A program made the translations under genes and the position numbers. From Actinomycetota bacterium (GTDB taxonomy: Bacteria; Actinomycetota; CADDZG01; JAHWKV01): a stretch of 64,000 bases of DNA. The notes beneath the pieces were generated by a model. That model did no database searches, had not been told where the DNA came from, and worked only from the letters and a program-made list of their open reading frames with translations. The DNA is taken from positions 394,738 through 458,737 of the forward strand of contig JAUJPC010000003.1 of NCBI GenBank assembly GCA_030447305.1. Reading direction: 5' to 3'. Below are positions 1 through 64,000 of this stretch, piece by piece; the first letter of the stretch is position 1; every line of letters starts with the position of its first letter.

Positions 1-551
1 CCCAGCTCATCGACGCTTTGAATCTGTGCGCCTCTGCGGTTCACGGGGATGGCGTGAAATCCGATGGGTAGGCCGGGGGTGCGGGCGAACCGGACCATGT
101 ACTCCATGGTGACTCCGGGCACCTTGGCGCGAGCGTGGCGGGAGCGGGAGAAAACCGCATAGTTACCGGGATTGGGCTCTCCGGCACGGCCGGAGACCAG
201 CCAGGTGCCGTGCAGGGACTCATCCTCGTTGACCAGCCATACGCGCTGGGCGCCAACTGCGTAGACCACCCGCCTGCCGGATCCGGAGCCGGGGGGAACC
301 GCCTGCGGCCTGAGGTCCCCGGCGGGTGCCGCCGCCACGGGTGCCGGGGGCGCGGGAGGCGTCTGGGCATCGACCGGGGGAGGAGGTGACGAAGGTGGAG
401 GAGGTTGGGGGGGCCCGTGGAGTCCGAGCAGGCCGGCCCAGTCGAGCTCTCCGATGGACGCTGCAGCACTGCCGGTCATGGAAAAGGAGAACACCGCGGA
501 CAGGAGCAGGGCGGTGGCGAACCTAGTAAAGGCAGGTCGTTTGTTGTTCAT
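1..551 (-). CDS. L,D-transpeptidase (ErfK/YkuD type), 3' part outside the window
   Basis: Reading the minus strand from an ATG at 551 gives 183 codons open to the window edge. Residues 1-31 form a signal peptide (basic n-region, hydrophobic core, A-A-A end). A Pro-rich linker follows (about 45-75). Then comes a domain starting RRVVYAVGAQRVWLVNEDES, which matches the opening strands of YkuD peptidoglycan cross-linking enzymes, and the segment IGFHAIP typical just before their active site. The catalytic SHGC region should lie beyond base 1 and is not seen. A strong site AAAGGAG sits 5 nt before the ATG. The protein is probably exported or wall-anchored and makes 3-3 cross-links. The product is inferred from the N-terminal half only. 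Confidence 0.75.
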   Translation of the reverse strand, partial: MNNKRPAFTRFATALLLSAVFSFSMTGSAAASIGELDWAGLLGLHGPPQPPPPSSPPPPVDAQTPPAPPAPVAAAPAGDLRPQAVPPGSGSGRRVVYAVGAQRVWLVNEDESLHGTWLVSGRAGEPNPGNYAVFSRSRHARAKVPGVTMEYMVRFARTPGLPIGFHAIPVNRRGAQIQSVDEL

Positions 552-625
552 TGTGACTCCTTTCCCCGGTTGATCCGTTTGTAAAGGTGAATGTAACACT
601 GGCCTTGTAAAGCTCTGGATCTCCG

Positions 626-1840
626 TCAACCGTCCCTGATTCGAATGACCCGGCAGCGGCTGCCCGGTTCGAGGTTGGTAGCCTGAGGAATCTCTGCCAG
701 TCCGTCGGCCTGCGCGAGGGCGGCAAGCTGGTTCGAGCGCCGGCGACCGGAGGGGTAGGCAAGCGCTTCGGATCCCCGGCAAGCGAGCCGGACCGGTACG
801 TATCTAACGCAGTCGGCGGAGGCCCCGAGATTGCCCTGGAGGGTTGCCGGAACGTACTGAGTCTGGGGGTCCCTTCCGGCCATTATGCACAGCGCGGGGC
901 GCACAAAGAGCTCAAACGCAACGAGCGCCGCCATCGGATTGCCGGGAAGACCGAAGAACGGCTTGCCGAGCCAGGTGCCGAAAGCCTGGGGCCTTCCCGG
1001 CTGGACCGCCACCTGAAGAAAGCTCACCGCGTCGCTCGAAGCGAAGGCCCGCTTGACCGGGTCGTCGCGCCCCACCGAAACGCCGCCGGAACAGACGAAG
1101 ACGTCGGCTGAGGGAGCGGCCGTAGTGAGCGCTTCCAGCACAGCGGCCGGGTCGTCCGGCACGCGGCCGGCGCGGAGAGGCTCCCCGCCCGCCCGCCGCA
1201 CCAGGCCCTGCAGTAGAAAGGAGTTGGATTCGCAGATCTGGCCGGAGGCCGGTTCGGTGCCCGGATCCACGAGCTCGTCGCCGGTCGACACAATGGCAAC
1301 CCGTGGGCGAGGCGTCGCTTCGACATTCGAGTATCCGGCAGCCGCCAGGGCCCCGAGGTCCGCCGCCTCCAGGCGGCGGCCTGCCGGCACCAGCACCTCA
1401 CCTTGCCGAAGGTCCTCGCCCGCCGGTCGGACGTTGTGGCCGGGTGGTGAAGGCCCGGTCACCACCAGTCCGCCTTCCGCCAGCCCGCACAGCTCAACCG
1501 GTATCACCGTGTCGGCCCCGGCGGGCAGCATCCCTCCGGTGGGCACGGCCACGGCCTTCCCTCTTGCGACCTCGAACAGCGCAGGGCGTCCCATGCGGAC
1601 CTCCCCGGCAAGCTCGAGCACCACGGGCGCTTCCGCCGAGGCGAGGCCGGTATCTGCCGACTGAACGGCGAACCCGTCCATTGCGGACGACGGAAAAGGC
1701 GGGAGGTCCCGGGTGGCCGAGAGTTCGGCGGCAAGGATGTAGCCGTACGCCGCATCCAGAGGTATCCGCTGCGGCTTTAGCGCCACGATGCCTCGGAGCA
1801 CCCGCTTCCGGTACTCATCTGCGGTGACCAGCGGTCTCAT
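626..1840 (-). CDS. moeA: Molybdopterin molybdotransferase MoeA
   Basis: A 404-residue protein with the full MoeA layout. It contains PPFPSSAMDGFAV (substrate loop), VAIVSTGDEL in the central MogA-like domain, SGGVSVGRDD and LPGNPMAALVAFELFVRP. The enzyme inserts molybdate into adenylylated molybdopterin in the cytoplasm. The start at 1840 is preferred to an upstream in-frame ATG because it forms an ATGA overlap with mobA and begins MRPLVTADEYR as in the family. Together with mobA it supplies cofactor for the two molybdoenzymes in this window. Length is usual. Confidence 0.95.
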   Translation of the reverse strand: MRPLVTADEYRKRVLRGIVALKPQRIPLDAAYGYILAAELSATRDLPPFPSSAMDGFAVQSADTGLASAEAPVVLELAGEVRMGRPALFEVARGKAVAVPTGGMLPAGADTVIPVELCGLAEGGLVVTGPSPPGHNVRPAGEDLRQGEVLVPAGRRLEAADLGALAAAGYSNVEATPRPRVAIVSTGDELVDPGTEPASGQICESNSFLLQGLVRRAGGEPLRAGRVPDDPAAVLEALTTAAPSADVFVCSGGVSVGRDDPVKRAFASSDAVSFLQVAVQPGRPQAFGTWLGKPFFGLPGNPMAALVAFELFVRPALCIMAGRDPQTQYVPATLQGNLGASADCVRYVPVRLACRGSEALAYPSGRRRSNQLAALAQADGLAEIPQATNLEPGSRCRVIRIRDG

Positions 1841-2463
1841 CCTCGTGCGGCCTCGGAGGATGCCGCGTTGGCCGCCCGAAGGTCGGCGGGCGTGTCGACA
1901 TCGGTGAGGGCCCCCGGTCCGGCGACGCGGCCCCAAACCTCCGGCTCAACTCTTCGCACCGCAATGTTTTCCATCAGCGCCCGCATCGAAAGTTCCTCTC
2001 TGGCGACCTGCGACTCCGCCGCGGCCAGCGCCAGCGGAGCGTAGCAGGCGGCAAGTGGCTGGAGCCGTCCTTCCTTCACCGGAACCGCAGCCCCCGCGTC
2101 CCCGAGCTGGCGGGCGACCAGGCTCAAAAGCTCCGGGGTCACAAAGGGAAGGTCGCACGCCAACAGCAGGACCGGTCCGCAGAGGTCTGCCTCTGCCAGA
2201 TGCCTCATGCCGGCAGCCAGGGCGGCAAGAGGACCACGCCGGTCGTCGGAGATGGTCTTCAGCCCCAAACCGGGATCCGGTCCTACCGCGATCACCGGCT
2301 GAGCCACCTGAAGGAGCGCGTGGCCCGCGCGCACGCCCATTGGGATCCCGCCGACGGTTTGCTGAGCTTTGTCGATGCCCATGCGACGGGAGGTGCCCCC
2401 CGTGAGAAGCAGCCCATGGGGAGGAGGCTGTGCCAACTGTGCGTCGCCGGCGAGGTGTCCCAT
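1837..2463 (-). CDS. mobA: Molybdenum cofactor guanylyltransferase MobA
   Basis: A 208-residue nucleotidyltransferase that attaches GMP to Mo-molybdopterin, giving the MGD cofactor needed by DMSO-reductase-family enzymes. The N-terminal LLTGGTSRRMGIDKA is the GTP-binding signature LxGGxSxRMGxDK. LLACDLPFVTPE holds the metal-binding Asp, and the C-terminal ALTDVDTPADL is the family end motif. It is translationally coupled to moeA through a 4-nt ATGA overlap and diverges from the nitrate reductase operon starting at 2575. The 111-bp spacer carries GlnR-like half-sites that could serve both directions. Confidence 0.93.
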   Translation of the reverse strand: MGHLAGDAQLAQPPPHGLLLTGGTSRRMGIDKAQQTVGGIPMGVRAGHALLQVAQPVIAVGPDPGLGLKTISDDRRGPLAALAAGMRHLAEADLCGPVLLLACDLPFVTPELLSLVARQLGDAGAAVPVKEGRLQPLAACYAPLALAAAESQVAREELSMRALMENIAVRRVEPEVWGRVAGPGALTDVDTPADLRAANAASSEAARG

Positions 2464-2513
2464 CTTCGGAGGGTAACCCGTGGGGCGGCGGGAGTCTGCA
2501 AGAAGACGGCGAC

Positions 2514-2551
2514 TTTACCTGAAGGGAACCGAGAAGAAACAGCACCGTAAT
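2514..2551. promoter_or_regulatory. Candidate GlnR-type operator upstream of the nitrate reductase operon
   Basis: Four half-sites start exactly 11 bp apart: TTTAC (2514), GGAAC (2525), GAAAC (2536), GTAAT (2547). This is the spacing and pattern of actinobacterial GlnR boxes (GTnAC-n6-GnAAC). The site lies in the mobA/cytochrome b divergent spacer. Related arrays are at 8681 and 12673. The regulator is inferred, not seen. Confidence 0.5.
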
Positions 2552-2574
2552 CTCCTGCTGCCAACCTTGGCCGG

Positions 2575-3642
2575 GTGAATGTAAGAGCAATCGTGCCTCC
2601 GCGGGATCCCCGCTTCCCGCCGGAGACGGGACACGATCGCAGGGCAATCGCGGCCGGCTCTGTGGCGGCGCTCGTCCTTACCGCTGCCATCCTGGCGGGC
2701 AGTCGTAGCCTCGACAACTTCGACGTAGCGCTGCTCGGCTATGCGTTGGGGACGATCTTCCTGGCCTTCGGCGTCACTTATCGCACGGTGATCTGGGCGG
2801 GCAGTCCGGCGGCACGCCGTTACCTGGTCCGCGGTTGGAAGGCGCTGCTTGCAAAGCCGGGGAAAAGCGTGCCGGTGAGCGAGGTCCCCCGCACCCTGAT
2901 CTCGACCCTGCTGCTGCAGCGGTTCATTGCCCAGCGGAGCATTCCGAGATGGCTGGCTCACCAAGGGCTGTTTTGGGGAGTGGTGACCGCAACGATGATC
3001 ACCTTTCCACTGACTTTCGGCTGGATTCACTTCCGGGCGGTGGCGGGATCCGAGAGCGGCTACTGGATCTATGTAATGGGGATGCGGACGGCAAAGATCG
3101 ATGCCCTGGGAATTGTCGGCTGGCTCGCATTCCACGGCCTGAACTTCTCGGCCGTCCTGGTGATCGGCGGAGGCGCCTGGTTCCTGCACCGCCGGTGGCG
3201 GGAGCGGGCAAACAACCTCACGCAGCTCGGCCGGGACCTGATGCCGCTGATCGCCCTGATGGCGATCTCGTTCACCGGGCTGGCGTTGACCGTGTCGAGC
3301 GTCTTGATGGGCGGCTTCGGCTATCGGCCGATGGCCCTCGTCCACATGTGCACGGTGGTCCTGACCTTGATTTGGATCCCGTTCGGCAAGTTCTTCCACA
3401 CGGTCCAGCGTCCCGCGATGATCGGCGTTCACCTTCACAAGCAGGGGACTCTGGGCTCCGACGGCGCCTTGATGTGCCGCTCCTGCGGAGCTCCCCTGGA
3501 AGGTGCCGTCTTTGTGTCAGACCTGCAAGAGACCATGGGAGAGCTCGGCCTGAACTACGCAGGTTGGGTCAATACCTGCCCCTCCTGCAAGCGCATCGCC
3601 CGGGGGGCGCAGTACCGAGAACAGGTCAAGGCGGGTTTCTGA
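2575..3642 (+). CDS. Cytochrome b-like membrane subunit with C-terminal Cys-pair domain
   Basis: A 355-residue integral membrane protein with about six hydrophobic segments (residues about 25-65, 130-150, 180-205, 220-250, 260-280). Conserved His residues sit in and near the helices (LVHMC, FFHTV, FHGLNF), as in NarI/DsrM-type di-heme cytochrome b subunits. The last 55 residues are hydrophilic with CRSC and CPSC pairs that could bind Zn or an Fe-S centre. It starts at GTG 2575 without a clear ribosome site, and its stop overlaps the next ATG (TGATG). Being first in an operon with a molybdopterin oxidoreductase, a ferredoxin and a Rieske protein, it probably links the quinone pool to that enzyme. 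Heme ligation is inferred. Confidence 0.7.
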   Translation: MNVRAIVPPRDPRFPPETGHDRRAIAAGSVAALVLTAAILAGSRSLDNFDVALLGYALGTIFLAFGVTYRTVIWAGSPAARRYLVRGWKALLAKPGKSVPVSEVPRTLISTLLLQRFIAQRSIPRWLAHQGLFWGVVTATMITFPLTFGWIHFRAVAGSESGYWIYVMGMRTAKIDALGIVGWLAFHGLNFSAVLVIGGGAWFLHRRWRERANNLTQLGRDLMPLIALMAISFTGLALTVSSVLMGGFGYRPMALVHMCTVVLTLIWIPFGKFFHTVQRPAMIGVHLHKQGTLGSDGALMCRSCGAPLEGAVFVSDLQETMGELGLNYAGWVNTCPSCKRIARGAQYREQVKAGF

Positions 3643-5921
3643 TGGCTCGTCGACCGCTCTTGCCGGTCCTTGCTCCCGGTGTGGCGGCCTTTCGCAGGGA
3701 GACCTCCCGGCCGGGGCGCTACGTCTCCGCCGAGCGCGGGGAGACCAGGGTGGCAACCCACTGCTGCTACTGCGGCGTCCAGTGCGGGATGTATCTGAGG
3801 GTCTCCTCAAACGGGAAGGTCTTCGGCGTCGAGCCTCGTGGACACGACATCAACAAGCTCAAGCTTTGTCCCAAGGGCGTGACCGCCTACCAGCAGGTGA
3901 ACCACCCGGACCGCCTGACCAAACCCCTGATGCGGGACCGCCGGGGCGAGCCTCTCCGCGAGGTGAGCTGGGACACCGCCCTGAACCGGGTGGTGAGCGA
4001 GATTCGCCGGATCCAGCAGACCTACGGCAAGGACGCTTTTGCCGTGTATTCTGGATCGAGCCTGGCAACCGAGAAGTGCTACCTCATGGGCAAGTTCGCC
4101 CGGGTAGCGCTGGGGACGAGGCACATCGACTACAACGGCCGTCTCTGCATGGTGTCGGCCGCGGCGGCGAACAAGCAGGCTTTCGGCGTCGACCGCGCGG
4201 CCAACCCGTGGTCCGACATGCTCGAGACAGACGTCATCCTGCTGCTCGGCGCCAACGTGGGGGAGTGCTTTCCGGTTGCGACCCAGTACTTCTGGGGCGC
4301 CCGAGACCGCGGCGCCAGGCTCATCACGGTGGACCCGCGGGAGACTCCCATCGCTCGCACCGCCGACATCCACGTTCCGCTGCGCCCCGGGACCGATGCC
4401 GCCTTCTGCAACGGGGTGCTGCACGTGGTCGAGCGGGAGGGACTTGTTGATAGTGAGTTCATCGCCTCCCGCACCAGCGGCTGGGACCAGGTCCGGGACG
4501 ATCTCCCGGAGTACACCCCGGAGCGCGTCGGCCACATCTGCGGCCTGGACCCCGCATTGATCGAGAAGGTCGGGCTCACCTGGGGCAGGGCCGCCAGGGC
4601 GATGGCCTTCCACGCCCGGGGGATCGAGCACCACATCCAGGGCGTCGACAACTGCCTGTCGGTCATCAACCTGTGCCTGGCTACCGGCAACTTCGGCAAG
4701 CCCGGCGCCGGCTACGGCACGATCACCGGCCAGGGCAACGGACAGGGGGGCCGGGAGCACGGGCAGAAGGCCGATCAGCTTCCGGGGCAGCGCTCCATCG
4801 AGGACCCGGTGCATCGCGCGCACATCTGCGAGGTGTGGGGCATCTCAGACGAGGAGCTCCCCCGGGAGGGCACCTCTGCTGTGGAGATGGTGCACCAGGC
4901 GGAAGCCGGGGAGATCAAAGGCTGGATCGGTATCTGCAACAACCCCATGGTATCGATGCCCAACCACGACCGCGTGGCCCGCGGCTATGATGCCCTGGAG
5001 TTTCACTGCCAGATCGACTTCTTTCTCTCCGAGACCTGTGAACGGGCCGACGTTGTGCTGCCCGGGACCAGCTGGGCGGAGGACGAGGGGGTTTCGACCA
5101 ACGCCGAGGGCCGGGTCGTGAAGTACAACAAGGCTTCCGAGCCCCCCGGCGAAGCCCGTCCCGACTGGCAGATCGTCTGCGAGATCGCCCGGCGCCTCGG
5201 ACACCACGCCGACAAGTTCCGGTTCGGCGGTCCCCGGGAGCTTTTCGAGGAGCTTCGGGTGGCTTCGGCCGGTGGCGAGGCCGACTACTCCGGCATGACC
5301 TACGACCGAATCGAGGAGACCGGAGGTATCTTCTGGCCGTGTCCGAGCGAGGACCATCCCGGCACCCCCCGCCTGTTCGAGGAGCGCTTCCATCACCCCG
5401 ACGGGCGGGCACGTTTCCACGCCATCGAGTGGCGGCCGCCGGCGGAGGAGGTCGACGGTAAGTACCCGCTGCGGCTGACCACCGGGCGCACCGTCGCCCA
5501 CTACCTGTCCGGAAACCAGACCCGGCGCATCGACGCCCTGGTCCAGCAGACGCCCCGCCCCTGGGTGGAGGTTCACCTCAGCCTCGGATTTGTGGACGGC
5601 GACCCGGTGACTGTTACCACCCGGCGAGGCTCGGCCACCTACCCGGCTCTGGTGGTCTCGAGCATTCGCCAGGACACGGTCTTCATCCCCTACCACTGGG
5701 CCGGCAAGGTGGCTGCCAACCTGATGACCGTCGACGCCCTGGACCCCACCTCACGGATTCCCGAGTTCAAGGTCTGCGCCTGCCGCATCGAGATGGGCAG
5801 TGAGATCGACGTGCCCCCGCCCCCGCCGGTCCCTCCGGGCGTCCGCGAGTACGAGGAGGTCGGCGCCTTCGACCGGAGCCAGCCTTCTGCTCCCCAGGGG
5901 AGGGGCACGGGCCGCGGATGA
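3642..5921 (+). CDS. Molybdopterin oxidoreductase, NasA/NapA-type nitrate reductase catalytic subunit
   Basis: A 759-residue bis-MGD enzyme. An N-terminal [4Fe-4S] site (CCYCGVQCGM, then LCPKG) is followed by the Mo domains and a C-terminal molydopterin dinucleotide-binding domain (LTTGRTVAHYLSG; IPYHWAGKVANL-like region). The segment RLCMVSAAAANKQAFGVD places Cys at the Mo ligand and matches nitrate reductases (RLCMSSA), not formate dehydrogenases, which carry C/U followed by H. The start at ATG 3642 overlaps the upstream stop, and the end overlaps the next gene by ATGA. With nirA and narK nearby, nitrate reduction to nitrite for assimilation is most likely. Membrane and Rieske partners are unusual for a purely assimilatory enzyme, so a respiratory or dual role remains possible. 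Confidence 0.8.
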   Translation: MARRPLLPVLAPGVAAFRRETSRPGRYVSAERGETRVATHCCYCGVQCGMYLRVSSNGKVFGVEPRGHDINKLKLCPKGVTAYQQVNHPDRLTKPLMRDRRGEPLREVSWDTALNRVVSEIRRIQQTYGKDAFAVYSGSSLATEKCYLMGKFARVALGTRHIDYNGRLCMVSAAAANKQAFGVDRAANPWSDMLETDVILLLGANVGECFPVATQYFWGARDRGARLITVDPRETPIARTADIHVPLRPGTDAAFCNGVLHVVEREGLVDSEFIASRTSGWDQVRDDLPEYTPERVGHICGLDPALIEKVGLTWGRAARAMAFHARGIEHHIQGVDNCLSVINLCLATGNFGKPGAGYGTITGQGNGQGGREHGQKADQLPGQRSIEDPVHRAHICEVWGISDEELPREGTSAVEMVHQAEAGEIKGWIGICNNPMVSMPNHDRVARGYDALEFHCQIDFFLSETCERADVVLPGTSWAEDEGVSTNAEGRVVKYNKASEPPGEARPDWQIVCEIARRLGHHADKFRFGGPRELFEELRVASAGGEADYSGMTYDRIEETGGIFWPCPSEDHPGTPRLFEERFHHPDGRARFHAIEWRPPAEEVDGKYPLRLTTGRTVAHYLSGNQTRRIDALVQQTPRPWVEVHLSLGFVDGDPVTVTTRRGSATYPALVVSSIRQDTVFIPYHWAGKVAANLMTVDALDPTSRIPEFKVCACRIEMGSEIDVPPPPPVPPGVREYEEVGAFDRSQPSAPQGRGTGRG

Positions 5922-6514
5922 GAAGCAAGAACCTGTTCATCGACCCCGGGAGGTGCATCGGCTGCCAGGCCTGCGTGGCGGCGTGCCGAGAGTGCGACTC
6001 GCACAGGGGACGGTCGATGATCCATCTCGACTACGTCGACATGGGGAACTCCTCCGCGGCCATGCCCACCGTGTGCATGCACTGCTCCGACCCGGTGGCG
6101 CCCTGCGCGCAGGTCTGCCCGGTGGACGCCATCCCCGTAGGCCCCGACGGGGTGGTGGGCACCGCGTCGGCGGAGCTGTGCATTGGCTGCGGAAACTGCG
6201 TGCACGCCTGCCCGTTCGGTGTCCCGAAGCTCGACGTAGCCGAGATGCTCCAGTACAAGTGCGATCTCTGCTACGACCGCAGCTCCCAGGGTCTGCTGCC
6301 GATGTGCGCCTCGGTCTGCCCGACCGATGCCCTTTTCTACGGCACCTACGAAGAGCTGTTGGAAAAGCGGCCTTCCGCCGAGGCGGTCGACGTTTTCGAG
6401 TTCGGCGAACAGGCCATCATCACCGGGAACGCCGTCGTCGCACCGGCGGGCCGCAACGACGCGATTCCCGGCGGGTACTCGGTCTGGTCCGAGATGGATC
6501 AGGACCCCACTTGA
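5918..6514 (+). CDS. 4Fe-4S dicluster ferredoxin subunit (four clusters)
   Basis: A 198-residue iron-sulfur protein of the DmsB/NrfC/HybA type. Four Cys groups are visible: CIGCQACVAAC near residue 13, CMHCSDPVAPCAQVCP near 52, CIGCGNCVHACP near 87, and CDLCYDRSSQG...CASVCP near 110-130. This fits sequential electron transfer between the membrane cytochrome and the molybdoenzyme. It overlaps both neighbours by 4 nt (ATGA at 5918, TTGA at 6511), indicating tight translational coupling. No signal peptide is seen. It is probably cytoplasmic or carried along with a partner. Confidence 0.88.
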   Translation: MRSKNLFIDPGRCIGCQACVAACRECDSHRGRSMIHLDYVDMGNSSAAMPTVCMHCSDPVAPCAQVCPVDAIPVGPDGVVGTASAELCIGCGNCVHACPFGVPKLDVAEMLQYKCDLCYDRSSQGLLPMCASVCPTDALFYGTYEELLEKRPSAEAVDVFEFGEQAIITGNAVVAPAGRNDAIPGGYSVWSEMDQDPT

Positions 6515-6990
6515 CGGATACTCGCACGCGGGAGGACCGCCCCACCCGGCTTCGAACCGGCACCTTGATCAACCGGCGGGACTACCTGAGGATGCTGGTG
6601 CTGGCATCGGGCGGTCTGCTGGTGGGAACCGCCGGTCTGGCCTCGGGTCTCTTCCGCCGGCACGGCGGCGGAACTGCACCCGCCAGACGGGTTGCCGGCA
6701 GCCTGGCGGCGGGAGGGATGTTGACGTTCTCCTACCCGGGTGACGACGATCCTGTCATCGGAATGCGATTGAACGACGGCAAGCTGGTGGCCTTCTCGTC
6801 GGTGTGCACCCACCTCTCCTGCGCAGTGCTTTGGCGGCGGGAGAAGGGAGTCCTGGAGTGCCCCTGCCACCAGGGGATCTTCGATGAACGAACCGGCGAG
6901 GTAGTGGCCGGACCTCCCCCGCGTGCGCTGCCCCGCGTGAAGCTGGAGCAGCGTTCCGATGGGGTTTACGCCGTCGGAAGCGAGGGGTGA
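6511..6990 (+). CDS. Rieske [2Fe-2S] protein with N-terminal Tat-like anchor
   Basis: A 159-residue protein starting at TTG 6511, which overlaps the upstream stop (TTGA). Residues about 22-45 contain RRDYLRMLVLASGG and a hydrophobic stretch resembling a Tat signal anchor. The C-terminal half holds the Rieske cluster site CTHLSC...CPCHQGIFD (C-x-H and C-x2-H). As the last gene of the molybdoenzyme operon, it probably passes electrons between the quinone/cytochrome b module and the reductase. The Tat signal implies the cluster faces outside, while the catalytic subunit shows no Tat signal; this topology conflict is unresolved. Confidence 0.82.
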   Translation: MTDTRTREDRPTRLRTGTLINRRDYLRMLVLASGGLLVGTAGLASGLFRRHGGGTAPARRVAGSLAAGGMLTFSYPGDDDPVIGMRLNDGKLVAFSSVCTHLSCAVLWRREKGVLECPCHQGIFDERTGEVVAGPPPRALPRVKLEQRSDGVYAVGSEG

Positions 6991-7119
6991 GGGCGGCTCC
7001 AGAGTTCCCCGGACGGCTCGGGTTGGCCGTTCGGTCACCGGGTACATCTAGGACATTCGTGCCGGCGACGTGCGGCGCCATTGAAACCGGGGGACGAACT
7101 TTGGAGACCAAGGTGGAGC

Positions 7120-7572
7120 ATGTCACGCAACCGAATTGAGCTTCCTGCAACGCAGGATGCGGTGTTCGATGTCCTGCTCGACCCATATATGTTTCCGAAG
7201 TGGGTGGTCGGAGCCAAGCAAACTCGGACTGTCGACCCCGACTGGCCCCGGATCGGCTCTGCGTTCCACCACGCCAGCGGCGTGGCCGGCGACGTGACGC
7301 TGAAGGACAAGACCGAGCTGGTGGAGATGAGCCGGCCGCAGAGCCTGGTCTTCCAGGCTTACCTGCGGCCGATCGGCATCGTGCGTACCAGTCTGTTTCT
7401 GGAGCCGGGCTCTTCACCGAACACCACCCGCCTCACGATGATCGAGGCGCCGGCGCCGGGCACCAAGATGAGACCCTTCACCAGATTCCTGGATCCCCTT
7501 CTCAAGATCCGCAACCACCGATCGCTGAAGTGCCTGAAGAAGCTGGTTCGCGAATCAGTTCCTCGGACGTAG
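7120..7572 (+). CDS. SRPBCC-fold (START/polyketide cyclase-like) protein
   Basis: A 150-residue soluble protein. The start MSRNRIELPATQDAVFDVL is preferred over an upstream TTG because the first strand of the SRPBCC fold begins there and AGGTGG precedes it. The pattern of alternating strands (IGSAFHHASG, LVEMSRPQSLVFQAY, TRLTMIEAPAP) and an amphipathic C-terminal helix suggests a ligand-binding helix-grip fold. The ligand is unknown. It stands alone, 129 nt after the Rieske gene, in a gap with no other feature. Confidence 0.65.
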   Translation: MSRNRIELPATQDAVFDVLLDPYMFPKWVVGAKQTRTVDPDWPRIGSAFHHASGVAGDVTLKDKTELVEMSRPQSLVFQAYLRPIGIVRTSLFLEPGSSPNTTRLTMIEAPAPGTKMRPFTRFLDPLLKIRNHRSLKCLKKLVRESVPRT

Positions 7573-7617
7573 TTCCCCGTCCCCGATCGGCTGAGGGCCA
7601 CCCGGCCGGGATCGCTC

Positions 7618-8013
7618 TCAACCGTTGCTTTCCTGCTCCTTATGCTCACGGCCCAGCAACCAGCAGACGCCGGCGAATCCGACGGCGACCAGCCCGATAA
7701 GCATTCGGGGGTTTCCGGGAGTCTTGCGGAATGCCCTGAACGTCCCAACCCCGTCGGCGGCGTCGGCCAAGGCGCCGAACTGCAGCCAGATGGCGGGGTT
7801 GCCCCGGCCCCGAAGCGCCTGAAGCGTCCCCAGGCCGAGCACCATGTCCCGGGCGCCCAGGGCGAGCCCCATAGCCTTGACCTGCTCCGACCGTGGTTCG
7901 GCATCGAGCCAAACGTGCATGGCGAAACCCGGTGCCAGCAGCGCAACCGTTCCGACGGCCATCCGCCCGAACGCCACGGCGTAAGCGAGGGTTTTGGTGT
8001 CCTCCGGCCTCAT
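7618..8013 (-). CDS. Small multi-pass membrane protein, function unknown
   Basis: 131 residues with about four hydrophobic segments (residues 13-32, 45-65, 75-90, 103-120), resembling DUF4267-like small membrane proteins. No catalytic motif is visible. It is translationally coupled to the upstream DUF2231 gene by an ATGA overlap, so the two are probably made together. Any link to nitrogen metabolism rests only on the GlnR-like site upstream of the pair. Confidence 0.6.
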   Translation of the reverse strand: MRPEDTKTLAYAVAFGRMAVGTVALLAPGFAMHVWLDAEPRSEQVKAMGLALGARDMVLGLGTLQALRGRGNPAIWLQFGALADAADGVGTFRAFRKTPGNPRMLIGLVAVGFAGVCWLLGREHKEQESNG

Positions 8014-8585
8014 GGCCGGATTCCCGCCAGATCCAGCTCGCCCGTCGCCACGTGCCGGACGTGCGACATATGCCCGCCGAAGTATCCGTCCCCAAGCGCC
8101 ACCAGGCCGGCGGCCACTCCGAGAAGGCGCCCCCGCCCGCCCTTCAGACGGCTCAGGTAGGAAGCGGCGTAGAGGCCGATAGCCACAGAGATCGAGGTCA
8201 AATGGACCAGCCCCACCCGTCGCTGCTCAACCTGGTCCTCCTCCGCCCACTCCACCAGGCCCGTGAGATATGCGGGAATCGCCACGAGGAGGCCGAAACC
8301 CAAAAGCCTTCGGGCGCCGTCGGCGGAGCCCTTGGGACCGAACAGGTCGAGAAATGAGGCGGCCATCCACGGACCCTCGACAAAGTCGGTCAGCAGTGGA
8401 TGAAAAGAATGTCCCAGCCAGTTACCCCGCAGGATCTGTCGCACCGGCCCGGCAGGTAGGGCAGCATGGACGAGCCCCCGAATCAAGTCGGCCGGTGGGT
8501 CGAGGGTGGAGCAGGACTCCAGCCGTTCCATCAGCCCGAGCAGGGCCCGGCCGGTGTCAAGGTCGGTGTCCCGAGAGGCCTTCAC
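8010..8585 (-). CDS. DUF2231-like membrane protein
   Basis: 191 residues starting at GTG 8585. After a soluble N-terminus the sequence GHSFHPLLTDFVEGPWMAA opens a four-helix membrane domain with conserved His, as in DUF2231 proteins, possibly heme or metal binding. A second His-rich spot is GGHMSHVRH near the C-terminus. The first of a two-gene operon. The array of GTTAC-type half-sites at 8681-8718 lies about 100 nt upstream, just beyond an AT-rich possible -10 (TTTATATAA at 8674-8666 on this strand). That position would suit an activator site. Role unknown. Confidence 0.65.
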   Translation of the reverse strand: MKASRDTDLDTGRALLGLMERLESCSTLDPPADLIRGLVHAALPAGPVRQILRGNWLGHSFHPLLTDFVEGPWMAASFLDLFGPKGSADGARRLLGFGLLVAIPAYLTGLVEWAEEDQVEQRRVGLVHLTSISVAIGLYAASYLSRLKGGRGRLLGVAAGLVALGDGYFGGHMSHVRHVATGELDLAGIRP

Positions 8586-8680
8586 TCTCTTGCGTTACCC
8601 GGCTTTGCCGCCGCCCAAGCCAGAGGGCTATGAACCCTTCCGCCGGGCCATCCCTGTGGAAACCGTTATATAAAGCCGGG

Positions 8681-8718
8681 AAAACAGCAACGTTACCTGA
8701 ATGCAACCGCGTGGATAC
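8681..8718. promoter_or_regulatory. Candidate GlnR-type operator between the DUF2231 gene and a small ORF
   Basis: Half-sites AAAAC (8681), GTTAC (8692), GCAAC (8703) and GATAC (8714) start every 11 bp. The core GTTAC-CTGAAT-GCAAC closely resembles 2514-2529 (TTTAC-CTGAAG-GGAAC). It could regulate the minus-strand DUF2231 pair, the plus-strand small gene, or both. Confidence 0.45.
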
Positions 8719-8751
8719 CCGGGCGCAATCTGTGGTGAGCATAGTTTGGAG

Positions 8752-9057
8752 ATGAACCCTCAATCACGATATCTGCCTTTGGAGCCCATCGGTGATGAGC
8801 CCGCCCATCGAGCGGAGGCCGCTTCACTGAATCGCCGGATAGCCCTTGTCGCAACAGTTGTAATGGCGGAGCTGGGGGCGTTGACCGCCGCACTGGATGC
8901 ATGGGCAGAGGGCCACATGTCGATGCTGGTCTGGATCCTGGGGTTCCAGCTTGTTTCGTTTCTGCTGGCCCTGAACATCTCGATGGCCACACCTGAAGCG
9001 TTGTGGCCCAATCCGGTCGTCGGCGTGGGTTCGGCAGAGCCGGCAGCGGCGGACTAG
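8752..9057 (+). CDS. Small two-helix membrane protein, unrecognised
   Basis: 101 residues from ATG 8752. An ATG at 8701 is in frame but would place the coding start inside the operator array. Two hydrophobic helices (about 32-54 and 58-80) are separated by a short loop, and the C-terminus is polar. No family is recognised. It diverges from the DUF2231 gene and converges on narK. GGAG lies directly against the ATG, so translation initiation is poorly defined. It may be real because it holds coherent membrane segments, but it is short. Confidence 0.4.
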   Translation: MNPQSRYLPLEPIGDEPAHRAEAASLNRRIALVATVVMAELGALTAALDAWAEGHMSMLVWILGFQLVSFLLALNISMATPEALWPNPVVGVGSAEPAAAD

Positions 9058-9105
9058 CAACCGGGACCCGCGTTCGGCGACCCCCTTACGAGACGTCTCT
9101 TTAGC

Positions 9106-9121
9106 TCCCTCGTTCGAGGGA
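9106..9121. terminator. Hairpin between convergent genes
   Basis: TCCCTCG-TT-CGAGGGA is a perfect 7-bp inverted repeat located between the small membrane protein stop (9057) and the narK stop (9132). No T-run follows on either side. A bidirectional GC-rich terminator is plausible. Confidence 0.4.
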
Positions 9122-9131
9122 TCTCCCGTTT

Positions 9132-10517
9132 CTAGGCCTCCGCTTCCGCCAGCCGCGGAGGAACGGGGACCTGGTCGGGTCGCAGAAACCCTCTCCACAG
9201 CACCATCAGACACAGGACATACAGAGCCATGATCAGCTCGAGTGCCCGAAATGGAGTGCCGGTGAGCGATATCGAGATCCCAAAGCTCTGAGGGATTATC
9301 CATCCACCGTAGGCACCGACCGCACCGATGAATCCCACCGCGGCCGAGGTCTCGGTCTTCGCCCGGACCAGTGCCACGTCCGTGGTATCCGGTCCTTCGG
9401 CACGGGCTCTTTGAAGGTGAAAGGTTCGGAGCGTGCTCGGAATCATCTGATAGGTGGCGCCGTTTCCCAAGCCGGAGAAGGCGAACAGAACAACGCTGAG
9501 CGTAAGAAAGATGGGGAAGGCGTTTGGATTCTGCTTGTTGGTCAGGCAAACCATCAGTCCGGCAGTTGCCAGGAGCATCCCGATAATTGTTCGAAAAGTA
9601 AGGCGGCCGCCTCCGATCCGGTCCGCAATCCATCCGCCCAGAGGCCGGGCGAGCGAGCCCACCAACGGTCCCAAAAAGGCCAGGGAAAGGCCGACGTGGG
9701 GGAATTCCGACCTCATCATCATGGGAAGGCCTGCAGAAAATCCAACGAATGTCCCGAAGGTTGCGACGTAGATCAGCGTGATAGACCAGGTCTGCCTGCG
9801 CTTCATAACGCCGATCTGCTGCCGGAAAGGGGCCCGTGCCACGCGGAGGTTGTCCATGAAAAGCCATGCTCCAACGGCCGAGGCGAGGATGAAGGGTACC
9901 CAGAGCAGGCCCGCGTTTTGAAGAAACAGCGTGCCGTCCGCCTGCGGACCCCCAACTACCGCCAGCCATCCCCACCCGACGACCAGCGGGGTCAGGCCTT
10001 GCGACACCGCAACGCCAAGGTTGCCGCCGGCGGCATTGACTCCAAGAGCCAGTCCCTTCTTTCGGTCCGGGTAGAAGTGGGAGATGTTGGCCATGCTCGA
10101 GGCAAAGTTTCCTCCACCCAGACCCGCCAGGGCGCCGCCGGCCAGAAGCATCCAAAAGGGAGTGGACGGGTTGCTCACCATCAGCACATGCAGGCTCACC
10201 GGCACCAGGAGAAGCAGGGCGCTGACCACGGTCCAGTTCCTGCCTCCGAACCGGGCGACGGCCAGGGTGTACGGGATCCTGACGGTTGCGCCGACAAGCG
10301 CCGGTACGGCAACCAGCGTGTAGAGCTGGCTGGTGTTGAAGTCGAAGCCCGCTCGGTTCAACTGGGCGGCGGTGATGCTCCACAAAACCCAGACTGAGAA
10401 GCCGAGGAACTCGGCGAATATCGAGAAGACCAGGTTCCGTCGTGCCACGAAGCGGCCTTTTTGGTCCCAGAAGTGGTCATCCTCCGGGTTCCAGTCCTCT
10501 ATCCATGCCTTGGCCAA
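9132..10517 (-). CDS. narK: Nitrate/nitrite MFS transporter NarK
   Basis: A 461-residue 12-helix major facilitator protein that imports nitrate and/or exports nitrite. Family marks are WNPEDDHFW at the N-terminus, SMANISHFYPDRKKG with the Gly-rich nitrate signature GVNAAGGNLG, and the second signature FIGAVGAYGGW. The start is set at TTG 10517 because GGAGGT lies 5 nt upstream and the protein then begins as other NarK proteins do. Longer readings would run into the preceding Rieske gene. Third gene of nirA-Rieske-narK, 64 nt after the Rieske stop. Confidence 0.92.
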   Translation of the reverse strand: MAKAWIEDWNPEDDHFWDQKGRFVARRNLVFSIFAEFLGFSVWVLWSITAAQLNRAGFDFNTSQLYTLVAVPALVGATVRIPYTLAVARFGGRNWTVVSALLLLVPVSLHVLMVSNPSTPFWMLLAGGALAGLGGGNFASSMANISHFYPDRKKGLALGVNAAGGNLGVAVSQGLTPLVVGWGWLAVVGGPQADGTLFLQNAGLLWVPFILASAVGAWLFMDNLRVARAPFRQQIGVMKRRQTWSITLIYVATFGTFVGFSAGLPMMMRSEFPHVGLSLAFLGPLVGSLARPLGGWIADRIGGGRLTFRTIIGMLLATAGLMVCLTNKQNPNAFPIFLTLSVVLFAFSGLGNGATYQMIPSTLRTFHLQRARAEGPDTTDVALVRAKTETSAAVGFIGAVGAYGGWIIPQSFGISISLTGTPFRALELIMALYVLCLMVLWRGFLRPDQVPVPPRLAEAEA

Positions 10518-10581
10518 GTCGTACCTCCGGGATGTGGATTTGATGGGGCCGGTGCTGGCCGATCTGCGGAAAGCCGAGCTG

Positions 10582-10980
10582 TCAGCCGTCCGACGAAGCC
10601 CCGGGTGGACCCCCTGGATCCGGAGTGGGAGGAAGACTTGTGACGGATACGTACACCGTCCCGCCCTGGACTTGGACCGGGTAGGTCTTGACTGGTTTGC
10701 GGGCCGGCCCGGAGATCGCCTCGCCGGTCCGTACATCGAAGACGGAGTTGTGCCAGGGGCACTCGAGCGTGCAGTCGGGACTCAGATGATTGTGCGCGAG
10801 CGGTCCGCCGGCGTGAGTGCAGAAGTTGTCGATCGCGTAGAACTCACCGTCCCGGTTGGCCAGGGCGATCTCTCTTCCGGCGGCAACTGTCCGAAGCACC
10901 CAGCCGGAGGGCACATCGCCGGAGGTCGCGACAGCTACAAAGCCCGCCGGCGCCTTGGTCAAACTCCCGAGCTCGGTCAT
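10582..10980 (-). CDS. Rieske [2Fe-2S] protein, NirD-like small subunit
   Basis: 132 residues with a complete Rieske site: FCTHAGGPL then CPWHNSVFDVRTG (C-x-H...C-x2-H). There is no signal peptide or membrane anchor. Overall it resembles NirD, the small subunit of NADH nitrite reductase, and soluble Rieske ferredoxins. The start at 10980 makes an ATGA overlap with nirA, so it is almost certainly made with that enzyme, perhaps as its electron donor. Pairing with a ferredoxin-type NirA instead of NirB is unusual. Confidence 0.85.
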   Translation of the reverse strand: MTELGSLTKAPAGFVAVATSGDVPSGWVLRTVAAGREIALANRDGEFYAIDNFCTHAGGPLAHNHLSPDCTLECPWHNSVFDVRTGEAISGPARKPVKTYPVQVQGGTVYVSVTSLPPTPDPGGPPGASSDG

Positions 10981-12650
10981 GTCCCCACCGCCAGAGGCAG
11001 GTAGCTGCGATGATGGCGCGGCCCTGTGATGTTTTCCGGCGGTTCGGGTCCGGACTCCCACCTGCCTTTGAATATCGCCGAGATCTGCGCCTGAAAGGCG
11101 TCCAATCCGTACCGCATCACGGTGTCGGTCAGGGTCTCGCCCCGCTCCCGAAGAGCTTCCCACACGCCGACGATCGAACTGGTGATCGCGTAAACGTCGG
11201 CTTGGGCCACCCGGCCCACCACCTGCGCAATGGCTCCCAGCCGCAGGTCACCGCCCAGCCACACCTGGTATCCGAGCAGCGATACCCCTCCGATGGTGAC
11301 CTTGCCGCCCGAGAAGCCGATATCGGCAATCTGGTGCTGGGCGCAGGCGTTGGGGCAGCCCGAGATGTGGACCCGAAGATCGGAGTTCCGAAGGAGCGCC
11401 GGATGCTGGAGCAGTTCCGCACCCACTCGCTGGGATGGCGTGATTGCGAGCAGGCATACCGGGCCGCCGGTGCAGACACGCACGTCTTGAGATTGGTCGG
11501 CTCCCTCCAGACCCAGGCCCACGGAAGCCAGGACGTCCCGGATCAGCGGCACCGCGTCCAGCGGAACATGCCGGAGCATGACGTTTTGGTTGGGCGTCAG
11601 ATACAGATTCTCATCGGCCAGGTCGGACGCCAGGGTGGTCATGATCCGCCAGTCCTCCGTGTCGACGTCGCCCAGCGGAGCGTTCACAGTCACCATGGCC
11701 CAGCCGGGAACCCGCTGAGGCCTGACCCCGCTTCCCCAGCCACCCTCGGGCGCTTGGGCCAGGATCGATGCGATGGAGGATGACAGCGGGAGGGAGAGCC
11801 TGCGGGGCTCCGGCCATTCCTGCGCGCGCGCGCGGGCGAACTGCTCCTGGAACAAGCTGAGGAACTGCTCCTGCCCCAGCCGGCGGATGAGGAACTTCAG
11901 GCGTGCCTTGGCCGGCTGGTCGAAGTCGCCGTGGGTTATGAACACGTCGAACACGGCATTGACCGCCGCCTGAACGTCTTTGCGAGGAAGAAAGTCAACC
12001 GCCTTGAAGGCCAGCGTTGGGCTGGACTTGCCGAGGCTGCCGCCCAGCCAGAGTTCGTATCCCAGGTCCCCATCCGGGTTCACCTTGGAAACGAAGCCCA
12101 TGTCGTTGACCCGGGCGTTCTCCCGGCAGGCGGTGCAGCCGCCAAAGGCAATGTTGATGCGTTGGGGCATTTGGGTGTCGAGCTGGGGAGTGCGCCTAAG
12201 GATGGAGTCCTGAGCAGCCTTGGCGTCGTAGCTGCAGTCGAACGGTTCCTCGAGCCCCACTCCGGCTTCCGGGCACCACATGACCCCGCGCATGGTGTGG
12301 CCGCAAGCAGAGCGGGTGACCAGACCCAAAGAGGCCAACCGGGACAGTACCGTGGTCACATTCCTCGCTTCCACGTGGTGAAGCTGGGCCTGCTGGCGGG
12401 TGGTGAGATGAATCCATCCCCTGGCAAACTCGTCGGCGATGTCCGCCAGTCCCAACGCCGCATCGGTATCGATGACTCCGCCGGTCCGGATGCGGATCAT
12501 GAACACTCCGGGCTGGGCCTGCGCGCATACTCCGTGCATCTTGAGGGCGTAGCGCTCCTCGGGGCTGAGCCAGTCCCCCCCTTCTGCGGTCAGGCGGTCG
12601 AGGTCCACGGGTAGACCGGCGCGTTTGGCGGCTGGAATGTTGGGAGTCAT
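10977..12650 (-). CDS. nirA: Ferredoxin-type nitrite/sulfite reductase, probably nitrite reductase NirA
   Basis: A 557-residue siroheme [4Fe-4S] reductase with two ferrodoxin-like half repeats. Siroheme/Fe-S ligands are CTGGPVC (C-x5-C) and SGCPNAC (C-x3-C). The half-domain motif LTTRQQAQLHH and the HTMRGVMWCP region are also present. Nitrite rather than sulfite is favoured because the gene leads an operon with narK, and a separate sulfite reductase sits at 38861-40504 with cysH. No ribosome site precedes the ATG. A possible -10 (CATAGG, near 12660) would give an almost leaderless transcript. GlnR-like half-sites lie at 12673-12721. Confidence 0.88.
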   Translation of the reverse strand: MTPNIPAAKRAGLPVDLDRLTAEGGDWLSPEERYALKMHGVCAQAQPGVFMIRIRTGGVIDTDAALGLADIADEFARGWIHLTTRQQAQLHHVEARNVTTVLSRLASLGLVTRSACGHTMRGVMWCPEAGVGLEEPFDCSYDAKAAQDSILRRTPQLDTQMPQRINIAFGGCTACRENARVNDMGFVSKVNPDGDLGYELWLGGSLGKSSPTLAFKAVDFLPRKDVQAAVNAVFDVFITHGDFDQPAKARLKFLIRRLGQEQFLSLFQEQFARARAQEWPEPRRLSLPLSSSIASILAQAPEGGWGSGVRPQRVPGWAMVTVNAPLGDVDTEDWRIMTTLASDLADENLYLTPNQNVMLRHVPLDAVPLIRDVLASVGLGLEGADQSQDVRVCTGGPVCLLAITPSQRVGAELLQHPALLRNSDLRVHISGCPNACAQHQIADIGFSGGKVTIGGVSLLGYQVWLGGDLRLGAIAQVVGRVAQADVYAITSSIVGVWEALRERGETLTDTVMRYGLDAFQAQISAIFKGRWESGPEPPENITGPRHHRSYLPLAVGT

Positions 12651-12672
12651 GGACCCAACCTATGTCCCGGTT

Positions 12673-12721
12673 GTTACGGGGCGATGAGGAAGCCGTTACA
12701 TGAGGGTAACGGTCGTGTTGC
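12673..12721. promoter_or_regulatory. Candidate GlnR-type operator upstream of nirA
   Basis: Half-sites start on an 11-bp grid: GTTAC (12673), a degenerate ATGAG (12684), GTTAC (12695), GTAAC (12706), GTTGC (12717). They occupy the 80-bp gap between nirA and the ferredoxin gene, directly upstream of nirA. This is the best of the three arrays. Confidence 0.6.
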
Positions 12722-12730
12722 GGAGGGCCG

Positions 12731-13039
12731 TCAGACCTCTACCAGCACTTGGTGCGAGCTGTCGTCATCAATGGCTTTTTGGCATGCACCGACCGCGCAA
12801 GGCAGCACCCATCCGGGATCCACCTGAACCGTGGCGCCTATACCGAAGGCGTCCATCTCCAGATGCTCGATGCCCTTGGTGACCCTGAGGGCACAGGTTC
12901 CACAGGCTCCCATCCAGCACAGGTTAGGAATCTCGAAGGGACACTCACGCTCGAGCTGGTCAAGTAGCGGTTCGTCACCACAGGCCTCGAATTGAACCTC
13001 AGCACCGGTTTGGGTTTTTACCACCGTGACCTTGAGCAT
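12731..13039 (-). CDS. [2Fe-2S] plant-type ferredoxin, possibly YfaE-like RNR helper
   Basis: 102 residues starting at ATG 13039, with GAGGAAG 7 nt upstream. Cluster ligands are NLCWMGACGTCALRV (C-x4-C-x2-C) and a later VLPC. A soluble electron carrier. It lies between nrdA and nirA on the same strand, so it could serve either. A pair of NrdR-like boxes at 13071-13116, matching those upstream of nrdA and nrdB, argues that it belongs with ribonucleotide reductase, as E. coli YfaE does for cofactor maintenance of NrdB. Supplying NirA remains possible. Confidence 0.85.
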   Translation of the reverse strand: MLKVTVVKTQTGAEVQFEACGDEPLLDQLERECPFEIPNLCWMGACGTCALRVTKGIEHLEMDAFGIGATVQVDPGWVLPCAVGACQKAIDDDSSHQVLVEV

Positions 13040-13070
13040 GCGCAATCTTCCTCAAGCACATCAGTTGTGT

Positions 13071-13116
13071 CCCCAAGATGTGGATGAGCGACGATGCGTC
13101 AAACCACATCTTGGGG
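13071..13116. promoter_or_regulatory. Pair of NrdR-like boxes upstream of the ferredoxin gene
   Basis: Two boxes of pattern CnAnATnTnG have centres at 13078.5 and 13108.5, 30 bp apart. The arms CCCCAAGATGTGG and CCACATCTTGGGG are also inverted copies of each other around a 20-nt centre. The right box and the nearby TAATTACACAC recur upstream of nrdB. Confidence 0.5.
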
Positions 13117-13169
13117 AAGGACCTTAATTACACACTTGTAGTTCGACGCTGTCAAGGTGCGCGGAATGA

Positions 13170-15692
13170 TTACTGACAGCTCTCGCAGTCCGGGTTGTCG
13201 ATGGAGCACGTCTGCGCTTCCAGCGTGATCGCCGGCGCCGTCAGGACCGTACCGGCGGTCCCAGCCCCGGCGCGTGCCGTGGCTCCCCCGATTGCCGCCG
13301 GCGCGGGGACCGCTCCATTGCCCGGATTGACTCCGCTGCCAGCCCCTCCCCCTCGCTCCAGGTGGGCCTTGGGCCGGCTCTCGTCGTAGGCGAAGGTGGC
13401 CTCCGACCGAGAACCGGGCTGGCTGAAGGCGTAGTAGGTGGACTTGAGTCCCGTCTTCCACGCCTCGAGGTAAACCCTCGATAGTGCCTCTGGGTTCTTG
13501 GTCGTCAGGTAGATGTTGCGGCTGGCACCCTGGTCAACCCACTTCTGAACCACCGCCCCCTGGTGCACCAGTGTGAGCGGTGAGATCTCGTAGGCCGTCT
13601 TGAACACCTCCTTTACGGTGGCCGGGATCTCGTCGATGGCGCTCAGCTCGCCCTGGCGCAGCAGGATCTCCTCGCAGACGTCATCCCACAGGTCGAGGTC
13701 CTTCAGCTTCGCGACCAGGTTCTCGTTCACTTCCAGGAACTTGCCTGCGATGTTGTTCCGGGAGTACACCGTTGAGAACGGCGGCTCGATCGACTGGCTC
13801 GTGCCGGCGATCAGCGAGATGGTGGCTGTGGGGGCCACCGCCATCACCGTGCCGTTGCGCATACCGCCGGTAACCTTGTTCCGCAGTGACTCCCAGTCCA
13901 GGCGGGTCTCACGGTTGACGTCCACCGGCTCCGGACGTTCTTTGTCCAGCAGCGCCAGAGTGTCGACGGGCACCATGCCCCGCGACCAGTCCGAGCCCTC
14001 AAAGGCGGGGAAGCTGCCCCGCTCGGCGGCGAGATCGGCTGAGGCGCTGATGGCGTGAAAGGAGATGAACTCCACGATGCGGTCCAGCAGCTCGAGTGCC
14101 TGCGGGCTGTCGAACGGCAGGTCCATGCGCTCCAGCAGGTCGCTCCAGCCCATGAATCCCAGGCCGACCGGCCGGCTGTTGCGGTTGGCCCTCTCGGCCT
14201 CCGGGATAGCGTAGAAGTTGGCGTCGATCACGTCGTCCAGGTGCCGGATCGCCAGCCGTGATGCGGCCGCCAGGCTGTCCCAGTCAATCTGGTTGTTCTC
14301 GTTGAGGTGTCGGGGCAGCACCACGGATGCCAGGTTGCAGACCGCCACGTTGCGTTCGTCGGTAGGCAGGAAGATCTCGGTGCAAAGGTTTGACGAGTGC
14401 ACCATGCCGACATTGCGGATGGGGCACCGGACGTTGCCCGAATCCTTGAACGTCAGCCAGGGGTGTGAGGTCTCGACCAGGCTCTTTAGCATCTTGTGGA
14501 ACAGCACCCGGGCCTTCACCGTTCGGTAGGTGCGAATGCGTCCGGCGCGCGCCTCCTCCACGTAGAACCTGTAGCGGTCGCTGAACTCGGAGCCGTAGAG
14601 CTCGGGGAGATCCTGTACCTCGTTGGGGTCGAACAGCGTCCACGGCTCGTCGTTCTCCACCCGGCTCATGAACTCGTCGTTCAAGAACAGCACCGTATTC
14701 AGGGTGTGCACCCGCTGCGACTCGTCTCCCGCCCGCTGCTTGAGGTCGAGGAAACGCTCGATGTCGTAGTGCCACGGCTCGCAGTAGACGGCGAGAGTGC
14801 CGCGTCGCCGGCCTCCCTGGTCGATGCCGGAGATCACTGCGTCCATCATCTTGATGAACGGGATGGGGCCGGACGACCGCCCGTTGATCGACCTGATGAC
14901 CGAGCCGGTGGCCCGGAGCTTGGTGATGGATGCCCCGATTCCGCCGGCGTACTTCGCCAGCTGCATGATATCGGTCAGGCTCTTGCCGATGGCCTCCATC
15001 GAATCCTGTGCTTCCATGAGGAAACAGGACGACAGCTGGCTGGACGGGGTGCCCGAGTTGAACAGAGTCGGGGTGGAGGGAATGTACTGCATCCGGCTCA
15101 TGGCGTGGTAGAAGTCGATGGCCCGGGCGGTGGGGTCATCCTCGTTGATCGAGACCCCCATGGCCACCCGCATCCAGAAGAACTGCGGCGTGTCGAAAAG
15201 CTCACCGGTCTCCAGGTCCTGCACCAGATAGCGCTCCTTCAGAGCGAACAGGCCGTTGAAGCGAAACTCCAGGTCCCGGCTTGGATCGAGCGCTTCCGCC
15301 AGGCGCTGGTAGTCAAATGCTTCAGTCAGGCGCTGGGAGATCAGGCCCCGGGCGGCACCCTCCCGGATGTAGCCGGCGAACCGGTCGACGTGGGCGGCTT
15401 TGATGTCATCGAACGAGTGCTTGCCCAGGGCGCGCTTGTAGAGGTCGAACAGCAGCACCCGAGCGGCCAGGAGGCTGTAACCGGGATCGTCCTGGACATG
15501 CTGAAGGCAGGAGCTGAGCACCAGCTCGCCGAGCTCCTTGGAGGTCACGCCGTCGTAGATGCCGACCTCAACGTCCACGAGTACGGAGTAGGTGTCGACA
15601 TCCTCCAGCCCGGTTGCGGCAGCATCCAGAATCTTCTGGAGCTTGGACACCTGGAACGGCTCGGTAACGCCGTTGCCCTTGCGGATCAGCAT
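13170..15692 (-). CDS. nrdA: Ribonucleoside-diphosphate reductase, alpha subunit (class I)
   Basis: An 840-residue large subunit that makes deoxynucleotides from NDPs. An ATP-cone occupies residues about 1-90, allowing dATP inhibition. Active-site Cys are in LSSCFLM, NLCTEIF and NVAVCNLAS. Radical-path tyrosines are in STYYAFSQPGS. After the barrel comes a Gly/Ala/Pro-rich linker of about 60 residues, then the thioredoxin-reducible tail CSIDNPDCESCQ. The linker is unusually long. GAGG lies 5 nt before the ATG. The partner nrdB is not adjacent but at 31780-32832. The tail and the presence of nrdB argue against a B12-dependent class II enzyme. Confidence 0.95.
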   Translation of the reverse strand: MLIRKGNGVTEPFQVSKLQKILDAAATGLEDVDTYSVLVDVEVGIYDGVTSKELGELVLSSCLQHVQDDPGYSLLAARVLLFDLYKRALGKHSFDDIKAAHVDRFAGYIREGAARGLISQRLTEAFDYQRLAEALDPSRDLEFRFNGLFALKERYLVQDLETGELFDTPQFFWMRVAMGVSINEDDPTARAIDFYHAMSRMQYIPSTPTLFNSGTPSSQLSSCFLMEAQDSMEAIGKSLTDIMQLAKYAGGIGASITKLRATGSVIRSINGRSSGPIPFIKMMDAVISGIDQGGRRRGTLAVYCEPWHYDIERFLDLKQRAGDESQRVHTLNTVLFLNDEFMSRVENDEPWTLFDPNEVQDLPELYGSEFSDRYRFYVEEARAGRIRTYRTVKARVLFHKMLKSLVETSHPWLTFKDSGNVRCPIRNVGMVHSSNLCTEIFLPTDERNVAVCNLASVVLPRHLNENNQIDWDSLAAASRLAIRHLDDVIDANFYAIPEAERANRNSRPVGLGFMGWSDLLERMDLPFDSPQALELLDRIVEFISFHAISASADLAAERGSFPAFEGSDWSRGMVPVDTLALLDKERPEPVDVNRETRLDWESLRNKVTGGMRNGTVMAVAPTATISLIAGTSQSIEPPFSTVYSRNNIAGKFLEVNENLVAKLKDLDLWDDVCEEILLRQGELSAIDEIPATVKEVFKTAYEISPLTLVHQGAVVQKWVDQGASRNIYLTTKNPEALSRVYLEAWKTGLKSTYYAFSQPGSRSEATFAYDESRPKAHLERGGGAGSGVNPGNGAVPAPAAIGGATARAGAGTAGTVLTAPAITLEAQTCSIDNPDCESCQ

Positions 15693-15806
15693 TCAGGCCT
15701 CATTTCTGGGGAAGGTGCTCAGGGGACGTACCGGGCCGGTGGCTTCCCAATACCTCAATCAACGTTTCGGCCGGCCCTTTCGAGGCCGACACATCATCTG
15801 AAGGTC

Positions 15807-15852
15807 CTACTACATGTAGTAAGCGCTTGATTAACAGTGCCATATGTTGCGA
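15807..15852. promoter_or_regulatory. Pair of NrdR-like boxes upstream of nrdA
   Basis: TACTACATGTAGTA (15808-15821) is a perfect 14-bp palindrome. A second box around CCATATGTTG is centred at 15844.5. Both fit CnAnATnTnG and their centres are 30 bp apart. They lie 115-160 bp upstream of nrdA in the 335-bp nrdA/nfeD divergent spacer. Nothing else is recognised in that spacer. Confidence 0.55.
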
Positions 15853-16027
15853 TGTGCTCACTGATACTACACGGCTGTTATTTAACGATGCAAGGCATAA
15901 AAGCAATATTTTCGATACGTGTGACAGCGGTGAAACCGAGGGTTCGCCCCTAGCACCGGTGCAGTCCCGGAAAGGCTTAAGCTTCAAGCATGGCCGGTTG
16001 CATGCGACCTCAGGCGATGTTGGAGCG

Positions 16028-17380
16028 ATGACTCCAAGGGGTGTCGCCGCCGTACGTATCTCCCGAGGACGTTCTCTGGGAATGGCCGCGGTATGGATCC
16101 TGAGCCTGACTCTCGGCCTGGTGCTCGTGGCCGGTTACGCCGCCCGGGGACAGTCGTCCACCGATCAGGTTCTCGTCGCCCAGGTAGACGGGGCGATCAC
16201 CCCCGTGGTCGCCGACTACCTTACCGACGGGCTCGAAGAAGCCGAGCGGGGCCGCTATCAGGCTTTCGTCGTGGAGCTGAACACGCCGGGGGGCCTGGAC
16301 ACCTCGATGCGAGCCATCGTGCAGCGCTTCATCGGAGCCCGGTTGCCGGTGATCGTCTACGTCAGTCCCCAGGGCGCCCGCGCCGCCTCCGCCGGAGCGA
16401 TCATCACCTCCGCAGCCCACATCGCAGCCATGGCCCCGGCAACGGCCATCGGGGCCTCGACTCCGGTCGACCTGGAGGGCGGAGACCTGGACCGCAAGAT
16501 CATCAACGACGCCGCGGCCTATGCGGAGTCGATCGCCCGGCTGCGGGGCCGCAACGTCGAGTTTGCGCGGGAGATGGTTCGAGAAGGCAGGTCGGTGCCG
16601 GCAGACGAAGCTCTGGAGCTGGGCGCAATCGACCTGGTGTCCGGCTCGCTGCCCGAGGTCCTGGAGAGCGTTCATGGACGGGAGGTGAAGGTCGCTCCGA
16701 ATGACCGCCCGGTTACGCTTCAGACCCGGGATGCCGCCACGGAGCCCTTCGAGATGCAGCTTTTCCGCAGAATCCAGCAGCTGTTCGCCGATCCCAACCT
16801 CGCATTTCTGTTCCTGTCCCTTGGAACGCTGGCGATCATCTACGAACTGTCCGCCCCGGGGGTCGGGGCCGGCGGAATTCTCGGAGCCATTCTCATCGTC
16901 CTTGCCCTGTTCTCCCTGTCGGTCCTGCCGGTGAACGTCGCAGGGCTGCTGCTGTTGCTGGTTGCGGCGGCGCTGTTTGCCGCAGAGCTGTTCGCCCCCG
17001 GAGTTGGAATTGCTGCTGCCGGTGGGGCCATAGCCCTGCTGCTTAGCGGCATCTTCCTGTTCCGGGACACGCCGGCGCTACGGGTGAGCCTGGGACTGAT
17101 CATTCCGGTGACCCTCGTGGTCGCTGCCGGGACGGTTCTGGCCGGACGGCTGGTGGTGCGCACTCAGCGGCAGCGGTCAACGATTACCGGAGAGGAGCAG
17201 TACGTCGGGAGGGTCGTCACCGTCAACCGGTCCAGCGGGCAGCGGGGCCAGGCTCTTGTCGATGGGGCATGGTGGAATGTGCGAACCGACGGGACAGAGC
17301 TGGAGGTGGGAGACCGGGTGCAGGTCATCGGCTATGAGGGTCTCGAGCTGCTGGTGGGTCCGGTGGACCGGGACGGGTAA
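16028..17380 (+). CDS. nfeD: NfeD-family membrane-bound serine protease (ClpP class)
   Basis: About 450 residues. A signal peptide (hydrophobic stretch around residues 22-42) leads to a ClpP-like protease domain, with ELNTPGGLD and ASAGAIITSAAH holding the nucleophile Ser. Lys in DRKIINDAAAYAESIA is the likely base. Four or five membrane helices follow (about 275-395), then a soluble C-terminal OB-fold NfeD domain (VGRVVTVNRSSG...LEVGDRVQVIGYEG). Paired with the stomatin gene 45 nt downstream, the classic arrangement in which NfeD works with an SPFH scaffold in membrane quality control. Start uncertain: ATG 16028 or ATG 16082. Confidence 0.9.
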   Translation: MTPRGVAAVRISRGRSLGMAAVWILSLTLGLVLVAGYAARGQSSTDQVLVAQVDGAITPVVADYLTDGLEEAERGRYQAFVVELNTPGGLDTSMRAIVQRFIGARLPVIVYVSPQGARAASAGAIITSAAHIAAMAPATAIGASTPVDLEGGDLDRKIINDAAAYAESIARLRGRNVEFAREMVREGRSVPADEALELGAIDLVSGSLPEVLESVHGREVKVAPNDRPVTLQTRDAATEPFEMQLFRRIQQLFADPNLAFLFLSLGTLAIIYELSAPGVGAGGILGAILIVLALFSLSVLPVNVAGLLLLLVAAALFAAELFAPGVGIAAAGGAIALLLSGIFLFRDTPALRVSLGLIIPVTLVVAAGTVLAGRLVVRTQRQRSTITGEEQYVGRVVTVNRSSGQRGQALVDGAWWNVRTDGTELEVGDRVQVIGYEGLELLVGPVDRDG

Positions 17381-17425
17381 CCGTGCGGCAAATGCAAGTC
17401 ATCGACAACCGATAGGAGAGAGGTC

Positions 17426-18211
17426 ATGGCTGAAGGATCATTCTTGGGGATCGCGGCTGCTTTACTGCTTGCGTTGTTCATCCTGGTCAAGGCCGTTCGT
17501 ATCGTGGCGGAGTATGAGCGGGGAGTCATCTTCCGGCTGGGCAGAGTCGTCGGCGCCAAGGGCCCTGGGCTGTTCTTCATCATCCCGGTGATCGACAAGA
17601 TGGTTAAGGTCAATCTGCAGACGGTCACCAGCGACATCCCTCCGCAGGACGTGATCACCAAGGACAACGTCACGCTGAAGGTCAACGCGGTTACCTACTT
17701 CAACGTCGTTGACCCGGTAAAGGCAGTCGTGGTCATTCAGGACTATAGGTACGCAACCTCTCAGGTCGCCCAGACGACCTTGCGCAGCATTCTTGGGCAG
17801 GTCGAGCTTGACGACCTCCTGCTGAAACGTGACGAGATCAACCAGCAGCTCCAACAGATCATCGATGAGCTGACCAACCCGTGGGGCATTAAGGTAACGC
17901 TGGTGGAGCTCAAGGACGTGGAGCTTCCTGAAGCGATGCGGCGGGCGATGGGAAGGCAGGCCGAGGCGGAGCGGGAGCGGCGCTCCAAGGTCATCCACGC
18001 CGAGGGCGAGCTGGAGGCGGCAAAGTCGCTCGGAAAGGCGGCGGGGGTGCTGGAGGAGCATCCGGCAGCCTTGCAGCTGCGCCTTCTGTCCACCATGGTG
18101 GAGGTGTCGGCGGAAAAGAGCTCAACCCTCATCTTCCCGGTCCCGGTGGAGTTGTTGCGCTTCTTCGATGCGCTTGCGAAACCCCCTGAGATTGAGAGCG
18201 GTTCGTCGTAG
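17426..18211 (+). CDS. Stomatin/slipin SPFH-domain membrane protein
   Basis: 261 residues. One N-terminal membrane segment (about 5-27) is followed by an SPFH domain ([49 protein letters not shown]). A charged coiled coil ([20 protein letters not shown]) leads to a hydrophobic oligomerisation end. GGAGAGAG precedes the ATG. It forms a membrane-associated oligomeric scaffold and is expected to act with the upstream NfeD protease. Confidence 0.93.
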
Positions 18212-18250
18212 CGGAGCCTGGCAAACCGACCGCAGCCTTGCGCGTGATTT

Positions 18251-18279
18251 TTGTCCGCGAGTGTTCTGGCCGGCATAAA
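18251..18279 (+). promoter_or_regulatory. Possible sigma-70-type promoter of nhaA
   Basis: TTGTCC (18251-18256), a 17-nt spacer and CATAAA (18274-18279) lie 106-134 nt upstream of the nhaA start. This would give a leader of about 100 nt containing the hairpin at 18340-18362. Confidence 0.35.
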
Positions 18280-18317
18280 CTCGAGACATCGAGTAAGCCT
18301 TCGGATTCACGGGTACG

Positions 18318-18384
18318 ATGGATTTGGTGAGCCGGGAAGTCTGGTCGGCGCTTAATAGCCGACCTCACTCCCCAAGGAGGCTCA
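18318..18384 (+). ncRNA. Structured leader of nhaA, candidate cis-regulatory RNA
   Basis: A 7-bp perfect stem GGTCGGC/GCCGACC with loop GCTTAATA lies inside an outer GTGAG/CTCAC pairing. The structure ends just before the ribosome site AAGGAGG of nhaA. The sequence between the stems is GC-rich (GCCGGGAAGTCT). A riboswitch or attenuation role is plausible because Li+/Na+-sensing nhaA-type motifs are known before antiporter genes. The fold was made by eye and no known consensus was confirmed. Confidence 0.35.
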
Positions 18385-19590
18385 TTGCCGTTATCTCCCG
18401 AAACGCCATCCAAATCCCGCCGGCGTCGAATCCTCGACCCTATTCGGGAGTTCCTTCAGACCGAATCCGCCGGAGGCTTTGCGCTCATCGGCGCCACCGT
18501 CATTGCATTGATCTGGGCTAACAGCCCTCTTTCGGACTCTTATTTCGACTTTTGGCACCGTGACCTGCGGGTCGGCAGCGGTCCGCTGGCCATAACCGAA
18601 GACCTTCGGCACTGGGTGAACGACGGCCTCATGGCCATCTTTTTTTTCGTGGTTGCGCTGGAGATCAAGCGTGAGCTTGTGGGCGGCGAGCTGCGAAACC
18701 CCAGGAATGCGGCCCTCCCGATCGCACTGGCGCTCGGCGGGATGGTGATTCCCGCAGCAATCTTCACCGCCATTGCATGGGGAACGCCCGGCGGCGAGGG
18801 CTGGGCGATTCCCATGGCCACCGATATAGCGTTTGCGCTGGCTGCTCTTAGCCTGGCTGGAACCAGAGTTCCCGCGGGAGCTCGGTTGCTGTTGCTCTCG
18901 CTGGCAATCGTGGACGATCTCGGTGCCATCATCGTCATCGCGCTGTTCTACTCCAAGGGCATCCATCCCGAATGGCTGGCAGGCACCGCTGCCGCAGTGG
19001 CGGTAATCCTTCTGCTCAGGCGTGCAAAACTCGGCAACCCGTGGGTCTACCTGTTGCCTGCGGTGATTCTTTGGTACTGCACCTTTCGATCCGGGGTCCA
19101 CTCCACGCTCGCCGGAGTTGCCTTGGGGCTGTTGACGCCGGCCGGCGAGTTCGGCGGGCGCCGCCCAATGGAGGACCTGGAGCACCGGATGCATCCCATT
19201 GCCAGCTACCTGGTTCTTCCGCTGTTCGCATTGGCAAATGCCGGCGTCGCGTTGGGCGGTCCCGCTTTCAGGGATGCCCTCGGTAGCCGTCTCACCTGGG
19301 CTGTGCTTGTCGGTCTGCTGATCGGCAAGCCGGTAGGCATCCTGCTGGCCGGGTGGGCTTCGGTGCGCCTGGGTCTGACCACGATACCGGGTGATATGCG
19401 AATGAGAGATCTTCTCCCTATCAGCTTGGTTGCCGGGATCGGGTTCACCGTGTCGCTGTTTATTGCCGGGCTAAGCTTCGACGGCACCTTACTGGAGAAC
19501 GCCAAGGCCGGCATCCTGCTCGGATCGGTCCTCAGCGCAGCTGCCGGTATGGCCGTGCTGTTCCTTCGGTCTCAGCCACGACCCGGCTGA
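18385..19590 (+). CDS. nhaA: Na+/H+ antiporter NhaA
   Basis: A 401-residue integral membrane antiporter exchanging external H+ for internal Na+ or Li+. The full family pattern is present: ESAGGFALI at the N-terminus, MAIFFFVVALEIKREL, MATDIAFALAALSL, and LAIVDDLGAIIVIALFYS carrying the paired ion-binding Asp residues. The start is TTG 18385 because AAGGAGG lies 4 nt upstream. It is a single gene preceded by a structured leader. Confidence 0.95.
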   Translation: MPLSPETPSKSRRRRILDPIREFLQTESAGGFALIGATVIALIWANSPLSDSYFDFWHRDLRVGSGPLAITEDLRHWVNDGLMAIFFFVVALEIKRELVGGELRNPRNAALPIALALGGMVIPAAIFTAIAWGTPGGEGWAIPMATDIAFALAALSLAGTRVPAGARLLLLSLAIVDDLGAIIVIALFYSKGIHPEWLAGTAAAVAVILLLRRAKLGNPWVYLLPAVILWYCTFRSGVHSTLAGVALGLLTPAGEFGGRRPMEDLEHRMHPIASYLVLPLFALANAGVALGGPAFRDALGSRLTWAVLVGLLIGKPVGILLAGWASVRLGLTTIPGDMRMRDLLPISLVAGIGFTVSLFIAGLSFDGTLLENAKAGILLGSVLSAAAGMAVLFLRSQPRPG

Positions 19591-19630
19591 CCCACCGTCC
19601 TCTTCCAACCGGCGGCGGCTTGGAGGCTTG

Positions 19631-19846
19631 TTATCTGACGACGGCCAGCGGAGTGGGGTCGAAGAGGCGGTCGACGATTGCTGCCTGCGGCGCCTGGTCC
19701 TGAAGGGCTTCGATGGCGTCAAGGCAGTCGGTCTCGCTGTTGTAGCCTTCGGGCGACACAGCTACGATCTCGCCGGTGTTGGCGACGAACTTCCAATGGT
19801 GCTTCCCATTGGACTGGTAGACGAGGAACTGCTGGCGAACAGGCAT
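19631..19846 (-). CDS. DUF1508 (YegP-like) small protein
   Basis: 71 residues from ATG 19846. The unit WKFVANTGEIVAVS...YNSETDCLDAIEALQ is one copy of the DUF1508 repeat, a small beta-alpha fold; the molecular role is unknown. Many relatives have two copies, this one has one. The gene converges on nhaA and is followed upstream by vapC1. No strong ribosome site was seen. Confidence 0.7.
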   Translation of the reverse strand: MPVRQQFLVYQSNGKHHWKFVANTGEIVAVSPEGYNSETDCLDAIEALQDQAPQAAIVDRLFDPTPLAVVR

Positions 19847-19925
19847 CCTGACGCTCAGGATACAACTGCCAACCACAAAAGTCGCGAAAAGGTTGTTTGG
19901 ACATTGGCAGTCTTGGCCGGCTCGT

Positions 19926-20306
19926 TTACCAGATGGCGATTGACCTGGGATTAGGGTGCTCCAGAAGGCTCCGGTCCTTGGTGACCAGCTGAACACCGGT
20001 CTCGATTGCGGTGGCATAGATGAGCCGGTCGGCCGGATCCTTCGGAAATGCCGCAGGCAGTCCTGCAGCGATAGAAGCGACGGCCGGCGTCAAATTGACA
20101 GTCATTAGACGACGGGACAGTTGGTCAAGCCACGAGCTCATGGTGGTAGTCAGACCAATCCTGTTGTTGGTGGCCAGCCACGCCAGCTCGTACCACGTGA
20201 TGGCGGCAACCGCCAGCTGTTCGGCATCGGCGATGGCGGCCGCAGCCTTGTCGCTCAGTCGATCAGGTTCGGCACTCCACCAATGAGCGACGTGGGTGTC
20301 CAGCAA
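19926..20306 (-). CDS. vapC: VapC-type PIN-domain toxin (module 1)
   Basis: 126 residues, a ribonuclease toxin of the PIN fold. Acidic metal-binding residues are visible: LDTHVAHWW (D3), ITWYELAW (E), and KDPADRLIYATAI (two Asp) with LVTKD near the end. No ATG is available; TTG 20306 gives the usual N-terminus. The reading frame starts 8 nt after the antitoxin stop. It is encoded downstream of vapB1, the standard order. Confidence 0.82.
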   Translation of the reverse strand: MLDTHVAHWWSAEPDRLSDKAAAAIADAEQLAVAAITWYELAWLATNNRIGLTTTMSSWLDQLSRRLMTVNLTPAVASIAAGLPAAFPKDPADRLIYATAIETGVQLVTKDRSLLEHPNPRSIAIW

Positions 20307-20314
20307 CAGGGCGA

Positions 20315-20542
20315 TCAGGACAGCTCCCAGGACTCTCCTGTGGAGAACAGGTCTTCATCGTCGGCGTTGCTAAATGCCACGCCCGCCAGCTCGCCGGGCA
20401 TCTGGCGTCGCGGCCGTGCCGAGACCAGCTTGGCCACCGTCTTGCCGTGCCTGGTGATTGATACTTCCTCACCCAAAGCGACCTCGTCCAGCAGAGCGAG
20501 AAGCTTTGCTTTGGCTTCGGTTGCGGTAACTTCTCTCGCCAT
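20315..20542 (-). CDS. vapB: VapB/Phd-type antitoxin (module 1)
   Basis: 75 residues. The N-terminal DNA-binding part EVTATEAKAKLLALLDEV and SITRHGKTVAKLV is the Phd/YefM fold. The acidic C-terminus (NADDEDLFSTGESWE) should wrap the toxin. The ATG begins 6 nt after a TATAAT hexamer, so the transcript is probably leaderless. The promoter also carries repeated TGACC/GACCA elements likely bound by the antitoxin. Confidence 0.85.
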   Translation of the reverse strand: MAREVTATEAKAKLLALLDEVALGEEVSITRHGKTVAKLVSARPRRQMPGELAGVAFSNADDEDLFSTGESWELS

Positions 20543-20561
20543 ATGGTCATTATAATGGTCA
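20543..20561 (-). promoter_or_regulatory. vapB1 promoter-operator (leaderless)
   Basis: On the minus strand the order is TGACCAT-TATAAT-GACCAT-ATG. The -10 hexamer occupies 20554-20549. The same arrangement (TATAAG, GACCAC, ATG) precedes the truncated antitoxin copy at 20725, so the promoter was duplicated with the gene. Confidence 0.55.
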
Positions 20562-20593
20562 GATATATGGCCGCTTGATAAGGTCAGCCAGAG

Positions 20594-20725
20594 CTAAGGG
20601 CGGATCGACACCAGTTTGGCGACGGTCTTTCCATGCCGGGTGATCGATATATCCTCGCCCGATTCGACCTCGTCAAGCAGCGATAGGAGCTTGGCCTTGG
20701 CCTCCGTAGCAGTGAGTTCCTTCAT
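20594..20725 (-). pseudogene. Truncated vapB paralogue (orphan antitoxin fragment)
   Basis: 43 codons, MKELTATEAKAKLLSLLDEV and onward, almost identical to the first 43 residues of the antitoxin at 20315-20542. It stops after LVSIRP and so lacks the acidic toxin-binding tail. No toxin follows. It keeps a copy of the promoter with the same 6-nt spacing to the ATG. It may still bind DNA and cross-regulate module 1, or it may be a remnant of a tandem duplication. Confidence 0.65.
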
Positions 20726-20795
20726 GTGGTCCTTATAGTGGTCACGTCCCCTGCAATCGGCACCGGCGGCTGTACTTGCTGATAGGTTTCTTGGC

Positions 20796-22328
20796 ATGTT
20801 GACGGTGGAGCTCAAGGGCAAGATCGACCGGGTCTGGGACGCCTTTTGGACCGGAGGTATCTCCAACCCGCTGGAGGTAATCGAGCAGATCACCTACCTG
20901 CTTTTCCTGCGCCGGCTGGATGACCTGGAGGCCGTTGAAGAATCCAAAGCGCGCCGCCTGGGGACCCCGATGGTACGCCGAATCTTCCGCGAAGGCCCCG
21001 ACCCAAAGGGTCGCTCGTTCCAGGACCTGCGCTGGTCCCGGTTCAAGAACTTTGAAGCAGGCGAAATGTACGAGGTCATCGACCAGCACGTCTTCCCCTT
21101 CCTAAGGGAGCTGGGCGGCGACGGCTCCACCTACTCGCACCACATGCGGGATGCCCGCCTGACGATACCCAAGAGCCTGCTGGCGCGCGTGGTGGAACTT
21201 CTGGACAAGGTCGAAATGGAAAAGCGGGACACCAAGGGCGACCTCTACGAATACATGCTCAGCAAGATCGCCAGCGCCGGCCAGAACGGGCAGTTCCGCA
21301 CCCCCCGCCACATCATCCGGCTGATGGTGGAGATCACCGATCCGGGGCCGGGCGACGTCATCTGCGACCCCGCCTGCGGCACCGCCGGGTTCCTGGTGGC
21401 GGCGGGCGAGCATCTGCGGCACAACCATCCGGAGATCTTTCGTGACCCCAAGCTGCTGGACCACTTCCACCACAACACCTTCCACGGCTTCGACTTCGAC
21501 AACACCATGCTGCGCATCGGCAGCATGAACATGCTGCTGCACGGGGTGGAGGGCCCCGACGTGCGCTACCGGGACTCGCTGTCGCAGGAATACGGCGTGG
21601 AGGTGGAGCAGTACTCGCTGGTTTTGGCCAATCCGCCGTTTGCCGGCTCGCTGGATTACGAGAACACCACCAAAGAACTGTTGCAGGTGGTGAAGACGAA
21701 GAAGACCGAGTTGCTGTTCGTGGCCCTGTTCGTACGACTGCTCAGGTCGGGAGGCCGGGCGGCGGTGATCGTGCCCGACGGCGTCCTGTTCGGATCAAGC
21801 AAGGCCCACAAGGAACTGCGGCGGATCCTGATAGAGGACCAGAAGCTGGACGGGGTTATCTCACTGCCGGGAGGGGTGTTCAAGCCCTACGCCGGGGTCT
21901 CGACCGCCATCTTGCTCTTCACCAAGACCGACTCCGGCGGCACCGACCAGGTGTGGTTCTACGACTGCCGGGCCGACGGCTGGAGCCTGGACGACAAGCG
22001 CACGCCGCTGCTTGCCGAGGAGCGCCTGGGGCCGTTGATCAAGGATCTAAGCGCCGAGGAGCACGAGAAGAACAACCTCCCGGACATCCTGGCCCGCTGG
22101 AGACGCCGCGACTCCGACGAAAAGGCGAGGTTCCGAACCGCCCAGAGCTTTTGTGTTTCGAAAGAAGAAATCGTGGCCCAGGGCTACGATCTGAGCATCA
22201 ACCGCTACAAGGAAATCGAGTACGAGGAAACCGAACACCGCCCGCCGCAGGAGATCCTGGCGGAACTGGAGAAGCTGGAGGAGGAGATCCAGCAGGGCCT
22301 GAGAGACCTGGGTGGGATGTTGGGGTGA
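20796..22328 (+). CDS. hsdM: Type I restriction-modification system, DNA methyltransferase subunit HsdM
   Basis: 510 residues. An N-terminal helical HsdM_N domain (LFLRRLDDLEAVEE) leads to the adenine methyltransferase domain. SAM motif I is DPACGTAGF and catalytic motif IV is NPPF (N6-adenine). GQFRTPRHII is also typical. It modifies the host target and forms M2S1 with HsdS. It overlaps hsdS by 4 nt (GTGA). The system's hsdR lies 4.8 kb downstream, beyond other defence-type genes. Confidence 0.96.
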   Translation: MLTVELKGKIDRVWDAFWTGGISNPLEVIEQITYLLFLRRLDDLEAVEESKARRLGTPMVRRIFREGPDPKGRSFQDLRWSRFKNFEAGEMYEVIDQHVFPFLRELGGDGSTYSHHMRDARLTIPKSLLARVVELLDKVEMEKRDTKGDLYEYMLSKIASAGQNGQFRTPRHIIRLMVEITDPGPGDVICDPACGTAGFLVAAGEHLRHNHPEIFRDPKLLDHFHHNTFHGFDFDNTMLRIGSMNMLLHGVEGPDVRYRDSLSQEYGVEVEQYSLVLANPPFAGSLDYENTTKELLQVVKTKKTELLFVALFVRLLRSGGRAAVIVPDGVLFGSSKAHKELRRILIEDQKLDGVISLPGGVFKPYAGVSTAILLFTKTDSGGTDQVWFYDCRADGWSLDDKRTPLLAEERLGPLIKDLSAEEHEKNNLPDILARWRRRDSDEKARFRTAQSFCVSKEEIVAQGYDLSINRYKEIEYEETEHRPPQEILAELEKLEEEIQQGLRDLGGMLG

Positions 22329-23452
22329 GAGTTGGCTGGAAAGAGGCCACTTTCGACGAAGTCTTCATCGATGTAACTGGAGGGAATAAGAAGACGCTGC
22401 AAAGCGAGGTACTTTTGAGCGGTACTTACCCGGTAGTAGACCAGGGAAGGGACCTCGTAGCCGGATACGTCAACGACGCGGACCGGCTCTGCAAATCAAA
22501 CGTGCCTGTGATTGTGTTTGGCGATCATACCCGCCGAATTAAGTACGTAGATTTCCCCTTCTGCATCGGCGCAGATGGAACAAAAATCTTGCGACTAAGA
22601 CACGATGGGGACCTCAAATACTTCTTTCATTACCTTCGTCAGCTACGAATCGGCGGCGGCTATGACCGTCACTTTAAGTTCTTAAGGAGACAACGCGTAG
22701 TCGTCCCGCCCTTGGCGGACCAGCGGCGGATTGCGGAGGTGCTTGACCGGTCGGATGGCCTGCGGGCCAAGCGCCGGGCCGCTCTGGCCCAACTCGACCA
22801 CCTCACCCAATCCATCTTCCTGGACATGTTCGGGGACCCATTAAGGAATCGAATGGATTTCCCGCAGCGGGCGATCGGTGAGCTTTTGACGATTCCTCCG
22901 AACTTCGGAACGATGATTCCGCCAACCCCCGACGGCGGTAAGTGGCTCTCGATACGTGTCGGCAATATTCAAAATCATCGGCTTCAGCTATCAGATCGTA
23001 AGTACGTGGACTTACCTGCTGGTGCGCTTCTCCGATACGGGGTAGAGGATGGCGACTTACTGATGGTCCGCGCGATTGCGTCTCTTGATCACCTTGGAAA
23101 GTCTGTGGTTGCTCACCCTGGGGAAGAGCATTGGGCCTTCGACTCGCACCTGATGAGGCTGAGGTTCGATCGTTCCTTGGCACACCCCGATTACTTGCAT
23201 CAGCTCCTTATAACGAGTGGTGGTCGTCAATTGTTTCTTGGAGCGTCCAGACGATCAGCTGTTCAGTACAACATCAACACCAAAGAGGTATCTGCACTAA
23301 TGATTCCGGTCCCTCCGATTGAACTGCAGCAGCAGTTCGCATCGCACGCGGCGCAGTTGGGTGGCACCGAGGCCCTCCAGATTGCTTCATCTCTTCGATT
23401 GGAGCGTCTCTTCGCCTCCCTCCAGCGCCGGGCGTTTCGGGGAGAACTCTAG
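22325..23452 (+). CDS. hsdS: Type I restriction-modification system, specificity subunit HsdS
   Basis: 375 residues from GTG 22325 (overlaps the hsdM stop). Two target-recognition domains are separated by a conserved helix. The first TRD runs to about residue 120 and ends with VVVPPLADQRRIAEVLD. The spacer helix AKRRAALAQLDHLTQSIF follows. The second TRD ends with LMIPVPPIELQQQFA and the second helix. It determines the bipartite DNA target. Codon use in the TRDs is less GC-biased than in hsdM, normal for exchanged specificity domains. Confidence 0.93.
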   Translation: MRVGWKEATFDEVFIDVTGGNKKTLQSEVLLSGTYPVVDQGRDLVAGYVNDADRLCKSNVPVIVFGDHTRRIKYVDFPFCIGADGTKILRLRHDGDLKYFFHYLRQLRIGGGYDRHFKFLRRQRVVVPPLADQRRIAEVLDRSDGLRAKRRAALAQLDHLTQSIFLDMFGDPLRNRMDFPQRAIGELLTIPPNFGTMIPPTPDGGKWLSIRVGNIQNHRLQLSDRKYVDLPAGALLRYGVEDGDLLMVRAIASLDHLGKSVVAHPGEEHWAFDSHLMRLRFDRSLAHPDYLHQLLITSGGRQLFLGASRRSAVQYNINTKEVSALMIPVPPIELQQQFASHAAQLGGTEALQIASSLRLERLFASLQRRAFRGEL

Positions 23453-23677
23453 GATGCCGGGCTTCTCGCCCAGCTTACCCATCACCAACTCCATCACGTC
23501 TGCGCTCACGCAGATCGCGAGGGCCCGAGGGTTTCGGGAGTCCGCCACCCTCTCAGAGGATCGGATCCGGCGGATGGGCGATCGGGAGTTGTCGTAGGCC
23601 ACCACCACGCATAAGATGGCACGGAGATATTCCGCGCGGTTTCCCGCCCGGCCTACCGGCTCGAAGATCTCATGCAC
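23387..23677 (-). CDS. Hypothetical protein overlapping the 3' end of hsdS in antisense
   Basis: 96 residues from GTG 23677, with an excellent ribosome site (AGGAGGTGA, 4 nt upstream). No family is recognised. The middle LRAILCVVVAYD...RALAICVSADVMELVMGKL may form a small alpha/beta domain. The last 66 nt are antisense to hsdS. The strong initiation site is the main support; the coding sequence itself is not compelling. Confidence 0.4.
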   Translation of the reverse strand: MHEIFEPVGRAGNRAEYLRAILCVVVAYDNSRSPIRRIRSSERVADSRNPRALAICVSADVMELVMGKLGEKPGILEFSPKRPALEGGEETLQSKR

Positions 23678-23822
23678 GGGGTCACCTCCTCCTTCCTGAC
23701 GAAGAGCCCGATGGGGCGGGCCGTGGGGTGGTGAAGCCCCGTTTCCGGTGATGTAAGCCCCCTGGAGACATGCGGCCTCGGCACTCCGCCTTGTTGTCAT
23801 AGGCGCCCGCTAAGGTGGTGCT

Positions 23823-24626
23823 ATGAGCCTGAATAGCGCCATCGAGTGGACTGATGCCACCTGGAACCCTACGACTGGCTGCGACCGGGTTTCTGCCGGC
23901 TGTGACCATTGCTACGCCTTGACACTCGCCAAGCGATTGAAGGCGATGGGAAACATTCGATACCAGGTCGACGGCAATCCGGTGACCAGTGGAACCGGAT
24001 TTGGTCTCACCGTTCACGCCGACAAGTTCCATGAGCCACTGAGCTGGAAGTTACCGCGCCGAGTTTTCGTCAATTCCATGAGCGATCTGTTCCATCCTCA
24101 AGTACCCAAGAACCTGATCTTTGAGATATTTGACGTCATGGCTGAAGCCAGCCAGCATCAGTTTCAAGTTCTCACAAAACGTCCACGGAGGATGGGTCCA
24201 ATCGTTCGCGATTGGTGCTCGGTGAGAGGCAGCGAACCTCTCGGTAATGTGTGGCTGGGAACGTCCATCGAGAACCAGGAATGGGCCGATCGCCGGGTCC
24301 CGCTTCTGGCCGAGGTTCCTGCTGCGGTGAGATTTATTTCATGTGAACCGCTTCTAGGGAACACCGTTATCCCCAAAATTCAAGCGCTGAATTGGGTAAT
24401 TGTAGGCGGTGAGTCCGGGCCCCGGGCAAGACCAATGGAAATCGAGTGGGTCAGCTCGCTCAGAGACCAATGCGTTTCTGCCGGTGTGGCCTTTTTCTTC
24501 AAACAGTGGGGAGGTCGGACCCCGAAGGCTGGCGGAAGAACTCTGGAAGGTCGTACGTGGGACGAAATGCCAGATCGCATAGGCAGGTCGGGAAGAAGCG
24601 CCCTTAAGGGACTCACGAATGCCTGA
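23823..24626 (+). CDS. DUF5131 / phage Gp37-Gp68-like three-Cys-motif protein
   Basis: 267 residues. SAIEWTDATWNPTTGCDRVS then AGCDHCY gives the C-x6-C-x2-C motif of DUF5131 proteins, which resemble radical-SAM enzymes in their cluster site. Other family marks are VFVNSMSDLFH, FQVLTKRP, WLGTSIENQ, FISCEPLLG and WVIVGGESG. Reaction unknown. It overlaps the next gene, a three-Cys-motif partner (TcmP), by 8 nt. The pair sits between hsdS and hsdR. Confidence 0.85.
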   Translation: MSLNSAIEWTDATWNPTTGCDRVSAGCDHCYALTLAKRLKAMGNIRYQVDGNPVTSGTGFGLTVHADKFHEPLSWKLPRRVFVNSMSDLFHPQVPKNLIFEIFDVMAEASQHQFQVLTKRPRRMGPIVRDWCSVRGSEPLGNVWLGTSIENQEWADRRVPLLAEVPAAVRFISCEPLLGNTVIPKIQALNWVIVGGESGPRARPMEIEWVSSLRDQCVSAGVAFFFKQWGGRTPKAGGRTLEGRTWDEMPDRIGRSGRSALKGLTNA

Positions 24627-25751
24627 ACCCACTGTTTGGGCGGCGGAGCCTCACACTCTCAAGAAACACGAAATCTTACGACGCTATCTTGAGGGATGGT
24701 TCCCGATCCTTGGGAGCAGTCGAAAGAGAATACTCTATTTTGACGCATTCGCTGGCCCTGGAGTCTATGCGGGAGGCGAACCCGGATCTCCGATCGTGGC
24801 TCTGAACACCCTCCTGGAACACTCCAGATTTGACCGGCTGTCTGCGTGCGAATTTGTCTTTATTCTCCTGGAGCCAAGTTTGACAGGTTTGAGGTTTTGA
24901 GGGAAGAGGTTCGAAAGACGCTAGCGCGATTTCAGTCGCCTGGAAATGTCCGCGTTTTAACTCGTAAGCTGACCTTCGATGACGGTGCCAGCGAAATTCT
25001 TGAGGCCCTCCATCGGCAGAAGGCTGATTTGGCTCCAACACTCGCCTTCATCGATCCCTTCGGGTTCACTGATACACCCCTCGATCTGACTTGTAGGTTG
25101 ACGAACTTCGCTAGTTGCGAAGTGCTATTCACTTTTATGTTCGACCATATAAATCGGTTCCTCGAGAAGGAAACCGTTGCGAATCATCTGCAGTCATTGT
25201 TCGGGACCGATGGATTCCAGATTGCTACGTCTAAGACGGGCCACGAGCGCAAGCAGTACTTGCGTGATCTCTTTCGCGACCAGCTCAAGAAGGAGTGTGG
25301 CTTCAAATACGTGACCAGCTTTGAGATGGTAAATCTGCAGGGGAACAGTGTGTACTTCCTGTTTCACGGCACCAGGAGCCACAAAGGTCTTGAGGTGATG
25401 AAGAATGCACTGTGGAAGATCGATCCTGCAGGTGGCTTTCGGTTCCAAGATCGATTTGCTGGACAAGAGGTACTGTTCGGCGGTGACACCGTGGATGTTT
25501 CCCCACTGCGACGAGCTATTCTTGAACGCTTTTCAGGGGTTGACGTTGACGTTAAGACCATCGCCAAATTCGTTCTCATCGAAACCCCTTACAACGCGAA
25601 TCAGTGGAAGTACAAGGTCCTTCGCCCGTTAGAAGAGGAAGGGCTGGTAAGCGCTCTCACTCCCCGAAGCCGGCGCTTCTCCTATCCAAACGGGACAAAG
25701 TTGAGATTCGGTTCACTCCGATCACCCGCCGGCAATGACTCACTTCAATAG
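24619..25751 (+). pseudogene. Three-Cys-motif partner protein TcmP, split by a frameshift
   Basis: The first reading frame (24619-24900) encodes YFDAFAGPGVYAGGEPGSP and stops early. The second frame, from about 24870 to 25751, continues KFDRFEVLREEVRKTL, AFIDPFGF and MFDHINRFL. One missing base near 24872 (within CTGGAGCCAAG) explains the break. Restored length is 377 residues, normal for TcmP. DAFAGPG and DPFGF look like motifs of a Rossmann methyltransferase-like fold. Its neighbour DUF5131 is the usual partner. Whether the gap is a sequencing error, real decay or a phase switch cannot be decided here. Confidence 0.75.
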
Positions 25752-25790
25752 CCCGGTTGCTCGGGACGAGTGCATCCTTCCTCCTGGTCG

Positions 25791-25805
25791 TATACTCAAT
25801 GTATA
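25791..25805. promoter_or_regulatory. Inverted repeat in the mazE promoter
   Basis: TATAC-TCAAT-GTATA is a perfect 5-bp inverted repeat about 20 nt upstream of the mazE TTG start. TATACT can also be read as a -10 element. A likely autorepression site of the module. Confidence 0.35.
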
Positions 25806-25826
25806 TCCGGGAAGGGAAGGAGTTCC

Positions 25827-26069
25827 TTGCAGACCAAAATTCAGAGATGGGGAAACAGTCTCGGACTGCGTATACCTAGGGCTTTCGCTGCCGAGGTCCA
25901 GGTAAGTGCTGGGTCTACGGTCGATGTCTCAGTGGAGGATGGAGCTTTGATCGTCCGATCGGTATCGCCACGTGTTTACCGGCTCGAGGATCTGCTCTCG
26001 GGTGTCACCTCCTCGAACCTGCATCAAGAGGCCGATTGGGGGGCTCCGTCGGGCGGTGAGGCCTGGTAG
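25827..26069 (+). CDS. mazE: MazE/AbrB-type antitoxin
   Basis: 80 residues from TTG 25827 (AGGAG 4 nt upstream). The start TKIQRWGNSLGLRIPRAFA is the SpoVT/AbrB swapped-hairpin DNA-binding fold. The tail LEDLLSGVTSSNLHQEADWG is the toxin-binding peptide typical of MazE. Its stop overlaps the mazF GTG start (TAGTG). Confidence 0.88.
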   Translation: MQTKIQRWGNSLGLRIPRAFAAEVQVSAGSTVDVSVEDGALIVRSVSPRVYRLEDLLSGVTSSNLHQEADWGAPSGGEAW

Positions 26070-26407
26070 TGGCTACCTACGCCCCAAAGCGTGGCGACAT
26101 TATCTGGCTCCACTTCACTCCCCCCGCCGGCCGCGAGGAGGCAGGCAGGCGGCCGGCACTTGTTATCTCTCCGGCTACCTACAACCGGAAGGTCGGCCTG
26201 GCCCTGGTTTGCCCGATAACCTCGAAGGTGAAGGGCTATCCCTTCGAGGTGGAGTTGCCACGGGTCCTGAAAGCCGAGGGAGCGGTTCTGTGCGATCAGA
26301 TCCGCAGTCTCGACTGGCGCGCAAGGCGGGCGGAGCCTTTGTGCCCGGCACCCACGGAGGTTCTTGATGAAGCAACCGCCAAAATTCTTGCTTTGGTCAA
26401 TCCGTGA
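26069..26407 (+). CDS. mazF: MazF/PemK-type endoribonuclease toxin
   Basis: 112 residues. RGDIIWLHFTPPAGREEAGRRP, LVISPATYN, CPITSKVKGYPFEV and CDQIRSLDWRAR match the ChpB/PemK branch of MazF mRNA interferases, with the catalytic Arg and Thr/Ser positions in place. It overlaps mazE by one base. No other function is expected. Confidence 0.93.
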   Translation: MATYAPKRGDIIWLHFTPPAGREEAGRRPALVISPATYNRKVGLALVCPITSKVKGYPFEVELPRVLKAEGAVLCDQIRSLDWRARRAEPLCPAPTEVLDEATAKILALVNP

Positions 26408-26435
26408 TCAAGCCAGGGTGTCGGGCCAGCCCTCA

Positions 26436-26816
26436 TCAGCACTGGGCCACCTCAAGGTGCGGATCGATATCCAGAAGATCTGTCGGGTCGCTCGTCACAA
26501 CCACCGCCCCGGTTGTTCGTGCCAGAAGCACTACCGAGGCATCGATTACGTCCGAGGTGCCGGCGGCCCCGCACAGGTGTCCCGCTGCCTGAGCAACGGC
26601 AAATGTCATCGGATGGATCTGTACCGGGCTCGAGCCTAAGACCCTGACCAGCCGGACCTGCCGGGCAGGGTTTCGCCATACCTGCGCCACCACGCCCGCA
26701 GGGACGTGGATATCCTCCGCAAGTTCCAGGAGGCGAACCAGTCTGCGGTCGGCCCTTTCAATACCGATCAGCGCACCGGCATCAAGAACTAAAGACCGAG
26801 GACGCTTCGCGCCCAC
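26436..26816 (-). CDS. PIN-domain toxin (module 3)
   Basis: 126 residues from GTG 26816, overlapping the antitoxin gene by 28 nt. LVLDAGALIGIE starts the PIN fold. Further acidic residues lie in TSDVIDASVVLLA and VVTSDPTDLLDID. A likely VapC-like ribonuclease. It converges on mazF, with 28 nt between the stops. Confidence 0.82.
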   Translation of the reverse strand: MGAKRPRSLVLDAGALIGIERADRRLVRLLELAEDIHVPAGVVAQVWRNPARQVRLVRVLGSSPVQIHPMTFAVAQAAGHLCGAAGTSDVIDASVVLLARTTGAVVVTSDPTDLLDIDPHLEVAQC

Positions 26817-27013
26817 GCGGTCTCCTCGTCGGTAGCGGGACCGATTTCCCCCCTGATCTCGGCAAGAACGTCTTTGAGCCGTTCCCGCTGGGCCCGCTGG
26901 CTCATAGCCTCGGCAACCCAGGCGCTCACCGACGGCGCACTCCCCGCAGCGACCGCGGCCTCCGCTTCCCTAACAGTCTCTTCGTCTACCGATACGGTGA
27001 GGCGCTTGCGCAT
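26789..27013 (-). CDS. VapB-like ribbon-helix-helix antitoxin (module 3)
   Basis: 74 residues. MRKRLTVSVDEETVREAE begins with a beta strand and helix of a ribbon-helix-helix domain, and an acidic C-terminus follows. It precedes and overlaps the PIN toxin gene. A -10-like TAGTAT (27028-27023) lies 9 nt before the ATG, giving a nearly leaderless transcript. Confidence 0.8.
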   Translation of the reverse strand: MRKRLTVSVDEETVREAEAAVAAGSAPSVSAWVAEAMSQRAQRERLKDVLAEIRGEIGPATDEETAWARSVLGL

Positions 27014-27027
27014 ACGATCATCATACT

Positions 27028-27042
27028 ATTGCCTACGGCAAT
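27028..27042. promoter_or_regulatory. Inverted repeat between antitoxin and hsdR
   Basis: ATTGCC-TAC-GGCAAT is a perfect 6-bp inverted repeat overlapping the -10-like sequence of the minus-strand antitoxin gene. A probable toxin-antitoxin operator. It could also affect hsdR on the other side. Confidence 0.45.
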
Positions 27043-27117
27043 ATGCACCATCCCCTTCCCCTGCCAGTTGCTGCGACAATCAGGCAATGAAGTGTCGTGC
27101 GGGGAAATCTGAAGTCC

Positions 27118-30100
27118 GTGGCTGATCAGTTCGCATTCCTCCAAGGCCGAGTGGCCTGCGGTCTACGAAGCCGCTGCCAAGGTTGAGGCCGCCGTTTTTC
27201 CGGACCCTCGCACCGCCTGCTTCTACGCTCGCCGGGCTCTGGAGCTGGCAGTGGAATGGGCCTACCGGTTCGACCCCGAGCTGCGCCTGCCGTACCAGGA
27301 CAACCTGAGTGCCCTGATCCATGACCCCACATTCAAGGCCGTCGCCGGCGAGGCGGTCTTCGCCAAGACCCGGCTGATCAACACGCTCGGTAACCGGGCG
27401 GTTCACAGCAACAAGGTGATCCAGCAGCTGGATTCGCTGAACGCCGTCCGGGAGCTCTTCCATGTCTGCTACTGGCTGGCCCACACCTACTCCTTGACCT
27501 CGCACCCGCCGGCGGGTCTCGCCCTGGATGAGGCGGCGCTGCCCAGGACCGGCCCCATTCCCCGCCAGACCGCCGAGCAGCTTCGCGCCCTTAAGGACGA
27601 ACTCGCGGACCGGGACGAAAAACTGGCCGCGCTTCTGATCGACAAGGCGGAGTTGGACGAGGAGCTAAAGCAACTTCGCAAACAGGTCGCCGCCGCCAAG
27701 AAGGCCGCGGCCGAGCACCCGGACACCCACGACTACTCGGAGGCGCAGACCCGTACCGCGTTGATCGATCAGATGCTCGGCGAGTCCGGCTGGGTCCTGG
27801 ATGAGAAGCGGGACCGCGAGTTCCCGGTTACGGGGATGCCCGACGGCAAGGCCGGCAAGGTGGACTACGTGCTGTGGGGCAACGACGGCGCCCCACTGGC
27901 GCTAGTGGAGGCCAAGAAGACCAGCCGCTCGGCGAAGGAGGGCCAGCATCAGGCGAAGCTGTACGCCGACTGCCTGGAGGCCAAGTTCGGCCGGCGCCCG
28001 GTGATCTTTTTCACCAACGGCTACGAAACCTGGTTGTGGGACGACGTGAACTACCCGCCCCGCAAGGTCCGGGGGTTCTACAATCGGCCTGAGCTGGAGC
28101 TGATGAGCCAGTGGCGCTCCACCCGCAGGCCGCTGGCCGGGGCGGAGATCAAGCCCGATATCGTCGGGCGTTACTACCAGAAGCGGGCGATCCGCCGGAT
28201 CGCCGAGGCGTTCGAAAACCACCATGAGCGCAAGGCGCTGGTGGTAATGGCCACCGGCGCCGGGAAGACCCGCACCGTCATCGCCCTGTCGGATCTGCTG
28301 ATGCGCTGCAACTGGGCGAAGCGGGTGCTCTTCCTGGCCGACCGTAGGGCGCTGGTACGCCAGGCGGTGAATGCGTTCAAGCTGCACCTGCCGGAGTCGG
28401 CGCCGGTGAACCTGATCGAGGAGCGGGACGCCGACGGGCGGATCTACGTCAGCACCTACCCAACGATGATGGGGTTGATCGACGAGTTCCAGGGTAGCGA
28501 GCGCCGGTTCGGCCCCGGGTACTTCGACCTGGTGGTGATCGATGAGGCCCACCGCTCGGTGTACCAGAAGTACCGGGAGATCTTCGAGTACTTCGACTCC
28601 CTGCTCGTCGGCCTGACCGCCACCCCCAAGGACGAGGTCGACATCAACACCTACTCGCTGTTCGACCTGGAGCGGGGAGTCCCCACCGACGCCTACGGGT
28701 TGGACGAGGCGGTGGCCGACGGTTTCCTGGTGCCGTTCAAGGCGGTGTCCGTCCCGCTCAAGTTTCAGCGGACCGGTATCGCCTACGACGACCTTCCCGA
28801 GGAGGAGAAGGAGCTGTGGGACGCCATCGAGTGGGACGAGGACGGCACCCAGCTTGATCGGGTGGGGGCCGAGGCCATCAACAAGTGGCTGTTCAACGCC
28901 GACACCATGGACAAGATGCTCGCCCACCTGATGGAGCGGGGGCACAAGGTGGCGGGCGGCGACCGGCTGGGAAAGACGATCATCTTTGCCAAGAACAAAC
29001 ATCATGCCGAGTTCATCGAGACCCGGTTCAACGCCAACTACCCCCACTACAAGGGGACTTTTGCCCAGGTGATCCACCACGAGGTCAGCTACTCGGACAA
29101 CCTGATCGAGAACTTCTCCAACCCGGCGAAGGAACCGCACATCGCCATCTCGGTCGACATGCTGGACACCGGCATCGACATCCCCGAGGTGGGGAACCTG
29201 GTGTTCGCCAAGATGGTGCGTTCGAAGACGAAGTTCTGGCAGATGATCGGCCGGGGTACCCGGCTGTGTCCGGACCTTTTCGGCCCGGGGCAGAACAAGC
29301 TGGACTTTTACGTTTTCGACTACTGCCAGAACCTCGAGTTCTTCAGCGCCAACCCGGCGACCGTGGACGGCAACCTCGCGGAGCCGCTCAAGACCCGGCT
29401 GTTCAAAAAGCGGCTGGAGCTGGTGGGGGAGCTGGACTCGGCGGCGGCATCAGGCTCGGCGCTGGATCTGGTGGCGGAGCCCACCGCGGTCTACGGGTTG
29501 CCGCCCGAGGCTGCGCTGCGCAGCGACGTGACCGGCATCCTCCGGGAGGAGGTAGCGGCGATGAATCCCGAGAACTTTGTGGTCCGGCCCCGGCGGGAAC
29601 TGGTGGAGAGGTATTCGGAGCCGGAGGCGTGGACGACCCTGGATCAGTCGGCCCTGACCACGCTGGCCCACGAGGTGGCCGGCCTGCCCTCGGAGTTGCC
29701 CTATCAGGGCGAGGAAGCCAAGCGGTTCGACCTTCTGATGCTCCGTCTGCAACTGGCGGTGCTGCGCTCCGAGCCGGCGTTCGAAGGCTTGAGTGCCCAG
29801 GTTCGGGATATTGCCGCCCTGCTAGAGGAGAAGTCCAATATCCCGGACGTGGCGGAGCAGATACCCCTGATCCAGCAGGTCCAGGAGGAGGAGTGGTGGG
29901 TCGACGTCACCCCGCCCATGCTGGATCAGGTGCGCAAGAAGCTGCGGGACCTGGTTCGTCATATCGACAAAGTGAAGCGCAAGCCGATCTACACCGACTT
30001 CGAGGACGAGATGGGCCAGGAGCAGGAGATCTCGTTCAGCATGCTTGGCGGCGAGGGGGATTTCGAGCGGTTCCGGGCCAAAGTGCGCAACTTCCTGCGG

Positions 30101-30531
30101 GAGCACCAGGACCGGATGGTGATCCACAAACTGCGAACCAACCAGCCGCTGACGCCGACCGATCTGGCAGAGCTGGAGCGGATCTGGCCGAGAGCGGTGC
30201 GGGCGACGAGGAGGATATCGAGCAGGCCCGTGAGCGTAGCCAGGGGCTTGGGCTGTTCGTCCGCTCGCTGGTCGGGCTGGACCGGGAGGCGGCGAAGCAG
30301 GCGTTCGCCGGATTCCTGGAGGGGAGGGCTCTGACCGCCGACCAGCTGGAGTTCGTGAACATGATCATCGACCACCTGACCGAGCACGGAGTCATGGACC
30401 CATCCCGCCTTTACGGCTCGCCGTTCACCGACCTGACCGCCAGGGGCCCCGACGGCCTGTTCACCACCGAGCAGGTGGAGGAGTTGATCGGAACCCTGCG
30501 CAGCGTGAAGGCGGCGGCCGAAGCAGCCTGA
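27118..30531 (+). CDS. hsdR: Type I restriction enzyme HsdR, with two compensating frameshifts
   Basis: The restriction and translocation subunit. The intact central frame (27251-30334) contains a DUF4145-like N-terminus, a coiled coil (about 27580-27720), the nuclease segment VDYVLWGNDGAPLALVEAKK (PD-(D/E)xK), Walker A MATGAGKTRT, DEAH in VVIDEAHRS, and the helicase motif IGRGTRLCP. The expected N-terminus (FAFLQ, then AEWPAVYEAAAKVEAA) needs a one-base deletion near 27144. The expected C-terminus (ESGAGDEEDIEQ...GLFVRSLVGLDREAAK) needs one extra base near 30183. Restored length is 1137 residues. If the shifts are real, the C-terminal HsdM/S-binding part is lost and restriction is probably impaired. 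Confidence 0.88.
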
Positions 30532-30562
30532 TTTGTCGGCGCGGCTGGGTACCATCCGAGCT

Positions 30563-31243
30563 ATGGCCGAGTCCGGGACCACCCGCATAGCCGACCTTCC
30601 GGGGTCCGAGCGCCCGAGGGAACGGCTAGCTCGGCTGGGGCCGGGGAGCCTGAGCGATCAGGAGTTGCTGGCCATCATCCTGCGAACCGGGGGCCGGAAA
30701 ATTCATGCCGTCGATTTGGCTGAATCCTTGCTCCACCGCCACGGCTCTGTGCGGGATCTGGCGGGGGCGGAGTTGGACGATCTGCTGGGGATGAACGACC
30801 TAGGCCCGGCGAAGGCATCCGCCGTGGTGGCCGCCTTCGAGCTGGGCCGGCGCTCCGGGGGCCTCAGTGCGAAACGGATGGTGATCCGCGGCCCGGATGA
30901 CATAGCGCTGGCAGTGGGCCCTCTGCTGGCGGGCCGGGCGCAGGAGGAGGTCTTGGTCCTAATATGCGGCTCGGGAAACCGTTTGAGGCAAGTGGTGCCG
31001 ATGACCCGGGGCGCCCCCGACCGGTGCCTGCTGGTCCCAAGGGACGTGATCTCCACCGTCCTGCGTCACGGTGGCACCGCCTTCGCAGTTGCACACAACC
31101 ACCCATCGGGCGACTGCACGCCGAGCCCGGAAGACAAGATGGTCACGGGACGGATAGAGCAGGCGGCCAGAACGGTAGGACTGAATTTCCTCGATCATCT
31201 GGTTGTAACGGAGACCGCTTGGGCGAGTGCGAAGGAGATTTGA
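30563..31243 (+). CDS. radC: RadC-family JAMM/MPN-domain protein
   Basis: 226 residues from ATG 30563. An N-terminal helix-hairpin-helix region (LDDLLGMNDLGPAKASAVV) leads to the JAMM metal site HNHPSGDCTPSPED, with a Glu upstream. RadC proteins are common on mobile and defence islands. A DNA-repair role has been questioned and is not assumed. It follows hsdR by 31 nt and ends the island. Confidence 0.9.
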   Translation: MAESGTTRIADLPGSERPRERLARLGPGSLSDQELLAIILRTGGRKIHAVDLAESLLHRHGSVRDLAGAELDDLLGMNDLGPAKASAVVAAFELGRRSGGLSAKRMVIRGPDDIALAVGPLLAGRAQEEVLVLICGSGNRLRQVVPMTRGAPDRCLLVPRDVISTVLRHGGTAFAVAHNHPSGDCTPSPEDKMVTGRIEQAARTVGLNFLDHLVVTETAWASAKEI

Positions 31244-31314
31244 GCGCCTCTTGGTCCGCTGCTTAAGGGCCAGCCTTGATCGGTAATTTCGTTTAAGGGG
31301 CTGACTGTCAGCGT

Positions 31315-31767
31315 TTAGGACTGAATAATCTGAGCGTTGCCGCTGATGACAATCTGTGCTCCCCGTCCGACTTGAACAGCAGTTCCTCGAGTCCGCATCG
31401 AAGTGTCGCCAGTAATTATGGTGAACCCGGGCCCGGATCCACCGGTTTGTAGCCGGGGGGCAAAAATCGACGTAGCGCCGATTCTTATGCTGCCTACTTG
31501 ATGGTCGAACTTCGCCGCGCGGAGTGCCGTGACTACTGCTCCGTCTATAGCGATCGATCCGGACCCTGCAAGTGCCTCGAGGATGCCTGCCAACTCATGC
31601 ATGGCGGCCACTCTGTCGTCCTCAGAGGACGGAGTAGTGAGACGCGGTTCGAGTCCTGGTTTTAGTGCAAAGACCTTCTTGACTGCGGTGGAAATGGCAG
31701 GTACCGAATAGTTGGCACCTAGCCCGGCGGCTAATTGAATGAGGAAATTAGCGACTAGTTGGTCCAT
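31315..31767 (-). CDS. Unrecognised 150-residue protein directly downstream of nrdB
   Basis: A hydrophobic N-terminal helix (MDQLVANFLIQLAAGLGANY) and a helical middle lead to a beta-prone, Gly/Ser/Thr-rich C-terminus with GSIRIGATSIF and TAVQVGRGAQIVISGNAQI. The VQVG tetrad resembles the core of RHIM-like amyloid motifs. AAGGAG, 8-9 nt before the ATG, overlaps the end of nrdB and the spacer is only 12 nt, so it is probably co-transcribed with nrdB. No known family is recognised and the role is open. Confidence 0.6.
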   Translation of the reverse strand: MDQLVANFLIQLAAGLGANYSVPAISTAVKKVFALKPGLEPRLTTPSSEDDRVAAMHELAGILEALAGSGSIAIDGAVVTALRAAKFDHQVGSIRIGATSIFAPRLQTGGSGPGFTIITGDTSMRTRGTAVQVGRGAQIVISGNAQIIQS

Positions 31768-31779
31768 TGCTTGCTCTCC

Positions 31780-32832
31780 TTAGCCCCGGACTGAAGCTTC
31801 GTAATCGATCGGTTTGGACTCGAAGAAGTTGATCAGCTCCGGCATGTCGTTTTGGGTGATGAGCCACTTGGCCGGGTTCTTGTCGCCGTACACCTTCTCG
31901 AAGCCGATTTTCTGCAGGCGCCTGTCGGCGATGTAGCGGCAGTACTGGCCGTAGACGCTGCGGTTGAGGCCCAGGATGCCGTCGGGCATGGCTGCTTCGG
32001 CGTACGCGGTCTCAAGCTCTACCGCCGTGCGGATCAGGCCGGTGATCTCCGTCCGGAACTCGGGGGTCATGACCTGTGGGTTCTCCGCGATGATCGCCGA
32101 TATCAGGTCGACGCCGAAGGCCAGGTGGATCGACTCGTCCTTCAGGACGTAGCGGATCAGGGTTCCCAGGCCCTTCAGCAGCCGGCGGCGCTCGAAGGAG
32201 AGGCCGACCATGAACCCGGTGTAGAAAAAGATGCCCTCCATGATCACGTAGTAGCCGACCAGATTGCGGATCAGGTGCCGAAGCCTGTCGTCCTCGTCGG
32301 TGAAGTTGCCCTCGATGAGCGCCTTGGTCAGCTCGGTCTCGAATTTTTCCTTGGCCGCCATCTCGGGGCAGGTGGCGTGCATCTTGAAGATGGCTTCCCG
32401 GTTCAGGTTGAGCGTCTTGATGACGTAGTCAAACGTCACCGTGTGGTTCATCTCCTCGTAGGCCTGCCGGCCGAGGTACAACCGCGCCTCCGGGATGGGC
32501 AGCTGCGGGTACAAAGCCATGACGAGGTTGTTGGCCACCAGGCTCTCGGACGTGCAGAAGAACCCCAGCATCCAGGTCACGTAGTGGCGCTCCACGTCGG
32601 TCAGGGCGCTGTTCCACTGCTCGACATCCTCTGAAAGGGGGATCTCCTTGGGGAACCAGGTGTTGGCGCAGCCCTGGTCGAAGTACTCCAGAGCGAAGGG
32701 GTAGCGGATCTCTCCCAGCTCAACTGCATCGTACGTGGAGTGCCAGCTAGCTGTCCGGCGCTCATCGAGGTCGACAACGTCGCGGGAAGTGACCGGCCCT
32801 AGATCGCCGATGCCTTCGCTCTTAGTGGCCAT
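31780..32832 (-). CDS. nrdB: Ribonucleoside-diphosphate reductase, beta subunit (class Ic-like)
   Basis: 350 residues from ATG 32832 (GAAGGAG upstream). Metal ligands read as Glu96, Glu127 and His130 (EEMNH), the Glu in VIMEGIFF, and Glu/His in DESIHLAFG. The residue four after His130, normally the radical Tyr, is Phe134, and the first ligand is Glu instead of Asp. Both features and the spacing (31, 3, 4) match the Mn/Fe class Ic subunit of Chlamydia. The C-terminus INFFESKPIDYE should bind NrdA. nrdA is 16 kb away on the same strand. Paired NrdR-like boxes lie upstream. Confidence 0.93.
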   Translation of the reverse strand: MATKSEGIGDLGPVTSRDVVDLDERRTASWHSTYDAVELGEIRYPFALEYFDQGCANTWFPKEIPLSEDVEQWNSALTDVERHYVTWMLGFFCTSESLVANNLVMALYPQLPIPEARLYLGRQAYEEMNHTVTFDYVIKTLNLNREAIFKMHATCPEMAAKEKFETELTKALIEGNFTDEDDRLRHLIRNLVGYYVIMEGIFFYTGFMVGLSFERRRLLKGLGTLIRYVLKDESIHLAFGVDLISAIIAENPQVMTPEFRTEITGLIRTAVELETAYAEAAMPDGILGLNRSVYGQYCRYIADRRLQKIGFEKVYGDKNPAKWLITQNDMPELINFFESKPIDYEASVRG

Positions 32833-32881
32833 GTGTGCTCCTTCTCCGGACGTCCACCCGGGGTTGCATAGGTCGAGTTTA

Positions 32882-32927
32882 CCCCCATATGTATGGGCCG
32901 AGCGTATTCTCACACCACATCTTGGGA
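32882..32927. promoter_or_regulatory. Pair of NrdR-like boxes upstream of nrdB
   Basis: Boxes around CCCCATATGTATGG (centre 32889.5) and ACACCACATCTTGGGA (centre 32919.5) are 30 bp apart. The second shares CCACATCTTGGG, and 10 bp later TAATTACACAC, with the region upstream of the ferredoxin gene. The left box deviates at one position. Confidence 0.5.
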
Positions 32928-33080
32928 TAGGGTGACTAATTACACACGGGTACTTACAAGGGTGTCAAGTCCGGGAAGAAACAATCCGAATTCGTTCGAC
33001 CGAGCGGGGGAAAGGCAAGGGTAAAGACAGTCTGGGCCAATTTCAGCTGGTCGAACACTCGTTCGATAATAGCACGGTAG

Positions 33081-33395
33081 CTACCTTGCGGGCTGCTTGA
33101 CGGCCTCCAGGCACACCACGCCTTTGGCCCCCACGTCAGCCGAGTGGACGATGCCGGCCTCGATCTCAAGGCGGTCGCCGGGAGACAGGACCACGCAGGT
33201 TCCGGCAACGTGGAAGACGATGTCGCCGGCCAGGCAGTAAAGGACCTTGGTGTAGTCGTGAGCGTGGGCCCGGTAGCGGTCGCCGGGGTTGCTGGACCAG
33301 CAATGCCCCTGCAGGTCCTCGCGCCGAAGCATGGCCTTGACCTCGCGTTCGCCGGGTGTCGTCGACCCGGTCCAGTGAGTCAGCCGAAAGTCCAT
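33081..33395 (-). CDS. Small cupin-domain protein
   Basis: 104 residues. The cupin motifs are HAHDYTKVLYCLAGDIVFHV (two His and a Lys/Tyr region) and SPGDRLEIEAGIVHSADVG (distal His). A single-domain metal-binding barrel of unknown substrate. It diverges from the formate-dehydrogenase-like gene at 33440. The 248 nt between it and nrdB hold only the NrdR-like boxes. Confidence 0.78.
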   Translation of the reverse strand: MDFRLTHWTGSTTPGEREVKAMLRREDLQGHCWSSNPGDRYRAHAHDYTKVLYCLAGDIVFHVAGTCVVLSPGDRLEIEAGIVHSADVGAKGVVCLEAVKQPAR

Positions 33396-33439
33396 CAGGA
33401 CAAAGATAGCCGTTCCTCTTGGGAGTTAGGGAAAACTCT

Positions 33440-35725
33440 GTGTTAATTCGGGTTTCCCAAATCGCCGCCAGCCGCGACAATCGCTGGGTGAACAAACGCT
33501 GGAATCCTTCCCTATGGGCGTCGCCCAAGCCATTCGGCATCGGAGAAGGGCGACCGAACAACTACCTGGAGATCCTCAAGGCGGTAGGGCAGAACCGCAA
33601 AGAGCTTCCCTACGCATGGCGAATCCTTAATCAGGGGGTGTGCGACGGGTGCTCCCTGGGCACCAAGGGGATGCGGGACTGGACCGTCGATGAGGTCCAT
33701 CTATGCAACGTTCGGCTGCGGCTGCTCGGTCTGAACACCATGCCGGCCATGGATCCGGCTCTGCTGGGTGACGTCTACCAGCTGCGGACCCTGACCAGCC
33801 GGGAGCTTCGCGACCTCGGCCGGCTGCCCTTCCCGATGCTGCGCCGCCGGGGGGAGCGAGGCTTCCTGAGGATTTCGTGGGACGATGCGCTCGACCGTAT
33901 CGCCGCCCGGATCCGCTCCACCGATGGCCGGCGCACTGCTTTCTATCTAACCTCCCGCGGCATGCCGAACGAGAGCTATTACGCGGCGGCCAAGGCGGCA
34001 CGGGCGATGGGAACCAACTCCATCGACAACGCGGCCCGGGTTTGCCACGCCCCCAGCACCTTTGCGCTCAAGGAGGGACTGGGGGTCGCTGCAACCACGT
34101 GCTCCTTCTCGGACTGGATCGGATCCGACCTGGTGGTGTTCATCGGCTCCAACCCGGCCAACAACCAGCCGGTGGCCATGAAGTACCTGTACCACGCCCG
34201 CAAGGAGGGCACGAAGGTGGTCTGCGTAAACCCCTATCGGGAGCCCGGCATGGAACGCTACTGGGTGCCAAGCAACGTGGAGTCCGCGCTGTTCGGGACC
34301 AAGATCACCGACCGGTTCTTCCAGATCAACGCCGGCGGCGATGTCGGCTTCCTGAACGGTGTGCTCAAGCACATGATCGAGCGGAACCTGGTCGATCAGG
34401 CTTTCATCGACGGGCACACTGCCGGGTTTGCAGAGCTCCATTCAGAGTTGCGGATGCAGTCATGGCAGGATCTCGAGCGCCTGGCCGGGTTGCCCAGAAC
34501 CGAGATGGCGGAGTTCGCGGAGATGCTGGCCGCCGCCAAGACCTGCGTCCTGGTGTGGAGCATGGGGGCCACCCAGCACGCATATGGCGAGGACAACGTC
34601 CGGGCGATCGTGAACCTTGGACTGGCGAAGGGCTTCGTCGGCCGTCCGGGATGCGGCCTCATGCCCATACGGGGCCACTCCGGCGTGCAGGGAGGGGCGG
34701 AGATGGGTGCCTACGCAACGGTGTTTCCCGGCGGGGTGGGCGTGGGCAAGGACTCCGCCGGGGCGCTGAGCCGCACATGGGGTTTCGAGGTTCCCACCAC
34801 CCCCGGCATGGTGGCGCCGGAGATGATCGACGCCGCTTCCACCGGGGAGTTGGAGGTGCTGTTCAGCGCCGGAGGCAACTTCCTCGAGGTGATGCCGGAG
34901 CCCCGGTTCGTCGAGGAGGCGCTGGGCCGCATCCCGATGCGGGTCCACATGGACATCGTCGTGTCGTCGCAGATGCTGGTGGAGCCGGCCGGCGAGGTTC
35001 TGGTGCTGCCGGCGGCCACCCGGTACGAGACACCGGGAGGCGTGACGGAGACCTCCACCGAGCGCCGCATCATCTTCTCCCCGGAGGTTCCCGGGCGGCG
35101 GATCGGCGAAGCCCGTCCTGAGTGGGAGGTGTTCCTCGACCTCGCTCGGCGGGTCGTCCCCGAGCATGCCGCAGCCCTGAGCTACGCCGGCACCTCGGAG
35201 CTCAGGAAGGAGATAGCCCGGGTGGTGCCTCTGTACGACGGCATCCAGAACCTGAAGGAGGCCGGGGACTCTTTGCAGTACGGAGGCCCCCATCTGTGTG
35301 CCGGTTGGAACTTTCCCACGTCCGACGGAAAGGCGCACTTCGCAGCGGTCCCGCTGCCCCGGGCCGAGGTGCCGGAGGGATCGTTCGTGTGCACCACCCG
35401 CCGGGGCAAACAGTTCAACAGCATGGTGCAGGAGAACCGGGATCCGATTACCGGAGCCGGCCGGGAGGCGGTCTACATGAATCCCGAAGATGCGGCGTCG
35501 CTGCGACTGGGGGACGGCGATCCCGTTACGCTCCGCAGCCCGGTGGGGGAGTACAGCGGGCGGGTCTTTCTCGCTCCACTGGCACCCGGCAACCTCCAGG
35601 TGCACTGGCCGGAAGGCTCCGCCCTCATCGACAGAGGGTGCCGGTCGAAGGACTCTAAGATCCCCGACTACAACGCTGTGGTAACGGTGTCCCGGGCGGA
35701 CCGGGCGGCGACGCTCGGTGAGTGA
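33440..35725 (+). CDS. FdhF/YdeP-family molybdopterin oxidoreductase (formate dehydrogenase-like)
   Basis: About 761 residues. GVCDGCSLGTKGMRDW near the N-terminus is the short Cys motif of the YdeP branch. AARVCHAPS has Cys followed by His at the Mo position, as in formate dehydrogenase-like enzymes. LVVFIGSNPANNQP and the C-terminal dinucleotide-binding domain are present. Natural substrate of this branch is uncertain. The start is unclear: GTG 33440 has AGGGA upstream; TTG 33419 and GTG 33488 are alternatives. It overlaps fdhD by 8 nt. No beta or gamma subunit is nearby. Confidence 0.85.
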   Translation: MLIRVSQIAASRDNRWVNKRWNPSLWASPKPFGIGEGRPNNYLEILKAVGQNRKELPYAWRILNQGVCDGCSLGTKGMRDWTVDEVHLCNVRLRLLGLNTMPAMDPALLGDVYQLRTLTSRELRDLGRLPFPMLRRRGERGFLRISWDDALDRIAARIRSTDGRRTAFYLTSRGMPNESYYAAAKAARAMGTNSIDNAARVCHAPSTFALKEGLGVAATTCSFSDWIGSDLVVFIGSNPANNQPVAMKYLYHARKEGTKVVCVNPYREPGMERYWVPSNVESALFGTKITDRFFQINAGGDVGFLNGVLKHMIERNLVDQAFIDGHTAGFAELHSELRMQSWQDLERLAGLPRTEMAEFAEMLAAAKTCVLVWSMGATQHAYGEDNVRAIVNLGLAKGFVGRPGCGLMPIRGHSGVQGGAEMGAYATVFPGGVGVGKDSAGALSRTWGFEVPTTPGMVAPEMIDAASTGELEVLFSAGGNFLEVMPEPRFVEEALGRIPMRVHMDIVVSSQMLVEPAGEVLVLPAATRYETPGGVTETSTERRIIFSPEVPGRRIGEARPEWEVFLDLARRVVPEHAAALSYAGTSELRKEIARVVPLYDGIQNLKEAGDSLQYGGPHLCAGWNFPTSDGKAHFAAVPLPRAEVPEGSFVCTTRRGKQFNSMVQENRDPITGAGREAVYMNPEDAASLRLGDGDPVTLRSPVGEYSGRVFLAPLAPGNLQVHWPEGSALIDRGCRSKDSKIPDYNAVVTVSRADRAATLGE

Positions 35726-36551
35726 CCGACCGGGTGCCTCCCGCCCGGCGGTGATCCGCCGGGTCGCGCGGGACGGGACGGTCAAGCCCAGGTCGGAGAC
35801 CCTCGCCACGGAGGAGCCCCTCGACATCCGGCTGAACGCTGCCGGGCAGGAGCACGCGCTGACCGTCACCATGCGGACGCCGGGCAACGACTTCGAGCTG
35901 GCGGCAGGTTTTCTCTACGGGGAGTCGGTCCTCGCCCGCAAGGACGATCTTTTGGCGGTCCGGTACTGTCAGCCGCAGCCGGAGCAGCAGTACAACGTGG
36001 TCACCGTGGACCTGCGTGGTGCCGTGCCGGAGACAGCAAGGCTCGACCGGAACTTCTACACCTCGAGCGCCTGCGGGGTGTGTGGCAAGGCCACCCTGGA
36101 GCAGATTGCCGTCACCGGGGTACCGGCGCTGGGGCCGGGACCCAGGGTGGGTGCGGACGTCATCCTTTCCCTCCCGGAGCGGCTGAGGAGGGCCCAGAAG
36201 GTGTTCGCCAGGACGGGCGGCGTCCACGCGGCAGGTCTTTTTGATGCGGAAGGCGGTCTGGAGTGCGTGCGGGAGGACGTCGGGCGCCACAACGCGATGG
36301 ACAAGCTGGTGGGGTGGGCATATCTGCAGGGCCGGCTGCCGTTGACCGATCACATCATTCTGGTCAGTGGACGAGCAAGCTTCGAGCTGGTCCAAAAAGC
36401 CCTGAGGGCAGGCGCCGGCGTGCTGTGCGCCGTCTCGGCCCCGTCGACGCTGGCCGTGGATCTGGCTTCCCGCTTCGGGATGACGCTGGTGGGCTTTCTT
36501 CGGGACGACTCGTTCAACATCTACAACGGCGATGAACGGGTCGTTCCGTGA
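35718..36551 (+). CDS. fdhD: Formate dehydrogenase accessory sulfurtransferase FdhD
   Basis: 277 residues from GTG 35718. SSACGVCGKATLEQ carries the Cys pair that passes sulfur from IscS to the Mo cofactor. GGVHAAGLFD, REDVGRHNAMDKLVG and LVSGRASFELVQKA are further family motifs. Its tight coupling to the YdeP-type gene indicates that enzyme needs a sulfido ligand and is therefore formate-dehydrogenase-like. Confidence 0.95.
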   Translation: MSDRPGASRPAVIRRVARDGTVKPRSETLATEEPLDIRLNAAGQEHALTVTMRTPGNDFELAAGFLYGESVLARKDDLLAVRYCQPQPEQQYNVVTVDLRGAVPETARLDRNFYTSSACGVCGKATLEQIAVTGVPALGPGPRVGADVILSLPERLRRAQKVFARTGGVHAAGLFDAEGGLECVREDVGRHNAMDKLVGWAYLQGRLPLTDHIILVSGRASFELVQKALRAGAGVLCAVSAPSTLAVDLASRFGMTLVGFLRDDSFNIYNGDERVVP

Positions 36552-36574
36552 GCTTCAGTTGGCTGGTTTTATCC

Positions 36575-36589
36575 CGGCCCGAAGGGCCG
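36575..36589. terminator. Hairpin between convergent fdhD and bactofilin-like gene
   Basis: CGGCCC-GAA-GGGCCG is a 6-bp GC stem in the 39-nt gap between the two stops. There is no T-run after it on the plus strand. It fits the I-shaped terminators common in high-GC Gram-positives. Confidence 0.45.
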
Positions 36590-36590
36590 C

Positions 36591-37802
36591 TCAGGCGTCC
36601 GCTGACGCCGCCGGCATCGGAGGGGCAGCCGGCGGCGGGACGCCTCCGGCTGCCCGGGGCTTCCGCCACTGGGCGAATGCGACCATGCCCGCCCCCAGGG
36701 CGAACACCGCTACCAGGAATTCCACCAGGCCGCCGATAAACGGGATAAGGGATACAAGAGTAAGCAGCGCGACACCCACTGCGAGGGTCTTGAGAGAATC
36801 GGCAAAGGTCCGTTGCCCCGCCACGTCGTTTCGGTAAAGGATCATCAGCCCCAGCAGGTAACCCACTGCCACCTTGGCCAGCAGCAGAAGGAAGGTGTAC
36901 ACGCCGATGAGCAGTACCGGCACCGATACCCCGGCTCGAACGATCAACGTCAGGATGAACAGAATGAAGGCCACGATGGGGACCACGAAGAGCCCGGCGA
37001 TACCGACTCCCAGGCTGGGAAGCGGCGTCCTCCGCATCGTCCCGGCCAGTGCCGGCAACAGGTCGGGCAGAAGCCAAAGGATGATCAAACCAAGAAGGAT
37101 CGCCCCAGCCACGACTCGAAGAAACTCGAGGATGGCGTCCACCACGGGGTTGCCGTCGTCGGGTTCTTGCCTTCGCTCTCTGCGGACCACCCTCCCTGCT
37201 ACCTGCGCACCGGGATCGATGTCTGCTTCGTTGGCGGAGGTGTAGATCAGGTCCCCTCCAATCCTTGCGCCATTGGCCAGAGTGATGTTCTGACTCTCCA
37301 CTTTGACGTCGCCTCCCACGGTGCCTCTGATAGTCAGGGAGCTCGTGCCGCCCAGCACGTTGCGGCCTACGCTTCCGGCAATTTCGAGGCTCTCGCCACC
37401 CGCCACCACGTCTCGGCCCACGTTGCCCTCGGAACCGATGGCAACCGTCTGTCCGGCACCGAGCAGGTCCTGGTTCACCGTCCCGGTTATCTCGACGTCT
37501 TGAGCGGCGACTCTGGCGGAATGCTGCACCATGCCGGAAATTGTGACGATCTGGGCACCGGCAAAGAATGACTGACCTGTGGAGCCGGTCAACCCGACGC
37601 TGCGTCCGGCGGCAAAGACGTCGCCCGTGACGTCACCGGAGACCATGATCTCCTCCGCCGCAACGTAGACATCGTCGTCGACGGCCCCGCTGACCTCCTG
37701 CCGGCCCTCGTTCGCCCTAAAGTCGGCCGCCAGCGCCAAGCCGGGGAGGGCGGCCAGGATCAAAACGCTGAACACACAAGTGACGGCTGCACGGTTATGC
37801 AA
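36591..37802 (-). CDS. Exported bactofilin-like repeat protein with C-terminal membrane domain
   Basis: 403 residues. A signal peptide (1-25, ALA-A end) is followed by about 180 residues of repeating beta units of the form G.V..DV.AAG..V.I.G.V, resembling the right-handed bactofilin/polymer-forming helix. Then come four or five membrane helices (about 230-375) and a Pro/Ala-rich tail. The repeat domain would lie outside the cell. Such fusions occur in bacteria but the role is unknown. Single gene. Confidence 0.72.
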   Translation of the reverse strand: MHNRAAVTCVFSVLILAALPGLALAADFRANEGRQEVSGAVDDDVYVAAEEIMVSGDVTGDVFAAGRSVGLTGSTGQSFFAGAQIVTISGMVQHSARVAAQDVEITGTVNQDLLGAGQTVAIGSEGNVGRDVVAGGESLEIAGSVGRNVLGGTSSLTIRGTVGGDVKVESQNITLANGARIGGDLIYTSANEADIDPGAQVAGRVVRRERRQEPDDGNPVVDAILEFLRVVAGAILLGLIILWLLPDLLPALAGTMRRTPLPSLGVGIAGLFVVPIVAFILFILTLIVRAGVSVPVLLIGVYTFLLLLAKVAVGYLLGLMILYRNDVAGQRTFADSLKTLAVGVALLTLVSLIPFIGGLVEFLVAVFALGAGMVAFAQWRKPRAAGGVPPPAAPPMPAASADA

Positions 37803-37943
37803 AGCGACCTGCCTTATCCTTGCAGCTTGTCATTATAGGAGGGGCAGAGGCAGCGTCGAACCCCCTTGCCGAGGGTGCCCGCATCCGGACGGAACTGACC
37901 GAGGTCCTGGACGGAGCGCCGGGTGCGCAGGCCGGTGCGGACG

Positions 37944-38099
37944 TTACTTTCCCAGGCCGAGCATCCTCACCTGGAACCGGCGGTTGCAGGACTCGCAGTA
38001 GAACTGGCCGGGGTCGTCGATCGGAACGAAGTCCTGCTCCCCGCAAAAGGGGCAGTAGAACGGCTGCGCCCTGGATGGGCCGGCCTCGGAGTCGCTCAA
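37944..38099 (-). CDS. Small zinc-ribbon protein of the sulfite reductase operon
   Basis: 51 residues from TTG 38099, 12 nt after the cysH stop. Two Cys pairs, FYCPFCGEQDF and FYCESCNRRFQV, form a complete rubredoxin-like zinc ribbon. Small Cys-pair proteins accompany sulfite reductase and APS reductase in other actinobacteria, so it is likely genuine despite its size. Possible roles are an assembly factor or electron mediator; neither is shown. Confidence 0.65.
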   Translation of the reverse strand: MSDSEAGPSRAQPFYCPFCGEQDFVPIDDPGQFYCESCNRRFQVRMLGLGK

Positions 38100-38111
38100 G
38101 GACCGGCCGAC

Positions 38112-38864
38112 CTAGCCGGCGGTTGGTCCGGGTTCCGGCGGGTCGGCGACAGCCGGATGGACCTGATGGATGCCGCACTCCGCCCTGAGCGTTCCGTTCC
38201 AGCGGCCCTCACGGCCGTTCCCGGGGATGGTGCAGGGGACGCAGCCGATCGAGTCGTAACCGTCGAGCTTGAGCGGGTTGACGATGAGGTCGTTGTCCTC
38301 GATGTACCTCTCCACCTGTTCGTCACTCCACTCAACGATCGGGTTGATCTTCACGAGCCCTCGGCCGGCGTCCCACTCGACCGCCTTGGCCTTCGCCCGG
38401 GTCTCCGACTCCACCCGGCGCAGACCCGACATCCACGCCTTCTTGTCCTTGAGGTAGTTGTTCATCGGCACCACCTTGCGAGCGGCACAGCATGCCTTGT
38501 AACCCTCCTGGGACCACACGGCCGGCTCATCGACAGGCTCCAGCATCACAAGGTTTACGTTGTAGCGATTGCGGACCGCTCTGGCGGTAGCCAGGGTCTC
38601 GTAGAAGTGGAATCCGGTGTCGAGGAAGAAGACCTCAACTTGCGGCTCTATCTTCCAGGCAAGATCGATGAGCACCGAGTCCTGCATGGAGCTGGCGAGG
38701 ACCACCTCCAGACCGAACTCCTGAAATGCCCACTCGATGATCTCCTCGGCAGGCACCCCCTCGAAGTCGGGAAGCTCCGGTGCGATGGTTCCCCCGCCAG
38801 GGGAAGTAATTATCGGAAGCGCCCGCCTTCGGCGCTTTTCCAGGATGGCCTCCGTCGGCGTCAT
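38112..38864 (-). CDS. cysH: Assimilatory adenylylsulfate (APS) reductase CysH
   Basis: 250 residues from ATG 38864 (ATGA overlap with the sulfite reductase stop). The PAPS-reductase fold shows SSMQDSVLIDLA and FLDTGFHFYET. The four Cys of the [4Fe-4S] cluster, CCAARK and GCVPCT, indicate an APS- rather than PAPS-using enzyme. ECGIH at the end carries the catalytic Cys. It reduces APS to sulfite with thioredoxin. With cysDN this gives sulfate to sulfite without needing CysC. Confidence 0.94.
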   Translation of the reverse strand: MTPTEAILEKRRRRALPIITSPGGGTIAPELPDFEGVPAEEIIEWAFQEFGLEVVLASSMQDSVLIDLAWKIEPQVEVFFLDTGFHFYETLATARAVRNRYNVNLVMLEPVDEPAVWSQEGYKACCAARKVVPMNNYLKDKKAWMSGLRRVESETRAKAKAVEWDAGRGLVKINPIVEWSDEQVERYIEDNDLIVNPLKLDGYDSIGCVPCTIPGNGREGRWNGTLRAECGIHQVHPAVADPPEPGPTAG

Positions 38865-40504
38865 TTGAGCCAGACCTCCGGCGCCCGAGCGGACCACTCG
38901 TGGAACTTCTCATCTTGGGTTCGAGTGGCGAGGTACTGGCGGAGCAGTTTCTCGAGGTAGTCGGCGAGGGCGTGGGCGGGAACCTTTAAGGCTTTCACCT
39001 TACGGCCGAACCGGTAGTCGTCGCCGAGATGTCCGCCGAGGTGGACCTGAAAGCCGTCGATCTTAGTCCCATCCGGCTTGGTCATAAGCGAGCCCATCAG
39101 CCCGATGTCGGCTATCTGGAAGCGGGCGCAGGAGTTCGGGCAGCCGTTGAGGTTGATGCGGATCGGCTCGTCGAAGTCGGGTAGCCGCTCCTCCAGCTCC
39201 CGGTACAGCCAGTCGGCCCGGCTCTTGGTCTCCACAATCGCGAGCTTGCAGAACTCGATGCCGGTGCACGCCATCGTCCCTCGGCGAAAGACGCTGGGGT
39301 TGACCCTAAGGTCCTGGCGCTCCAGCTTGTCGACGAGCGCGGGAGTGCGGGATGGCTCGACGTCGAGAATCACCATCTTTTGCTGGGTGGTGGCTCTGAG
39401 CCGCCCCGATCCATACTCGTCGGCGAGATCGGCGGCGTAGCAAAGCTGCTGGGCGGAGGTCCGGCCGGCACGCGGGGCAAAGCCCACGTAGTTGCGCCCG
39501 TCCTTCTGTGGAAACGTGCCGACGTGGTCCCGCTGCGTCGTGGTCGAAGGAGATGGAGCCGGGCCGTCCGGCAGGGCAAAGCCCAGGTACTCCTTCTCCA
39601 TAACCTCTCGGTACTTCACGGGTCCCCACTCGGCCATCAAGAACTTGACCCGGGCACGGTTGCGAGCCCGGCGGAAGCCGTAATCGCGGAAGACGCCGGC
39701 GGCTGCCCCCCAGACGTCGACGATCTGGTCCCGCTCGACGAACACTCCCAGGCGCTTGCCGAAGTGGGGGTTGGGGCCGAGTCCTCCTCCCACCCACAAG
39801 TCGTAACCGACACTGTCGCCGCTTTGAACCCCGACAAACGCCAGGTCGTGCGTTTCATGCTGGGCGCAGTGCTGATGGCACGCGGTGACCGCCGTCTTGA
39901 ACTTGCGTGGGAGGTTGGAGAATGCCGGATCGCCCAGAAAGCGGTTGCTGACGGCGAAAAGGTCGGGTGTGGCATCGAATAGCTCGTTCTCGTCAACGCC
40001 GGCCACCGGACAGCCGAGCATGTTGCGCGGCGTGTCGCCGCACGCCTCGCAGGTAGTCAGTCCCACTCCCTCGAGCAGCTCCCAAATAGCCGGAACATCC
40101 TGGATGCGAATCCAGTGAAGCTGGATGTTTTGGCGGTCGGTGACGTCGGCCACGCTCCGTCCGTAGCGCTCGGCGACGTGGGCGATGACCCTGAGCTGCT
40201 CGCTGGTCATCTGACCCCCGGCGATGCGGACCCGGAGCATGAAGAACTCGTCCTCGAGCTCCCACGGCTCGGCACGGGCGGTAAGGCCGCCCGGGATGCC
40301 CTGCCGGCGTTGGGTGTAGAGACCCCACCAACGCATGCGGCTGCGCAGGTCGTCCGGCCAGATGGATGAGAATCCCTGTTTGGAGTAGGTGTTGAGAATG
40401 CGGTCCCGGACGTTCAGGCCGTTGTCGTCCTTCTTGATTGCTTCGGCCTTGTTGAGCGGCTCCCGGTACCCGAGTGCCCACTGACCTTCCCCAAACCGCG
40501 CCAT
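38861..40504 (-). CDS. Assimilatory ferredoxin-sulfite reductase (SirA/NirA family)
   Basis: 547 residues, a siroheme [4Fe-4S] enzyme reducing sulfite to sulfide. Ligands are CTGIEFC and NGCPNSC. RQNIQLHWI, CGDTPRNMLGCP and CHQHC complete the pattern. The sulfite role follows from the operon with cysH. The sister enzyme at 10977 is with narK. A clear promoter lies upstream at 40531-40559. Confidence 0.92.
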   Translation of the reverse strand: MARFGEGQWALGYREPLNKAEAIKKDDNGLNVRDRILNTYSKQGFSSIWPDDLRSRMRWWGLYTQRRQGIPGGLTARAEPWELEDEFFMLRVRIAGGQMTSEQLRVIAHVAERYGRSVADVTDRQNIQLHWIRIQDVPAIWELLEGVGLTTCEACGDTPRNMLGCPVAGVDENELFDATPDLFAVSNRFLGDPAFSNLPRKFKTAVTACHQHCAQHETHDLAFVGVQSGDSVGYDLWVGGGLGPNPHFGKRLGVFVERDQIVDVWGAAAGVFRDYGFRRARNRARVKFLMAEWGPVKYREVMEKEYLGFALPDGPAPSPSTTTQRDHVGTFPQKDGRNYVGFAPRAGRTSAQQLCYAADLADEYGSGRLRATTQQKMVILDVEPSRTPALVDKLERQDLRVNPSVFRRGTMACTGIEFCKLAIVETKSRADWLYRELEERLPDFDEPIRINLNGCPNSCARFQIADIGLMGSLMTKPDGTKIDGFQVHLGGHLGDDYRFGRKVKALKVPAHALADYLEKLLRQYLATRTQDEKFHEWSARAPEVWLK

Positions 40505-40530
40505 TTACAACCTTTCTCCGTTCAACACTA

Positions 40531-40559
40531 TTTGTACAGTGCAAAATGATTTATGTCAA
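40531..40559 (-). promoter_or_regulatory. Promoter of the sulfite reductase operon
   Basis: On the minus strand TTGACA (40559-40554), a 17-nt spacer and TACAAA (40536-40531) are followed by the start codon about 27 nt downstream of the -10. The spacer/-10 region TTTTGCACTGTACAAA is a partial inverted repeat that could be a sulfur-regulator site. Confidence 0.6.
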
Positions 40560-40609
40560 CCATCGCTCGGGGGTGAGCGCACTTCGCGGGTTTGTGGGAC
40601 GCTCGACCC

Positions 40610-41557
40610 ATGAGCTCAATCTTCGAGATGGATGGTCTTTTGGCCATGGCGCTGGTCCTGGTGGTCCCGCTCGGTTTGTCGATGTTCCGGTGGAGCGACC
40701 CCCAGGCAGAACGCCTGCGAGCGCTGGCAGCCAAGGCGGCCCCTTACGCCGGCCTGGCGGCGGCACTGTCGCTGTTTTTGGGCGACGGACAGGGGGCTGA
40801 CAACGTCAACGCCTTTCTTTCCTCGGCATGGCTGGCGGTTTGCGTGGCGATAGGGATCTCGGCTGCGGCCGAGGTCCTCAGAACCCGTCCTTCGGTGGTG
40901 GAGGCTTATCTGCCGATCGCGGCGTGCGCCTACCTGGTCGCCGGCGCCGTTTGGTTGGTACTTTTCCAGGCGGACGTCCGTCCGATGGACCTGCCGATCG
41001 AGCGTGTGGAGCTCACTACGGTTCATTTCTACTATGCCGGCTTCGCTGCACCGGTCCTCGCTGCGCAGGCCGCCCGGTGGCTGCGGGCTCTGCCCGGCAA
41101 GTGGGACCGCCTTGCTGCCTTCTCCGGTCTGGGAGTCCTCCTTGCCATGGCGATGGTCGTCGCCGGCATCAGCGGTTCGCCCCTGATGGAGGTTGAGGGA
41201 AGCATCATCATGGCACTGTCCCTGGTGGCGATAGCCGCGGGCACCACACTGATCTCGTTCCGCCTGCCGGTTGCGCCCAGAGTCCTGTTGCTGATCTCCT
41301 CCGCGAGCGTATGGGTGGCGATGGTGCTGGCCGTGCAGTACGCCTTCGGCCAGTACACGGTTTCGGGCGAGGTTTCCGTCCGCGATATGGCCCGGACGCA
41401 CGGCGTGCTTACCCTTGTTTTTGCCGCGTGCGGGCTGCTCGGATGGAAGCTGGCGGCCAAGAAGACAACGCTCGCCCGGCGGGCGGTGGAACCGGAGAAG
41501 CCGGCTGGGGAGGAAACCGATCAGCGGGCCCCAGCGGCGCCGGCAGATAAGGCCTGA
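40610..41557 (+). CDS. YndJ-like multi-pass membrane protein
   Basis: 315 residues with about nine hydrophobic helices and a polar Lys/Glu/Pro-rich tail. LTTVHFYYAGFAAPV is the family's most recognisable motif (YndJ-like). No transport signature is evident. It diverges from the sulfite reductase operon across a 105-bp spacer and converges on an MFS gene. Confidence 0.6.
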   Translation: MSSIFEMDGLLAMALVLVVPLGLSMFRWSDPQAERLRALAAKAAPYAGLAAALSLFLGDGQGADNVNAFLSSAWLAVCVAIGISAAAEVLRTRPSVVEAYLPIAACAYLVAGAVWLVLFQADVRPMDLPIERVELTTVHFYYAGFAAPVLAAQAARWLRALPGKWDRLAAFSGLGVLLAMAMVVAGISGSPLMEVEGSIIMALSLVAIAAGTTLISFRLPVAPRVLLLISSASVWVAMVLAVQYAFGQYTVSGEVSVRDMARTHGVLTLVFAACGLLGWKLAAKKTTLARRAVEPEKPAGEETDQRAPAAPADKA

Positions 41558-41579
41558 GCGGCGGCTCAGCCGGCAGCCG

Positions 41580-42857
41580 TCATACCGCCCAGCCGGCAGT
41601 CGGCTTCTGCCTAAATCGGTGGACGAGCGTAAGAGCCGTAAGGACCACCATGAGAGCCACCAGACCCGAGAGCACCCGGTAGGAGGTAGCACCCATGACG
41701 GCTCCAGCCAACAGGGCGCCCCCGGCCCCGCAGATGTTCATGACCAGGTCGGAAAAGCCCTGCACCGCCGGGCGTAGCTCGAGTGTCAGGGCCTCCGAAA
41801 GCATCGAAGAACCCGCGATCAGACCGCAGGACCAGCCAACGCCCAAAAGGAACAGCCCTACGGTTACAAGGGGCACATTATGACCCGCAGTACCGGCAAT
41901 CCCGGCGGCGGCCAGGAGGAGCAACATTCCCATCACGAGGACCGACGACTTCCCTGCCCGGTCGGCCAGCCAACCGATGAGTGGCGCGAGCATGTACATT
42001 CCGGCAATGTGCAGACTGATCACGATTCCTATGACCTTGAGATCGGCATGCCCCCGGTCAAGGTGCACCGGCGTCATGGACATGATCGACACCATGGCTG
42101 TATGACTGACCGCTATTGCCAACAACGCCCGGCGAGCGGCGGGCACAACCTTCAGGGAGGCCCAGGCGGCTCTCGCCGTCGTCCGAACCGGCGTTCTCCT
42201 CCCGTCGGGATAAGAAATTGAGGCGGTGCGCGCCAGGAGCAGAGGGTCTGGCCGCAGCCCGAGATTGAGTATGATCCCGGCGACTGCAAATGTCAGCCCT
42301 GCCACGGCGAAAGGACCGGCCGCAGCGGTCAGGCCCAGCCGAAGCCCAAGGGCGGATGCCGGCTGCGCCAGATTTGGACCGGCCACCGCCCCGATAGTCG
42401 CAGCCCATACTACCCACGACAGGTGCCGTGCGGCATGTCCGGGGGGCGCAAGGTCGGTTGCTGCGTAGCGGGCCGACAGGTTCCCAGCGGTGCCGCCGCC
42501 AAACAGTACGAGCGCAGCCAGCAAGAGCGGCCAAACCGCCCAAGAAATTGCCGCCACCGCAAGAACAGAACCGATGAGTGCGGCGCCGTAGGCAAGCGAA
42601 AGGCCGGCTCTTCGGCCGCCACGGCCCGCAGCGCTCGCGGTGGGAAGTGCGAGCAGCGCCGCGCCAAGGACGGCCGCCGTTGCCGCCAGTCCGCTCAGCG
42701 CAGTTGAACCGGACAGCTCGTGGACCACCAGGGAGCTGAGCGCGAAACCCACTGAGATCCCCATTCCGCTGACGATCTGTGCAGCTGCCAGGACGCCGAG
42801 AATGCGCCGCTGGACCCGGCCGATGTCAATATGTCGCTCGCCCGTAACCGCAGTCAT
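41580..42857 (-). CDS. MFS transporter, substrate unknown
   Basis: 425 residues with 12 predicted helices. GWLADRAGKSSVLVMG is the MFS signature between helices, and TASAAGRGGRRAG the equivalent in the first half. The closest feel is drug or metabolite efflux of the MFS_1 type. It lies 78 nt downstream of cysC on the same strand and could be carried on the cysDNC transcript, but nothing ties it to sulfur. Confidence 0.8.
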   Translation of the reverse strand: MTAVTGERHIDIGRVQRRILGVLAAAQIVSGMGISVGFALSSLVVHELSGSTALSGLAATAAVLGAALLALPTASAAGRGGRRAGLSLAYGAALIGSVLAVAAISWAVWPLLLAALVLFGGGTAGNLSARYAATDLAPPGHAARHLSWVVWAATIGAVAGPNLAQPASALGLRLGLTAAAGPFAVAGLTFAVAGIILNLGLRPDPLLLARTASISYPDGRRTPVRTTARAAWASLKVVPAARRALLAIAVSHTAMVSIMSMTPVHLDRGHADLKVIGIVISLHIAGMYMLAPLIGWLADRAGKSSVLVMGMLLLLAAAGIAGTAGHNVPLVTVGLFLLGVGWSCGLIAGSSMLSEALTLELRPAVQGFSDLVMNICGAGGALLAGAVMGATSYRVLSGLVALMVVLTALTLVHRFRQKPTAGWAV

Positions 42858-42935
42858 TGATGAAGTTTGGCACGACTTACTGCAGCGGCAGGTTGTTGTG
42901 AAGCGTCTTGTGTCCTGGTTCGCCGAGGACTGCTG

Positions 42936-43541
42936 TCAGGGTAGCGGCGTTTTGAGGCGCAAGGAACTGATCAGAAAGCTAATGACCTTCTCAACCGAGG
43001 CTTCCGGCGTTTCACTGTCCGTCCTTATGTGCAGCTCGGGGTTCTCCGGCGGCTCGTAGGGGTCCGAGACCCCGGTGAACTGCGGAATCTCTCCCGCCAG
43101 CGCCTTGGCGTACAGGCCCTTCACGTCACGGTCCATACAGGTTTCGAGAGCCGCGTCGACGAACACCTCGATGAACGGAAGGTCAGCCGCGGCGTGGATG
43201 TCGCGTGCCCACTGCCGGCCGGCCCGATAGGGGCTGATCGCCGGCACCAGGGCGACTACTCCGGCGTCCGCCAGCAGCTGGGCCACGTGGGCGAGCCGCC
43301 GGACGTTCTCCGTCCGGTCCTCCGATGAGAAGCCCAGGTCTGTGTTCAGGCCGTGGCGGACGTTGTCGCCGTCCAGCAGGTAGGCGGGTTGACCGGCGGT
43401 TACGAGCGCCTGCTCCACTGCGGCGGCGATCGTCGACTTGCCCGAGCCGGACAAACCGGTGAACCAGACGGTGCCTCCCCGGCTGGGGCGCTGCTCGCGG
43501 CTTACCTCCCCGTGCTGCCAGACGATGTTGCGGCGGCTCAC
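42936..43541 (-). CDS. cysC: Adenylylsulfate kinase CysC
   Basis: 201 residues from GTG 43541, overlapping the cysN stop (GTGA). Walker A GLSGSGKST, LLDGDNVRHGLN, the lid SPYRAGRQWARDI and DVKGLYAKALAGEI are canonical. It phosphorylates APS to PAPS. Because the cysH here looks APS-specific, PAPS may be used for sulfation or sulfolipid-type products, or for storage. Confidence 0.94.
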   Translation of the reverse strand: MSRRNIVWQHGEVSREQRPSRGGTVWFTGLSGSGKSTIAAAVEQALVTAGQPAYLLDGDNVRHGLNTDLGFSSEDRTENVRRLAHVAQLLADAGVVALVPAISPYRAGRQWARDIHAAADLPFIEVFVDAALETCMDRDVKGLYAKALAGEIPQFTGVSDPYEPPENPELHIRTDSETPEASVEKVISFLISSLRLKTPLP

Positions 43542-44791
43542 GGTTCTCCGAGAATCATCCCTGAGGCGACCGTCGTGTTGTTGGCCTCGTCGATCAGGAT
43601 GAAGCTGCCGGTGAGCCGGTTGCGCCGGTACTGGTCGTAGAACAACGGGACCGTGGTCCGAAGCGTGACCCGGCCCATCTCGTTGAGCTTGAGCTCGGCC
43701 GCATCCTCGTGGCGGTGCAGAGTGTTCACGTCCAGCTGATAGGCCAGATCCTTCACGATCGTCCGGGCCATCTGGGTGGTGTGCTTGATGGCGAAGCGGT
43801 CGCCGGCCCGCAGCGGCCTGGTCTCGCTCATCCAGCAGATCATCGCGTCGATGTCCTGGCCCACGTGCGGCTTGTTTCGGGGCCGGCAGATCATCGAGCC
43901 CCGGCTGATGTCGATGTCGTCGTCCAGCCGAATGGTCACCGACATCGGCGGGAAGGCCTCCTTCAGCGGACCGTCGGCCGTGTCGATGGAGGTGATGTGC
44001 GAAGTAAATCCGCTGGGCAGGACCATGACCTCGTCGCCGGTCTTGAAGATACCGCCGCACACCGTCCCGGCGTAGCCACGGTAGTCGTGGTACTCATCGG
44101 TCATCGGCCGGATCACGTACTGAACCGGAAACCGTGCGTCGATGAGGTTGCGGTCGGAGGCGATGTACACGTCCTCCAGCAGATGCAGAAGGGAGGCCCC
44201 CTCGTACCACGGCATGTTGGCGGACCGGGTCACCACGTTATCGCCGTTGAGTGCCGAGATGGGGACGAACGACAGGTCCCCGGTCTCCAGCTTGGCGGCG
44301 AACTGGCTGAACTCCTCCTTGATGGACTCGAAGACCTCCTGGCTGTAGTCCACCAGGTCCATCTTGTTGACGCACAGAACCAGGTGGGGGACCCGGAGCA
44401 TGGTGGTGAGGATGGCGTGGCGCCGGCTCTGCTCCTGGATACCGTTGCGGGCGTCGACCAGGATCAACGCCAGGTCTGCCAGGGAGGCGCCGGTCACCAT
44501 GTTGCGGGTGTACTGAACGTGACCCGGCGTGTCGGCGATGATGAACTTGCGCTTGGGCGTGGCGAAGTAACGGTAGGCCACGTCGATGGTGATGCCCTGC
44601 TCCCGCTCGGCCCGCAGCCCGTCCGTCAGCAGCGCCAGGTTCGTGTAGCCCTCCCCCCGGTCGCGGGAGACCCGCTCGATCGCATCCCACTGGTCTTCGA
44701 AGATCTGCTTGGAGTCGTACAACAGCCGGCCGATGAGGGTGCTCTTGCCGTCGTCGACCGAACCGGCGGTCGCGAAACGTAGGAGTTCCAT
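43538..44791 (-). CDS. cysN: Sulfate adenylyltransferase subunit 1 (GTPase) CysN
   Basis: 417 residues. G-protein motifs GSVDDGKSTLIGRLL, DTPGHVQYTRNM and NKMDLVDYS are followed by two beta-barrel domains as in EF-Tu. GTP hydrolysis drives APS formation by CysD. It is not fused to CysC here. It sits 8 nt downstream of cysD and overlaps cysC. Confidence 0.95.
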   Translation of the reverse strand: MELLRFATAGSVDDGKSTLIGRLLYDSKQIFEDQWDAIERVSRDRGEGYTNLALLTDGLRAEREQGITIDVAYRYFATPKRKFIIADTPGHVQYTRNMVTGASLADLALILVDARNGIQEQSRRHAILTTMLRVPHLVLCVNKMDLVDYSQEVFESIKEEFSQFAAKLETGDLSFVPISALNGDNVVTRSANMPWYEGASLLHLLEDVYIASDRNLIDARFPVQYVIRPMTDEYHDYRGYAGTVCGGIFKTGDEVMVLPSGFTSHITSIDTADGPLKEAFPPMSVTIRLDDDIDISRGSMICRPRNKPHVGQDIDAMICWMSETRPLRAGDRFAIKHTTQMARTIVKDLAYQLDVNTLHRHEDAAELKLNEMGRVTLRTTVPLFYDQYRRNRLTGSFILIDEANNTTVASGMILGEP

Positions 44792-44799
44792 CAGTGCAC

Positions 44800-45705
44800 T
44801 TAAAAGTAGCCGAGCTTCTTGCGGTCTTCCATAGCCGCCTCACTGAACCTATCGTCGGCCCGCGTGGCACCCCGCTCGGTGATACGGGTGGCCGCCACCT
44901 CGGCGATGACCATGTCCACCGTGTCTGCGGTGCTCTCGACGGCGGCAGTGCAGGACGCATCGCCCACGGTACGGTAGCGCACCATCGCCTCGAAAACCTC
45001 GGCGCCGTCGGGTGCCGGAGCCATTGGGTGGGCCGCCATCAGCATGCCCCTGGTCAGGTAGACCGGGCGCCGGTGGGCGAAGTAGATGGAGGGAAGCGGG
45101 ATCTCCTCCTCGGCGATGTACTGCCAGATGTCAAGCTCGGTCCAGTTGGAGAGCGGGAAAACCCGGATGTGCTCGCCGGGGCGGTGCCTGCCGTTGTAGA
45201 GGCTCCACAGCTCCGGCCGCTGGTTCTTCGGGTCCCACTGGCCGAAGTCGTCGCGAAAGCTGTAGACGCGCTCCTTGGCCCGGGCCTTCTCCTCGTCCCG
45301 CCGTGCCCCCCCGAAGACCGCGTCGAACCGGTGGTGCGCGATGGCGTCGAGCAGGGTGGTGGTCTGCAGCTGGTTGCGGGAGGCACCCGGACCGGCGTCC
45401 TCAACCACCCGGCCGGAGTCGATGGACTCCTGCACCGATGCGACGATGAGCCGAATCCCCAGTTCCGCCACCCGGCGATCCCGGTATTCGAGCACCTCTT
45501 CGAAGTTGTGTCCGGTGTCGACGTGCATGACCGGAAACGGGATCCTCGCCGGATAAAATGCTTTCTCTGCGACGCGCAGCATTACGATGGAGTCCTTCCC
45601 GCCGCTGAACAGCAGGACCGGCCTCTCGAACTCTGCGGCGACCTCCCGGAAGATGTGGATGGCTTCCGCCTCGAGCGCTCGAAGGTGGGTCAGCGTGTAG
45701 TGCAT
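44800..45705 (-). CDS. cysD: Sulfate adenylyltransferase subunit 2 CysD
   Basis: 301 residues from ATG 45705 (GGAGGAGAG upstream). LLFSGGKDSIVMLR is the PP-loop for ATP; HVDTGHNF, FGGARRDEEKARAKE and SNWTELDIWQYI are family motifs. It adenylylates sulfate as a heterodimer with CysN. First gene of cysD-cysN-cysC. Confidence 0.96.
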   Translation of the reverse strand: MHYTLTHLRALEAEAIHIFREVAAEFERPVLLFSGGKDSIVMLRVAEKAFYPARIPFPVMHVDTGHNFEEVLEYRDRRVAELGIRLIVASVQESIDSGRVVEDAGPGASRNQLQTTTLLDAIAHHRFDAVFGGARRDEEKARAKERVYSFRDDFGQWDPKNQRPELWSLYNGRHRPGEHIRVFPLSNWTELDIWQYIAEEEIPLPSIYFAHRRPVYLTRGMLMAAHPMAPAPDGAEVFEAMVRYRTVGDASCTAAVESTADTVDMVIAEVAATRITERGATRADDRFSEAAMEDRKKLGYF

Positions 45706-45802
45706 CTCTCCTCCAGGTACCACCCGGCTTTTAACCGGTTTCTACCGTTCTAAACGTGTTAGCTTAACCGAAGAATCTAAAGGCGGGCATCCTACGCCCT
45801 GG

Positions 45803-46547
45803 CTAAGGCTGGGAGGGCCGGTTTCGACGAACCGCCAACACTCCTGAAGCCAACAACAGGATCAGACCAAGCGACCCGATGATCGTGCTCACCCACGGGA
45901 ACGGCTCTGCCCGGTTGACGACCTTCAGGGGGGCGCGTCCCCGTGCCGGCCGGGACGAACGTCCCGTTTGCCGGGGTATCCGAGCTCACCTGCAGGTCGG
46001 CATCGGTCATCAGCGGTTCGGGGAGAGGCACCCAGCCCTCGGGCACCAGAGCCAGTATCTGCAGGGCGTGGACGGAGAACCTGAGGATGCTGGTGAAATT
46101 GCCGTCGACGGGCGTCCCCGTCCCGTCCCGAATGGCCTCCAGACGATAGGCGTTGCCGTCGAAGTAATAGCCGCCGGGAGGCGGTGCCAGCTCCGCCGGG
46201 TCCAAGGGAGTCATCCGAAGTGTGAACGAGTACGGCTGGGGCGATGGCGGCAGGTAGTTGAACGTAAGGGTGGCCTGCCCGTCGGAAGTCGTCACCGACC
46301 CCGGGTCCGCTTGCCCCGAGGTGGAAACCTCGACCTTGAACCTCTCCGCCCTGGGAACCTCGTTGTCCTCCAGCCGCTCCTCCGGCGGGTTCACCCAGCG
46401 GTAGGGCGGGATGCCGGCCAGACCGTCGTACAGCGGGATACGAGAGACCAGCCCAGCCTGAGCTGAGACCCAGGCAACGAGCAGGTAGGTCAGTGCCACG
46501 GCGATGGCGGATCCGACGGCCCGCCGCTCGGAGAATTCTGGTCTCAT
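45803..46547 (-). CDS. Predicted exported/membrane-anchored protein, frameshifted near its end
   Basis: An N-terminal hydrophobic segment (residues about 11-32) and a beta-rich extracytoplasmic domain (VTTSDGQATLTFNYLPPSPQ, YYFDGNAYRLEAIRDGTG) are followed by FVPAGTGTRP. Here a run of six G on the plus strand (45928-45933) shifts the frame. Dropping one base gives VVNRAEPFPWVSTIIG, a clear C-terminal membrane helix, RRNRPSQP and a stop at 45803. Without correction the ORF ends at 45792 with an unlikely tail. Restored length is 247. No family recognised. It starts 2 nt after the CPBP protease gene. Confidence 0.55.
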
Positions 46548-46549
46548 GG

Positions 46550-47089
46550 TTATATCGAGGCCAGCAGATTGGCGAAGACGTGGGTGGCGGCGGATGCCGT
46601 CCAGCTGCCGGTGGCCCGGCGCTGCCAGGAAAAGATCAGGCCGGCGGCGAAGTCCAGCGGTAGAACGCCCAGCCCGTAGACCGGCACGTGCACCGCGGCA
46701 AACAGCGCCGCCGAGCCGATCACCGCCAGGGCCGTTCCCCACTTCAGCAGCCAGCCGTAGACGAGGCGCCGGAAGAAAGCCTCCTCGGCCACGGCGGCCA
46801 CCACGGCGGCGGCACTCGCCGCGCTCGCCGCCCGGGGAAGCGGGTTGCTCATGATCGTTTGGGAGGCGACGAGGAACGGAAAACCTCCCAGCGCCACTGC
46901 GGCGACCCAACTCAGGTTAGCCTCGGCGCCCCGCTCCGACGAGCTGAGCGCCACCAGCCCTCCCACCGTCCCGACCGTCGCGGTGACGGCGACGGCGAAC
47001 GGTGACGGTGCCCGGGCTACGAGTGCAAGGGTGCCTCCTGCAACCGCCAGGGGAGCTTCCCAGGATCGGGCGCCACTCTGCCCCCTCAT
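46550..47089 (-). CDS. CPBP-family intramembrane metalloprotease
   Basis: 179 residues and about five helices. The CPBP/Abi motifs are AEEAFFRRLVYGWL (EExxxR) and AAVHVPVYG plus DFAAGLIFSW and ATHVFAN, which carry the His and Asn residues. A possible role is intramembrane proteolysis. The start at ATG 47089 follows the lipoprotein stop by 25 nt; ATG 47137 would overlap it. Confidence 0.8.
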   Translation of the reverse strand: MRGQSGARSWEAPLAVAGGTLALVARAPSPFAVAVTATVGTVGGLVALSSSERGAEANLSWVAAVALGGFPFLVASQTIMSNPLPRAASAASAAAVVAAVAEEAFFRRLVYGWLLKWGTALAVIGSAALFAAVHVPVYGLGVLPLDFAAGLIFSWQRRATGSWTASAATHVFANLLASI

Positions 47090-47114
47090 CTGACTTCGAT
47101 CCGCCGGACGGCGA

Positions 47115-47501
47115 TCACCTGGGGTTGAAAGGCGCATGATCGCCTGCGACGAACTCAGCCTGCAGGATGTGGCTGCCCGGAGTGACCTCGATCTGTTGGT
47201 CAAGGCCGTAGGTCATCGTCGAGAGCGGGCCGTCGAGGCTGAGATGCATGTGCCCCTCGTCCGGTTTGATCGTCTTGGTGGCCTCAGGAATTATCCTGCC
47301 GCCCTCCAACGAGATGATCACCCGCAGGTTGTTGCCGGTGATCTCAGCACCCTGCGCCGGTTCGACGATCGACATCCTGGCGGTCGAAGCTATGCGCTTG
47401 GCTTGCGTGCCTTGGCCGCACGAGCCCGTGCAAGCCACCAGAACCGTCAGGAGACCGACGCACAGCCCCAACCTCCACCTTTGAAGTCCTGCGATCGCCA
47501 T
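47115..47501 (-). CDS. DUF4399-like lipoprotein
   Basis: 128 residues. The signal ends with LTVLVAC, a lipobox (Cys24). The mature part holds GHMHLSLDG and GSHILQAEFVAGDH, the His-rich beta-sandwich features of DUF4399 proteins. Membrane-tethered outside the cell. It leads a three-gene run with the CPBP protease and the frameshifted protein. Confidence 0.72.
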   Translation of the reverse strand: MAIAGLQRWRLGLCVGLLTVLVACTGSCGQGTQAKRIASTARMSIVEPAQGAEITGNNLRVIISLEGGRIIPEATKTIKPDEGHMHLSLDGPLSTMTYGLDQQIEVTPGSHILQAEFVAGDHAPFNPR

Positions 47502-47582
47502 GAGCCTTGGTACCTTTGCACCGAACGATGTATAGATTCTAGAACGTCCTTTGCATTGAACCGACGTCGGGTATCTGCCGGC

Positions 47583-48707
47583 GTGAGCATCTCACTCGAC
47601 TGGACCAGCGTGATGGCCTGGCGCCTTGCCCGCCAGGGACTGACCGCCCGAGAGCCCGCCGGCCGGATGCTGGAGTTGGTGTCGCGGATATGCGGGTTGC
47701 ATGCCCAGCTGCTCTCCTCGGCTGAGCTTTCGCTGTGGGCCAGGCTAGAGGGCGTCACATCGCAGACCGTTTCCGGCGCTCTCTGGGAAGACCGGACTCT
47801 GGTGAAGACCTGGGCGATGCGGGGAACACTGCATCTTCTGCCGGCCTCCGAGTACTGGACATGGCAGGCGGCGCTCTCCACCTACGACCATTACCTCAAG
47901 CCCCCCTGGTTCAAGTACTTCGAAGTCAGCAAGGAGCGGCTCGAGGCTCTTATTGAGGCGGTGGCGGAGGCTCTGCACGGCGAGGTGCTGACCCGGGAGG
48001 AGCTGGCGCAGTCCGTTGCGGACCGAACGGGATCGCCGGAGCTGGGGGAGAAGATGCGCGAGAGCTGGGGCGCTCTGCTGAAGCCGGCATCCTTTCAGGG
48101 CAAGCTTTGCTTCGGCCCCGGCTCGGGGCAAAAGGTGCGGTTCACGCACCCCGAATCGTGGTTGGGGCGCCGGTCAGGCGCAGACCCCGCCGGCGCGGTC
48201 TCGGAGATCACCCGCCGGTTCCTGGGATCAAACGGTCCTGCCACCAGGGACGACTACGCCCGCTGGTGGGCGGTATCGCCGGCCCAGGCGCTGGCCCGAA
48301 TCCGCAAGCTCGGCGAGGAGGTGACGGAGGTCGACGTGGAGGGGAGCCGATGCTGGATGCTGTCCGACCATGTCGCCGAAGCCGCCTCTGCACGCGCATT
48401 GGGCAAGGTGAACCTGGTTCCGGCCTTCGATCAGTACGTGATTGCCGCGACCCGGCATGCCGACAATATGATGCCCGGACCCTTCCGGTCCCGGGTCTAC
48501 CGGCCGCAGGGCTGGATCTCGCCGGTGCTGCTGGTGGACGGACGAATGGACGGCGTCTGGTCGCACGAGAGGAAGGGGAATCGCTTGGCGGTAACCGTTC
48601 AGCCGTTCATCCCGTTGCCGGCCGCAGCCAAGGAGGCGGCGGAACAGGAGGCTTCCAAACTGACCGGTTTTCTTAACAGCGACAGGTTGGAGCTGAGGTT
48701 CACCTGA
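47583..48707 (+). CDS. YcaQ/AlkX-like winged-helix DNA-binding protein
   Basis: 374 residues from GTG 47583. ARQGLTAREPAG, LHAQLLSSAELSLWARL, TLVKTWAMRGTLHLLPASEY and a C-terminal LVPAFDQYVIA...VYRPQGWISPVLLVDGR match the HTH_42 family, whose better-known members are interstrand-crosslink or alkyl-DNA glycosylases. The catalytic QxQ-like region at LHAQLL is partly kept. Function as a glycosylase is possible, not shown. Single gene. Confidence 0.8.
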   Translation: MSISLDWTSVMAWRLARQGLTAREPAGRMLELVSRICGLHAQLLSSAELSLWARLEGVTSQTVSGALWEDRTLVKTWAMRGTLHLLPASEYWTWQAALSTYDHYLKPPWFKYFEVSKERLEALIEAVAEALHGEVLTREELAQSVADRTGSPELGEKMRESWGALLKPASFQGKLCFGPGSGQKVRFTHPESWLGRRSGADPAGAVSEITRRFLGSNGPATRDDYARWWAVSPAQALARIRKLGEEVTEVDVEGSRCWMLSDHVAEAASARALGKVNLVPAFDQYVIAATRHADNMMPGPFRSRVYRPQGWISPVLLVDGRMDGVWSHERKGNRLAVTVQPFIPLPAAAKEAAEQEASKLTGFLNSDRLELRFT

Positions 48708-48724
48708 AGAATAGTGCCGGTGGC

Positions 48725-51256
48725 TCAGGCCCAGGCGATCAAGCCCAATTCGGTGAATGACGAGAGGTGTTCGTGCGCGGGGACCACCCGCACCGCGAAG
48801 CCGTAACGTCCGGCCATCTCGCAGGTAAAGGTGCCCTCATAGCGGAACCCTCCCGGGTCGGCCTTGCCCTGCAGTACCATCTCGGCGATCTGGGGGTCCT
48901 GCAGCTCGTCACCCGGTCCCACCGTGCCGTGCAGCAGCTGGAGGGCAACGTCGTCGGGATTCAGCCCGCCGAGCTCGACCACGGCACTGACCCTCCGGGA
49001 GTCGCCCCGGCTGGCGGCGTCCGGATTCAGCTCGTCAACTGCAACCACCTTGACGCCGGTCCACCCCGCGGTCACCCGGGCTCTCCAATCCGCCATTGTC
49101 TTGACCAGCTTGTAGTCGTCGGCGTAAAGCGTCTCGACGTTTTTGGCCAGTGGCTCGTACATGAACTCGAGGTAGTCCCGGAGCATGCGGGCCGCGCTGA
49201 CCTGCGGACCGAGGCTCGACAGCGTCCCTTTGACCATCCGAACCCAGTCCCGGGGGACGGGGACCTCGCTGCGGTCGTAGAACTTGGGAATCACCTGGCG
49301 CTCCAGGATCTCAAACAGGCTGGCTGCCTCCAGTTCGTCACGCTTACGCATGTCTTCGTAGGTCTCTGCCGACGAGATGGCCCAGCCGTTCTCTCCATTG
49401 AACATCTCGTCCCACCAGCCATCCCGGATCGACAGGTTGAGGGCACCGTTGAGTGCTGCTTTTTCGCCGCTGGTGCCGCACGCCTCCAGTGGGCGACGAG
49501 GGTTGTTCAGCCATACATCGGAGCCCTGGTACAGCATTCGTGCGACGCGCATGTCGTAGTCGGGGATGAAAACGACCCGATGACGAACCAGCGGGTCCTT
49601 TGCGAACTGGACGATCTCTCGGATGATTCCCTTACCGACCTCATCCCTGGGGTGCGACTTGCCGGCGAGGACAATCTGCACCGGACGCTTGGTGGACAGC
49701 AGGAGCGCCTTGAGCCGCTCGGGATACCGGAAGAGAAGGGTGGCCCGCTTGTACTCGGCGAAACGGCGGGCAAACCCAATGGTCAAGGTCCTGGAGTCCA
49801 GGACTCGATCGGCCCAGTCGACGTCGTGGCCGCCGGCCCCGCTCTGTATCAACCCGGCTTTGAGCAGGCTCCGGGCATGCAGCACGAGCTGCTCTCGGGC
49901 CGTTTCCTTGACACGCCATACCTCGTCGTCCCGGGCGGATCCAATCTGCGCCCAACGCTCCCCGTTTGCCTGATCCCAGTCGGGCATCACATACCGGTCG
50001 AAAAGCTTGGCCATGCTCGACGAGACCCAGCTGCGGGCGTGCACCCCGTTGGTGACGTGCCCGATGGGAACCTCCTCCACCGGGATGTCGGGCCACAGGC
50101 TGTGGAAGATCTGCCGGCTCACCTGGCCGTGCAGCTTCGAGACGGAGTTGGCCTTCGCCGCCAGCCGAAGAGACATGACCGCCATATTGAAGGGCGACAA
50201 GTGGTCGGCACCCGGCTCCTGCCCGATGGACATGAACTGGTCGAACGTGATCCCGCATTCCTCGGCCCAGGTCTTGAAGTAGCGCTCCATGAGGACTCGG
50301 GGGAACCGGTCGATCCCGGCCGCTACCGGAGTGTGGGTGGTGAACCCCGTGCCGGCCCGGTTGGCCTCCACCGCCTCGACGAAGGTTAGATTGTCCATGG
50401 TCATGAACCGGCGGATGCGCTCGAGGCTGAGGAAACCGGCGTGCCCCTCGTTCATGTGGAAGATCTGGGGATCCTCGCCCACCGCTTCCAGAGCGCGCAC
50501 GCCGCCCATTCCGAGCAGGATCTCCTGCGCCATCCGGTGCTGTTCGTCGCCTCCGTAGAGGCGGTCGGTGATGAGCCTGGCCTCGGGGTCGTTACCTTCG
50601 ACGTCGGCGTCCAGCAGGTACAGGCGCACCCGCCCCACCTGTGCCTTCCAGATCTGTGCCCGCAGCGGTGTCCCGGCAAGGCTGACCTCGATCTCGGGCT
50701 CCATGCGGGTGAGTGCCATGCCGTACGGATCGAGCTGCAGGTACCGTTCCTGCTGTTGCCCGTCGGCGTTCAACTCCTGACGGAAGTAGCCCTCACGGTA
50801 GAAGAGGCCCACTCCGATGATGGGGATGCCAAGGCCGCTGGCCGCCTTCAGGTGGTCTCCTGCCAGCACGCCCAGCCCGCCGGAGTACTGCGGGAGCGTC
50901 TCGGTCAACCCGAATTCGGGAGAGAAGTAGGCCACCGAGGCAAGAGGGCTCTTGCGGTGCTGAAACCACCGCTCCGACTCCATGTAGTGCTGCAAGTCCA
51001 GATGGACCTCCCGCAGAAACTCCATGAAGGACCGATCGTTCACCAGCTCCTCGTACCGGCTTCGGCTGACGCTTCCCAGAACCTTCAGGGGATCACCCCC
51101 CGTCATCTCCCAGACATCTTGGTCAACCCAGCGGAACAGGTCGCGGGCGCGGTCGTCCCACGACCAACGGAGGTTCATAGCAATCGTTTCGAGGGGGGCG
51201 AGCGCCTGAGGAAGACGCGCGCGGACCGTGAAGCTTCGCAGCGCCTTCGGACTCAC
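48725..51256 (-). CDS. glgP: Alpha-glucan (maltodextrin/glycogen) phosphorylase
   Basis: About 843 residues of the GlgP branch common in high-GC Gram-positives and archaea. LRSFTVRARLPQALAPLE and NLRWSWDD begin the family domain. VAYFSPEFGLTETLPQYSGG, FHMNEGHAGF, HVTNGVHARSW and the PLP-site region EACGTSGEKAALNG are present. It releases glucose-1-phosphate from alpha-1,4-glucan. GTG 51256 is chosen because homologues begin there, although no ribosome site is visible. Divergent from glgE, so synthesis and breakdown genes face away from a shared 218-bp spacer. Confidence 0.92.
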   Translation of the reverse strand: MSPKALRSFTVRARLPQALAPLETIAMNLRWSWDDRARDLFRWVDQDVWEMTGGDPLKVLGSVSRSRYEELVNDRSFMEFLREVHLDLQHYMESERWFQHRKSPLASVAYFSPEFGLTETLPQYSGGLGVLAGDHLKAASGLGIPIIGVGLFYREGYFRQELNADGQQQERYLQLDPYGMALTRMEPEIEVSLAGTPLRAQIWKAQVGRVRLYLLDADVEGNDPEARLITDRLYGGDEQHRMAQEILLGMGGVRALEAVGEDPQIFHMNEGHAGFLSLERIRRFMTMDNLTFVEAVEANRAGTGFTTHTPVAAGIDRFPRVLMERYFKTWAEECGITFDQFMSIGQEPGADHLSPFNMAVMSLRLAAKANSVSKLHGQVSRQIFHSLWPDIPVEEVPIGHVTNGVHARSWVSSSMAKLFDRYVMPDWDQANGERWAQIGSARDDEVWRVKETAREQLVLHARSLLKAGLIQSGAGGHDVDWADRVLDSRTLTIGFARRFAEYKRATLLFRYPERLKALLLSTKRPVQIVLAGKSHPRDEVGKGIIREIVQFAKDPLVRHRVVFIPDYDMRVARMLYQGSDVWLNNPRRPLEACGTSGEKAALNGALNLSIRDGWWDEMFNGENGWAISSAETYEDMRKRDELEAASLFEILERQVIPKFYDRSEVPVPRDWVRMVKGTLSSLGPQVSAARMLRDYLEFMYEPLAKNVETLYADDYKLVKTMADWRARVTAGWTGVKVVAVDELNPDAASRGDSRRVSAVVELGGLNPDDVALQLLHGTVGPGDELQDPQIAEMVLQGKADPGGFRYEGTFTCEMAGRYGFAVRVVPAHEHLSSFTELGLIAWA

Positions 51257-51474
51257 GAAAGGGACTGTAACGCATTGGATGCCTTGGCTGGCAAGAACAG
51301 TGCGACAGATTTGGCGCGGCCGCTTCGGCGGCGGAGTCGGGATGAACCCCCAGCCGTCCATTTCGTGTGAGCAGCCTGGCCGGCTGATCACCGGCCCTTT
51401 CGTCATTGAAGGGGATCCCGGTTAAAACGCCCGATTGAGCATTGCCTGCCCCCCATCGGTGGTAGGAATGAAGT

Positions 51475-53433
51475 GTGATAAATCCCATTGCCATCCAGGA
51501 TGTTCGGCCGCGCACGCCCGAAGGTTTTCCGGCCAAGGCTGTGACCGGCGAGTGGGTAAGGGTCTCTGCCGACATCTTTCGAGATGGCCACGATCTTTTG
51601 TTCGCGCGGGTGATCTGGCGTCCAACAGGCGCCGGTGATTGGCGGTCATCTCCGCTGAGCCCACTCCCGAATCACCGGTGGGAGGGAACGATAGTCGGCG
51701 AGGATATCGGCCACCACGAGTACGTCGTGCAGGCGTGGACCGACACCTTCGCCACATGGCGCCGGGACACCTTGGTCAAGCACGCCGCCGGGCAGGACGT
51801 AGGCGTCGAGCTGGAGGAGGGGGCCCTCCTCGTTTCCAGCGCCGCAGCCAAGCTCGAGGGAAGCGCCGCCGCGAAGCAGAAGAAGGCTCTGTGCAGGGAG
51901 GCCGCGGACAGTCTGCGCAACAAAGACCTGCCGGTTGAGACCCGGCTGGCGGCGGTTGAGGTGGACGGTTTGTTGGAGGTGCTGAAGGCGTACCCGGTCC
52001 GGCGCGATCTGAGCTCCTCAGCCATGATGCCGCTGTGGGTTGACCGGCCCCGGGCGCTGTTCAGTTCCTGGTACGAGCTTTTTCCGCGCTCGAACGGCGG
52101 CTTCGAAGGGACCACCAAGCGGCTGGCCGCTCTGTCCGACATGGGTTTCGACGTCGTTTATCTGCCACCGATCCACCCCATCGGAATCACCGACCGAAAG
52201 GGAAAAAACAACACCACCAGCCCCGATGCCGACGATGTGGGGAGCCCGTGGGCCATCGGTTCCAAAGAGGGTGGCCATAAGGCCATTGACCCGAGCCTGG
52301 GAACCTTCGAGGACTTCGCCGCGCTGGTAGAGGAAGCAGGATCATTGGGAATGGAGATCTCTCTGGATTACGCGCTGCAATGTTCGCCGGATCACCCGTG
52401 GGTCACCGAGCATCCCGAATGGTTCCACCACCGGCCCGACGGAACGATCAAGTTTGCCGAGAATCCACCGAAGAAGTACCAGGACATCTATCCCATCAAC
52501 TTCTGGCCGGCGAAGGATGAGGATCGGGCGGCACTTTGGAGCGCATGCTGGGACATCCTGGAGTTTTGGATCGCCCGAGGCATCAGGTTCTTCCGGGTGG
52601 ACAACCCGCACACGAAACCGCTGCCCTTCTGGGCGTGGATCATCCGCGAGGTGCAGACCAAGCATCCGGACGTGCTTTTTCTCGCCGAGGCGTTTACTCA
52701 CCCCAAGATGATGGCTCGCCTGGCCGAGGTCGGTTTTTCGCAGAGCTACACCTATTTCACGTGGCGGGTGGGCAAGCAGGAGCTCCTCGAGTACGCCGTG
52801 GAGGTGGCCCAGGGTCCCGCCGCCGACTACATGCGTCCCAACTTCTGGCCCAACACACCGGACATCCTGAGCGGACCATTGAGGAACGGCGGTCCTGCAG
52901 TGTTCCGGCTCAGGCTTCTGCTGGCGGCGACGATGAGCCCTTCCTACGGCATCTACAGCGGCTACGAGCTGTACGAGAACCAGCCGGCCCGAGACACCGA
53001 CGAGGAGTACCTGAACTCCGAGAAGTACGAGGTGCGTGAGCGCGACTACGACGCTCCCGGCACCCTGGTGCCGTTCATCGCCCGCCTCAACGCCATCCGG
53101 CGAGAGCATCCGGCTCTGCAGCAGCTGCACAACATCGTCGTCCACCCCAACTGGAACCCCAACATCCTGGCCTTTTCTAAGGCATCCGACGACGGAACCG
53201 ATGTCGTCCTCACTGTGGCAAACCTTGATACGGCGGGGCGGCAAGAGACGACCCTGAATCTCGACCTGACGGCGCTGGGGGTTGATTCGTCGAGGGGCTT
53301 TACCGTTCGGGACGAGCTGACCGGCGCGACCTACGACTGGTGGGGTGCCAGCCCATACGTCAGGTTGGAACCGGCGGATCAGCCTGCGCACGTCTTTTCC
53401 GTGATCCAGGGGGTTCAGGGGGTGGCCGATTAG
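51475..53433 (+). CDS. glgE: Alpha-1,4-glucan:maltose-1-phosphate maltosyltransferase GlgE
   Basis: 652 residues from GTG 51475. Residues 1-110 are an N-terminal beta domain. The GH13_3 catalytic barrel follows: DVVYLPPIHPIG, GIRFFRVDNPHTKP (nucleophile Asp), FLAEAFT (acid/base Glu), YFTWR. KNNTTSPDADDVGSPWAIG is GlgE-specific. It elongates glucan using maltose-1-phosphate made by Mak. First in glgE-treS-mak. Confidence 0.96.
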   Translation: MINPIAIQDVRPRTPEGFPAKAVTGEWVRVSADIFRDGHDLLFARVIWRPTGAGDWRSSPLSPLPNHRWEGTIVGEDIGHHEYVVQAWTDTFATWRRDTLVKHAAGQDVGVELEEGALLVSSAAAKLEGSAAAKQKKALCREAADSLRNKDLPVETRLAAVEVDGLLEVLKAYPVRRDLSSSAMMPLWVDRPRALFSSWYELFPRSNGGFEGTTKRLAALSDMGFDVVYLPPIHPIGITDRKGKNNTTSPDADDVGSPWAIGSKEGGHKAIDPSLGTFEDFAALVEEAGSLGMEISLDYALQCSPDHPWVTEHPEWFHHRPDGTIKFAENPPKKYQDIYPINFWPAKDEDRAALWSACWDILEFWIARGIRFFRVDNPHTKPLPFWAWIIREVQTKHPDVLFLAEAFTHPKMMARLAEVGFSQSYTYFTWRVGKQELLEYAVEVAQGPAADYMRPNFWPNTPDILSGPLRNGGPAVFRLRLLLAATMSPSYGIYSGYELYENQPARDTDEEYLNSEKYEVRERDYDAPGTLVPFIARLNAIRREHPALQQLHNIVVHPNWNPNILAFSKASDDGTDVVLTVANLDTAGRQETTLNLDLTALGVDSSRGFTVRDELTGATYDWWGASPYVRLEPADQPAHVFSVIQGVQGVAD

Positions 53434-53521
53434 CTCTACCGATCCGGCGGCACAGGATCGGTTCGATTCGCCCGGTACCGCCGAGATAGCGGGTCCGCTG
53501 CCCAACCTCCACGAGGCTGAG

Positions 53522-55312
53522 GTGGCGGTTCGCGGCGGGGATTTGTCTCCGACCGAGGTTGCATCCAATGCAGCCAGCATGAGCGACATCGAGGTGATGG
53601 CCCCGGGAGCCGAGGTCGAGATCGCCGAGGGGCCGAAGCCGGACAGCCCCCTGGCTGAGACGCCGCAGCCCGAACCCAGTGCGGCCGACCAGCGCTGGTA
53701 TCAGAGAGCGGTGTTCTACGAGGTTCCGATACGGGGCTTCTCCGACGCCAACCACGACGGGAGGGGTGATATCCGCGGCTTGATCAACAAGCTCGACTAT
53801 CTGCAGTGGCTCGGCATCGACTGCATCTGGCTGCTGCCCTTCTACGAGTCACCGCTCAAGGATGGAGGGTACGACATCAGCGACTTCTTCTCCGTTCTTC
53901 CCGAGTACGGAAACCTCGGTGACGTTGTGGAGCTCGTCGAGGAAGTCCACAAACGAGGGATGTACATCATCGCCGACATGGTGATGAACCACACCTCCGA
54001 CCAGCACCCGTGGTTCCAGGAGTCCCGCCGGTCTCAGGACAACCCCAAGGCGGACTGGTATGTGTGGAGTGACGACGACCAGCGCTGGTCGGAAGCCCGG
54101 ATCATCTTTGTGGATACCGAGAAGTCCAACTGGGCGTGGGACCATCCGCGCCAGCAGTACTACTGGCACCGGTTCTTCTCCCATCAGCCGGATCTCAACT
54201 ACCGCAATCCCGAGGTTCGGGAGGCGATGTTGAACGTGGTCCGATTCTGGCTGGACCTCGGACTGGACGGCTTCCGGCTGGATGCCGTTCCCTACCTGTT
54301 TGAGCGGGATGGGACCAACGGCGAGAACCTCCCGGAGACCCACGAGTACCTGAAGGGCCTGCGGGCAACCATAGACGGCGAGTATCCCGGCAAGGTGCTG
54401 CTCGCCGAGGCCAACCAGTGGCCGTCGGACGTGGTCGACTACTTCGGGGAAGGCGACGAGTGCCACATGTGCTTCAACTTCCCCCTGATGCCCCGCATGT
54501 TCATGGCGCTGAGGCGGGAGCAGCGGTACCCGATCACGGAGATCCTGGCGCAGATCCCGTCGATCCCGGATGGGGCCCAGTGGGGGCTTTTCCTGCGAAA
54601 CCACGATGAGCTGACCCTGGAGATGGTCACCGGCGAGGAGCGGGACTACATGTACAACGAATACGCCAAGGACCCGTTGATGAAGCTCAACCTGGGCATT
54701 CGGAGAAGGCTGGCGCCACTGCTCGACAACAACATCGGGTCGGTCCAGCTCTTCCATTCGTTGCTGTTCAGCCTGCCCGGTAGCCCGATCCTCTACTACG
54801 GCGACGAAATTGCGATGGGCGACAACGTCTTTCTGGGAGACCGGGACGGTGTTCGCACCCCCATGCAGTGGACTCCGGACCGCAACGGCGGGTTCAGCTC
54901 GGCCGATTTCGCCCGTCTTTATCTGCCTCCGCTGATGGATCCTGTGTACGGCTATCAGGCGGTCAATGTGGAATCCGAGATGCGGAACCCTAGTTCGTTT
55001 CTACATTGGGTAAGAAGAATGTTAATGGTTCGTAAGCATCACCCCGTCTTCGGTACCGGCTCAATGGAGGTGCTCAGCAACCAGAACCCATCGGTCCTGG
55101 CCTACGTAAGGGAATCGGAGGACGACATCATCCTGTGCGTCAATAACCTCAGCCGCTTTGCGCAGCCGGTCGAGCTCAACCTCGGACGCTTTGAGGGAAA
55201 AACTCCGGTAGAGATGATCGGCAGGGTCCCGTTTCCCAAGATCGGAGAGCTGCCCTACCTGCTGACCCTGGGGGGGCACGGCTTCTACTGGTTCCAGGTG
55301 GTCGGCGCATGA
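53522..55312 (+). CDS. treS: Trehalose synthase TreS
   Basis: 596 residues. The GH13_16 barrel reads WYQRAVFYEVPIRGFSDAN, DGFRLDAVPYLF (Asp nucleophile), LLAEANQWP (Glu) and RNHDELTLEM (Asp). It interconverts trehalose and maltose. About 55 residues of acidic, Pro-rich sequence precede the domain; GTG 53522 has GAGG upstream and ATG 53579 is an alternative. Four-base overlap with mak. In this pathway TreS feeds maltose to Mak. Confidence 0.95.
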   Translation: MAVRGGDLSPTEVASNAASMSDIEVMAPGAEVEIAEGPKPDSPLAETPQPEPSAADQRWYQRAVFYEVPIRGFSDANHDGRGDIRGLINKLDYLQWLGIDCIWLLPFYESPLKDGGYDISDFFSVLPEYGNLGDVVELVEEVHKRGMYIIADMVMNHTSDQHPWFQESRRSQDNPKADWYVWSDDDQRWSEARIIFVDTEKSNWAWDHPRQQYYWHRFFSHQPDLNYRNPEVREAMLNVVRFWLDLGLDGFRLDAVPYLFERDGTNGENLPETHEYLKGLRATIDGEYPGKVLLAEANQWPSDVVDYFGEGDECHMCFNFPLMPRMFMALRREQRYPITEILAQIPSIPDGAQWGLFLRNHDELTLEMVTGEERDYMYNEYAKDPLMKLNLGIRRRLAPLLDNNIGSVQLFHSLLFSLPGSPILYYGDEIAMGDNVFLGDRDGVRTPMQWTPDRNGGFSSADFARLYLPPLMDPVYGYQAVNVESEMRNPSSFLHWVRRMLMVRKHHPVFGTGSMEVLSNQNPSVLAYVRESEDDIILCVNNLSRFAQPVELNLGRFEGKTPVEMIGRVPFPKIGELPYLLTLGGHGFYWFQVVGA

Positions 55313-56634
55313 GGGAGATCAAGCCGGAGCTCCTCGTCGAAGCGCTCGAGCGCTTCCTACCCCATCAGCGCTGGTTCGGCGGCAAGGGCCACGAGATCAC
55401 GCAGATCCTTCCCGACAAGGTGCAGGTGCTGGAGTCGGAGTGGCCGGCGCTGGTACGGGTGGAGGCGGAGGTCCGGGCGGTCGGCATTGCGCCGGAGCGG
55501 TACAACGTGCTCATCGGGCTGCGGCCGACCGACTGGACACTGACCTTCCTCGAGGGCAACTCCGAGGCGCTGATGGGCGAGCTGGCCACCGACGAAGGGC
55601 CGGCCTGGGGCTACGAGGCGGTGCGGGACTCGCAGCTGGTGCTGAAGCTCTTCCGTACGCTGTTCCCCCATATCCTCAATCCGGTGCGGGTGAGGCCGAT
55701 CACCGCCGAGATGTCCAACACGATGCTCATCTACGACGACCAGCTTGTGTTCAAGATCTTCCGTGCCCTGTCCGAGAAGGTGAACCTCGATCTGGAGATC
55801 ACCGAGGCCCTCGGAAGGGTCGGGTTTCCGCACGTGGCGGCTCCGCTCGGCGTCTGGAGGCATGAGGGCACCGACCTGGGAATGGTTCAGCCTTACCTCG
55901 CCGGTGGAGTGGAGGGCTGGGCCATGGCGCTCACCTCGCTGCGCGACATGTTCGGCAGCCGCGCCGACCCGTGGGTATCGGGAGGCGATTTTGCCGCCGA
56001 GGCCTACCGCCTCGGGACCACCACGGGAAAGCTTCACGCGGCTCTGGGTGAAGCGTTCGGAATCTTCCCCGGAGATTCACCGGAGTGGGCTGAAGCCATG
56101 GAGGGACAGCTCAGCAGGATCCAACATCCCCACCTGGATAAAGCGTCCGCCCGGCGAATATTTCAGCGCCTGGCCGCCCTGGAGGACGCCGGGCCCAGCA
56201 TCCGGGTACACGGCGATATGCACCTCGGCCAGGTAATGCGCACCGACACCGGATGGTACGTGCTGGACTTCGGTGGTGAGCCGTCGCGGCCGGTGGAGGA
56301 GCGGCGGATGCCCACATCGCCGATGAAGGACGTCGCCGGGATGCTCAGATCTTTGCACTACGCCACCTGGACCGCAGCCGCCGAGCAGGAAGACGTGGAG
56401 GTGACGGCCGAGCTAGCTATGGAGTGGGAGCAGCGCAACCGCGGTGCCTTCGTCGACGGGTATCTGGAGGCGGCCAACCGCATGGGCGGCCTGCTGCCGG
56501 AGGACCAGGACAACTTCGGCCTGGTTTTGAAGGCCTTCGAGCTGGACCGAGGCATCTATGAAATTGGCTACGAGCTGGCCCACCGCCCGGAATGGGTGAA
56601 GATTCCGATGGCGGCCATCCACAGCCTCTACTAG
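55309..56634 (+). CDS. mak: Maltokinase Mak
   Basis: 441 residues. The N-terminal cap FLPHQRWFGGKG is characteristic. The kinase core shows NTMLIYDDQLVFKIFR (Lys for ATP), IRVHGDMHLGQVM (catalytic loop) and VLDFGGEP (metal Asp). It phosphorylates maltose to maltose-1-phosphate for GlgE. Coupled to treS by an ATGA overlap. Together the three genes convert trehalose to alpha-glucan. No branching enzyme gene is in the window. Confidence 0.94.
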   Translation: MREIKPELLVEALERFLPHQRWFGGKGHEITQILPDKVQVLESEWPALVRVEAEVRAVGIAPERYNVLIGLRPTDWTLTFLEGNSEALMGELATDEGPAWGYEAVRDSQLVLKLFRTLFPHILNPVRVRPITAEMSNTMLIYDDQLVFKIFRALSEKVNLDLEITEALGRVGFPHVAAPLGVWRHEGTDLGMVQPYLAGGVEGWAMALTSLRDMFGSRADPWVSGGDFAAEAYRLGTTTGKLHAALGEAFGIFPGDSPEWAEAMEGQLSRIQHPHLDKASARRIFQRLAALEDAGPSIRVHGDMHLGQVMRTDTGWYVLDFGGEPSRPVEERRMPTSPMKDVAGMLRSLHYATWTAAAEQEDVEVTAELAMEWEQRNRGAFVDGYLEAANRMGGLLPEDQDNFGLVLKAFELDRGIYEIGYELAHRPEWVKIPMAAIHSLY

Positions 56635-56655
56635 GGCCATGCCCAACCCTGCCGG

Positions 56656-57657
56656 GTGACGGCTCCCCCGGAGATCCTGGAGCTGGCGGGTCACGAGGTG
56701 AAGGTCACGAACCCCGGAAAGACCTTTTTTCCGCAGATCGGCGTCACGAAGCTGGATCTCGTCAAGTACTACCTGTCGGTCGCGCCGGGGGCGATCCGGG
56801 GGGTATACGACCGGCCGACCTCCCTAAAGCGCTTTCCCAACGGGGCCGACGGCGACTTCTTCTTTCAAAAACGGGTTCCCACCCCCCGGCCCGAGTGGAT
56901 CCAGACCGCCATCGTGCGCTTCCCGAGCGGCAGGTCGGCCGAGTTCCTGACGATCGTCGACGAGGCTCATCTCGCCTGGGCCATCAACCTGGGCTGTATC
57001 GACCTGAATCCGTGGCCCGTGCGGAGGACCGACCTGGACCGGCCCGACGAGCTGCGGGTGGACATCGACCCGACCGAGGGGATCCCTTTCGAGCACGTCC
57101 GTGAGGTTTCGATGGTGGTCAAGGAGGTGCTGAAGGAGCACGGGCTGACCGGTTACCCGAAGACCTCCGGGTCTCGGGGAATCCATATCAACGTCCGGAT
57201 CGAGCCCCGGTGGGATTTCACCGAGGTGCGAAGGGCGGCTCTGGCGCTGGCCCGGGAGGTGGAGCGCCGGGACCCGTTGGCCACCACCGCCTGGTGGAAG
57301 GAGAACCGGCACGGAGTCTTCCTGGACTACAACCAGAACGCCCGGGATCGGACGGTGGCGTCGGCCTACTCGGTGCGTCCGACGCCTGACGGGAGGGTAT
57401 CCACACCATTGGAGTGGGAAGAGGTCCCCGATGTGGAACTGGGGGACTGGACGATCGCCACCGTTCCCGGACGCTTTGCCGGGAAGGATCCGGATGCCGG
57501 CATTGACCGTGCGGCCGGCAGCCTCGAGTCGCTCCTGGACCTGGCGAGGGAGGATGAGAAGCAAGGCACCGAGGACGCCCCCTGGCCGCCGAACTTCCCG
57601 AAGATGCCGGGCGAGCCGAAGCGAGTGCAGCCGAGCAAGGCCAAAACAGAACCCTAG
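56656..57657 (+). CDS. LigD-type polymerase/primase domain protein (NHEJ)
   Basis: 333 residues, a free-standing PolDom. VTNPGKTFFPQIGVTK opens the domain. LRVDIDPTEG gives the catalytic Asp pair and GYPKTSGSRGIHI the nucleotide-binding SGSRG with His. It fills or extends ends during non-homologous end joining. The ligase partner is separate at 60242. No Ku gene occurs between or beside them. Starts at GTG 56656, 21 nt after mak. Confidence 0.92.
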   Translation: MTAPPEILELAGHEVKVTNPGKTFFPQIGVTKLDLVKYYLSVAPGAIRGVYDRPTSLKRFPNGADGDFFFQKRVPTPRPEWIQTAIVRFPSGRSAEFLTIVDEAHLAWAINLGCIDLNPWPVRRTDLDRPDELRVDIDPTEGIPFEHVREVSMVVKEVLKEHGLTGYPKTSGSRGIHINVRIEPRWDFTEVRRAALALAREVERRDPLATTAWWKENRHGVFLDYNQNARDRTVASAYSVRPTPDGRVSTPLEWEEVPDVELGDWTIATVPGRFAGKDPDAGIDRAAGSLESLLDLAREDEKQGTEDAPWPPNFPKMPGEPKRVQPSKAKTEP

Positions 57658-57729
57658 AGCTGGAGGGTTCATTCCTCCTCCCCCCATATTCCTCTGGACC
57701 CCTTAGTTCGCCGGGACTAGCATGGCCGG

Positions 57730-58461
57730 ATGAGCTCGGAGCCTCTTGACGCGTTCGTTCCGGGGATGCCCTCGTCCTCGCCGAGTCTGGATTACGAGGA
57801 CGCGTTCGCTTACCTGTTTCGCCGCCCCGGCGGGTGGAAAGCTCTGATCCTCGGCGGAATCCTGCTTCTCTTCTCCTGGCTCATCCTTCCGCTGCTGGTT
57901 GTGATCGGCTATGGCGCGGCGCTGGGCCGTACGGTCGCCGCGGGAGATCGGGAGCTGCCTGCATTCCAGCTGGGAATGGCCGCCGACGGCCTGAGGGCGG
58001 TGGTCATCATGATTGGCTACCTGGTTCCCATTGTCCTGGTCTACATCGTTGCGGTTGTCCCCTTGATCGTGGCCGGGGAAACCGGGAATGAACCGGCCTC
58101 TGGTTTGGTGTTCTTCGGTAGTTTCGGCATCTTATTTCTGCTCATGCTTTACGGCCTGGGCCTCGCCGTCCTCCAGCCGGCCATCTTCGCGGTATTCATC
58201 AGCGAGGGCTCCGTCGGCGCCTGTTTCAGCCCTCGGCGGTTAAAGGCGGTCATCAAGTACTGGAGAGGCACCTACGTCGGGGCGGCGGCGATCATCTTCG
58301 GTATCAGCCAGCTCGTTGGCTTTGGGTTCATCCTGTTCATCATCGGCATTGCCTTCGCCTACTTTTACTTCATGGCTTTTACTGCCCACGTGTCCGGGCA
58401 GCTTGCCCGGCCGCTGCTCCAGGCGATCGAGACGCCGGCTTCCACACTGGTCACCGGCTGA
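57730..58461 (+). CDS. DUF4013-type membrane protein
   Basis: 243 residues, about five or six helices. LDYEDAFAYLFRRPGGWKAL and the polar loop GRTVAAGDRELPAF are typical DUF4013 segments. Role unknown. A 72-nt gap after the polymerase gene holds GGAGG/CCTCC arms (about 57664-57680) that could act as a weak terminator. Confidence 0.75.
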   Translation: MSSEPLDAFVPGMPSSSPSLDYEDAFAYLFRRPGGWKALILGGILLLFSWLILPLLVVIGYGAALGRTVAAGDRELPAFQLGMAADGLRAVVIMIGYLVPIVLVYIVAVVPLIVAGETGNEPASGLVFFGSFGILFLLMLYGLGLAVLQPAIFAVFISEGSVGACFSPRRLKAVIKYWRGTYVGAAAIIFGISQLVGFGFILFIIGIAFAYFYFMAFTAHVSGQLARPLLQAIETPASTLVTG

Positions 58462-58547
58462 TCCCGAGCGGCGCCGATGTGCGCCTCGATGTCACGTTCT
58501 TGCCGGCTGTTCCGTCTTCCCACCGACATTGGGGAAGGGAGCACCAG

Positions 58548-59336
58548 ATGATCGTCGCAGTTGTCGGAGGTACCGGCACGATAGGCCGGGTGGTGGTTGA
58601 GAACTTGGAGCGCCGCGGCCACCACCCAAGAGTCTTGAGCAGGCGGCCGCCCGAGCACAGCGACCGAACGCATCACCGAGTCGATCTCACGACGGGAGAC
58701 GGTCTGGAAGAGGCGCTGACCGGCGTCGAGACCGTGGTTGACGCATCCAACCCCGGCTCGCCAACAAAGGACGCGGCAGCCGCCGTGCTGCTTGAGGGCA
58801 CGCAGCGCTTGCTGGCTGCTGAAACTTCAACGGGCGTATCGCGCCACGTCCTTATGTCGATAGTGGGTGCGGAAGCCATTCCTTTCCCCTACCATCGGTT
58901 CAAGGTACAACAGGAAGCCCTGGTGGCGCGATCGGGTTTGGGCTGGTCGATTGTCAGGGCAACCCAGTTCCATCAGCTGATCGACTTTCTCTTCCGGTCG
59001 ACATCCAGGTGGGGCCTTCTGCCGAAGGCGGGAATTCCACTGCAGCCGGTGGATCCCCGAGACGTGGCTCCGGTGGTGTCGTCGGCAGTTGAGAATGGCT
59101 CCAGCGGCCAACGCCTGCAGATTGTGGGTCCCCAAACCCTGGGCCTGGCGGAGCTGGCGGAGATGTGGCGGCTGCGAAACCGGTCGCTCGCGCTTCCGCT
59201 TCCGATCCCGTTGTTCGGCGACTTCGGACGGGCCCTTAAAAGCGGCGAGTTGACCAACACGGCGGCGCCGAAGGGCCTTATCACGTTCTCGGACTGGCTG
59301 GACGAGCACATTCCCTCGGAGCTTGCCCCGGCATGA
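58548..59336 (+). CDS. NAD(P)-binding atypical SDR (NmrA/epimerase-like)
   Basis: 262 residues from ATG 58548 (GGGAAGGGAG upstream). MIVAVVGGTGTIGR is the GxxGxxG dinucleotide motif. HVLMSIVGAEAIPFPYHRFK contains the family Tyr-x-x-x-Lys-like site (YHRFK). Substrate unknown. It overlaps the ECF41-type sigma factor gene by 4 nt. Oxidoreductases or epimerases of this kind are the usual companions, and likely targets, of ECF41 sigma factors. Confidence 0.85.
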   Translation: MIVAVVGGTGTIGRVVVENLERRGHHPRVLSRRPPEHSDRTHHRVDLTTGDGLEEALTGVETVVDASNPGSPTKDAAAAVLLEGTQRLLAAETSTGVSRHVLMSIVGAEAIPFPYHRFKVQQEALVARSGLGWSIVRATQFHQLIDFLFRSTSRWGLLPKAGIPLQPVDPRDVAPVVSSAVENGSSGQRLQIVGPQTLGLAELAEMWRLRNRSLALPLPIPLFGDFGRALKSGELTNTAAPKGLITFSDWLDEHIPSELAPA

Positions 59337-60208
59337 GCCGTACCGGCGACCACGCGGCCTTCTTCGAGGGTTTGCGTCCTTATCTGCTGCGGGTTGCCTA
59401 CACGCAGACCGGCAGTGTCGCCGACTCCGAGGACGTCGTTCAGGAGGCGTGGTTGCGGTATGACCGTGTCGATCGCAGCGGGATCGAGAATCCAAAGGCG
59501 TGGCTTACGACGGTGGTGACGCGGCTGGCCCTGGACTCGCTCGGATCGGCACACTCCAGACGGGAAAGCTACGTGGGAGAGTGGCTTCCCGAGCCACTGG
59601 TGACCACCGCACCGAGCAGCGACCCGGCGGAGAGGGTAACTCTGGACGAGTCGGTGAGCATGGCATTGATGGTGCTGCTGGAGTCTGTTTCGCCGGCGGA
59701 GCGGTGCGCCTTCGTTTTGCACGACATATTCGGATTTCGGTTCGAAGAGGTCTCGAGGGTGGTGGGAAGGACTCCTGAGGCGGTAAGGCAGCTTGCCTCC
59801 AGGGCCCGCCGGCACGTTGAGGCGGGCCGCCCCCGCTTCCCGCCCACTCCGCAGGAGCACTACCGCGTCGTGGAAGCCTTTCGACAGGCCACGCACGCGG
59901 GCGACGTCGAGGCGTTGATCAAGCTGCTCGACCCGCGGGTGAGGGTACGGGCCGACGGAGGCGGCGTGGTCCCGTCGATCAGGCGGGCCATTGTGGGGGC
60001 GCCCCGGGCGGCCCAGGTGCTCAATGCCCTGGCCCGGCGCTTCCCCGACCGGGAGGAGCTTCCCGTGGAGATCAACGGCGCGCTGGGCCTGGTGGTTCGA
60101 GTCGGGGACCAGCTGAGCGTGATGTCGTTCACCATCCACAGCGGCCTCATCACCGAGGTGGACATATTCCGGAACCCGCACAAGCTCGCCCACGTCGACA
60201 TTCCCTGA
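59333..60208 (+). CDS. ECF41-family RNA polymerase sigma factor (SigJ-like)
   Basis: 291 residues. Sigma region 2 spans about 10-75 (DSEDVVQEAWLRYD) and region 4 about 105-160. A C-terminal SnoaL-like domain (about 170-291) replaces an anti-sigma factor. The group's signature patches are present: WLPEP in the linker, RADGGG in the extension, NPHKL near the end. It probably regulates its own operon with the SDR gene in response to an unknown ligand. Confidence 0.92.
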   Translation: MSRTGDHAAFFEGLRPYLLRVAYTQTGSVADSEDVVQEAWLRYDRVDRSGIENPKAWLTTVVTRLALDSLGSAHSRRESYVGEWLPEPLVTTAPSSDPAERVTLDESVSMALMVLLESVSPAERCAFVLHDIFGFRFEEVSRVVGRTPEAVRQLASRARRHVEAGRPRFPPTPQEHYRVVEAFRQATHAGDVEALIKLLDPRVRVRADGGGVVPSIRRAIVGAPRAAQVLNALARRFPDREELPVEINGALGLVVRVGDQLSVMSFTIHSGLITEVDIFRNPHKLAHVDIP

Positions 60209-60241
60209 CGTTGCAGCGGCACCGCGGGCAGAATAAGGCTC

Positions 60242-61294
60242 ATGGATCTTCCTGTTCAGCCTCCGGTCAAGCCCATGCTGGCGAAGTCGATTGCCGAGAT
60301 ACCGGAGGGGATGCTCTATGAGCCCAAGTTCGACGGATTCCGCTGCATCGTGTTCCGGGACGGCGACGAGGTGGAGCTAGGAAGCCGCAACGAGCGCCCG
60401 CTCACCCGCTACTTTCCGGATGTTGTGCAGGCGGTGAAGCAACAACTGCCGCAACGTTGCGTAATCGACGGCGAGGTGGTGGTGGCCCTGGGAGGCGGCC
60501 TGGACTTCGAGGCCCTGCAGCAGCGGATTCACCCGGCGGAGTCCCGGATCAACATGCTGGCAAAGACCACTCCGGCGGCGTTCATCGCATTTGATCTGCT
60601 TGCCCTGGGGGAGCAGTCCTACCTGGACGCGCCGTTCGCCGAGCGGCGGGCGGCTCTGGAGGAGGCCCTGGCCCCCAGTGGTGCTCCCGTCTTCCTCACT
60701 CCCGCGACCGACTCCCTGGAGCTGGCGCGGGAGTGGTTTCAGGCGTTCGAGGGAGCCGGTCTGGACGGCGTCATCGCCAAGCCGACCGGCATCCCGTACG
60801 CTCCGGACAAGCGGATCATGTTCAAGATCAAGCATCAGCGGACAGCCGACTGCGTGGTGGCCGGCTTTCGATGGCACAAGAGCGGCCCGGTGGTCGGATC
60901 CTTGCTCCTCGGCCTGTACGACGACAAGGGAGACCTGCACCACGTCGGGGTTGCCGCTGCCTTCTCCATGGCCGAGCGAAAGCGACTTCTGGACGATCTG
61001 GAAGCCTATCGGCGGGAAGCGGATCAGAACCATCCCTGGCACGACTGGTCCGATCTGGACCGTATCCCCGGCGGCGCGGGGAACCGGTGGAATGCCCACA
61101 AGGACATGTCATGGGAGCCGCTTCGGCCCGAGCTGGTGGTCGAGGTGGGGTACGACCACATGGAGGGCACCCGGTTCCGGCATGTCGCCCAGTTCAAGCG
61201 CTGGCGCACCGACCGCATTCCTCGGTCGTGCACCTTCGCGCAGCTCGAAGTCCCGGCCACGTATAACCTGGCTAACGTGCTTTCCGGCCGGTGA
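60242..61294 (+). CDS. ATP-dependent DNA ligase (LigC/LigD ligase type)
   Basis: 350 residues. Motif I EPKFDGFR carries the adenylated Lys. ELGSRN, VIDGEVVV, FIAFDLLAL, GLDGVIAKP and MFKIKHQR are motifs Ia-V, and the C-terminal OB domain ends HVAQFKRWR. It seals nicks or double-strand breaks, probably with the PolDom protein 2.6 kb upstream. It is a stand-alone ligase without nuclease or polymerase domains. Confidence 0.93.
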   Translation: MDLPVQPPVKPMLAKSIAEIPEGMLYEPKFDGFRCIVFRDGDEVELGSRNERPLTRYFPDVVQAVKQQLPQRCVIDGEVVVALGGGLDFEALQQRIHPAESRINMLAKTTPAAFIAFDLLALGEQSYLDAPFAERRAALEEALAPSGAPVFLTPATDSLELAREWFQAFEGAGLDGVIAKPTGIPYAPDKRIMFKIKHQRTADCVVAGFRWHKSGPVVGSLLLGLYDDKGDLHHVGVAAAFSMAERKRLLDDLEAYRREADQNHPWHDWSDLDRIPGGAGNRWNAHKDMSWEPLRPELVVEVGYDHMEGTRFRHVAQFKRWRTDRIPRSCTFAQLEVPATYNLANVLSGR

Positions 61295-61381
61295 CCTACA
61301 GACCGGCCGGTTAGGGCCCGTGCGACCGCGCAGGCGACCGGCGGGCTAAGAGTGCGTTGTGCAAGGTGGCAGTATGGGGCG

Positions 61382-62284
61382 ATGTCGCCGCGGCGCCCTC
61401 TCCACTTTATGGCAGTCATGCTTCTGGTCGTATCTGCGTCGTGTGCTTCGGGGGGCGAAGAGCCCCCGACCGCACCGGTCAAGTCGCTCCTGGCTTCGCC
61501 AGCCCCTAGTCCTAGCCAGGAGCCCCGCTTGATCTTTGCCGTCAAAGGAGACTGGGGCGCGGGAACACCCGAACAGGCAGCGGTGACCAACCGCATGTGC
61601 GAGACCCGCAGGAGGGTGCCGTTCGACGTGGTGGTCACCACCGGAGACAACTTCTACCGACCCGACAGCATTGCCACCCAGACCAACTACTTCTCCCCGG
61701 AGGCGTGTCTGATTTCTCACCCCGGGCATCAGTGGCGGGCGGTCTGGGGCAATCACGATCTGAAGGGCGACTCAACCGGCGGGGTGCTGGGTGCCGTGCA
61801 GCGAACCTACACCTGGGCGTTGGGACCGGTGCAGTTCTTCATGCTGGACTCCAACCGGACGGCGGACGGCGCGCAGGAGGAGTGGCTGGCTGCGGAGCTG
61901 GCCAGGTCTCGGGCAAGGGTGAAGATCGCCGTGTTTCACCATCCGCCGTTCACCGTGGGGCTTCACGAGAGCAATCTGGAGGCTCAGCGCAGGTGGGTGC
62001 CATTATTCGAGCAGCACGGCGTCGATCTGGTTTTGAGCGGCCACAATCACGGTTACGAGCACTCGGCGGTCAAAGAGGTCGATTATGTGGTCAGCGGAGG
62101 CGGCGGAGCGCAGTTGTACCCGTGCGTGGACGACCGGCCCTGGCTGCTCGTCTGCCTGTCCGCCAACCACTTCCTGGTGGTAGAGATCGAGGGCTCGGCG
62201 GTGTCCGTGAAGGCTATCGGTACATCGGGCGAGGAGATCGACAGCTTTGTGATCGGCGAAAAGCGGGGGAACGCCCCCAGCTAA
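61382..62284 (+). CDS. Secreted lipoprotein metallophosphoesterase
   Basis: 300 residues from ATG 61382. A lipoprotein signal (VVSASCAS) is followed by a calcineurin-like domain: FAVKGDWGAG, VVTTGDNFY, VWGNHDL, FHHPPF, SGHNHGYEH. This resembles purple acid phosphatase-type enzymes. Substrate unknown; it acts outside the membrane. GGGG lies upstream. Confidence 0.87.
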   Translation: MSPRRPLHFMAVMLLVVSASCASGGEEPPTAPVKSLLASPAPSPSQEPRLIFAVKGDWGAGTPEQAAVTNRMCETRRRVPFDVVVTTGDNFYRPDSIATQTNYFSPEACLISHPGHQWRAVWGNHDLKGDSTGGVLGAVQRTYTWALGPVQFFMLDSNRTADGAQEEWLAAELARSRARVKIAVFHHPPFTVGLHESNLEAQRRWVPLFEQHGVDLVLSGHNHGYEHSAVKEVDYVVSGGGGAQLYPCVDDRPWLLVCLSANHFLVVEIEGSAVSVKAIGTSGEEIDSFVIGEKRGNAPS

Positions 62285-62286
62285 AA

Positions 62287-62967
62287 CTAGGGCGTGCAGC
62301 CCTGCTTGTGCTCCACCTGGGGGAGCTGGCCCACCCGGTAGTTCACTACCTTGGCGCCGTCGGACTCGAAAACCATCCGGTAATTCTTGTCCTTCTCCTG
62401 TTTGGGCGTGGCGGTCAGGTATCGGTAGGGGGGACCGATGAACGGCCTAGCCGGAAGCGGTTGGCCGTTGCCGTAGGCCTCCAGAACCTCCTTCTCTTGA
62501 CTGCCGACCTTGATTCCTTGCGCCGTTGCGAAGTCCCCGCCGAGAATGTCGATGCGAGCCAGCTTGCCGTCCACCATCATGAAGGCGAGAGGCGACTTGT
62601 TGCCGCTGTCGGGGGGCGGAATGTAGCCGGGTATGGTGGAGGGGCTTACGTAGGCACAGTTGTTTTCGGCGACGGCCTGGTCGTAGTCCGGCTGTCGGGT
62701 GAGCTCGACGCCGGCGGCTGCCGATATTTGATCCAGAGTCATCCCCACCACCACGGGTCCCACGCTCGTGAGAGCAACCGGGGAGTTGGCCGTCAAGCCC
62801 CGAGGGGCCGTCGGACTGGCGATCGCCTCCTGGTTGGAGGCCGAACCGCCTCGGTTGCAGCCCCCTGCGACGAGCAAGGCTAGGAGAGCGAGCGCAAGAG
62901 CGCGGGCTCGAGCCCGAAGCCGCCCTGCGCTGTTCCCAGGCGCGCTGTGACGAGTCGAATGTGGCAT
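62287..62967 (-). CDS. Hypothetical lipoprotein
   Basis: About 226 residues. The Arg-rich n-region and LLVAGGC lipobox indicate lipid anchoring. The mature domain VGPVVVGMTLDQISAAAGVEL and a later LEAYGNGQP resemble repeats found in small secreted beta-alpha (SmpA/YkoG-like) domains. No clear assignment. Start uncertain: ATG 62967 or the in-frame ATG at 62976. Confidence 0.65.
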   Translation of the reverse strand: MPHSTRHSAPGNSAGRLRARARALALALLALLVAGGCNRGGSASNQEAIASPTAPRGLTANSPVALTSVGPVVVGMTLDQISAAAGVELTRQPDYDQAVAENNCAYVSPSTIPGYIPPPDSGNKSPLAFMMVDGKLARIDILGGDFATAQGIKVGSQEKEVLEAYGNGQPLPARPFIGPPYRYLTATPKQEKDKNYRMVFESDGAKVVNYRVGQLPQVEHKQGCTP

Positions 62968-63015
62968 GGGCACCATGCTAACCCAGCGAACGAACGACAT
63001 CGTACTTTTGGCCTC

Positions 63016-63417
63016 CTAGGAAACCTGGATCGTGCCGTTCATCCCGGCGTGGAGGGTGCAGACGTACTCCACCTCATTTTCGGGGACGGCGAAGGTGGCG
63101 TGAAACACCTCACCCGGCGAGATGACTCCTGTGCTGATGCCCAGGTCGTCCGCGGTCCAGTCATGTGGCCGTTCGCCCGTGTTGCGGACCTCAACCGCGA
63201 TGTTGTCGCCCGGCTTCACCTTGAGAGTTTCCGGCTTGAAGAAGTTGTCCCCGGCCTCAACCTTGACCGCCTCGCCGGGTGCCGGACCCTTCGTCACATC
63301 GCCGGCGCGCTCGGCGCCGCCTCCACAAGCGACCAGCAGTGCTGCGGCCGCCAATCCGGCGGTGGGAAACCCGATAAATCTCCAGGAGTGGGTACAACGG
63401 TCTGCAGACAGACGCAT
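63016..63417 (-). CDS. Cupredoxin-like lipoprotein
   Basis: 133 residues. A lipobox ALLVAC (Cys about 31) is followed by a plastocyanin-type domain. Copper ligands are visible as His in GERPHDW, then Cys, His and Met in YVCTLHAGM. A type 1 copper electron carrier attached to the outer face of the membrane. The partner is not evident in this window. Confidence 0.85.
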   Translation of the reverse strand: MRLSADRCTHSWRFIGFPTAGLAAAALLVACGGGAERAGDVTKGPAPGEAVKVEAGDNFFKPETLKVKPGDNIAVEVRNTGERPHDWTADDLGISTGVISPGEVFHATFAVPENEVEYVCTLHAGMNGTIQVS

Positions 63418-63558
63418 TCTGGTCCTTCTTTAAGGGCAACGGGGGGACGTAACCACAGGCTAAACGACCGGCGCTCTTTGCGTTCTGCGCAGGCTCGGCC
63501 GATACTTTGCGAGCCGGTTCGGCACAGAAGCCGGTTTTGCCGAGAAGGGAGAAAACTC

Positions 63559-63813
63559 ATGAGTGACCAGGAACAACAGGCTGAAGAGTCGGCGGCACCT
63601 CCTGCATCCACGGACAGCGATACCGTTCAGGATGCCCTGCAGAACATGCCCGGACTTGCGGAGTCGATGGGGAACCGACCCGCCGCTCGGACCGGGTCCG
63701 ACGACGCGATGGAGGAGGAGCCAGACCCGGACACCTCGTCGTTCGGCACCGCCCCCGAGCCGGTAGAGGACAGCGAGACGGTGCAACAGGCCCGCAAGCA
63801 GCTCGGCCTTTAG
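63559..63813 (+). CDS. Small acidic hypothetical protein
   Basis: 84 residues, rich in Glu, Asp, Ser, Pro and Ala, and probably disordered. GAAGGGAG lies 7 nt before the ATG. No family recognised. It diverges from the cupredoxin gene and converges on aconitase. Confidence 0.6.
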   Translation: MSDQEQQAEESAAPPASTDSDTVQDALQNMPGLAESMGNRPAARTGSDDAMEEEPDPDTSSFGTAPEPVEDSETVQQARKQLGL

Positions 63814-63840
63814 CAAGTCGTAAGGGTAGGAATCCGCCCT

Positions 63841-64000
63841 TCAGGCGGCGATGAGCTGCCGCAGCACCATCTGAAGGATTCCACCGTTCAGGTAGTACTC
63901 GAGTTCGGCCTCCGCGTCGATCCTGACGGTCGCGGAAAAGGCTGACTCGGTACCATCGTCGTTTCGTGCCACCACCTGAACCAGCCGGCCTGGTCTGACG
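63841..64000 (-). CDS. acnA: Aconitate hydratase, C-terminal end (5' part outside the window)
   Basis: Reading in from base 64000 on the minus strand gives FSATVRIDAEAELEYYLNGG and ILQMVLRQL before the stop at 63843-63841. This is the conserved end of the aconitase swivel domain (RID.E.EYY..GGIL..VLR). Only 52 codons are visible. A TCA-cycle enzyme. Confidence 0.85.
   Translation of the reverse strand, partial: VRPGRLVQVVARNDDGTESAFSATVRIDAEAELEYYLNGGILQMVLRQLIAA

Follow-up and report, generated by a model that had tools for sequence, protein, structure and literature searches.

Among class I ribonucleotide reductases (RNRs), Phe at the radical position together with a Glu ligand marks class Ic, Tyr with Asp marks classes Ia and Ib, and Tyr with Glu marks class Id; the cofactor of class Ic is Mn(IV)/Fe(III) (PMC8463856). 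The metals are not fixed by the ligand set alone (PMC4118035). In the class Ic small subunit of Chlamydia trachomatis (R2c; its residues are prefixed Ct below), Y222 and W51 pass an electron to the Mn(IV)/Fe(IV) state during activation, and F197 is the residue that tells R2c from the R2-like ligand-binding oxidases, R2lox (PMC4118035). Ic-like sequences cluster with Ia-like ones (PMC8463856), and, as cited in PMC3824934, non-monophyly of the Glu/Phe proteins was reported earlier by neighbour joining (Lundin 2010). We found no description in the literature of class Ic in the group of the bacterium studied here, or of its deep NrdAB branch.

The NrdB described here is encoded in a 64,000-nt stretch of DNA (the window, meaning the whole stretch that was analysed; genome coordinates G000:C3:394738-458737) from a genome of 2.88 Mb that is 98% complete. 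We consider it, with a probability of about 0.8, to be the beta subunit of the sole detected RNR of this genome, free of the radical tyrosine and provided with a Mn/Fe-type oxidant store. The identity of the protein, its residues, the predicted fold, the gene for its partner and the lack of any other detected RNR were shown directly; the metals, their oxidation states and the radical path are what we infer.

The nrdB gene and its active-site residues

The gene runs on the minus strand from an ATG at 32832 to a stop codon at 31780-31782, and the start position was common to three members of the genus. The ATG was preceded by GGAGAAGGAG. The product matched Pfam Ribonuc_red_sm (E=2e-76) and NCBIfam NF005550, ribonucleotide-diphosphate reductase subunit beta, at 352.7 bits (cut-off 309). 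Three other members of the genus had the gene too, 92-94% identical, and all of them kept E96, E127, H130, F134 and Y136. The initial annotation had the gene coordinates right, and its residue numbers (96, 127, 130, 134 and 136 as E, E, H, F and Y) were exact.

A phmmer comparison with C. trachomatis R2c (1syy) aligned residues 20-346 at 311 bits, and residues 96-136 were free of gaps. F134 fell on Ct F127 and E96 on Ct E89, which bore out the original proposal that Phe stands at the Tyr position and Glu replaces the usual Asp. Since residue 134 is a Phe, it cannot carry a tyrosyl radical. The five further ligands of class Ic, in the order E, H, E, E and H, were present as E127, H130, E199, E233 and H236. 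The relay W51/Y222/D226 and the C-terminal Y338 had counterparts in W59, Y228, D232 and Y344, and Phe203 aligned with Ct F197. The exact signature WEEHFYEYEHY was common to 93 sequences.

The same proposal had also relied on the 31-3-4 spacing of residues 96, 127, 130 and 134. This spacing does match the Chlamydia protein, but it is not diagnostic: it was present in all 102 Glu/Phe relatives and all three Glu/Leu relatives, and also in 27 of 28 Asp/Tyr relatives. The spacing is therefore uninformative on the subclass, and only the letters E and F discriminate.

The other class I assignments were tried and rejected. A class Ia subunit needs an Asp ligand and a radical Tyr, and a class Id subunit needs Glu with Tyr at the radical position; the residues here are E96 and F134. 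Class Ib (NrdF) was ruled out by the profile scores (TIGR04171, 81 bits vs 355) and by a genome without NrdI.

An AlphaFold2 model built from 38 sequences reached a pLDDT of 84 and a pTM of 0.81, with low confidence at both termini; a single-sequence prediction (pLDDT 41) was set aside. The first thirteen matches in a fold search of the PDB were all C. trachomatis NrdB chains, Mn/Fe-loaded forms included, and the model followed 1syy at 1.3 A over 288 columns with 47% identity. The fourteenth match was the R2 of Saccharopolyspora erythraea (6y2n), which is also a Glu/Phe protein. Other class I structures gave E about 1e-13 and weaker; compared with the pair of Glu/Phe proteins, the E-values of all remaining structures fell short by about nine orders of magnitude. 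By sequence, the same two proteins were the best solved relatives, S. erythraea R2 scoring 256 bits and the next structure 117 bits.

RNR genes of the genome and the surroundings of nrdB

NrdA (Table 1) was the sole class I/II large-subunit match in the genome, where neither NrdJ nor any other additional large subunit was detected. Neither NrdD nor NrdI was detected in the 98% complete genome, by searches that worked on control genomes, and no second NrdB was found in it. With one NrdA and no detected NrdJ, NrdD or NrdI, the NrdAB pair should be the sole RNR. Judged by gene content, this NrdA, in the same genome and window, is the likely class I partner of NrdB. The initial assignment to a class Ic-type R2 was supported by the alignment and the profile, by the predicted structure and its fold matches, and by the genome context, all of which agreed with one another.

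An NrdR-type ATP-cone protein was encoded on another contig (G000:C2:654944). No NRAMP Mn importer was found in the genome; three ZnuA-type metal-binding proteins were present, which may serve Zn or Mn.

Within the family, G005 had an NrdA at 85% identity. A different member (G004, locus L154) had the B12-dependent NrdJ (PRK06556, 1333 bits vs 859) and no NrdB of the window type. Large-subunit matches in members of the order and class were weak (24-28% identity) and mostly of NrdJ size. Part of the family appears to have swapped a class II enzyme for the class I NrdAB pair, perhaps by transfer.

The two genes do not lie side by side in the genus; in the window, about 16 kb separated nrdA from nrdB. 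A type I restriction-modification block (20796-30531) lay between the two genes. In G001, no DNA matching this block was present beside nrdB, which suggests that the block was inserted locally between the two genes. The reading frame of hsdR seemed to switch near the 3' end, where the 1027-aa frame lost similarity and an overlapping frame (28885-30531) held a plausible HsdR C-terminus. This would be either a broken gene or a sequencing error.

A 150-aa open reading frame on the minus strand (31315-31767) started 12 bases downstream of nrdB. Pfam and PADLOC gave no match for it, and it was not kept next to nrdB across the genus. Divergent from nrdB on the plus strand (33419-36551), the translations read as a formate-dehydrogenase-like molybdopterin oxidoreductase followed by a putative FdhD-like gene. 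The region upstream of nrdB (32912-32968) was conserved genus-wide and carried a promoter candidate and CCCAAGATGTGGTGTG, possibly an NrdR site.

Table 1. Positions of genes, codons and upstream elements in the window
Feature	Position	Strand	Remarks
nrdB, class I ribonucleotide reductase small (beta, R2) subunit	31780..32832	-	350 aa; Glu/Phe (class Ic) signature
nrdA, RNR large subunit	13170..15692	-	840 aa; one N-terminal ATP cone, NLCTE at 435, YY at 753-754, C-terminal CESC
Trp59 codon, electron relay	32656..32658	-	Ct W51; function from PMC4118035
Glu96 codon, first metal ligand	32545..32547	-	Ct E89; Asp in class Ia/Ib
Glu127 codon, metal ligand	32452..32454	-	Ct E120
His130 codon, metal ligand	32443..32445	-	Ct H123
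Phe134 codon, radical-tyrosine position	32431..32433	-	Ct F127
Tyr136 codon	32425..32427	-	Ct Y129; also in Tyr-bearing Pseudomonas-type proteins
Glu199 codon, metal ligand	32236..32238	-	Ct E193
Tyr228 codon, class Ic activation relay	32149..32151	-	Ct Y222; function from PMC4118035
Glu233 codon, metal ligand	32134..32136	-	Ct E227
His236 codon, metal ligand	32125..32127	-	Ct H230
Tyr344 codon, C-terminal, radical hand-over to NrdA	31801..31803	-	Ct Y338; after NFFE motif
Candidate nrdB promoter, TTGACA-N18-TGTAAT	32939..32968	-	Conserved in genus
Weak NrdR-box-like site, conserved TCCCAAGATGTGGTGT	32912..32927	-	4 mismatches/16; lead only
hsdM	20796-22328		
hsdS	21953-23452		
DUF5131 protein	23823-24626		Between hsdS and hsdR
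PDC-M30A-type protein	24846-25751		Between hsdS and hsdR
hsdR	from 27251 (frame switch within 27251-30531)		
RadC	30533-31243		

Proposed cofactor chemistry and its alternatives

In the mechanism that we propose, Mn(II) and Fe(II) would be bound by the four Glu and two His, Mn occupying site 1 beside Glu96, and would react with O2 (or H2O2). One electron would then reach the Mn(IV)/Fe(IV) state via Y228 and W59, and the resulting Mn(IV)/Fe(III) form would be the stored oxidant instead of a tyrosyl radical. On docking of NrdA, the hole would travel along W59-D232-H130, through Tyr344 and NrdA Tyr753/754, to the catalytic Cys of NLCTE. We draw this path by analogy, from class I RNRs at large.

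Several points are counted against the Mn/Fe reading, one being that a ligand set does not in itself settle the metals (PMC4118035). Near the site, NrdB has N129 (Ct V122), V132 (Ct H125), K231 (Ct R225) and S95 (Ct A88), second-sphere differences from residues that are mostly invariant in class Ic. Further points are the position of the lineage in the trees (below) and the lack of an NRAMP match, although the ZnuA-type proteins are present.

The same second-shell differences would also fit a metal-based oxidant without Tyr that uses another pair, either Fe/Fe or the Mn2(IV,III) of class Id, and so would the position of the lineage, which the best trees keep apart from the clade of Chlamydia type. 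Class Id offers a precedent, a Mn2 pair at a Glu-ligand centre without a Tyr radical, but it has Tyr at the radical position (PMC8463856), where NrdB has Phe. The nearest folds and sequences, on the other hand, are Mn/Fe proteins, and we regard another metal pair as unlikely.

A stable radical might instead sit on a different tyrosine, which would make the protein a class Ia subunit in disguise. The candidate is Tyr136, which lies two residues past Phe134 and was conserved in every Glu/Phe relative; the initial annotation had named a Tyr at this place as the one that could prove to occupy the radical site. In the alignment, Tyr136 corresponded to Ct Tyr129 and not to the radical site, so that this objection fails, and Asp/Tyr proteins that have a radical Tyr of their own carry it too. 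Its presence in Tyr-bearing Pseudomonas-type proteins shows that it is not a relocated radical site. A helix step of two residues should, moreover, turn it away from the site. We give this possibility very little weight.

That NrdB is a decayed subunit, or a helper no longer capable of radical chemistry of its own, seemed just as improbable. In favour are the missing radical Tyr and the distance of about 16 kb between nrdB and nrdA. Against this, the six ligands and the relay residues were kept across the genus at 92-94% identity, and the 98% complete genome yielded no other NrdB or RNR class; with no RNR found besides NrdAB, a dead subunit is unlikely.

That NrdB is an R2lox and not an RNR subunit can hardly be credited: R2lox is likewise a Mn/Fe protein with four Glu and no radical Tyr (PMC3824934, PMC4118035), but the R2lox models scored 51-79 bits, far under their cut-offs, NFFE is present, as is the C-terminal Tyr344, which an R2lox would lack, Phe203 at the Ct F197 position, where an R2lox would have a small residue, shuts the R2lox ligand channel, and no beta subunit other than NrdB was found for the sole NrdA.

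Phylogeny and comparison with known systems

An NrdB tree and a concatenated NrdA+NrdB tree were computed with the two trait columns removed. A first NrdB tree had contained long phage and plasmid branches, and the window lineage was placed only after the addition of G218-type relatives and NrdA. The genus of the window and the G218-type lineage formed a Glu/Phe branch with support of 97/92 (NrdB) and 100/100 (NrdA+NrdB). This branch sat outside a clade supported at 96/90 and 99/97, respectively. The latter contained the Chlamydia-type and S. erythraea-type Glu/Phe proteins, three Glu/Leu proteins and two kinds of Asp/Tyr proteins, namely the Pseudomonas/Legionella type and those of two viral contigs.

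The Glu/Phe label required four changes on both trees, three of them forced by well supported branches. In AU tests, joining the window lineage with the Chlamydia-type block was not rejected on NrdB with a smaller sampling (p=0.44), and gave a borderline p=0.047 on NrdA+NrdB. Keeping only the viral Asp/Tyr pair outside was not rejected (p=0.08), and long branches remain in the trees. We tentatively suggest a deep Glu/Phe NrdAB lineage that may be sister to all sampled Chlamydia-, Saccharopolyspora- and Pseudomonas-type enzymes. Glu/Phe would then be either ancestral, the tyrosyl radical having been regained at least twice, or of independent origin.

Since the best trees set the lineage outside the Chlamydia-containing clade, "class Ic" is used here as a label of signature and likely chemistry only, and makes no claim that NrdB descends from that clade. 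NrdB is a new member, on a deep branch, of an RNR type already known. The interest is modest for the protein itself and greater for the evolution of the radical cofactor. The only detected RNR of this bacterium is apparently of a tyrosine-free, Mn/Fe type, in a family that includes a B12-dependent class II user. The deep branch lends itself to asking how often, and in which direction, the tyrosyl radical and the metal-stored oxidant were exchanged, and the lineage suits a test of whether Glu/Phe alone predicts Mn/Fe.

The class Ia-type Asp/Tyr NrdB proteins, both Streptomyces-like (L006, L126) and of the Pseudomonas type (L105, L111, L112), share the fold family, the spacing, NFFE and the C-terminal Tyr with the window NrdB, but their ligand is Asp and their radical site holds Tyr. 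Another tyrosine-free variant, in which the Glu ligand is combined with Leu at the radical position, was seen in three genomes of the same phylum (L177, L178 and L181 in G115, G095 and G291), near NrdA and on a long branch.

The G218-type NrdB (L123/L162, family f59 of the same phylum) is the sister in both trees, and shares Glu/Phe and the Asn before the ligand His. It differs in having Trp at the Ct Y222 position, in its identity to the window NrdB of about 40-46%, in the adjacency of nrdA and nrdB, and in its patchy occurrence within its genus. The Glu/Phe NrdB of family f59 (L162, L189-L199) occurred in part of one genus only, beside a 906-aa NrdA.

The S. erythraea R2 (6y2n) and the NrdB of Methylocella and Phyllobacterium also have Glu/Phe and a class I NrdA partner, but they group with the Pseudomonas/Legionella Asp/Tyr proteins and not with the window lineage. 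C. trachomatis R2c (1syy, 4d8f, 4m1i) shares with the window NrdB the Glu ligand, the Phe at the radical site, all the other ligands, W51, Y222, D226, Y338, F197 and the fold. It differs at the four second-sphere positions given above, is 42-47% identical, and belongs to another clade in the best trees. The NrdA partners of the Chlamydia and Planctomycete types are mostly about 940-1050 aa long, whereas the NrdA of the window has 840 aa and one ATP cone.
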